Virus record (IMG/VR): IMGVR_UViG_3300042881_001950
Location: 1-23,856 of that record
Source: a virus
Strand: one strand, 5' to 3'
DNA length: 23,856 nucleotides
Of this stretch, positions 1-23,856 are shown one piece after another; within the stretch, counting starts at the first letter, position 1; every line of letters starts with the position of its first letter. The position numbers were made by a program, and so were the translations under genes. A model generated the notes under the pieces. It worked only from the letters and a program-made list of their open reading frames with translations, did no database searches and was not told the DNA's origin.

Positions 1-203
1 TCTTCTGCCACTACGGCCACCTAAGCCCGTGCGGCGAGTGGGTAGAGGGCGGCAACGACACGCGCTGGCGGCGGACGGCGGACTGGTACGAGACCGAGGC
101 GGCCGCCGAGGCCAGCAAGGCCGGCGAAGTCGCGGCCAAGGGGGCCAAGATGCTTGAGATGGCCGTGAAGCTGCTCGCGGCGGCCCGTGAGGTGCCCAAA
201 TGA
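1..203 (+). CDS. 3' end of a small unknown protein (partial)
   Basis: The reading frame is open from the left edge (codons begin at base 3) and stops at a TGA at 201-203. The visible C-terminal 66 residues begin FCHYGHLSPCGEW, with two Cys and two His close together, which could be a small metal-binding knuckle. They end in an Ala/Lys/Glu-rich helical segment. The stop overlaps the next start (ATGA), so it belongs to the same operon. The start lies outside the window. I do not recognise the family. Confidence 0.6.
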   Translation, partial: FCHYGHLSPCGEWVEGGNDTRWRRTADWYETEAAAEASKAGEVAAKGAKMLEMAVKLLAAAREVPK

Positions 204-445
204 ACTGGCAGATCCCGGTTAGCACGCAGTGCGTGATTGGAGTGGGGATCGCTGTCGAGATCGTTCACAGCCGACTGGCCTACATCAAGGAGAAAGGCAG
301 TCAGTGCAACCAGCGCAAGTTGATCGACGAGGCACTGCATCACGCCAACCTGCTGCGTGATTGGGTGCGGGCGAATCAGCCCGTGTACGAGCACCAGGAC
401 AAGGCAGACCGGAACGGCAAGCCAGGCCCAATGAGCGACGGGTGA
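200..445 (+). CDS. Hypothetical small protein, 81 aa
   Basis: The ATG at 200 overlaps the upstream stop as ATGA, and the stop at 443-445 overlaps the next start as TGATG. This double coupling is the main support that it is a real gene. The N-terminus (about residues 5-25) is hydrophobic without being a convincing membrane helix. The middle (30-60) is predicted helical with several Lys, His and Arg, and the C-terminus is polar. No motif is recognised. Position in the early operon suggests an accessory role in phage takeover or replication, but nothing in the sequence shows this directly. Confidence 0.6.
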   Translation: MNWQIPVSTQCVIGVGIAVEIVHSRLAYIKEKGSQCNQRKLIDEALHHANLLRDWVRANQPVYEHQDKADRNGKPGPMSDG

Positions 446-762
446 TGAGCGACTACTACCCCGACATCGACGCTGCAGTCTCGACGCTGCCGCTGTTCCG
501 CAAGACCGACCCGCCCACCAGCGTGGCGGCCGGCGAGCGGGCACGGGCGAAGTTCGTGACGGGGCAGGCCCGGGCGGTGCTCGAGGCCCTGCGGGCCGGG
601 CCGGCCGGCCAGACGGAGATCGGCCGGCGGTGCGGGCTACTGGCGCACCAGGTCAACAAGCGGTTGGCGGATCTGAAGCGTGTTGGGCTGGCGGTGCCGA
701 CCGGGCGCGAGGTGGTGAACGAGGGCGGGTGTCGGGAGCGGGAGTGGAGGGTCAAGGAATGA
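445..762 (+). CDS. Winged-helix DNA-binding protein, 105 aa
   Basis: I start this at the ATG at 445, which shares its A with the upstream TGA, rather than at an in-frame ATG at 361 that would overlap the preceding gene by 85 bases. After an N-terminal DPPTSVAAGERA stretch typical of small phage proteins, residues 40-85 form a helix-turn-helix: AVLEALRAGPAGQTEIGRR is followed by a recognition-type helix HQVNKRLADLKRVGL. A short wing follows near VPTGREVVNEGG. It likely binds DNA as a small regulator or replication accessory. The fold is seen from sequence pattern. The target and role are unknown. Confidence 0.65.
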   Translation: MSDYYPDIDAAVSTLPLFRKTDPPTSVAAGERARAKFVTGQARAVLEALRAGPAGQTEIGRRCGLLAHQVNKRLADLKRVGLAVPTGREVVNEGGCREREWRVKE

Positions 763-1184
763 CCACATCGAAGGCGGCTGAAAAACTGGTAGAGGCCATG
801 CTTCTTAGCGCGGGCTGGAATCCTGCAACTCCGGCAGTGGATCAAGGCGTGGATCTGCTGGCAACGAAGGAAGACGCCCTAGTCCGAATCCAAGTTAAGA
901 GCACTGAAAGCCAGCAAAGTGACGGGAGCTACAGGTTCGACCTTCGCAAGAAAGACGGCAGCGGATTGAGGCGGCCACGGGCGTGGTCGTTTGAAGTCGA
1001 CTTCGTCTTTCTGGTGTGCGGATCCCTGGTGTGGGTTCTGCCCGCCAAAGACTGCGACAAGAGCGCGATCCATGTACGGGCAAAAGACTGCGTCAACCCG
1101 GCTGGTGTAGATCGCACGCTAGTCAAGGTTTGCCACACCCCCTTCGGCCCACATCTACACGCATCTACAAACGGTGACGAATGA
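759..1184 (+). CDS. PD-(D/E)XK nuclease-like protein, 141 aa
   Basis: The ATG at 759 overlaps the previous TGA (ATGA). The N-terminus KAAEKLVEAMLLSAGW is the helix that precedes the active site in this superfamily. It is followed by DQGVDLLATK, then VRIQVKST, giving the Gly-x-Asp ... Gln-x-Lys spacing of PD-(D/E)XK enzymes of the PDDEXK_5 type (Asp at about residue 30, QVK at about 43-45). The length of 141 residues is normal for the single-domain family. It could be a homing-type or resolvase-like nuclease, or a DNA-repair factor. Base composition is visibly less GC-rich than the flanking genes, which suggests separate acquisition. The stop overlaps the next start. Confidence 0.65.
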   Translation: MTTSKAAEKLVEAMLLSAGWNPATPAVDQGVDLLATKEDALVRIQVKSTESQQSDGSYRFDLRKKDGSGLRRPRAWSFEVDFVFLVCGSLVWVLPAKDCDKSAIHVRAKDCVNPAGVDRTLVKVCHTPFGPHLHASTNGDE

Positions 1185-1387
1185 CCAGCCGGTGGTTGAC
1201 CAGCGACGAGGTGGCGCAGTTGCTGCGGGTGCGCCCGGCGACGGTGGCACAGTGGCGGTGGCGTCGGCGCGGGCCGGCGTTCGTGAAACTCGCTGACGGG
1301 CCGGCCGGGAAGGTCAGGTACGAGCGGCGGGAGGTCGAGCGGTGGATGAAAGATCCGAGTGGGTATCGAGCAAGGAGGACAAAGTGA
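1181..1387 (+). CDS. Excisionase/MerR-like helix-turn-helix protein, 68 aa
   Basis: The ATG at 1181 overlaps the upstream stop by four bases. The sequence WLTSDEVAQLLRVRPATVAQWRWRRRGPAFVKL, followed by RYERREVERWMKD, is the standard HTH_17 (excisionase/MerR-type) architecture. It has a DEVAQLL first helix, an ATVAQWRW recognition helix, a GPAFVKL beta-wing, and RYERREVERW as the last helix. Length matches phage Xis-like and AlpA-like proteins. It may act as an excisionase or as a transcriptional regulator. No integrase is visible in the window, so directionality control cannot be assumed. Confidence 0.75.
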   Translation: MTSRWLTSDEVAQLLRVRPATVAQWRWRRRGPAFVKLADGPAGKVRYERREVERWMKDPSGYRARRTK

Positions 1388-2520
1388 CCACGATTGAGCA
1401 ACTGAAGAACCACCCGGCGGCTGAAGCGTTCCCGATGATGGACGACGGCCGATACGGCGAGCTGCTGGCCGACATCCGCGAGAACGGCCAGCGGGAGCCG
1501 ATAACGCTGTGCGACGGCATGATCCTCGACGGCCGCAACCGCTACAGGGCCTGTTTAGAGGCTGGAGTCGAGCCAGTAGCGCGGGAGTTTGACGGCGACC
1601 CGTGGGCGTTCGCTTGGTCGCTCAACGGGGCACGGCGAGACCTGGAGGACGTTCGCCGGGCGCTGATCAAGCTGGAGTGTGACAAGGGCTCGGCCAAGTG
1701 GGCGGCGAAGCTGGCCAAGATCGCGGAGGATGGCCGGCGGAAGAAATCGGAGGCGGCATCTACGCGGCCGCGAGACGAAGGAGGCAGGCTGAAGCCATCG
1801 CCACAAGTGGATCACAGTGATCCACCAGTGGAGAAGCGGCACGTCGCCCGCGAGGCCAGGGCCGCTGAGGCCCACGTCTCGTCGTCAACAATGGCGCGGG
1901 CCGAGTTCATCGCAAAGCGGCCCGACATCGCAAAGAAGGTGATCCAAGGCGAGATCAGGCCGTCTGAGGCCATTCGCCAGATTAAGCGGGAACGGATTGA
2001 GAAGGAGGCCCCCGCACCTACAGGCAAGTTCAGGGTCATTTATGCGGACCCGCCTTGGTCATACGGGAACACGCAGCCCGACTACCACACTGAACAGCGT
2101 GACCACTACCCGGTCATGCCGCTGTCTGACATCTGTGCCATGCCGGTCAAGGAATGGGCCGAGGAAGACGCGGTCCTGTTTTTGTGGGTCACGTCACCGA
2201 TCCTCGAAGAGTCGTTTCAGGTGATCAAGGCCTGGGGATTTAAGTACAAGTCGTCCTTTGTGTGGGACAAGGTCCATCACAACATGGGTCATTACAACAG
2301 CGTCCGACACGAGTTCCTTCTGGTGTGCGTGCGCGGATCGTGCCAGCCTGACGTCAGGAAGCTGTTTGACTCTGTTCAGAGCATCGAACGAACAGGACAC
2401 AGCAAAAAGCCTGACGAGTTCTATGACATCATCGAAACGATTTACACCCACGGCGATCGGTTGGAGGTGTTCGCTAGGCGGCCACGCGATGGATGGAAGG
2501 CATACGGCAACCAGTCATGA
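1384..2520 (+). CDS. ParB-like domain fused to MT-A70 adenine-N6 DNA methyltransferase, 378 aa
   Basis: I prefer the GTG at 1384, which overlaps the previous TGA and follows a strong AAGGAGG at about 1370-1377, over an in-frame ATG at 1342 inside the upstream gene. Residues about 5-85 are ParB/Srx-like: paired 'YGELLADIRENGQREPI' and 'DGMILDGRNRYRACLEAGVEP' motifs. Residues about 215-375 are an MT-A70 domain with the catalytic DPPW at 222-225 (IYADPPWSYGN) and a VRHEFLLVCVRG strand. The methyltransferase part should methylate adenine N6 in DNA and the ParB-like part probably supplies DNA contact. This fusion is common in phages, where it is thought to protect phage DNA or alter gene expression. 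The DNA from about 2030 onward is less GC-rich than the surroundings. Confidence 0.88.
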   Translation: MTTIEQLKNHPAAEAFPMMDDGRYGELLADIRENGQREPITLCDGMILDGRNRYRACLEAGVEPVAREFDGDPWAFAWSLNGARRDLEDVRRALIKLECDKGSAKWAAKLAKIAEDGRRKKSEAASTRPRDEGGRLKPSPQVDHSDPPVEKRHVAREARAAEAHVSSSTMARAEFIAKRPDIAKKVIQGEIRPSEAIRQIKRERIEKEAPAPTGKFRVIYADPPWSYGNTQPDYHTEQRDHYPVMPLSDICAMPVKEWAEEDAVLFLWVTSPILEESFQVIKAWGFKYKSSFVWDKVHHNMGHYNSVRHEFLLVCVRGSCQPDVRKLFDSVQSIERTGHSKKPDEFYDIIETIYTHGDRLEVFARRPRDGWKAYGNQS

Positions 2521-2990
2521 GCACAGCCATTTATCCACATTCGCCAGTTAAAGACAGCCTGGAAAAAGGCCTGTCGTTTCAGGACTTTGTGTGCATTGAG
2601 CTGGCGAAGCGGCACATCGTTCTTCAGAACATCGGGAGCAAACGTTTCCAGTTTGAAGTCGGCGAGAACCTTCAGGGCTTCGAAATCAAGCTGGACAACG
2701 GATGCACGAAGTTTGGCCATCTGTCTATCGAGGTGGCTGAAAAGTCGAGCCGCGATCGCCTTTGGTGGACGCCGAGCGGCATCATGAGGAATGACAACTC
2801 AATCCTGTACATACAAGGAAACTACGAAGCGTTTTGGGTTTTCGCTAAGAACTGGCTGCGGCGATGGAAAGATGAAAAGTCTCCAGAGATCGACGAGTTC
2901 AATGGAACGATCCAGCGATTTTTTCTGGACATCGAGGTAGCAGACGTCTGCGCAATATGGAAATGGAGTAAGGAGCCCACGGATGGGTAA
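2517..2990 (+). CDS. Putative PD-(D/E)XK-type nuclease-like protein, 157 aa
   Basis: I take the ATG at 2517, which forms an ATGA overlap with the methyltransferase stop, rather than the in-frame ATG at 2493. The segment FEVGENLQGFEIKLDNGC...HLSIEVAEKSS has two Glu-x-Lys-like positions on adjacent predicted strands (FEIK and IEVAEK), reminiscent of the PD-(D/E)XK core. It is followed by aromatic-rich sequence (DRLWWTPSG, YEAFWVFAKNWLRRW). The family assignment is by pattern only. Tight coupling to an adenine methyltransferase raises the possibility of a restriction-modification-like pair. Composition is clearly lower in GC than most of the window. Confidence 0.55.
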   Translation: MSTAIYPHSPVKDSLEKGLSFQDFVCIELAKRHIVLQNIGSKRFQFEVGENLQGFEIKLDNGCTKFGHLSIEVAEKSSRDRLWWTPSGIMRNDNSILYIQGNYEAFWVFAKNWLRRWKDEKSPEIDEFNGTIQRFFLDIEVADVCAIWKWSKEPTDG

Positions 2991-3822
2991 CTGGATCAAA
3001 ATGCGGCACGACCTCTACGACGACCCGGACACCCGCCGGGTGGCCCGGATCACCGGCCTCGACCGGGACCAGGTCTGCGGCAAGCTCTACCGCCTGTGGT
3101 CGTGGGCGGATCGGCACGGCCACAACGGGCTGGTCCGGGCCGAGATCGAGGACTTGGACGATGAGATCGGGCACGTCGGATTCGGTGCGGCGCTCGTCAG
3201 CGTCGGCTGGCTCGTCACCCAGGAGGACGGGATCGTTATCCCGCACTGGGAGCGGCATTTTTCCGACTCTGCCAAGGTGCGGGCGCTGGCCGGCCAGAGG
3301 GTCGAAAAGCACCGCACCCGGCGGCGTAACGCTGACAGCGTTACACACCCGCCGGACGGTGTAACGCAGGATGCGCAACCAGATAAGAATAAGAATAGAG
3401 GAGATAATCCCCCTCCTCCTCCCCGCGATGCTTCGCAGGACCAGGCCGCCCTCCGGGCGGCGTGGGCAGCGGCGGCCAAGGCTGGCAAGGTGCAGCCCTA
3501 CCGGGCCAAGACCGTCCCGCCGGCCCTAGCCGAGCGGCTCGCGGAGCCTGGTTGGCTGGACGAGGCCCTGCAGGCCATCCAGCACCTACCCCGGTGCCGC
3601 TACTTCGACACGCCGGCCACGCTGTTCCAGCTGGTCGGGGCCGGGTTCGTCCAGCGGGTGCTGGCCGGCCAGTACGACGACCCCAAGCCGGCCAAGGCCG
3701 GGCGAGGGCCGGCCCACCTCGAGGACCGGCCGCCGGCCAAGGCGTGGACGGGTGACGATGCGGCGCGGCTGGAGGCGACCCGCCGCGCCATGGCGGCCAA
3801 GATGGCCCAGGAGGTGGCGTGA
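2983..3822 (+). CDS. Replisome-organizer-like / replication initiation protein, 279 aa
   Basis: The ATG at 2983 overlaps the upstream stop and is preceded by AAGGAG at 2970-2975. The N-terminus (WIKMRHDLYDDPDTRRVARITGLDRDQVCGKLYRLWSWAD) is the winged-helix 'replisome organizer' N-domain found in phage replication proteins. It continues to about residue 95 (VIPHWERHF). Residues 100-150 are a low-complexity basic and proline-rich linker encoded by unusual DNA containing inverted repeats and an AT-rich tract. Residues 155-279 are an Ala-rich helical C-terminal region that could contact a helicase or helicase loader. Lambda O and similar proteins have the same plan, with the origin inside the linker DNA. 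The role is inferred from this architecture. Confidence 0.65.
   Translation: MGNWIKMRHDLYDDPDTRRVARITGLDRDQVCGKLYRLWSWADRHGHNGLVRAEIEDLDDEIGHVGFGAALVSVGWLVTQEDGIVIPHWERHFSDSAKVRALAGQRVEKHRTRRRNADSVTHPPDGVTQDAQPDKNKNRGDNPPPPPRDASQDQAALRAAWAAAAKAGKVQPYRAKTVPPALAERLAEPGWLDEALQAIQHLPRCRYFDTPATLFQLVGAGFVQRVLAGQYDDPKPAKAGRGPAHLEDRPPAKAWTGDDAARLEATRRAMAAKMAQEVA
3326..3410. other. Candidate replication origin inside the replication gene
   Basis: GTAACGCT at 3326-3333 and AGCGTTAC at 3337-3344 form a perfect 8-bp inverted repeat with a 3-base centre. A 9-mer GTGTAACGC recurs at 3359-3367, inverted relative to 3338-3346. An AT- and purine-rich tract at about 3379-3409 (AGATAAGAATAAGAATAG and onward) follows in otherwise GC-rich DNA. 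Iterons followed by an easily melted tract within the linker of a replisome-organizer gene is the lambda ori/O arrangement. Function is inferred. Confidence 0.4.
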
Positions 3823-4022
3823 TGCTGTTTCGATGGATGCGATCCCGGCGCGAGGCCATGGACCTGGCCGAGTCGCTCGAGCGGGAGAACGAACGGTTAC
3901 GGGCCGAGATGGCGGCACGGGAGCGGTTTGTTGAAAAGGTGCTCGAGTTGTGCCGCGCCCTGCGGGACGTGAACGCCGACCTGGACAGAAAGCTGCTGGA
4001 GGCCACCAATGGGCAGGGCTAG
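3822..4022 (+). CDS. Small coiled-coil protein, 66 aa
   Basis: The ATG at 3822 shares its A with the preceding TGA. A GTG at 3819 in frame is an alternative start one codon earlier. After a basic N-terminus (MLFRWMRSRREAM), residues 15-60 are an almost uninterrupted charged helix with heptad-like Leu/Ala spacing (LAESLERENERLRAEMAAR, then VEKVLELCRALRDVNADL). This predicts a coiled coil and probably a dimer. The gene overlaps the downstream resolvase-like gene by 14 bases. I do not recognise a family. It could be a small adaptor of the replication or recombination proteins beside it. Confidence 0.6.
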   Translation: MLFRWMRSRREAMDLAESLERENERLRAEMAARERFVEKVLELCRALRDVNADLDRKLLEATNGQG

Positions 4023-4431
4023 CCGTGAGAAGGGGAAGCGCGGCGAGCGTATGGCTGCAGCCGAGCTGGGGGCGATCCTCAACGTGGAGGCCCGCAGGGG
4101 CGTTCAGTACCAGGGCGGGCCAGACTCGCCCGACGTCGTGTTGCCTGGCGTGCCGATCCACGTCGAGGCGAAGCGGACGGAGCGGTTGTCGTTGTGGTCG
4201 GCGTTGGAGCAGGCCAAGGCCGACGCGCCGGCGGGGAGCGTGCCGATCGTGTGGCACAAACCCAACCGCAAGGGCAGCGTGATCATCGTCGAGACCGACA
4301 GCCTATGGGCGTTGGCCCATGCGGTGTTCATGTCGCGACGATGGCGCAGCGCTGACGAGGACATCGCGCACGACGCCCGAGGATCGCGTGAGACGGGCGA
4401 CCATACTGGCGACGGCCCTGGAGGTGGCTAG
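4009..4431 (+). CDS. Holliday-junction-resolvase-like PD-(D/E)XK nuclease, 140 aa
   Basis: The ATG at 4009 overlaps the end of the coiled-coil gene. The core reads SREKGKRGERMAAAEL (basic first helix with the conserved Glu), then RRGVQYQGGPDSPDVV (Asp of motif II), then IHVEAKRTERLSLWSALEQA, where VEAK supplies the Glu-x-Lys pair at about residues 52-54 and the following helix completes the active site. GSVPIVWHKPNRKGSVIIVE gives the last strands. This is the Hjc/VRR-like plan of phage resolvases that trim branched DNA before packaging. Its position directly before the terminase fits. The last 25 residues are polar and may be a disordered tail. Confidence 0.72.
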   Translation: MGRASREKGKRGERMAAAELGAILNVEARRGVQYQGGPDSPDVVLPGVPIHVEAKRTERLSLWSALEQAKADAPAGSVPIVWHKPNRKGSVIIVETDSLWALAHAVFMSRRWRSADEDIAHDARGSRETGDHTGDGPGGG

Positions 4432-4562
4432 CGGCTGGTCGGGCGTCAGGCGGCCGGCTAGAGGCCCCCGTGTAGGTTCTCCTGGCAGATCTGACGCATA
4501 CTCAACGCCGCGAGCAGCCTTCCGTTGATACAGGGTTATGCCCGGGAAAACGCGGGTTTTTG
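4432..4562. other. Intergenic gap between replication and packaging modules
   Basis: These 131 bases are the largest gene-free stretch in the window. A short frame (about 4319-4528) runs through part of it, with a C-terminal RGPRVGSPGRSDAYSTPRAAFR-like basic segment, but it overlaps the resolvase gene out of frame and has no credible start. The last 21 bases form a terminator-like hairpin. No convincing promoter or small-terminase gene was seen. Confidence 0.5.
4541..4561 (+). terminator. Putative intrinsic terminator just before the terminase gene
   Basis: CCCG at 4541-4544 pairs with CGGG at 4553-4556. One G/G mismatch and a G-C pair lie inside, closed by an AAAA loop, and five T residues follow (4557-4561). 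The stem is short but has the right form and would end early-operon transcription. The T run abuts the terminase start codon, so it may act as an attenuator. Confidence 0.45.
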
Positions 4563-6650
4563 ATGACCACCAGCAAACCAGCCAGCGCCGCCTACGAGCG
4601 CCACAAGAAACGCGCCGCCAACGCCAAGCGGGCGGTGAGCGCCGAGGGTCGCGAGATCGGCGAGATGCCACCGGTCGCCGATCCCAAGCGGCGCGGGTTG
4701 TGCCGCCTCGACTTTCGCGCCTTTTGCGAGACGTATCTGGCCGACCTGTTCCCGCTGGCCTGGTCGCCGGACCACCTGACGGCCATCGCAAAGATCGAGG
4801 GCGCGGTCCTGCGGGGTGAGCTGTTCGCGTTCGCGATGCCACGCGGGTCCGGCAAGACGACGCTGTCGGAGGCGGCCTGTCTGTGGGCCATGCTGTACGG
4901 CCACCGGCAGTTCATCGTGTTGGTCGGGGCGGACCAAACGATCGCCAGCGCCATGGCCGACAGCCTGAAGGCCCAGATCGAGAACAACGACACGCTGCTC
5001 GAGGATTTCCCCGAGGCCTGCTACCCGGTGCGGTGTTTGGACCGCATTGCCCAGCGTGCGAAGGGGCAGACGTACCAGGGCACGCCGACCGAAATGCAGT
5101 GGGCGGCCGACCAGATCACGCTGCCATGGATCAAGGGCAGCGTCTCGGCCGGGGCCTGCGTCCGGGTCGCCGGCATCACGGGCCGGATCCGCGGCCTGAA
5201 GCACACCCGCCCCGACGGGTCGAGCATCCGGCCGAGCCTGGTCCTGATCGACGACCCGCAGACCGACGAGTCGGCCGCGAGCCCGTCGCAGTGCGCCACC
5301 CGGGAGAAGATCCTGTCGGGTGCGATCCTGGGCCTGGCTGGCCCCGGGTCGAAGATCGCCGGCCTAACGACGATCACGGTGATCCGCACCGACGACCTGG
5401 CGGACCGGCTGCTGGACCGCACGCGCCACCCGGCGTGGCAGGGCGAGCGGTCGCAGCTGGTGTACGACTGGCCCACGGCCGAGGACTTGTGGCTGGAGTA
5501 CGGCGAGCTGCGGCGGGCCGGGCAGCGGAGCGGGGCGGGGACGGCCGAGGCCGACGCCTTCTACGCCGAGCGGCGCGAGGCCATGGACGCCGGCAGCCGG
5601 GTGGCGTGGCCGGAGCGACACAACACCGACGAGCTGTCGGCGATCCAGCACGCCTGGAACCTGCGGATCGACCGCGGGGACGCCGCATTTTTTGCTGAGT
5701 ATCAAAACCAGCCGCTGGCCGACCACGTCGAGTCGGACAAACTTGACAAACGTCAACTGGCGGCCAGGGTGACCAACGTCCCGCGCGGCACGGTGCCGGG
5801 CAACCATCACCGCCTGACAGCGTTCGTAGACGTCCAGGACCGCGTCCTGTTCTGGCTGGTGGCATCGTGGTCCGACACGTTCGGCGGGCACGTCGTCAGC
5901 TACGGGTGCTACCCCGACCAGGGCGTCTCGTTCTTTGAGGCTGGCAGTGCCAAGCGGACGCTGGCCGCAGCGGCCAACGGGGCCGGGTTCGAAGCGGCGC
6001 TGTCGGCCGGCCTCGAGCAGGTGACGCAGACGCTGATCGGCCGGGACTGGCCGCGCGAGGACGGCACGGCCATGCGGATCAGCCAGTTGATGATCGACGC
6101 CAACTGGGGCAAGTCGACGCAGACGGTCCGCACGTTCTGCAAGCGGTCGCCGTTCGCGGGCGTGATCCTGCCGAGCCACGGCCGCGGCATCGGGGCCTCG
6201 TCGCCGGCGCTCAACGACAAGGGCAAGGCCCGCGGGGACCGGCTGGGCCTCAACTGGCGGATCGGCCAGGTCCAAGGCCAGCGGTCGTGTACCTACGACA
6301 CCAACTTTTGGAAGACCTTCGCGGCCTCCCGGCTGCGGCTGGCCACGGGCGACCCGGAGGCGATCGTGTTCTGTGCCGGGGAGCACGACATGCTGTGGGA
6401 CCATCTGACGAACGAGTATCCGGTGCGGACCGAGAGTGCCCGCGGCCGGGTGGTGGACGAGTGGAAGCTGTCAGGCACGCGGTTTGAAAACCACTGGTGG
6501 GACTGCCTCGTCGGGGCGGCCGTGGCCGCGAGCATCACGGGCGTGAGCCCGGCGGCGACCGAGACCGGCGGTCGGGCGAGGCGCAAGGCGGCGATCCCGA
6601 CCACACCCGGTGGCGCCAAGCGGATCGAGATTCGCAAACTTGGCACATGA
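4563..6650 (+). CDS. Phage terminase large subunit (GpA-like), 695 aa
   Basis: This is the ATP-driven DNA packaging motor and headful/cos nuclease. The N-terminal ATPase has Walker A PRGSGKTT at about 93-100 and Walker B LVLIDDPQ at about 226-233, followed by a TTITVIRTDD coupling region. The C-terminal RNase-H-like nuclease is seen as AFVDVQDRVLFW (Asp about 423), LMIDANWGKST (Asp about 512) and HWWDCLVGAAVAA (Asp about 647), the pattern of lambda GpA-type terminases. The length of 695 residues is normal for that group. I use ATG 4563. A TTG at 4560 is adjacent. No Shine-Dalgarno precedes it because a T-run terminator-like sequence lies there. The stop overlaps the next gene. Confidence 0.92.
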   Translation: MTTSKPASAAYERHKKRAANAKRAVSAEGREIGEMPPVADPKRRGLCRLDFRAFCETYLADLFPLAWSPDHLTAIAKIEGAVLRGELFAFAMPRGSGKTTLSEAACLWAMLYGHRQFIVLVGADQTIASAMADSLKAQIENNDTLLEDFPEACYPVRCLDRIAQRAKGQTYQGTPTEMQWAADQITLPWIKGSVSAGACVRVAGITGRIRGLKHTRPDGSSIRPSLVLIDDPQTDESAASPSQCATREKILSGAILGLAGPGSKIAGLTTITVIRTDDLADRLLDRTRHPAWQGERSQLVYDWPTAEDLWLEYGELRRAGQRSGAGTAEADAFYAERREAMDAGSRVAWPERHNTDELSAIQHAWNLRIDRGDAAFFAEYQNQPLADHVESDKLDKRQLAARVTNVPRGTVPGNHHRLTAFVDVQDRVLFWLVASWSDTFGGHVVSYGCYPDQGVSFFEAGSAKRTLAAAANGAGFEAALSAGLEQVTQTLIGRDWPREDGTAMRISQLMIDANWGKSTQTVRTFCKRSPFAGVILPSHGRGIGASSPALNDKGKARGDRLGLNWRIGQVQGQRSCTYDTNFWKTFAASRLRLATGDPEAIVFCAGEHDMLWDHLTNEYPVRTESARGRVVDEWKLSGTRFENHWWDCLVGAAVAASITGVSPAATETGGRARRKAAIPTTPGGAKRIEIRKLGT

Positions 6651-6787
6651 GCGCCCCGCTGATCACGTTCGTCGGGTTTGTGTATCTCGCCGTCGCCCTC
6701 GACCAGTGGTCGAAGGGCTCGCCGATGGCGATCGCATGGGCAGGCTATGCCCTCGCGAACGTGGGCCTCGCGCTGGCTGCCAAGTAG
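6647..6787 (+). CDS. Small membrane protein, 46 aa
   Basis: The ATG at 6647 overlaps the terminase stop (ATGA). The sequence is nearly all hydrophobic: residues 5-19 (LITFVGFVYLAVALD) and 26-45 (PMAIAWAGYALANVGLALAA) would form two membrane segments separated by a short polar turn QWSKGS. This is a membrane hairpin too small for family recognition. It might be a holin-like or accessory protein, though its place between terminase and the gpW-position gene is not typical for lysis. It exists mainly by virtue of coupling and a coherent membrane pattern. Confidence 0.55.
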   Translation: MSAPLITFVGFVYLAVALDQWSKGSPMAIAWAGYALANVGLALAAK

Positions 6788-6832
6788 CCAGACCCCCTGC
6801 GGGTTTTCTGCGGTCTGGCCTACCGTCGCAGC
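6788..6832 (+). promoter_or_regulatory. Intergenic hairpin plus TACCGT element (copy 1)
   Basis: CCAGACC at 6788-6794 pairs perfectly with GGTCTGG at 6812-6818. The block begins with the 16-mer CCAGACCCCCTGCGGG (6788-6803), which recurs exactly at 19429-19444. In both places TACCGT follows at nearly the same distance (6821-6826 here). TAnnnT is compatible with a sigma-70 -10 box; with it, transcription would start at about the A of the ATG at 6833, giving a leaderless message. There is no T run, so a terminator is less likely. Promoter function is inferred. Confidence 0.4.
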
Positions 6833-7030
6833 ATGAGCGACGAGATCCGTGACGCCATCGAATCGACCGCCAAGGGGCCGGCCCGTGTCCGCACCGACGC
6901 GGGCGAGGTCGAGGCGCAGGACATCACCAAGCAAATCGAGGCCGACAAGTATTTGTCAGCCAAGGCTGCGGCGTCGACCACCAAACGTGGTCTGCGGTTC
7001 AACCAGATCATCCCCAACGGCTTTTCCTAA
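6833..7030 (+). CDS. gpW-position head-tail joining candidate, 65 aa
   Basis: This small soluble protein lies exactly between terminase and portal, where lambda encodes gpW. It is rich in charged helix (EIRDAIESTAKGPARV, DITKQIEADKYLSAKAAA) and ends RGLRFNQIIPNGFS, a tail pattern I associate with small proteins at this position in other phages. The ATG at 6833 has no Shine-Dalgarno but follows a regulatory-looking element. The stop overlaps the portal start (TAATG). Function as a head-completion protein is by position and size only. Sequence similarity to gpW itself is not evident. Confidence 0.6.
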   Translation: MSDEIRDAIESTAKGPARVRTDAGEVEAQDITKQIEADKYLSAKAAASTTKRGLRFNQIIPNGFS

Positions 7031-8463
7031 TGGCCTTCCTCGACCTGTTCCGCGGCCGCACGCAGCCCCGCCAGCCGGTGGCGCCGGTGGCCCGCGCCCG
7101 GTTTGAGGCGGCCGAGCGGGGCGACGACTACAAGCACTGGGCCGGGGCCGACGCCTTCAGTGCCGACGCGGCGCTGTCGCCCGAAAAGCGCCGCATGATG
7201 CGGAACCGCGCCCGCCATGAGCGGGTGAACAACTCCTACCTGGCCGGCATCTCGGCCACGCTGGCCGGCGACCTGATCGGCACCGGCCCCCGCCTGCAGC
7301 TCGACATCGGCGACGTGGACGCGGCCCGCACCGTCGAGCGAGCGTTCTACGACTGGGGAACCCTGATCGACCTGCCGGCCAAGCTGCGGACGATGCGGGA
7401 GGCGATCGTCAGCGACGGCGAGGCCTTCGCCATGATGATCAACAACGGCCGCCTGCCGGGCGTGCAGCTCGACCTCCGCTTGGTCGAGGCCGAGATGGTG
7501 GCCACGCCGACCGAGCTGATGGCCCAGTCGATCACCGTCGAGGGGAACACCGTCGACGGGATGGAGTTCGACGCCACCGGCAACGTCACCGCCTACCAGG
7601 TGTTGAACTACCACCCGGGCAGCAACTACCGGATCAATACGCTCGAGTTCCGCCGAGTGCCTGCCGCGGCGATGATCCACTGGTTCCGCCGGGTGCGGCC
7701 CGGCCAGAACCGCGGCTACCCCGAAGTTGCCCCGGCCCTGCGGCTGTTTGGCCAACTGCGCCGCTACACGGAGGCCGTGATCGCGGCCGCTGAGACGGCC
7801 GCCGACTTCGCGGCGTTCATCCACAGCAACAGCCCGGCCGCGGAGGTCGACGAGGTCGACAGCTTCGCCGAGTTGGAAATCCGCAAGCGGTCGCTGGTCA
7901 CGCTGCCCGAAGGCTGGGACATCTCGCAGCTGAAGGCCGAGCAGCCGACCAGCACCTACAAGGATTTCAAGCGCGAGATCCTCAACGAAATCGCCCGTTG
8001 CCTGCAGCTGCCGTACAACGTCGCCGCGCTGGATTCGTCGTCGTACAACTACGCTTCCGGCCGCATGGACCACCAGGTCTATGCCATGAACCAGCGGGTC
8101 GACCGCGATCACCTGGAGCGGATCTGCCTCGACCGGGTGCTGGCGGCCTGGGTGAACGAGGCCAGCCTGGCCGGCGTGATCCCCGAGGGCCTGCCGCCGT
8201 TCAGCGAGTGGAACTGGGCCTGGGTGTGGGACGGGAAAGATCACGTCGACCCCGGCAAAGAAGCCAACGCCTGCGAGACCCGGCTGCGGACGCTGACCAC
8301 GACCCTGGCCAGCGAGTACGCCCGCCAGGGCAAGCGGTGGGACGTCGAGCTGCGGCAGATTGCCGCCGAGCGGGCGCTGATGGACGAGTTGGGCCTGTCG
8401 ATGGCACCGGCCGGCCTGCCGGCCCCGACACCGCTCGACGAGCCGGAGGAGGTGCCGCAGTGA
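7030..8463 (+). CDS. Phage portal protein, lambda family, 477 aa
   Basis: This forms the dodecameric ring at the capsid vertex through which DNA enters and leaves. Recognisable features of the lambda-type (Phage_portal_2) family are an N-terminal RARFEAAERGDDYKHW, then RNRARHERVNNSYLAGISATLAGDLIGTGPRLQ. A central EFRRVPAAAMIHWFRRVRPGQNRGYPEVAPAL follows, then FKREILNEIARCLQLPYNVAALDSSSYNYASGRMDHQ. The length of 477 residues is normal. The ATG at 7030 overlaps the preceding stop by one base. The gene continues into the downstream capsid genes through two short overlaps. Confidence 0.93.
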   Translation: MAFLDLFRGRTQPRQPVAPVARARFEAAERGDDYKHWAGADAFSADAALSPEKRRMMRNRARHERVNNSYLAGISATLAGDLIGTGPRLQLDIGDVDAARTVERAFYDWGTLIDLPAKLRTMREAIVSDGEAFAMMINNGRLPGVQLDLRLVEAEMVATPTELMAQSITVEGNTVDGMEFDATGNVTAYQVLNYHPGSNYRINTLEFRRVPAAAMIHWFRRVRPGQNRGYPEVAPALRLFGQLRRYTEAVIAAAETAADFAAFIHSNSPAAEVDEVDSFAELEIRKRSLVTLPEGWDISQLKAEQPTSTYKDFKREILNEIARCLQLPYNVAALDSSSYNYASGRMDHQVYAMNQRVDRDHLERICLDRVLAAWVNEASLAGVIPEGLPPFSEWNWAWVWDGKDHVDPGKEANACETRLRTLTTTLASEYARQGKRWDVELRQIAAERALMDELGLSMAPAGLPAPTPLDEPEEVPQ

Positions 8464-8528
8464 TCGAGGACTGGGAAGGCTTCGACGACGACGCCACCGA
8501 CATCATCGGGGAGACCATCTGGCTATGA
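8460..8528 (+). CDS. 22-codon ORF between portal and capsid genes
   Basis: A GTG at 8460 overlaps the portal TGA (GTGA), and the stop at 8526-8528 overlaps the capsid-protein ATG (ATGA). The peptide is acidic (MIEDWEGFDDDATDIIGETIWL) with an amphipathic end. Perfect coupling on both sides is the main evidence that it is translated. It may be a genuine micro-protein, a translational-coupling leader for the capsid gene, or the remnant of a longer head protein. No family is recognised. Confidence 0.4.
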   Translation: MIEDWEGFDDDATDIIGETIWL

Positions 8529-10366
8529 GCGACAAACTTGCGTTCTCGAGCGGTGTGGAGTTTCTGCAGGCTGCCGACGGAGAAGCGGCGGCCGGCCCGC
8601 GGAAGTTCCGCATCGTCGCCTACACCGGCGCGCCGATCCGCCAGTCGTGGTCACGGGAGCCCGTGATCATCGACATGGCCGGCATGACGCTGCCGCAGAC
8701 CGTGCCGATCGTGGTCGGCCACGACTACGCCATCGGGTCGATCCTCGGCCAGGGTACGCCGAGCGTGCAGGGCGGGCAGCTGATCGTCGAGGGCGAGATC
8801 CTCGCCGACAACGACAACGCTCGCCAGGTGCTCGCCCTCGCGGCCGCCGGCTACCAGTGGCAGGCCAGCGTCGGTGCCGACGTCGGCCGCCACCTGCGGT
8901 TCGGCGAAGACCAGATCACCACCGTCAACGGGCAGACCGTCCAAGGGCCTGTCCGCGTCGTACGCGCCTCCACGCTGCGGGAGACGTCTTTCGTCACGTT
9001 AGGGGCCGACCGCAGCACGGCCGTTTCCATCGCCGCAGAAGCGGCAGAGGAGAGCACCATGGCGGCTGACGCCACCACCAAGCCCACGGACGAGGTCGTC
9101 GAGACCGCGATCGTGGCGGCCACGGCGGAGGTCGCCGTGGAGCCCGTTTCTACCCCCGCCGTTTCGGCCGACACCACCGCCCTGGTGGCCCAGCTCGAGA
9201 CGCTGACCAAGAAAGTCGAAAACATGGAGAAGCTCCAGCTGACCCGTGACGAGCGGCCGGCGGCCCCCGCGGCCCACGTCGTGACCCACGCGGCCCCGAC
9301 GGCCGAGGTGATCGAGGCCTCGTTCGCCCTCCAGGGCAACCTGCCGGGCATCGAGCAGAAGTACGACGCCAAGGTGCTCGAGGCGGCCCACAAGGCCCGC
9401 CGCGAGATCAGCCTCGGCGAGGTGCTCATTCAGGCGGCCGTGGCGAACGGCTACGACGGTCCCCGTCGCGTGAACGCTTCCACCCTTCGGCCGATCCTGG
9501 CCGCGGCGTGGGCGACCCACTCGATCTCGGGCATCCTGTCGAGCACGGTCAACAAGTTCCTCCTGGCCGGCTTCGACAGCGTCGAGTCGGCCTGGCGGTC
9601 GATCTCGTCGGTCCGCAGCGTCAACGACTTCAAGGCGATCACGCAGTACCGCCTCAACGGCGCTTTCTCTTTTGAGAAGGTGGCCAACGGCGGCGAGCTG
9701 AAGAACGCCGCGGCGTCGGACGAGAGCCGGACGATCAGTGCGGAAACCTACGGGATCATGACCTCGGTCACCCGTACCGACCTGATCAACGACGACCTCG
9801 GGGCGCTCACGGCGGTGCCGCAGCGGATCGGCCGCGGCGGTGCCCTTAAGCTCAACGACGTGTTCTGGGCCGAGTTCCTCAACGACTCGACCTTCTTCAC
9901 GACGGCCAAGGGCAACAAGAAGACCAGCGCCACGGCCCTCGGCCTGGCCGGTCTGAAGGAGGCCCTGGCCCTCTACCGGAAGCTAAAGGACAGCGACGGG
10001 AAGCCGATGGCGACCCAGCCGCGTGTCCTGCTGACGCCGGTCGACCTCGAGATCACCGCGGCGGAGTTGATGAACTCCATCCAGATCTCATCCGGTGCGA
10101 CCAGCGGCCAGCCGTCGACGAACGTGTTCGCCGGTCGGTACGAGGTGGTCAGCTCGACCTACCTGACCGACACGGCCGACTACTACCTCCTCGCCTCGCC
10201 GGCCGATCTGCCGGTGATGGAGGTGGCGTTCTTGAACGGCGTCCAGAGCCCGATCGTGGAGACGGCCGAGGCCGATTTCAACGTGCTGGGCGTGCAGATG
10301 CGCGGCTACTTCGACTTCGGCTGTGCCAAGGCCGAGGACAAGGCCGGCGTGAAGATGGACGTCTGA
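8525..10366 (+). CDS. Fused prohead protease - scaffold - major capsid protein, 613 aa
   Basis: Three parts are visible. Residues 1-170 are an HK97/U35-type prohead protease: PIVVGHDYAIG (His66), QWQASVGADVG (Ser115) and LRETSFVTLGAD (Glu153) fit its His-Ser-Glu active-site order. Residues about 175-260 are an Ala/Thr/Val-rich linker with a coiled coil (LVAQLETLTKKVENMEKLQ), the scaffold or delta-domain position. Residues about 265-613 are a HK97-fold capsid protein of Mu gpT-like type (SGILSSTVNKFLLAGF, VNDFKAITQYRL, YGIMTSVTRTDLINDDLGAL, NVLGVQMRGYFDFG). Self-cleavage should free the mature coat. The start is coupled to the preceding short ORF. An internal start at 9059 could give the coat without protease. 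Confidence 0.9.
   Translation: MSDKLAFSSGVEFLQAADGEAAAGPRKFRIVAYTGAPIRQSWSREPVIIDMAGMTLPQTVPIVVGHDYAIGSILGQGTPSVQGGQLIVEGEILADNDNARQVLALAAAGYQWQASVGADVGRHLRFGEDQITTVNGQTVQGPVRVVRASTLRETSFVTLGADRSTAVSIAAEAAEESTMAADATTKPTDEVVETAIVAATAEVAVEPVSTPAVSADTTALVAQLETLTKKVENMEKLQLTRDERPAAPAAHVVTHAAPTAEVIEASFALQGNLPGIEQKYDAKVLEAAHKARREISLGEVLIQAAVANGYDGPRRVNASTLRPILAAAWATHSISGILSSTVNKFLLAGFDSVESAWRSISSVRSVNDFKAITQYRLNGAFSFEKVANGGELKNAAASDESRTISAETYGIMTSVTRTDLINDDLGALTAVPQRIGRGGALKLNDVFWAEFLNDSTFFTTAKGNKKTSATALGLAGLKEALALYRKLKDSDGKPMATQPRVLLTPVDLEITAAELMNSIQISSGATSGQPSTNVFAGRYEVVSSTYLTDTADYYLLASPADLPVMEVAFLNGVQSPIVETAEADFNVLGVQMRGYFDFGCAKAEDKAGVKMDV
9046..9061 (+). promoter_or_regulatory. Internal ribosome binding site and in-frame ATG within the capsid gene
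   Basis: AGAGGAGAG at 9046-9054 lies 4-5 bases upstream of an ATG at 9059-9061, which is in frame (codon 179) and falls exactly at the junction of the protease domain and the scaffold/coat part. Translation from here would give a 435-residue protease-free scaffold-capsid protein. This is analogous to lambda Nu3, which starts inside gene C. Use of the site is inferred. Confidence 0.5.
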
Positions 10367-10386
10367 CCCCTGTCGTGAACAACAAC

Positions 10387-10421
10387 CCGGCGGGCGGGAG
10401 CCCAAGCCCGCCCGCCGGATT
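10387..10421 (+). terminator. Strong hairpin after the capsid gene
   Basis: A perfect 12-bp stem, CCGGCGGGCGGG (10387-10398) with CCCGCCCGCCGG (10407-10418), has an 8-base loop and is followed by only ATTTC. The stem is very stable but the T tract is poor. It may be a partial terminator that lowers downstream expression or an mRNA-stabilising structure for the highly expressed capsid message. Confidence 0.6.
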
Positions 10422-10459
10422 TCACCCAACCGCTCCCCTAGTTTGAAAGGTTTGAAACC

Positions 10460-10777
10460 ATGGCTTCTTACGTCCAGAAGGGCGACGTCCTCGACTACAC
10501 GCCGGGCACCGCGGTGGCGGCTGGCGACGTGGTCGTGATCGGTTCGCTCGTCGGTGTCGCTCCCCGTCCCATCGCCGCCAACGCCCTCGGGTCGCTGGCT
10601 GTCGAGGGCGTGTTCTCGATGCCGGTCGCCACGGGTGCCACCGGTGCCCAAGGCTCGGCGATCAACTGGGTGGCCGCCTCCGGCGTGGCCCATGCTTCGA
10701 CCGGCGTCACCGCCGGCAAGCTGGCCAAGGCCCGGCTGGTGGGCGACACCACGGTCGACGTGATCCTGAACAAGTAG
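10460..10777 (+). CDS. DUF2190-type capsid cement/decoration protein, 105 aa
   Basis: The sequence ASYVQKGDVLDYTPGTAVAAGDVVVIGSLVGVAPRPIAANALGSLAVEGVFSMPVATG is the signature pattern of DUF2190 proteins, which are beta-rich and coat phage capsids in the place of lambda gpD. It has the usual length and usual position, directly after the major capsid gene. A GAAAGG-like ribosome site precedes the ATG at 10460. It is flanked by hairpins on both sides, so it forms a separately tuned cistron, as expected for a protein needed at high copy. Some database entries label this family 'RecA/RadA recombinase', which is misleading. Confidence 0.82.
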   Translation: MASYVQKGDVLDYTPGTAVAAGDVVVIGSLVGVAPRPIAANALGSLAVEGVFSMPVATGATGAQGSAINWVAASGVAHASTGVTAGKLAKARLVGDTTVDVILNK

Positions 10778-10797
10778 TTTCCCGGACCACCTGCAAC

Positions 10798-10836
10798 CCC
10801 CGGCCGGTGCGCGATCGCTACCGCGCGCCGCCGGGG
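10798..10836 (+). terminator. Large imperfect hairpin after the cement protein gene
   Basis: CCCCGGC (10798-10804) pairs with GCCGGGG (10830-10836), and after one bulged C a further 8 pairs form (10806-10813 with 10822-10829, one a wobble), closing an 8-base loop. There is no T run after it. It may pause transcription or protect the upstream mRNA end. Confidence 0.5.
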
Positions 10837-10857
10837 CGTTGTGGGCGGAGGTGACCC

Positions 10858-11280
10858 ATGGCCGACATGCTTTCCGCCGGGGCTGCCTGGCTCACCGACC
10901 GGCTGCGTGCGAGCGCTGCCGCCACGGTGGCCTACGTCCGCGGTGCGAACACGGCCACGGTGCCGGCCACCATTGGCTCGTCGACGTTTGAGGCCCAGAA
11001 CGGCTCCGGCGTCATCGAGCAATGGGAGAGCCGGGACTTCATCATCAAAACCGCCGAGTTGCCCTACGGCGAGCCGCAGCGGGGCGACAAGATCTACGAG
11101 ACGCTGGGCGGGGCCGCCAACGTCTACGAGGTGTCGGCCCCTCGAGGTGTGCCGCTGTTCCGCTACGGCGATGCGTTCCAGACCTGCGTCCGGGTTCACA
11201 CCAAGCGGGTCGACGTCGACGTCCAGTACCTGGTCACCGAGCAGGGTGACGAAATCGTGGTACCGCTGCAGGTGAACTGA
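10858..11280 (+). CDS. Head-tail connector / head completion protein, 140 aa
   Basis: A GGAGGTGA ribosome site ends three bases before the ATG at 10858. After an N-terminal helix (MLSAGAAWLTDRLRASAA) the rest is beta-rich: ATVPATIGSSTFE, DFIIKTAELPYGEPQRGDKIYE, NVYEVSAPRGVPLFRYGD, FQTCVRVHTKR. This resembles head-tail stopper proteins of the lambda gpFII / phage head-tail joining type, which bind the portal ring and receive the tail. The position at the end of the head module agrees. The family call is from fold-like pattern and gene order. Its stop overlaps the first fibre gene (TGATG). Confidence 0.62.
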   Translation: MADMLSAGAAWLTDRLRASAAATVAYVRGANTATVPATIGSSTFEAQNGSGVIEQWESRDFIIKTAELPYGEPQRGDKIYETLGGAANVYEVSAPRGVPLFRYGDAFQTCVRVHTKRVDVDVQYLVTEQGDEIVVPLQVN

Positions 11281-11582
11281 TGCCAATCCAGAAGCGCGTC
11301 AGCGAGCTGCCGGCCGTGACAGGCATCACGGGCACCGACATGCTGATCATGTCGAGCAGCTCGGCCACCAAGCGGGTCACGTTCTCGCAGATCACGACAT
11401 ACCTGCAATCCGCAGGGCTCGTCGGTGCCACCGGCCCGGCCGGCAGCGGCGAGGCCTACCAGTCGGCGACGGCGCCGGCTTCGGCCACGGCAGGGGCGAC
11501 CTGGTTCGACACGACGACAGGCCAGTATTTCGTCCGCTACGCCGGGGCGTGGGTCGAGGTCGGCGGTAAGCACTACGCATAG
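11280..11582 (+). CDS. Short collagen-like fibre protein, 100 aa
   Basis: The ATG at 11280 shares its A with the connector stop. Residues 1-45 (MPIQKRVSELPAVTGITGTDMLIMSS, RVTFSQITTYL) are the conserved N-terminus of many phage fibre proteins that attach to a virion. A single collagen-like GATGPAGSG follows at about 49-57. The C-terminal part holds the sequence TAGATWFDTTTGQYFVRYAGAWVEVG, split here as TAGATWFDTT and TGQYFVRYAGAWVEVG. That module is repeated twice in the next protein. It is probably a homotrimeric virion appendage or an adaptor for the longer fibre. Confidence 0.68.
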   Translation: MPIQKRVSELPAVTGITGTDMLIMSSSSATKRVTFSQITTYLQSAGLVGATGPAGSGEAYQSATAPASATAGATWFDTTTGQYFVRYAGAWVEVGGKHYA

Positions 11583-11589
11583 GTGACCA

Positions 11590-12483
11590 ATGCCCTTCTA
11601 CCAACTCCCCTCCGGTGCCTCGCCCGTGCTGGCTGGCAGCGCGCCGCCTACCGGCGGGATCGGGCAGAACGGTGACCTGTTCATCGACACTTCGAACAAA
11701 TTCCTGTACGGCCCCAAGGCGGCCGGCAGTTGGCCCAGCGGAATCAACCTGTCGCTCGGGCCGACCGGGGCGACGTCGACGGTGACGGGACCGACGGGGC
11801 CAGCGGTGACAGGGCCGACGGGCGGGATCGCGTTTACCGTCGGCCCGACTGCGCCGACGGCCCCAGACTTGACGGTGGCCGGGGCGGTCTGGCTCGACCA
11901 AACGACCGGACGGTATTTCGTCCGTTACCAGACGCAGTTCATCGAAATCGGCGTCCAGGGCGAGCGCGGCCCGACGGGCAACACCGGGCCACAGTCGACG
12001 GTCACCGGACCGACGGGCGCCCAATCGACGGTCACAGGTCCGACGGGCGGCGTGGCGTTCGCGGCCACCGGCCCGACCGCCCCCAACCTGACCGCGGCCG
12101 GGAGCGTGTGGCTCGACACGGCAAGCGGAAAGTATTTCGTCCGCTACGACGGCCAGTTCATCGAGATCGGCGTTCAGGGTGAGCGCGGCCCCACCGGCCC
12201 TGCCGCCACCCGCGGGGCCAACATACAAACGCTGGCGACTGGCATCACGCTGACGGAAAACTCCGCCCGCTACCAGTTCCTGACCGCCACCGGCAGCTCG
12301 CAGACGATCACGCTGCCGACCGGCATGGGGTCGGGCCTGGACTATGTGATCAAGGAAGTGGATTCGTTTCTCGGGCTTGAGGTGAAGACTCCCGCCGCGG
12401 TCACGGTCGTCACGGTCTACAGCACGCCGCAGCTCATCGTCTGGGACGGCTCGTCGTGGCGCGTCATTTCGTATTCCTCGTAG
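11590..12483 (+). CDS. Collagen-like (Gly-Pro-Thr-Gly) fibre protein with duplicated modules, 297 aa
   Basis: AGGTGA precedes the ATG at 11590. Residues 1-50 are a globular head (GQNGDLFIDTSNKFLYGPKAAGSWP). Residues 57-80, 126-155 and 199-204 carry Gly-x-Thr collagen-like triplets such as GPTGATSTVTGPTGPAVTGP. Between them lie two copies (about 82-128 and 158-202) of a module with the core AG-WLD-TG-YFVRY-QFIEIGVQGERGPTG. The last 90 residues are a beta-rich tip (LATGITLTENSARYQFLTATG ... VWDGSSWRVISYSS in parts). Collagen triplets imply a trimeric stalk. The Thr in the Gly-Pro-Thr triplets is a potential O-glycosylation site. It probably acts as a virion fibre. Confidence 0.72.
   Translation: MPFYQLPSGASPVLAGSAPPTGGIGQNGDLFIDTSNKFLYGPKAAGSWPSGINLSLGPTGATSTVTGPTGPAVTGPTGGIAFTVGPTAPTAPDLTVAGAVWLDQTTGRYFVRYQTQFIEIGVQGERGPTGNTGPQSTVTGPTGAQSTVTGPTGGVAFAATGPTAPNLTAAGSVWLDTASGKYFVRYDGQFIEIGVQGERGPTGPAATRGANIQTLATGITLTENSARYQFLTATGSSQTITLPTGMGSGLDYVIKEVDSFLGLEVKTPAAVTVVTVYSTPQLIVWDGSSWRVISYSS
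11830..12198 (+). repeat. Tandem coding repeat in the fibre gene
   Basis: Two protein-level repeats of about 45-50 codons (about 11830-11979 and 12046-12198) share YFVRY, QFIEIG and VQGERGPTG, and their DNA is closely similar (for example AGTATTTCGTCCG versus GGTATTTCGTCCG). They are separated by collagen-like triplets. A third copy of the module is in the preceding gene at about 11475-11570. Confidence 0.75.
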
Positions 12484-12497
12484 TGCAAGGGTGAACC

Positions 12498-13049
12498 ATG
12501 TCTCTCAGCTTTCCCACCGGACCGACGAACGGCCAGCAGGTCACCACGGGTGGCCGGACGTATCAGTGGAGCGGCCAGGCCTGGACGCTGGTGGGCAGCG
12601 GGATCGCCGGGCCTACGGGCGTTACCGGACCGACGGGCAGCACCGGCGCGGCCAGCACGGTGACCGGACCGACGGGCAGCGCGGGCGCTGCCGGAGCAGC
12701 TGGTGCCACAGGCGCGTCCTACACGAACGTGGTGACCACGCCGGCCGTCTTGACCGCCAACACGACGGTCACCGGATACAACCCGGGGGCCGGCGACATC
12801 TACCGCCTGGCGGTGACCGGCACGACGGGCGTCAATCTGCGGGGCCTCGGGATTACTGGCGTCGACGGTGACGCCAAGCTGCTGATTAACGTGGGGGCCA
12901 CGGCCCCGATCACGCTCCAGCACAACACCGGCAGCAACGCCAACGCCTATTTTTCCGTGCCGTGGGCTGGCGACTACGTCATGGACAGGGCTGGCGGTGC
13001 CGCCCTAGTCGTCTACGACGCCACGTCGGCCGTCTGGCGGGTCGTCTGA
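12498..13049 (+). CDS. Collagen-like virion/fibre protein, 183 aa
   Basis: AGGGTGA lies four bases upstream of the ATG at 12498. The N-terminus (MSLSFPTGPTNGQQVTTGG, YQWSGQAWTLVG) is a common small module of phage tail and fibre proteins. Residues 36-75 are collagen-like (GPTGVTGPTGSTGAAS, GPTGSAGAAGAAGATG). Residues 75-183 are a beta-rich head, with a Gly-rich surface and a C-terminal VVYDATSAVWRVV that resembles the end of the neighbouring fibre. It probably forms a trimer with a short stalk, as an alternative or additional appendage on the same virion. The function is inferred from architecture. Confidence 0.68.
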   Translation: MSLSFPTGPTNGQQVTTGGRTYQWSGQAWTLVGSGIAGPTGVTGPTGSTGAASTVTGPTGSAGAAGAAGATGASYTNVVTTPAVLTANTTVTGYNPGAGDIYRLAVTGTTGVNLRGLGITGVDGDAKLLINVGATAPITLQHNTGSNANAYFSVPWAGDYVMDRAGGAALVVYDATSAVWRVV

Positions 13050-13061
13050 CCGGCATTTCAC

Positions 13062-13082
13062 TACCCTACGGACACCCTGCGA
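13062..13082 (+). promoter_or_regulatory. Weak TACCCT element upstream of the lectin-like gene
   Basis: The 33-base gap before the ATG at 13083 has no Shine-Dalgarno. TACCCT at 13062-13067 resembles the TACCGT of the two larger repeated elements (6821-6826 and 19463-19468). Without the 16-mer found there, this is only a weak candidate. Confidence 0.2.
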
Positions 13083-13835
13083 ATGTGTGCGCTTGATACT
13101 CGGCTGTTCCGACCCACGGCTTCTGGCTTCAACCCGGCCAGCATCTCGGGTATTGCCAACTGGTGGGATGCGAACGACGCGAGCACGGTGACGCTGAACG
13201 CCGGGGCCGTCGAAACCTGGACGAGCAAGGCGGGGCTGAAGAGTGCGGCCACGCAGACCACGGCCAACAACCGGCCCGTGACCACCACGGTGAACGGTAA
13301 GACCGCGTTGTCGTTTGACGGCAGCAACGACGGCTTGAACTTCACAGGAACCAGCCGAACAGACGAGACATGGATCATTGCCGCAGCTCAGACGGCAGAC
13401 CAATCTGGTCAGCGGCAAATGCTGTCAGATGGCGGCGCCGGCACGGGCATGAGTGCCACCAAGGCGGCGGTAAAGTTCTTAGAAGTTGCGTTTGGTGGAT
13501 TTACCGAAGGGACAAACCGGTTGCGTGTGCAATACTCAGCAACTGCATCAGCCCTCATGGGGCCAGGCGTGTTCACCTGCGTTCGGTCGGCTGCTGGCGG
13601 CGGTTTCGTGTTTATCGACGGAACCCAGCGAACAGGTGCCGTGAGCCCGTTTGCCTCGTCGTTCAGCACAAGCAACGCTGACACGATGTCACGCATCGGC
13701 TACTACTCTTCCTCACTGTTCCAGTTCCAAGGCTGGATAGGTGAAATCCTGTGCTACGACCGCCCGCTGTCCGACTCTGAGCGGCTCAAGGTCGAACGCT
13801 ACTTGGGCAAGAAGTGGGGGATTACGGTCGCATGA
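13083..13835 (+). CDS. LamG/concanavalin-like lectin domain protein, 250 aa
   Basis: The core follows the phage 'LamG-like jelly-roll' pattern: ISGIANWWDANDASTVTL near residues 20-37, ETWTSKAG, a KTALSFDGSNDGLNF strand near 72-86, then a terminal WIGEILCYDRPLSDSERLKVERYLGKKWGI near 220-248. Proteins of this kind bind glycans and often form tips of phage fibres or surface-binding decorations. The central 13330-13750 DNA is less GC-rich than either end and uses different codons, which suggests replacement of the binding domain by recombination. The ATG at 13083 lacks a Shine-Dalgarno. The stop overlaps the next start. Receptor binding is a reasonable inference. Confidence 0.75.
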   Translation: MCALDTRLFRPTASGFNPASISGIANWWDANDASTVTLNAGAVETWTSKAGLKSAATQTTANNRPVTTTVNGKTALSFDGSNDGLNFTGTSRTDETWIIAAAQTADQSGQRQMLSDGGAGTGMSATKAAVKFLEVAFGGFTEGTNRLRVQYSATASALMGPGVFTCVRSAAGGGFVFIDGTQRTGAVSPFASSFSTSNADTMSRIGYYSSSLFQFQGWIGEILCYDRPLSDSERLKVERYLGKKWGITVA

Positions 13836-14137
13836 AGTATTACCGCACCGCCGACGCCGCGCTCTACGAGTCGATTCGCCTGCAACTGGACGCCGCGTGG
13901 GGCCACCCGACGCCGGACGGTCGCACGCTCACCTGCTTCGACCCGGCCGCCGTCGCCCCGCGTGACGCTACCGGCCGACTGCTGTTGGCCGTGAATGACG
14001 AGTTCATCACTTGGGAGCCTGCCGCCACGCTGCTACCGCAACTGCTCGCCAGCGGTGCGGTGGAGGAGATTGATGCGGAGGCGTACCAGCCAGTGCCGCC
14101 GGTTTTGCTGGGCAGTTCTAGTCATCAGGACCGCTAG
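13832..14137 (+). CDS. Hypothetical small protein, 101 aa
   Basis: The ATG at 13832 overlaps the lectin-protein stop as ATGA. It begins MKYYRTADAALYESIRLQLDAAWGHP. The middle (LLLAVNDEFITWEPAATLLPQLLASGAVEEIDAEAY) suggests a small alpha/beta fold. The coupling to the lectin-like gene suggests it assists that protein, for example as a fibre assembly chaperone, which phages commonly encode just after a fibre gene. That role rests only on position and size. No family is recognised. Confidence 0.6.
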   Translation: MKYYRTADAALYESIRLQLDAAWGHPTPDGRTLTCFDPAAVAPRDATGRLLLAVNDEFITWEPAATLLPQLLASGAVEEIDAEAYQPVPPVLLGSSSHQDR

Positions 14138-14182
14138 CCGACCCCCTCCGGCCCGCTGTCGGCCCCTGCGAAACTGCGGGGC
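14137..14182 (+). promoter_or_regulatory. Intergenic inverted repeat before the sugar cassette
   Basis: GCCGAC (14137-14142) pairs with GTCGGC (14158-14163) around a 15-base loop that carries CCCCTCCGG. This partly resembles the CCAGACCCCCTGCGGG block seen at 6788 and 19429, sharing GACCCCCT. The TACCGT element is absent. It may be a regulatory relative of those elements or only a modest terminator for the fibre genes. Confidence 0.3.
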
Positions 14183-15253
14183 ATGATCGACAGCCTGTGC
14201 CACCTGGCGGCCCACGCCTACCACTGCGGCGAGATCGAGGCCGGCCGCCGCGCCTGCGAGCGAATCCTGTCGACGCCGGACGTGTCGGCCGAGGTCGCCA
14301 TGGTCACGCGGGCCAACCGGATCGTCTACACGCCGCTCCTGGCCGAGTTGGCGAGCCCGACGTTTCACCGGATCGACATTGCCCCGGCCCACCAGGGCTG
14401 GTCGCTTTTCAACCCCACGGTGATCGTCCACGGCGGCGACCTGGTCGCCATCGTCCGCTCGTCGAACTACGAGATCGTTGACGGCCGATACGTCATGCCC
14501 GAGGCCGACGGCCAGACGATCCGCACCCAGAACCTGCTGGTCCGGTTCGACGCCGAGCTGCGGCCCGTGTCCTGCCGGCCGCTCGAGGTGGCCTACCCAA
14601 AAACGGAATACCCGGTCGACGGGCTGGAGGACTGCCGGCTGCGGGCCGTGGGCACCGGTCTGGGGATTTCGGCCACCGTCCGCAACGTGGCCCCGTTCGA
14701 CGGACGTTGCCGGATGGCGGCCGGCACCATCGACATAGCCACGGCCACGGTCACCGACCTCCGGGTGCTCGACGGGATCACCACGCAGGAACACGAAAAG
14801 AACTGGATGCCGATCCTCGGCCGTGGCGGGTGGGTGTACGCCTGCCGGCACGGCGGCCACGTCGTGACCATCGACCAAGACCACGACCTGCCCGGCGGCT
14901 GGCAGATCGTGCGGCGGAGCCCGGCCCCGGTAATCGCCAGCGAGTTCCGCGGTGGCTCGCAGCTGGTGCCGTTCCGGGGCGGGTGGCTGGCCGTGATTCA
15001 CGAGGTGGCCCACACCCCGCGGGGGCGGTCCTACGAACACCGGTTCGTCTGGTTTGACGAGCGGCTGGCGCTGGCCCGCATGTCGCAGCCGTTCTGGTTT
15101 AAGGAGCCGCGGGCCATTGAGTTTGCCGCCGGGCTGGCGATCCTGCTTGGCCGCGTGATCGTGTCGTTTGGCGTGCGGGACGCCGAGGCCTGGCTGGTCG
15201 AGCTGCCGGAGGAGGAAGCGTGGCAACTCTTGTCACCGGTTACGTCCGGCTGA
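14183..15253 (+). CDS. GH130-like five-bladed propeller protein with TPR-like N-terminus, 356 aa
   Basis: Residues 1-55 (AHAYHCGEIEAGRRACERILSTPDV) look like a TPR remnant of the type attached to glycan enzymes. The rest matches the GH130/beta-fructosidase-like propeller pattern. FNPTVIVHGGDLVAIVRSSNYE at about 76-97 is the first blade, DGLEDCRLRAVGTG at about 146-159 corresponds to the family's Glu-Asp-Pro-Arg signature with Cys in place of Pro, EKNWMP is at 205-210, EFRGGSQLVPFRGGWLAVIHE at about 254-274 and YEHRFVWFD at about 284-292. GH130 members are glycoside phosphorylases or hydrolases on mannosides and related sugars. Reaction and substrate here are unknown. It heads the sugar cassette. 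Confidence 0.68.
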   Translation: MIDSLCHLAAHAYHCGEIEAGRRACERILSTPDVSAEVAMVTRANRIVYTPLLAELASPTFHRIDIAPAHQGWSLFNPTVIVHGGDLVAIVRSSNYEIVDGRYVMPEADGQTIRTQNLLVRFDAELRPVSCRPLEVAYPKTEYPVDGLEDCRLRAVGTGLGISATVRNVAPFDGRCRMAAGTIDIATATVTDLRVLDGITTQEHEKNWMPILGRGGWVYACRHGGHVVTIDQDHDLPGGWQIVRRSPAPVIASEFRGGSQLVPFRGGWLAVIHEVAHTPRGRSYEHRFVWFDERLALARMSQPFWFKEPRAIEFAAGLAILLGRVIVSFGVRDAEAWLVELPEEEAWQLLSPVTSG

Positions 15254-15927
15254 ACGCCGGCCACCGGCCGCACGCCCGCTACCTCGAGCTGGGCCGGCGG
15301 CTCATTGGCCTGGCCCTGCCCACCGTCTGCTTCTACGACGGGGCAACCAACGACGTGATTCCGACGCCGCGGACGTTCGTCCGCCCGGCCGGGCTGGCCC
15401 ATTGTTGGATGACCGACTTTGCGGCTGGCTGCCGGCCCCCGCCCGGGTCGCCCATGAAGGACACGACGGCCTATACCGTGGTTCAGCACCAGAAGACCGC
15501 GTGGTTGGCCGAGGCGGCCCGCATGACCGGCGACCATGTCGTGTGGGTGGACTTTGGGATCTTTCACCTGAAGGCCCCGATCACCGACCGCATGATCCGC
15601 GAGTTTTTCGCCCGGGTCGAGGCGGCCCCGCCGGACCGGATCACGATCGCCGGGATCTGGCCGATGGTCAATCGGCCGCTGATCGACTGGTCGAAGCCGG
15701 CATGGTACGTCGCCGGGGGCGTGGTGGTCGTCCCGCCCGGCCTGGCCGAGTGGTTCCACGACACGACGGTCAAGTACGCCACGCTGCAAATGCAGTTCAG
15801 CGGCCAGACCACCTGGGAGGTGAACACCTGGTCCGCCATGCTTCGCGACCACCGGGACAAGTTCCGGGTCTACGCCGCGGACCACGACGAGACCCTGTTC
15901 ACCGGCTACGGAGGCCCGAGCCCATGA
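15220..15927 (+). CDS. HtrL/YibB-like glycosyltransferase candidate A, 235 aa
   Basis: The GTG at 15220 follows GGAGGAGGAA (15208-15217) and overlaps the GH130-like gene by 34 bases. It opens ATLVTGYVRLNAG and continues TVCFYDGATN. The central HVVWVDFGIFHL at about 106-117 resembles the 'W-x-Asp-x-Gly' motif of HtrL/YibB-type glycosyltransferases, in which Asp/Gly lie in the nucleotide-sugar site. It ends ADHDETLFTGYGG. Alignment by eye with the next protein shows the same landmarks at the same residue numbers, so the two are tandem paralogues. The likely action is cytoplasmic sugar transfer in phage-directed glycan synthesis. Family assignment is moderate confidence. Confidence 0.55.
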   Translation: MATLVTGYVRLNAGHRPHARYLELGRRLIGLALPTVCFYDGATNDVIPTPRTFVRPAGLAHCWMTDFAAGCRPPPGSPMKDTTAYTVVQHQKTAWLAEAARMTGDHVVWVDFGIFHLKAPITDRMIREFFARVEAAPPDRITIAGIWPMVNRPLIDWSKPAWYVAGGVVVVPPGLAEWFHDTTVKYATLQMQFSGQTTWEVNTWSAMLRDHRDKFRVYAADHDETLFTGYGGPSP

Positions 15928-16619
15928 GAGCGATGGCAGTCACCGGGTTCGTCCACGCCCCGTTCCCGGCCAAGCACCTGACCCCCGGCAAGTGTGCCGA
16001 TTTGGGTGGCCGGCTGAAATCAGCGTTGGGCAACAAACTCCACGCCTTCGACGCTGGCTGGCGGTTGGAGGACTGCTGGGCCTACAAGCTGCTGGCGGAT
16101 AACCCCGGCCTGCTGCCGTCGTGTGCCCACCCGCCGGGCGACCGGTTCCACACGGCCGCCGACATGACCCGGTCGAACATTGTCCTTCTGCAACGCTACT
16201 GGTGGATGAGGCAGGCCGCCGAGTGGTATCCAGACGTCGACGTGTTCGCGTGGATCGAATACACGGTCCTGAAGCAGACCAACGTCACCGAGGACGTCCT
16301 GCGGGCGTTCGTGGACGACCTCGAGCGGCGGCCCTGTGACGCGATCACGCTGCCCGGCTGCTGGCCCAAGGGCGTGATTAACGACGCCGAGGCCCACTGG
16401 CGGTTTGTCGGGTCGTGCTGGATCTGCCCCCGGCAGCTGGCCGCCCCGCTGTTCGACGCTGTCGAGACCGTGGCCAGCCTGCGGGCCAGGCTCACCGGCC
16501 GGCTGTCGTGGGACATGAACACCATGGCCTACGTCGAGCTGCTGGATGCCCTGCCCGTGCGGTGGTATCCGGCCAACCATGACCAGACCCAGTTCACCAA
16601 CTACCGGGGGCTCCCGTGA
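15924..16619 (+). CDS. HtrL/YibB-like glycosyltransferase candidate B (paralogue of A), 231 aa
   Basis: I choose the ATG at 15924, which overlaps the previous stop (ATGA). The opening AVTGFVHAP matches the neighbour's LVTGYVRL. DVFAWIEYTVLK at 106-117 sits where the neighbour has HVVWVDFGIFHL, but the Asp-Phe-Gly is replaced by Glu-Tyr-Thr. DAITLPGCWPKG matches RITIAGIWPMV, WDMNTMAYVEL matches WEVNTWSAML, and ANHDQTQFTNYRG matches ADHDETLFTGYGG. The duplication is therefore old, with conserved fold. Loss of the DxG-like site suggests a different donor or a non-catalytic partner. The stop overlaps the next GTG (GTGA). Confidence 0.55.
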   Translation: MRAMAVTGFVHAPFPAKHLTPGKCADLGGRLKSALGNKLHAFDAGWRLEDCWAYKLLADNPGLLPSCAHPPGDRFHTAADMTRSNIVLLQRYWWMRQAAEWYPDVDVFAWIEYTVLKQTNVTEDVLRAFVDDLERRPCDAITLPGCWPKGVINDAEAHWRFVGSCWICPRQLAAPLFDAVETVASLRARLTGRLSWDMNTMAYVELLDALPVRWYPANHDQTQFTNYRGLP

Positions 16620-17239
16620 CGCTACTCTGCGACCTGGCCGACAAGCACATGACCGACAAGGGTGGCACGTCCACCGTGTACGGCGGCGTTCCCGGTGACA
16701 CCTGCCACAACTACACGCCCGCGTACCACGCCATGTTCGGCGATCGCCGCGAGTCAGTGCGGCGGGTGCTTGAGGTGGGCGTGAACGCTGGCTCGTCGCT
16801 CCGAATGTGGGAGGAGTATTTCCCGGCCGCCGAGGTGATCGGCCTCGACATTCGGCCGGACGTCCTGTTCGCGGCCGGGCGGATCCGGTGCTACCAGGCC
16901 GACCAGGGCGTCCGGCAGTCGCTCCAGGCGGCCGTGGCCGCGGCTGGGGGCGGGCCGTTCGACCTGATCATCGACGACGGGTCGCACCTCGAGGCCCATC
17001 AGATCGTGACCGCCGAGACGCTGCTGCCGCTGTTGGCCCCGGGCGGCGTGTACGTCATCGAAGACATCGACATCGACTGCCGGCCCGAGCTGCTCGCGGA
17101 CCGGATCACCGCCCCGGAGGGCCTCGCGTGGGAGGCCGTGCCGACGGGCGTCCACATCGGCAAGGCCCGGTGCCGGCCGGGCTGCGAGTTCTGCGGTGGC
17201 ACGGCCGGGGAGACCCTGATCGTCTGGAGGCGGGTGTGA
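16616..17239 (+). CDS. Class I SAM-dependent sugar O-methyltransferase (MycE/TylF-like), 207 aa
   Basis: A GTG at 16616 overlaps the previous stop. The N-terminal DKHMTDKGGTSTVYGG..HNYTPAYHAMFG is the 'DK...H-x-Y...Y...F' lid of MycE/TylF-type sugar methyltransferases. The SAM-binding loop is LEVGVNAGSSLRMWEEYFP at about 52-70, the acidic strand end is GLDI at 76-79, and the metal-binding LIIDDGSHLEAHQI is at about 117-130. GGVYVIEDID at about 144-153 completes the fold. Family members transfer methyl groups to hydroxyls of deoxysugars in antibiotics and to surface polysaccharides. The length matches. It most likely methylates the sugar built by the adjacent glycosyltransferases. A CRPGCEFCGG near the end could bind a metal. 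Confidence 0.8.
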   Translation: MTLLCDLADKHMTDKGGTSTVYGGVPGDTCHNYTPAYHAMFGDRRESVRRVLEVGVNAGSSLRMWEEYFPAAEVIGLDIRPDVLFAAGRIRCYQADQGVRQSLQAAVAAAGGGPFDLIIDDGSHLEAHQIVTAETLLPLLAPGGVYVIEDIDIDCRPELLADRITAPEGLAWEAVPTGVHIGKARCRPGCEFCGGTAGETLIVWRRV

Positions 17240-18279
17240 AAATCGGCGTTTACGCACTGAGCAAGAACGAGGAAAAGCACGCCTTGGCGTGGGCCGAGTC
17301 GTGCCAGGACGCAGACGTGCGGGTGGTGACCGACACCGGAAGCACCGACGGCACCGTCCAGCGGCTGACCCTAGCCGGCGTGACCGTGGCCACCGGCTAC
17401 GTCTGCCCGTGGCGGTGGGACGAGGCCCACAACCTGTCGCTCCACCACCTGCCGCCGGACGTCGACGTGGCGATCCGTTTGGACCTCGACGAGCGGCTCC
17501 AGCCCGGCTGGCGGGAGGCTGTCGAGCGGGCGTGGGTCGACGGCACCAACAACCTGCGGTATCGGTACGTTTGGTCGTGGGCACCCGACGGCCGGCCGGG
17601 CCTCGTCTTCTACTGCGACCGGGTCCACGCCCGGGCCGGCTTCCGGTGGACCGGGGCGACCCACGAGGGGCTGGTCTGCTGGAAGGGGGACCGACGAATC
17701 CGGGTGGCCGAGGGGCTGGAAATCCACCACCACCGCGACCACGGCAAGCGGCACGCCACGGACCTCGAGCTGCTCCGCGTGGCGGTGGCCGAGGCCCCGC
17801 ACGATGCCCGGGCGCGGTGGTATCTGGCCCGCGAGTGCGACTACCAAAACCTGCCCGAGGCGGCCGCCCAGTGGGCCGCATACCTACGGATGCCGGATGG
17901 CAGCGTCACCGAGCGGGCCTACGCCCTGCGGGCGCTCGCCAGGGTCACGGGTGAAGAACTGCACCTCCACCGGGCCGCCCGCGAGGCGACCTGGGAGCCG
18001 GACGCCTGGGAGCATTTGGCGCAGGCCCACTGCAAGCGGCGGGAGTGGCGCGAGACGCTGGCGTTTGCCCAGGTCGCCCTCCAGGCCGACGGCGAGCCGA
18101 CCCACGCCACCGATCCCAACGCCAAGTGCCGGGCGGCCGACATCGCCGCCATGGCGGCCTGGGAGCTGGGGCTGCGTCCACAGGCCCTCCAGTTGGCCGA
18201 GGACGCCGTGGCACGATCACCGCTAGACGACCGCCTGCGGGCCAATCTGGAGGCCATGCGGCGGTTGGTGGAGGCCTAG
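17236..18279 (+). CDS. Family-2-like glycosyltransferase with TPR-like C-terminus, 347 aa
   Basis: The GTG at 17236 overlaps the methyltransferase stop (GTGA). Residues 1-190 are a GT-A domain: KIGVYALSKNEEKHALAW, a TDTGSTDGT nucleotide-binding loop at about 32-40, and RLDLDERLQPGW with a Asp-x-Asp motif at 83-85 that would bind the metal and UDP/GDP/dTDP-sugar. HHHRDHGKRH follows near 175. Residues 195-347 are repeated helix pairs (ARWYLARECDYQ, ERAYALRALARV, WEHLAQAHCKRREW, AWELGLRPQALQLAEDAV) typical of TPR units that dock protein substrates. This architecture occurs in enzymes that glycosylate proteins. It closes the sugar cassette. Acceptor and donor are unknown. Confidence 0.78.
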   Translation: MKIGVYALSKNEEKHALAWAESCQDADVRVVTDTGSTDGTVQRLTLAGVTVATGYVCPWRWDEAHNLSLHHLPPDVDVAIRLDLDERLQPGWREAVERAWVDGTNNLRYRYVWSWAPDGRPGLVFYCDRVHARAGFRWTGATHEGLVCWKGDRRIRVAEGLEIHHHRDHGKRHATDLELLRVAVAEAPHDARARWYLARECDYQNLPEAAAQWAAYLRMPDGSVTERAYALRALARVTGEELHLHRAAREATWEPDAWEHLAQAHCKRREWRETLAFAQVALQADGEPTHATDPNAKCRAADIAAMAAWELGLRPQALQLAEDAVARSPLDDRLRANLEAMRRLVEA

Positions 18280-18280
18280 C

Positions 18281-18721
18281 GTGAGCACCGCCCGCGAGAT
18301 CGCCGACGCCCTGGCCGACAGCCTGGACGCCTACACGTTCACCGCCGTGACGCCCTCGGTCGTGCGGCAGAACTGGCCCAGCTACGACATCGAGGACATG
18401 GACGACCCCGTGGTGGCGGTCATGCCCGGGGCGATCGAGACCACCCGGGCCGACCGCGTCCATTGGCAGTACGACTACGCGATCATCGTGTTCGTCGGCC
18501 GCCACGCCCCGACCGAGGCCCTAGCCGACGACACGCTGGCCCTGGCCGAGGAGATGGTGGACGCGATCCGCCAGCACGACTGGGACGAGGCGGTAACCTG
18601 GCCAAGCGGCGTGACCAGCCCCATGGAGGTCGAGGTGACGCTGAACCCCGACGAGGGGCTCCAGGAGCGGAACGTTTGGCGGGCCGTGATCACGGCCACC
18701 TATCGCGTCCACCGGACGTAG
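18281..18721 (+). CDS. Tail terminator / neck protein candidate, 146 aa
   Basis: A GTG at 18281 lies one base after the glycosyltransferase stop. The sequence begins STAREIADALADSLDAYTF, followed by beta-strand pairs (DDPVVAVMPGAIETTRADR, YDYAIIVFVGRHA), a helix (LALAEEMVDAIRQHDWDE) and a strand-rich end (RNVWRAVITATYRVHR). This fits the small alpha/beta fold of phage tail terminators, such as lambda gpU-type and phage 'minor tail protein' families, which cap the tail before it joins the head. The call uses fold pattern and position at the start of the tail module. Confidence 0.6.
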   Translation: MSTAREIADALADSLDAYTFTAVTPSVVRQNWPSYDIEDMDDPVVAVMPGAIETTRADRVHWQYDYAIIVFVGRHAPTEALADDTLALAEEMVDAIRQHDWDEAVTWPSGVTSPMEVEVTLNPDEGLQERNVWRAVITATYRVHRT

Positions 18722-18730
18722 GAGGCAGCC

Positions 18731-19426
18731 ATGCGGACGACGGTCAAGGTGCGGGCCAAGATCAACACGGCCCACGTCAAGAAACGCTATCAGGCTGGGC
18801 GGAACAAGAGCCTGGACCGGATCGGCTCGTTCACGATGCAGTCGGCCAAAAAGCAGTTTTTGAACAAGCAGCCCAAGAAAAAGCCGGAGTGGCGACGGGT
18901 CGGTGAACAAAACGGAATCCCCGTGCTGGAGGTCACGTTTCGACCTCCGACCGCCGGCCGGGTCACCAGCTGGAAGACCGGGCGAGGCCGGGCGGCAAAT
19001 GGGTTTTTGCGGGGCAGCGTTCGCTATGAGCGCGACGACCGCAAGGGCTCGGTGGTGATTGGGCCGGCTGAGCGCACGGTGTGGTTAAACAAGATCCAAG
19101 AGTTTGGCGGGAGCCGGGCGGTTTCGTACCGCTATCTGTCGCGGTCGCCGGTCGAAAAACTTAAAAGCGGCCATGCGATCCCGCAGGGCATGGGCCGCGG
19201 CAGCCGGCGGGGCGGCCGTGACAGTCGGGGACGGTTTTTAAAGGGCACCGGCGGCGAGGCCTACGTCGTCATGAGGAAGGACGCCCAGACCGGCAAGCGG
19301 AGCAAGGCCGGCGAGTTTGCGACCGGCCGCGGCAAGGTCAAGCCGGGCCGCTACATGGCCAAGGGTTTGGAGAAGGTCCGCCCCAAGATTCCCCAGGCCT
19401 TTCAGAACTTTATCTCTGGCCCGTGA
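18731..19426 (+). CDS. HK97 gp10-like tail completion protein, 231 aa
   Basis: AGGAGG precedes the ATG at 18731. It is a strongly basic protein: RAKINTAHVKKRYQAGRNKSLDRIGSF is a N-terminal helix typical of HK97-gp10-like/minor tail proteins, then KNKIQEFG-like segment (LNKIQEFGGSRAV) carries the family's conserved 'IE-x-G' like turn. It ends PGRYMAKGLEKVRPKIPQAFQNFI, also typical of the family C-terminus. Compared with the usual 120-150 residues, this one has an extra Gly/Arg/Lys-rich insertion (about 150-205, RGSRRGGRDSRGRFLKG). It probably acts at the head-tail or tail completion step, like lambda gpZ. Confidence 0.6.
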   Translation: MRTTVKVRAKINTAHVKKRYQAGRNKSLDRIGSFTMQSAKKQFLNKQPKKKPEWRRVGEQNGIPVLEVTFRPPTAGRVTSWKTGRGRAANGFLRGSVRYERDDRKGSVVIGPAERTVWLNKIQEFGGSRAVSYRYLSRSPVEKLKSGHAIPQGMGRGSRRGGRDSRGRFLKGTGGEAYVVMRKDAQTGKRSKAGEFATGRGKVKPGRYMAKGLEKVRPKIPQAFQNFISGP

Positions 19427-19503
19427 CACCAGACCCCCTGCGGGCCTGACCCCGGGCGGGGCTACCGTGAGCGAACAACCGCCCACGGGAGCACTGAACC
19501 ACT
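19427..19503 (+). promoter_or_regulatory. Repeated intergenic element upstream of tail-tube genes (copy 2)
   Basis: This 77-base gap contains the exact 16-mer CCAGACCCCCTGCGGG at 19429-19444, also found at 6788-6803, followed by TACCGT at 19463-19468. The distance from 16-mer start to TACCGT differs by only one base from copy 1. It is followed by a GC-rich stretch and the ATG at 19504. A promoter or anti-termination site for late genes is inferred. Confidence 0.4.
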
Positions 19504-19824
19504 ATGTCAGTCACGCTCGGCAAAGACGTAACGATCACGGGCCTAAACAACGCCCGCACCGTCACCGTTAACAACTCCGCCGCGGAGGTCGACGTCACCA
19601 AGCTCGGTGACACCAGCCGCAAGTTCAAAAAGGCCATGATCGAGCAAACGCTCGAGGTGGAGTGCGTTGACGACCCGGGCGTGAACGTGGGCGACGTGTT
19701 CACACTGTCTGGTTCCAGCACCGGAAACGTCAAGTACGTCGTGACCAACGTGGCCGAGGCCGACCCCATCGACGGGATCAAGACGTTTACCGTCTCGGCC
19801 AGTCGCAACCATTCGCAGTCCTAA
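19504..19824 (+). CDS. Tail-tube-like protein, paralogue 1, 106 aa
   Basis: It opens MSVTLGKDVTITGLNNARTVTVNNSAAEVDVT. It ends DPIDGIKTFTVSASR. Both ends match the two genes that follow. The beta-rich pattern and the conserved opening 'TLGKD' are consistent with a phage tail-tube/major tail protein. It lies after the terminator/completion genes and before the chaperone, the place of lambda V. The middle is more diverged (KFKKAMIEQTLEVECVDD). A regulatory element lies directly upstream. Whether all three paralogues sit in the tail tube is unknown. Confidence 0.62.
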   Translation: MSVTLGKDVTITGLNNARTVTVNNSAAEVDVTKLGDTSRKFKKAMIEQTLEVECVDDPGVNVGDVFTLSGSSTGNVKYVVTNVAEADPIDGIKTFTVSASRNHSQS

Positions 19825-19842
19825 TCAGGGAGACCCGCACGC

Positions 19843-20163
19843 ATGGCCATTACGCTCGGGAAAGACGGTTCGGCCCCTCCGTTTGGAAGCCAGGTCATTT
19901 CGGCAACCTACACGGAAGAGGTCGAGGTCATTGACGTCACCAACCGCACCAACGCGGGCGGTTCGTCCGGGAACCCCGGCTACAGGGCCTACAGGTCAGG
20001 CCTGACCAGCAAGCTGTGGGAAATCGAGTGCCACAACGCCACCGGCCTGGTGACAGCGATCGCGACCAACACGCCGACAAGCAACTTCATCGTGATGAGC
20101 GTCACGGAAAACATCAGCATCGACGGAGCGGTGACCTACACCGTGACCGCCCGGGAGAGCTGA
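19843..20163 (+). CDS. Tail-tube-like protein, paralogue 2, 106 aa
   Basis: A GGGAGA ribosome site lies upstream, and the ATG at 19843 starts MAITLGKDGSAPPFGSQVISATYTEEVEVIDVT. It ends NISIDGAVTYTVTARES, closely like the 'SIDGVVTFQVEA' end of paralogue 3. The middle contains a Gly-rich loop (NRTNAGGSSGNPGYRAYRSG). It is a second tandem copy of a beta-rich virion protein, same length as paralogue 1. The likely role is a tail-tube or tail-decoration subunit. Confidence 0.62.
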   Translation: MAITLGKDGSAPPFGSQVISATYTEEVEVIDVTNRTNAGGSSGNPGYRAYRSGLTSKLWEIECHNATGLVTAIATNTPTSNFIVMSVTENISIDGAVTYTVTARES

Positions 20164-20167
20164 CCCC

Positions 20168-20524
20168 GTGGCGATCACGCTGGGAAAGGACGCCACGGTT
20201 TCGGTCGGTTCGTCCGTAGTCGGCGTCCGCAACGTCACATTCAGCAGCTCGGCCCGGACGATCGACATTGAGGAATACGCGAGCCGGTTCGCTTCGGTCT
20301 ACCAGACCGGGCGGGACGCCTCGCTGTCGATGGAGGTCAACGACGACGCTTCAATGTCTGGGCTGTTTGCCTCGCTCAACAACGGGACCGAGGTCACCGT
20401 TTCGGGCAGCCCCGGCGGCTGGTCGTTCCCGGCGGTGATCACGTCGATCAGTTCTAACGCCTCGATCGACGGCGTGGTGACGTTTCAGGTTGAGGCAAAG
20501 ATCACCAGGAGCGGTCTACGATGA
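20168..20524 (+). CDS. Tail-tube-like protein, paralogue 3, 118 aa
   Basis: A GTG at 20168, four bases after the preceding stop, starts MAITLGKDATVSVGSSVVGVRNVTFSSSARTIDIEEYASRF, here split as MAITLGKDATVSVGSSVVG and RNVTFSSSARTIDIEEYASR. 'DIEEYAS' and 'SMEVNDDAS' are what tail-tube proteins usually show. It ends SNASIDGVVTFQVEAKITR. This copy most resembles a canonical tail tube. Its stop overlaps the chaperone ATG. Of the three, it is my best candidate for the main tube subunit. Confidence 0.66.
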   Translation: MAITLGKDATVSVGSSVVGVRNVTFSSSARTIDIEEYASRFASVYQTGRDASLSMEVNDDASMSGLFASLNNGTEVTVSGSPGGWSFPAVITSISSNASIDGVVTFQVEAKITRSGLR

Positions 20525-21192
20525 AAGAGTTTCGGGACGACCAGGGCCGGCCGTGGATGGTGGCGCTGACTGTCGCCTCCGCCGACCGTGTCCGAGGTCT
20601 TGTCACGATCGACGTCGACGAAGACGTCCAACAACCGGACGGCAGCGTCAAGCGGCAGTCGCGAGCGGTGCCATTCGATTTGATCGACGCCGGCACGATT
20701 GCCAAGACGTTGGAGGTGCTGCGAAACAACTACGGCAAGATTGGCGAAATCCTTTACGCCATCTGCCGTCAGCAAGCGGACGATCGCAACATTTCTCGCG
20801 AGCAGTTTCTGGACGGTCTGCGAGGGGACTCGCTTGAGGCCGGGCAAATCGCCTTGGAGTCGGAGCTGGTCGATTTTTTCCCGCCGGGCCTCCGCAAAAT
20901 GGTCGCACTGATGGTCGCCAAAATCCACGAGATGGCGGACGAGGTGCTGGGCCAGGCGGAGGCCGAGCTGGCGAAGGCGACGGCGGCGGACCTGCTCGCA
21001 CAATCTGGGACACGATCTGGGAGTGCGCTGGAATCCTCGGCGTTCATCCCGGCGAGTGGACATTCCGAAACCTCGTCATCGCCCGAAACGCCCGACTCGA
21101 GATGGACTGGTGGCACACCGCCAACCTCCTCGCCCAAACCGCCAACCTCCACCGGCCGAAGCACGCGCCGAGTGTCCAGCCAGCCCGCCTGA
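20521..21192 (+). CDS. Tail assembly chaperone (lambda G-like), 223 aa in frame 0
   Basis: The ATG at 20521 overlaps the previous stop. Residues 1-160 read as a normal protein: KEFRDDQGRPWMVALTVAS, VPFDLIDAGTIAKTLEVLR, LESELVDFFPPGLRKMVALM, then a long helix ending ATAADLLAQ. After residue about 161 the frame gives Ser/Thr/Pro-rich, implausible sequence until the stop at 21190-21192. From base 21003, the -1 frame gives coherent protein instead (WDTIWECAGILGVHPGEW). This is the G/GT arrangement of siphoviruses, where a small fraction of ribosomes shift -1. It assists tape-measure folding and tail tube assembly. Confidence 0.72.
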   Translation: MKEFRDDQGRPWMVALTVASADRVRGLVTIDVDEDVQQPDGSVKRQSRAVPFDLIDAGTIAKTLEVLRNNYGKIGEILYAICRQQADDRNISREQFLDGLRGDSLEAGQIALESELVDFFPPGLRKMVALMVAKIHEMADEVLGQAEAELAKATAADLLAQSGTRSGSALESSAFIPASGHSETSSSPETPDSRWTGGTPPTSSPKPPTSTGRSTRRVSSQPA

Positions 21193-21290
21193 ACCCGTTC
21201 GCGAAAACCAAGACGGCCGCTCGTCAGGCCACACCTGAAGAAATACAGCAACTGCTCGGCCCCAACTGGCATGAGGTAAAAACGTCATGA
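21003..21290 (+). CDS. -1-frame extension of the tail assembly chaperone (lambda T-like)
   Basis: In the -1 frame from base 21003 the reading continues IWDTIWECAGILGVHPGEW, then TFRNLVIARNARLEMDWWHT, ANLLAQTANLHRPKHA, and PEEIQQLLGPNWHEVKTS, ending at TGA 21288-21290. The pattern 'AGILG...P..FT-R-L' followed by 'HTANLLA' is typical of lambda T-like parts. No start codon precedes the conserved block in this frame; the first ATG (21102) lies after it, so the product needs frameshifting. A canonical slip heptamer TTTTTTC in phase lies at 20874-20880 but is about 120 bases too early. The real shift site is likely at about 20990-21005. The stop overlaps the tape-measure ATG. Confidence 0.62.
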   Translation: MWDTIWECAGILGVHPGEWTFRNLVIARNARLEMDWWHTANLLAQTANLHRPKHAPSVQPARLNPFAKTKTAARQATPEEIQQLLGPNWHEVKTS

Positions 21291-23521
21291 GCAGGGTAAG
21301 GGGCGGACAGGTCTACGTCGAAATCGGGGCGGATCCCCGCAAGCTGTTTCGGTCGCTGCAAGACCTGAACAAGCACGTCGGCAAGGTCGGGTCGCTGCTG
21401 CAGGGCCTCGGGACACGGATGACGGCGTTCGGGGCGGCCCTGACGGCGCCGCTGGCCTTGGCGACCCGGCAGTTCGCCCAGTTTGACGACGCGATTCGCC
21501 TGACAGGGGCCGTGAGCGGTGCGGCAGGAGCAGACCTGCAAAAGCTCAACGACCGAGCCAGGGAGCTGGGCGCGACTACATCGTTCACGGCGGTTCAAGT
21601 CGCCACGTTGATGGGCGAGCTGGGCCGCGCGGGTTTTAAGCCCGACGAGATCAACGCGATGACCGGCGCGGTCTTGAATCTCGCCCGGGCCACCGGAACC
21701 GACGCGACCCTGTCGGCCGGCATCATGGCGGCCACGCTCAGGCAGTTTGGCCTTGGCGCTGCGGATGCGACCCGCGCGGCGGATGTGCTGACCGAGACCG
21801 CCAACGCAACCTTCAACAGTGTGGAAAGCCTCGGCGAGGCCTTGAAGTACGCCGGCCCCGTGGCGTCTAGCCTTGGCATGTCGCTCGAGGACACGGCCGC
21901 CATCCTAGGCGTGCTTGGAAACGTCGGCATTCAGGGCAGCGAGGCGGGCACCGCCTTAAGGCGGCTGGCGGTGATCTCGGCAGGTGCAGGCGAAGAACTG
22001 CAGAAGATTTTCGGCGTCACCAACATGGACGCGGCCGGCAACCTGAAACCGTTGGTCGACATTCTGGACGAGATCAACACCGCCACGGCGAACATGGGCG
22101 TGGCCGAGCGGACAGCCAAGATGGCCGAAGCGTTCGGCCTGCTAGGTATCACGTCGGCAAATGTGCTTTCGCAGACGGCCGGCGGCGTCAGAGGGCTGGC
22201 GGACGACCTGCAGAACGCGGAAGGCGTAGCATCCCGCACGGCCAAGGAAATGGACGCCGGCCTAGGCGGATCGATGCGGATTTTGTTGTCAGCCGCCGAA
22301 GGTGCCAGCCTAGCCATCGGTGACGCATTGTCGCCGGCGCTGCAGGCCATGGCCGCGAGTGTCACCGCTGCGCTGGGCGGGATCACCGAGTTCATCAAAC
22401 AGAATCAGGCCTTGATCGTGACGGTCGCCAAGACTATCGCAACCGTGCTGGCGGCCGGCGTGGCGTTGGCCGCGCTCGGCACGGCAGTCGCCGCAGTCAC
22501 GGCCGCCATCGGCGTCGTGTTGTCTCCCATTGGTGCTGTGATCGCTGCGATTGGGCTGATCGCCGTCGCAGTCAACCAAGCTACCGGCGTGTTTGCGGTC
22601 TTGTCGGAAACGGTGTCCACCACGTTCGCTGGCATCTACGAGGCCATCGTCGACGGCGACCTGGCCGGTGCCATGGACATTCTGTGGGCTGGCGCACATG
22701 CCTCGCTGGTTCGCGGCCTGGCATCTCTGACGGAGGTGTTTGGCCCGTGGGTCACGTTCATCGAAAACACGTTCACGTTTTTGGCGGCCAACGTAATGAC
22801 CATTTGGGATGGCATGTTGCAAGGCCTTGCGGCCGGTTGGGATGGGCTAGAGTCAGACCTTCGGAAAGCCACAAACTTCCTTGATTGGCTTGCCAACGGC
22901 GGCAACCTGGAAGCACTGAACAAAGCAGTAGACGATCAGATTGCAGACCGCAGACGCGAGCGTCAACAGGCCATCCCCAACCGTTTCGCGGTTGCTAACG
23001 AAACAGCCGACCAGCGGATTCGCGACGCCGAAGCCAGGCAGCAGGCAGCGCGCCAAGAGGCAGACGCCGCGGAGCAGGCCGTGGCAGGCAAGTCGCGAGC
23101 CGCCCGTGGTCGAAGGGTGCAAAACGACCAGTTTCGCGAGCTGCTCAAGTCGGTGGAAGGTGCCACAACTCTCCAGCAACTCCGCGATGCCTACCAGGAG
23201 TTTGATGCGTTGTCGGCCAATGGTCGGCTGACCGACGCCCAGGTGACGACGATCGAAGACGCGCTGGAATCGTCTCAGGAGCGAATCAGTAAGGGCATGG
23301 GCGGCATGGGCGGCGACGGGGCCGCCGCACAGATTCGCGGCGGGGCGGCTGCCGCGCAGGCTGAGTCGTCCGCCTCGTCTGCCGACGTGGTCGGCACCTT
23401 CTCCGGGGCCGCGCTTAGTCAACTTGGGTTCAGCCAGAACCTGGCGCAGAAACAACTCGACAAACTCGCGCAGATCGAACAGAACACCCGAGACCCCATG
23501 GCCGGCCTCGTCGCCGACTGA
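21287..23521 (+). CDS. Tape measure protein, 744 aa
   Basis: This sets tail length and is ejected with DNA. The N-terminal half is the TP901-1/TIGR01760 type: VYVEIGADPRKLFRSLQDLN, ARELGATTSFTAVQVATLMGELGRAGF, ATNATGT-like loops, ALKYAGPVASSLGMSLEDTA and GTALRRLAVI are diagnostic. A strongly hydrophobic stretch at about residues 375-445 (AKTIATVLAAGVALAALG, AVAAVTAAIGVVLSPIGA) likely forms membrane-penetrating helices. The last 200 residues are a coiled-coil region (RDAEARQQAARQEADAAEQA) and a Gly/Ala-rich tail. At about 0.15 nm per residue the tail would be near 110 nm. The ATG at 21287 overlaps the chaperone extension. Composition of the C-terminal third is slightly less GC-rich. Confidence 0.9.
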   Translation: MSRVRGGQVYVEIGADPRKLFRSLQDLNKHVGKVGSLLQGLGTRMTAFGAALTAPLALATRQFAQFDDAIRLTGAVSGAAGADLQKLNDRARELGATTSFTAVQVATLMGELGRAGFKPDEINAMTGAVLNLARATGTDATLSAGIMAATLRQFGLGAADATRAADVLTETANATFNSVESLGEALKYAGPVASSLGMSLEDTAAILGVLGNVGIQGSEAGTALRRLAVISAGAGEELQKIFGVTNMDAAGNLKPLVDILDEINTATANMGVAERTAKMAEAFGLLGITSANVLSQTAGGVRGLADDLQNAEGVASRTAKEMDAGLGGSMRILLSAAEGASLAIGDALSPALQAMAASVTAALGGITEFIKQNQALIVTVAKTIATVLAAGVALAALGTAVAAVTAAIGVVLSPIGAVIAAIGLIAVAVNQATGVFAVLSETVSTTFAGIYEAIVDGDLAGAMDILWAGAHASLVRGLASLTEVFGPWVTFIENTFTFLAANVMTIWDGMLQGLAAGWDGLESDLRKATNFLDWLANGGNLEALNKAVDDQIADRRRERQQAIPNRFAVANETADQRIRDAEARQQAARQEADAAEQAVAGKSRAARGRRVQNDQFRELLKSVEGATTLQQLRDAYQEFDALSANGRLTDAQVTTIEDALESSQERISKGMGGMGGDGAAAQIRGGAAAAQAESSASSADVVGTFSGAALSQLGFSQNLAQKQLDKLAQIEQNTRDPMAGLVAD

Positions 23522-23525
23522 CACC

Positions 23526-23856
23526 ATGCCTATTTTTCGCTGGGTCGAAGACAACTCGAGCCGTAGCGCCACGATCCACCGGCTGGGCAAGAAGGCGCAG
23601 AGCACCTACCGCCGAAGCTGGAAAATCTTCGGAACCAGCGACGACGTCGCGCTTCACGCAGACATCAACGACACGCTGTATCGGTTCGCGCTCTTTTGGC
23701 AGTACCCGGGGCAACCGCAGAATCAGCTCCACCTTGAGTCGTACAGCGTCGAGTATCTCGGCGACAATGCCTGGCAACTGCAGGCCGTCTATATCTCGGA
23801 CGGTGGCGAGGATGACCAGCAAAGAGATCCGCTCAAGCGGCTGCGGTCGTTTGACA
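23526..23856 (+). CDS. 5' part of a distal tail protein candidate (partial)
   Basis: An ATG at 23526, four bases after the tape-measure stop, opens a frame that runs off the right edge (110 residues visible). It reads MPIFRWVEDNSSRSATIHRL, then KKAQSTYRRSWKIFGTSDD, with aromatic and beta-strand-rich sequence afterwards (LYRFALFWQYPGQPQNQLHL, YLGDNAWQLQAVYIS). The gene position directly after the tape measure is that of distal tail/baseplate hub proteins such as lambda gpM or Dit. No diagnostic motif is visible in this part. It is the last feature and continues outside the window. Confidence 0.6.
   Translation, partial: MPIFRWVEDNSSRSATIHRLGKKAQSTYRRSWKIFGTSDDVALHADINDTLYRFALFWQYPGQPQNQLHLESYSVEYLGDNAWQLQAVYISDGGEDDQQRDPLKRLRSFD

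Follow-up and report, generated by a model that had tools for sequence, protein, structure and literature searches.

Predicted glycosylation genes adjoin collagen-like fibre genes in a bacterial virus, its relatives, and root-nodule bacteria

What do five genes for sugar-modifying enzymes do in the middle of a viral structural region? The window is the whole stretch of DNA analysed, 23,856 nucleotides from a virus of bacteria (IMG/VR record IMGVR_UViG_3300042881_001950, positions 1 to 23,856). Its enzyme cassette sits amid particle-building genes. We approached the question through gene content and order, predicted folds, conserved residues, gene swapping, and linkage to collagen genes. The genes described here are all on the plus strand. 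The fibre part spans positions 11280 to 14137, and the cassette spans 14183 to 18279 with five overlapping genes. An earlier note had placed this gene set at 11280 to 18279, and its coordinates were correct; the five cassette genes that it claimed are present, with fold or profile support for each enzyme type. The next structural gene (18281 to 18721) starts 1 base past the cassette stop codon. It is tail-terminator-like by position only, and it flanks the cassette in relatives. The window contained no sugar-nucleotide synthesis gene, and no transmembrane segments were predicted in the cassette enzymes.

The fibre part encodes two clear collagen-like proteins and a marginal third, where three GPTG proteins had been claimed. 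GPT2 (11590 to 12483) is a GPTG-rich collagen-like fibre protein in which the module WLDxxxGxYFVRYxxxxIEIGVQ occurs twice. It contains 9 GPT and 8 GxTG (about 1 expected), and 0 of 5,000 shuffles scored as high. Its homologues were found upstream of the cassette throughout the clade. GPT3 (12498 to 13049) contains 4 GPT and 8 GxTG and exceeds all 5,000 shuffles. Its PHROG matches are tail-collar and collagen-like minor-tail proteins (phrog_3449, E = 1e-7), and it matches Pfam Collagen at E = 8e-4, under the curated cut-off. GPT1 (11280 to 11582) is a short fibre-like protein with a 'GATWFDTTTGQYFVRYAGAWVEVG' module. It contains no GPT and a single run of three to four triplets, a marginal collagen-like stretch (GLVGATGPA; shuffle p of about 0.01). 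Its N terminus is of the MPxQKRVxxLPAxTGVTG type, as in longer GPT-rich relatives (e.g., L047 and L073). In the window, Gly-X-Y triplets follow one another without a break for 3 to 6 units, with interruptions between these runs; unbroken runs reach 25 to 211 triplets in phage relatives and up to 498 in rhizobia. A PF01391 search by itself understates such repeats, which fall below its threshold.

Two further genes complete the fibre part. The LamG-like protein (13083 to 13835) matches phrog_10356, "virion structural protein," at E = 3e-18. The match bears out a virion protein, but the LamG lectin label given to it had no Pfam match. A small open reading frame (ORF) with no assigned function (13832 to 14137) lies between the fibres and the cassette; it has a coding score and is retained in some relatives.

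The first cassette gene (14183 to 15253) encodes a GH130-fold protein with a helical N-terminal extension, a predicted beta-mannosyl phosphorylase- or transferase-like enzyme. Sequence-only PDB searches with this protein and the Htr proteins returned mostly designed and repeat-protein noise, and structure prediction resolved both. The AlphaFold2 model (pLDDT 92.7) has the five-bladed propeller of GH130 and GT108. Its best 35 Foldseek matches are all GH130, with E values down to 1.3e-11 and moderate TM-scores (about 0.55), which upholds the GH130-like call made from the letters. Foldseek also finds MPT-2 (GT108; E = 6e-7). The homology to mannosyl enzymes is remote. The protein has no curated PF04041 match in the window, and the best bacterial relative scores 21.9 bits against a cut-off of 26. 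Aligned to PF04041 members with hhalign (Prob 91.5, E = 9e-7), it places N77, E149-D150, K206, and D333 in register, so that the mannose-site Asn, Glu-Asp, and Asp of beta-mannoside phosphorylases and transferases are shared. N77, D150, and D333 are invariant in 32 sequences. The -1 mannose site of Teth514_1788 consists of Asn28, Asp92, and Asp281 (PMC4264767); the phage residues form the same Asn-Asp-Asp set, a match by motif rather than by direct alignment. The phage protein differs from known GH130 and GT108 enzymes in falling below PF04041 detection, in its additional N-terminal helical region, and in being paired or fused with a GT2-TPR protein.

Htr1 (15220 to 15927) overlaps the GH130 gene and is followed by its paralogue Htr2 (15924 to 16619). 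Htr1 is a predicted glycosyltransferase of the GT-A fold (pLDDT 95.2; Foldseek matches to XXYLT1 and GT6 enzymes, E = 1e-6 to 1e-5). Htr2 is 29% identical to Htr1, and in the alignment E-Y-T replaces D-F-G in the WVDFG motif. The pair had been described as HtrL-like paralogues. The paralogy holds, but the HtrL resemblance is remote: HtrL_YibB (PF09612) is reached at E = 0.05 to 0.18, below cut-off (best E = 0.046 among 21 members), and Htr1 of the window scores 11.8 bits against a cut-off of 24.1. We rejected the HtrL family assignment in favour of a GT-A glycosyltransferase.

The fourth gene (16616 to 17239) encodes a MycE/TylE-like sugar O-methyltransferase, in line with the MycE/TylF-like enzyme first proposed. 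It matches PDB entries 3ssm (E = 2.5e-26) and 8ia9 (E = 1e-24) and Pfam Methyltransf_24. The protein is 207 amino acids long and aligns only to residues 198 to 325 of 419 in 3ssm. It thus has catalytic-domain homology without the full-length MycE/TylE architecture (about 400 amino acids).

The last gene (17236 to 18279) encodes a GT2 glycosyltransferase with a TPR-like C-terminal half, as had been read from the sequence. It matches phrog_13126, a beta-1,4-glycosyltransferase, at E = 2e-67. Its PDB profile matches are TPR proteins, 7msk (Glyco_trans_2-like), GmaR, and SunS, at weak E values from 8e-5 (7msk) to 0.3 (SunS). SunS and GmaR are protein or peptide glycosyltransferases with the same arrangement of a GT2 domain and a TPR-like C-terminal half. 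The phage enzyme, however, shares only weak profile similarity with them, and its acceptor is inferred. In tblastn searches of INPHARED, Htr1 had no match and GT2 had 8 records, all distant, so annotated phages add little.

Related viral contigs place the cassette in a wider pattern. Across 90 of them, GH130 (5') and GT2 (3') are the fixed outer genes. The middle genes vary and include Htr, GT2, and methyltransferases of Methyltransf_24, MycE, FkbM, and other types. The Htr-Htr-MycE trio of the window is one of several interchangeable middle modules. The position of the cassette between head and tail genes is fixed in relatives. In 40 to 41 of 41 near-relative loci, the interval from the head-completion gene to GH130 contains a GxTG-rich ORF, and in 0 of 41 was one found outside that interval or on the opposite strand. 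These counts come from a six-frame ORF recount with controls inside and outside the interval. It replaces a lower count of 19/47 from a codon-usage gene finder that drops GxT-rich ORFs. A (GxT)6 pattern search also misses several of these phages because Thr occupies only some triplets. Synteny inside the clade could reflect shared descent in a structural module, and collagen-like fibres are widespread among phages. Of the more distant phage cassettes, 30 have sufficient upstream sequence, and six of these lack a GxTG protein, so acceptors other than collagen are possible. The co-occurrence that the earlier note proposed to look for is strongly borne out in near relatives and echoed in unrelated phages and rhizobia, but the six distant loci present the condition that the note had named as refuting, cassette homologues with no GPT protein close by.

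The same pairing is found on bacterial chromosomes and in viruses whose portals are unrelated. In three viruses with an SU10-like portal (L343, L346, and L347), a GT2-TPR-GH130 fusion occurs together with two collagen proteins, Htr, a sulfotransferase, and an epimerase resembling GDP-mannose dehydratase; two of the three also encode a MycE-type methyltransferase. L284 encodes three GPTG-rich proteins with a methyltransferase, a halogenase, and a GT2. L226 has one ORF in which GH130 follows an Htr-like segment, with a GT2 and a collagen protein next to it. In Mesorhizobium and Bradyrhizobium, a Gly-X-Thr collagen adjoins a GT2-TPR-GH130 gene in 20/20 loci, usually with a GT2 homologue next. Collagen and cassette are also associated at the genome level in rhizobia (11/12 versus 8/49, p = 1.9e-6; 5/5 versus 1/94, p = 8e-8). 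No virion genes were seen beside the rhizobial cassette. GH130 occurs without collagen in the stretch examined at 20 of 46 bacterial loci, mainly in Actinomycetota and several on short contigs.

Because the pairing recurs in unrelated viruses and root-nodule bacteria, the enzymes probably sugar-coat collagen-like fibres. We favour, at a probability of about 0.6, a modular, soluble, presumably late-expressed locus whose enzymes glycosylate collagen-like fibre or head-fibre proteins made by the same phage. The modified residue would most likely be Thr at the Y position of Gly-X-Thr. The steps that we infer, with their order, donor sugars, and linkages, are these. The TPR-type GT2 would recognise the extended GxT polypeptide and place or extend the first sugar. 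The GH130-fold enzyme would attach a sugar, which by analogy would be of beta-mannosyl type. Further sugars and their O-methylation would come from the variable middle genes, which encode GT-A-fold Htr enzymes, other GT2s, and class I or FkbM methyltransferases; swapping among these may give each phage lineage a distinct glycan. The benefit could be fibre protection, avoidance of recognition, or adhesion. The proposal that this phage decorates its own fibres with methylated sugars gains from the recurrent pairing, from the GmaR and SunS profile matches of GT2, and from the lack of transmembrane segments in the enzymes, but is weakened by the distant cassettes that have no GxTG protein. The bacterial GH130 loci with no collagen in the stretch examined, the shortness of the window's own collagen repeats, the remote homology of GH130 to mannosyl enzymes, and the lack of a sugar-nucleotide synthesis gene in the window also count against it.

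Those six cassettes would also suit a different target, such as the capsid, tail tube, or a non-collagen fibre, with the collagen fibres mere neighbours. Glycosylated mycobacteriophages offer precedents in which capsid and tail proteins are modified (cited in PMC13313380 and PMC11256854). We consider this possible but unlikely, as unrelated viruses share the collagen linkage with rhizobia, where no virion genes were seen alongside. A change to host surface polysaccharide, for seroconversion or superinfection exclusion, is improbable. GT2 enzymes and methyltransferases are found in polysaccharide loci too, and phrog_13126 is classed as moron/host takeover; against this, the cassette is embedded among structural genes with overlapping starts, contains no transmembrane or lipid-carrier glycosyltransferase, and keeps its place between head and tail genes. 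We give still less credence to the GH130-fold protein being a degradative enzyme or a lectin for host glycans. The family includes mannoside hydrolases as well as phosphorylases, and Glu149-Asp150 fits the GH130_NC pattern, but GT2-TPR fusions of the protein exist in rhizobia and L343. It also follows an Htr-like segment in the L226 ORF, its gene is one of a series encoding transferases, and it lacks any fusion to a fibre. Glycosylation of DNA bases, known for some phage glycosyltransferases, is very improbable here given the structural-gene location, the lack of base-modification genes adjoining the cassette, and the presence of the same gene set beside collagen in bacteria.

Fibre glycosylation, the favoured reading, has partial counterparts. 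BclA is a Gly-Pro-Thr collagen of the Bacillus exosporium that is glycosylated on Thr with rhamnose-rich, O-methylated glycans. It resembles the phage system in its Thr-rich Gly-X-Thr repeats, the likely acceptor, and in the methylated sugar expected from the phage methyltransferase. It differs in being a spore protein, whereas the present system consists of predicted GH130-fold, TPR-GT2, and Htr enzymes in viruses and rhizobia. Mycobacteriophages decorate their virions with phage-encoded glycosyltransferases, and methyltransferase partners are suspected there too (Freeman et al. 2023, as cited in PMC13313380 and PMC11256854). In that account the modified proteins are those of capsid and tail, and the relative Maravista has its glycosyltransferases near the genome end; here the cassette lies between head and tail genes beside collagen-like fibres. 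Mimivirus L230, a collagen lysyl hydroxylase/glucosyltransferase (PMC9614988), puts sugar on the virus's own collagen-like proteins, as is proposed here, but it is an unrelated bifunctional enzyme of a eukaryote virus and targets hydroxylysine. Literature searches found no description of a coupled modular collagen/glycan locus and nothing on a Mesorhizobium collagen-like protein with a glycosyltransferase. For threonine glycosylation of collagen-like phage tail fibres, the sole find was that E. coli prophage collagens are unglycosylated when recombinant. The combination thus appears to be undescribed, as had been suggested, although virion glycosylation in phages and Thr-glycosylated collagen (BclA) are each already known.

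If the favoured reading is true, phages of uncultivated hosts carry a coupled, modular virion-decoration system, and its genes would open glycosylated-collagen synthesis in bacteria and phages to genetic study. The hypothesis is testable in culturable bacteria because Mesorhizobium and Bradyrhizobium carry the same cassette. The favoured reading also offers a reason why phage lineages exchange their sugar-modifying genes at one constant place among the structural genes: glycan identity may be a fast-evolving trait of the virion surface. A broader reading, to which we give about even odds, is a widespread prokaryotic collagen-glycosylation system common to unrelated phages and alphaproteobacterial chromosomes. 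In it, a GH130-fold transferase paired or fused with a TPR-type GT2 would act on Thr of Gly-X-Thr, and phages would diversify the product by swapping methyltransferases and transferases.

The fibre genes and the glycan genes lie side by side in the 23.9-kb virus record, which makes up the whole window. Genes were taken from a codon-scored gene model and identified with Pfam; all window genes of this run lie on the + strand. The order begins with an MT-A70 methylase, terminase gpA, a lambda-type portal, and a fused protease/capsid. Next come a pair of small head genes and the fibre region (11280-14137); the five-gene cassette (14183-18279) separates these from the tail genes and the tape measure. 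Adjoining cassette genes overlap by 4 to 34 bases. A 45-base gap separates the cassette from the small ORF before it, and a 1-base gap separates it from the structural gene that follows. Given this layout, expression would be from one late operon. The MT-A70 adenine methyltransferase (1342-2520; PF05063, E=2.5e-25) lies near the left fragment end, and its N-terminal half appears ParB-like by eye. Three tandem paralogous genes (19504-20524; about 106 to 118 aa) occupy a tail-tube-like position, and one profile of them collected 226 copies in 175 contigs.

The collagen-like fibres are probably the target that the cassette glycosylates (probability roughly 0.6). GPT2 (11590-12483) and GPT3 (12498-13049) contain far more GxTG (Gly-X-Thr-Gly) than shuffled sequences, and GPT1 (11280-11582) is marginal. 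The Gly-X-Y runs of the window are short. In 40 or 41 of the 41 relatives in which the interval from the head-completion gene to GH130 is intact, that interval holds a GxTG-rich ORF; the count depends on slight differences in where its bounds are set. These ORFs reach 74 GxTG and a run of 211 triplets. The control retrieved such an ORF in 0/41, on the reverse strand or elsewhere in the same contigs, where the region outside the interval was 2.5 times longer. Roughly half of the triplets have Thr at Y and hardly any have it at X, a bias partly built in because the ORFs were selected on GxTG.

The AlphaFold model of the GH130-like protein is confident (pLDDT 92.7). GH130 mannoside enzymes make up all of its 35 best PDB matches, and Leishmania MPT-2 (GT108) ranks next. 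The protein does not reach the Pfam PF04041 cut-off. In a profile alignment with PF04041 members from the family search, its N77, E149-D150, K206, and D333 fall on GH130 motifs, and all five residues are invariant in 32 phage sequences. The motif Asn, Asp, and Asp (Asn28, Asp92, and Asp281 in Teth514_1788) recognize mannose at subsite -1 (PMC4264767). In the GH130 and GT108 families, phosphorylases are inverting enzymes of beta-mannosides that work with Man-1-P (PMC8950772), which makes a mannosyl-type step a reasonable guess.

The two paralogues called HtrL-like in the earlier note resemble Pfam HtrL_YibB only below its cut-off. The Htr1 model is confident (pLDDT 95.2), with GT-A-fold neighbours (XXYLT1 and GT6 enzymes). 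Htr2 (15924-16619) has WIEYT at the place of WVDFG in Htr1 and lacks the Asp, so it may act differently or be inactive. This split is seen again in relatives, so the pair may combine one active and one divergent subunit. The solved structures closest to the methyltransferase are MycE and demethylmacrocin O-methyltransferase, both of which methylate a sugar hydroxyl. It contains the catalytic domain alone. The GT2 with a TPR-like tail was confirmed: it matches phrog_13126 and, by profile, TPR proteins as well as SunS and GmaR (peptide or protein transferases). None of the five cassette enzymes has a clear transmembrane segment; their most hydrophobic stretch is in GH130 and is modelled as propeller strands.

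We compared the genes lying between GH130 and GT2 in 90 viral contigs with both, a count that does not represent independent events because some contigs overlap or are near-identical. One Methyltransf_24-type methyltransferase occupies this position in 40 contigs (plus 1 with a probably spurious extra ORF), and in a further 4 it is joined by FkbM. Htr-Htr-MycE is present in 16, Htr with another GT2 in 15, and Htr-Htr in 4. Rarer sets contain other methyltransferases and transferases. One contig (L015) has a Methyltransf_24 domain inside the GT2 ORF as well, and L087-type phages encode a GDP-mannose-dehydratase/epimerase-like protein just upstream of GH130. Such a pattern, in which the core stays fixed and the decorating part varies, is that of a locus for building glycans.

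Viruses with an SU10-like portal (L343, L344, L346, and L347) encode a sulfotransferase, two collagen-like proteins, a GT2-TPR-GH130 fusion, and an epimerase. They also carry Htr genes, or Htr and a MycE-type methyltransferase. The L343 sulfotransferase (5409-6218; PF13469, E=1e-13) adjoins the two collagen-like genes and the GT2-GH130-Htr set, which suggests sulfated glycans in this phage group. GT2 homologues also lie near GPTG fibres in other large phages. One of these (L284) has a methyltransferase and a tryptophan halogenase between the two. The halogenase (8400-9986; PF04820, E=9e-105) lies amid GPTG collagen-like genes, a Methyltransf_24 gene, and GT2. In Actinomycetia phage DSL-LC01, a GT with a halogenase is annotated under the same match. 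Among the 33 viral loci outside the clade of near relatives, a raw count gives 20 with a GxTG-rich ORF no more than 10 kb away.

The pairing recurs in bacteria. Gly-X-Thr collagen lies in the flank covered at 20/20 Mesorhizobium/Bradyrhizobium loci with GH130. The more complete loci encode a DUF4347-collagen protein (PF01391, E=7e-153) divergent from a GT2-TPR-GH130 fusion; rhizobial loci often have a GT2 homologue too, and some have MycE-like methyltransferases. Among species genomes, the (GxT)12 pattern was present in 11/12 Mesorhizobium with GH130 versus 8/49 without (p=1.9e-6) and in 5/5 versus 1/94 Bradyrhizobium (p=8e-8), values that are optimistic because species within a genus are related. 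In locus L212 (2300-6847) and Mesorhizobium relatives, the DUF4347-collagen proteins encoded next to glycosyltransferase genes are giant, with Gly-Ala/Ser/Asp-Thr triplets numbering in the hundreds. A literature search retrieved no paper on this pairing in Mesorhizobium. An acidimicrobial contig (L226) has a segment, judged Htr-like by eye from the translation without a score, preceding GH130 in a single ORF beside GT2 and a collagen protein.

The co-occurrence of GPT fibres and cassette proposed for other phages holds among the near relatives and is incomplete farther away. Among more distant phages, six cassettes (L258, L264, L267, L270, L331, and L335) lack a GxTG-rich protein upstream; the L331 fibre retains only GPTGPAGAA. 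In bacteria, 20/46 loci have GH130 but no collagen in the stretch examined; most of these belong to Actinomycetota, and several are on short contigs. The enzymes are therefore not associated with collagen everywhere.

Pieces of such a system are known: BclA glycan chemistry (PMC6222408), Mimivirus collagen glucosylation (PMC9614988), and mycobacteriophage virion glycosylation (cited in PMC13313380 and PMC11256854). E. coli prophage collagens made recombinantly were found unglycosylated (PMC3368898). They are rich in GPK, GPQ, and GPA, not GxT, which is compatible with the Thr-rich type being the modified one. What the analysis shows directly for the cassette is which genes it contains and in what order, their predicted folds and conserved residues, its linkage to collagen-like genes, and the swapping of its middle genes. 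In the proposed mechanism, GT2 would start or extend a glycan on Thr, the GH130-fold enzyme would add a mannose-like sugar, and the middle genes would extend and methylate it. The finished glycan would protect or re-target the virion.
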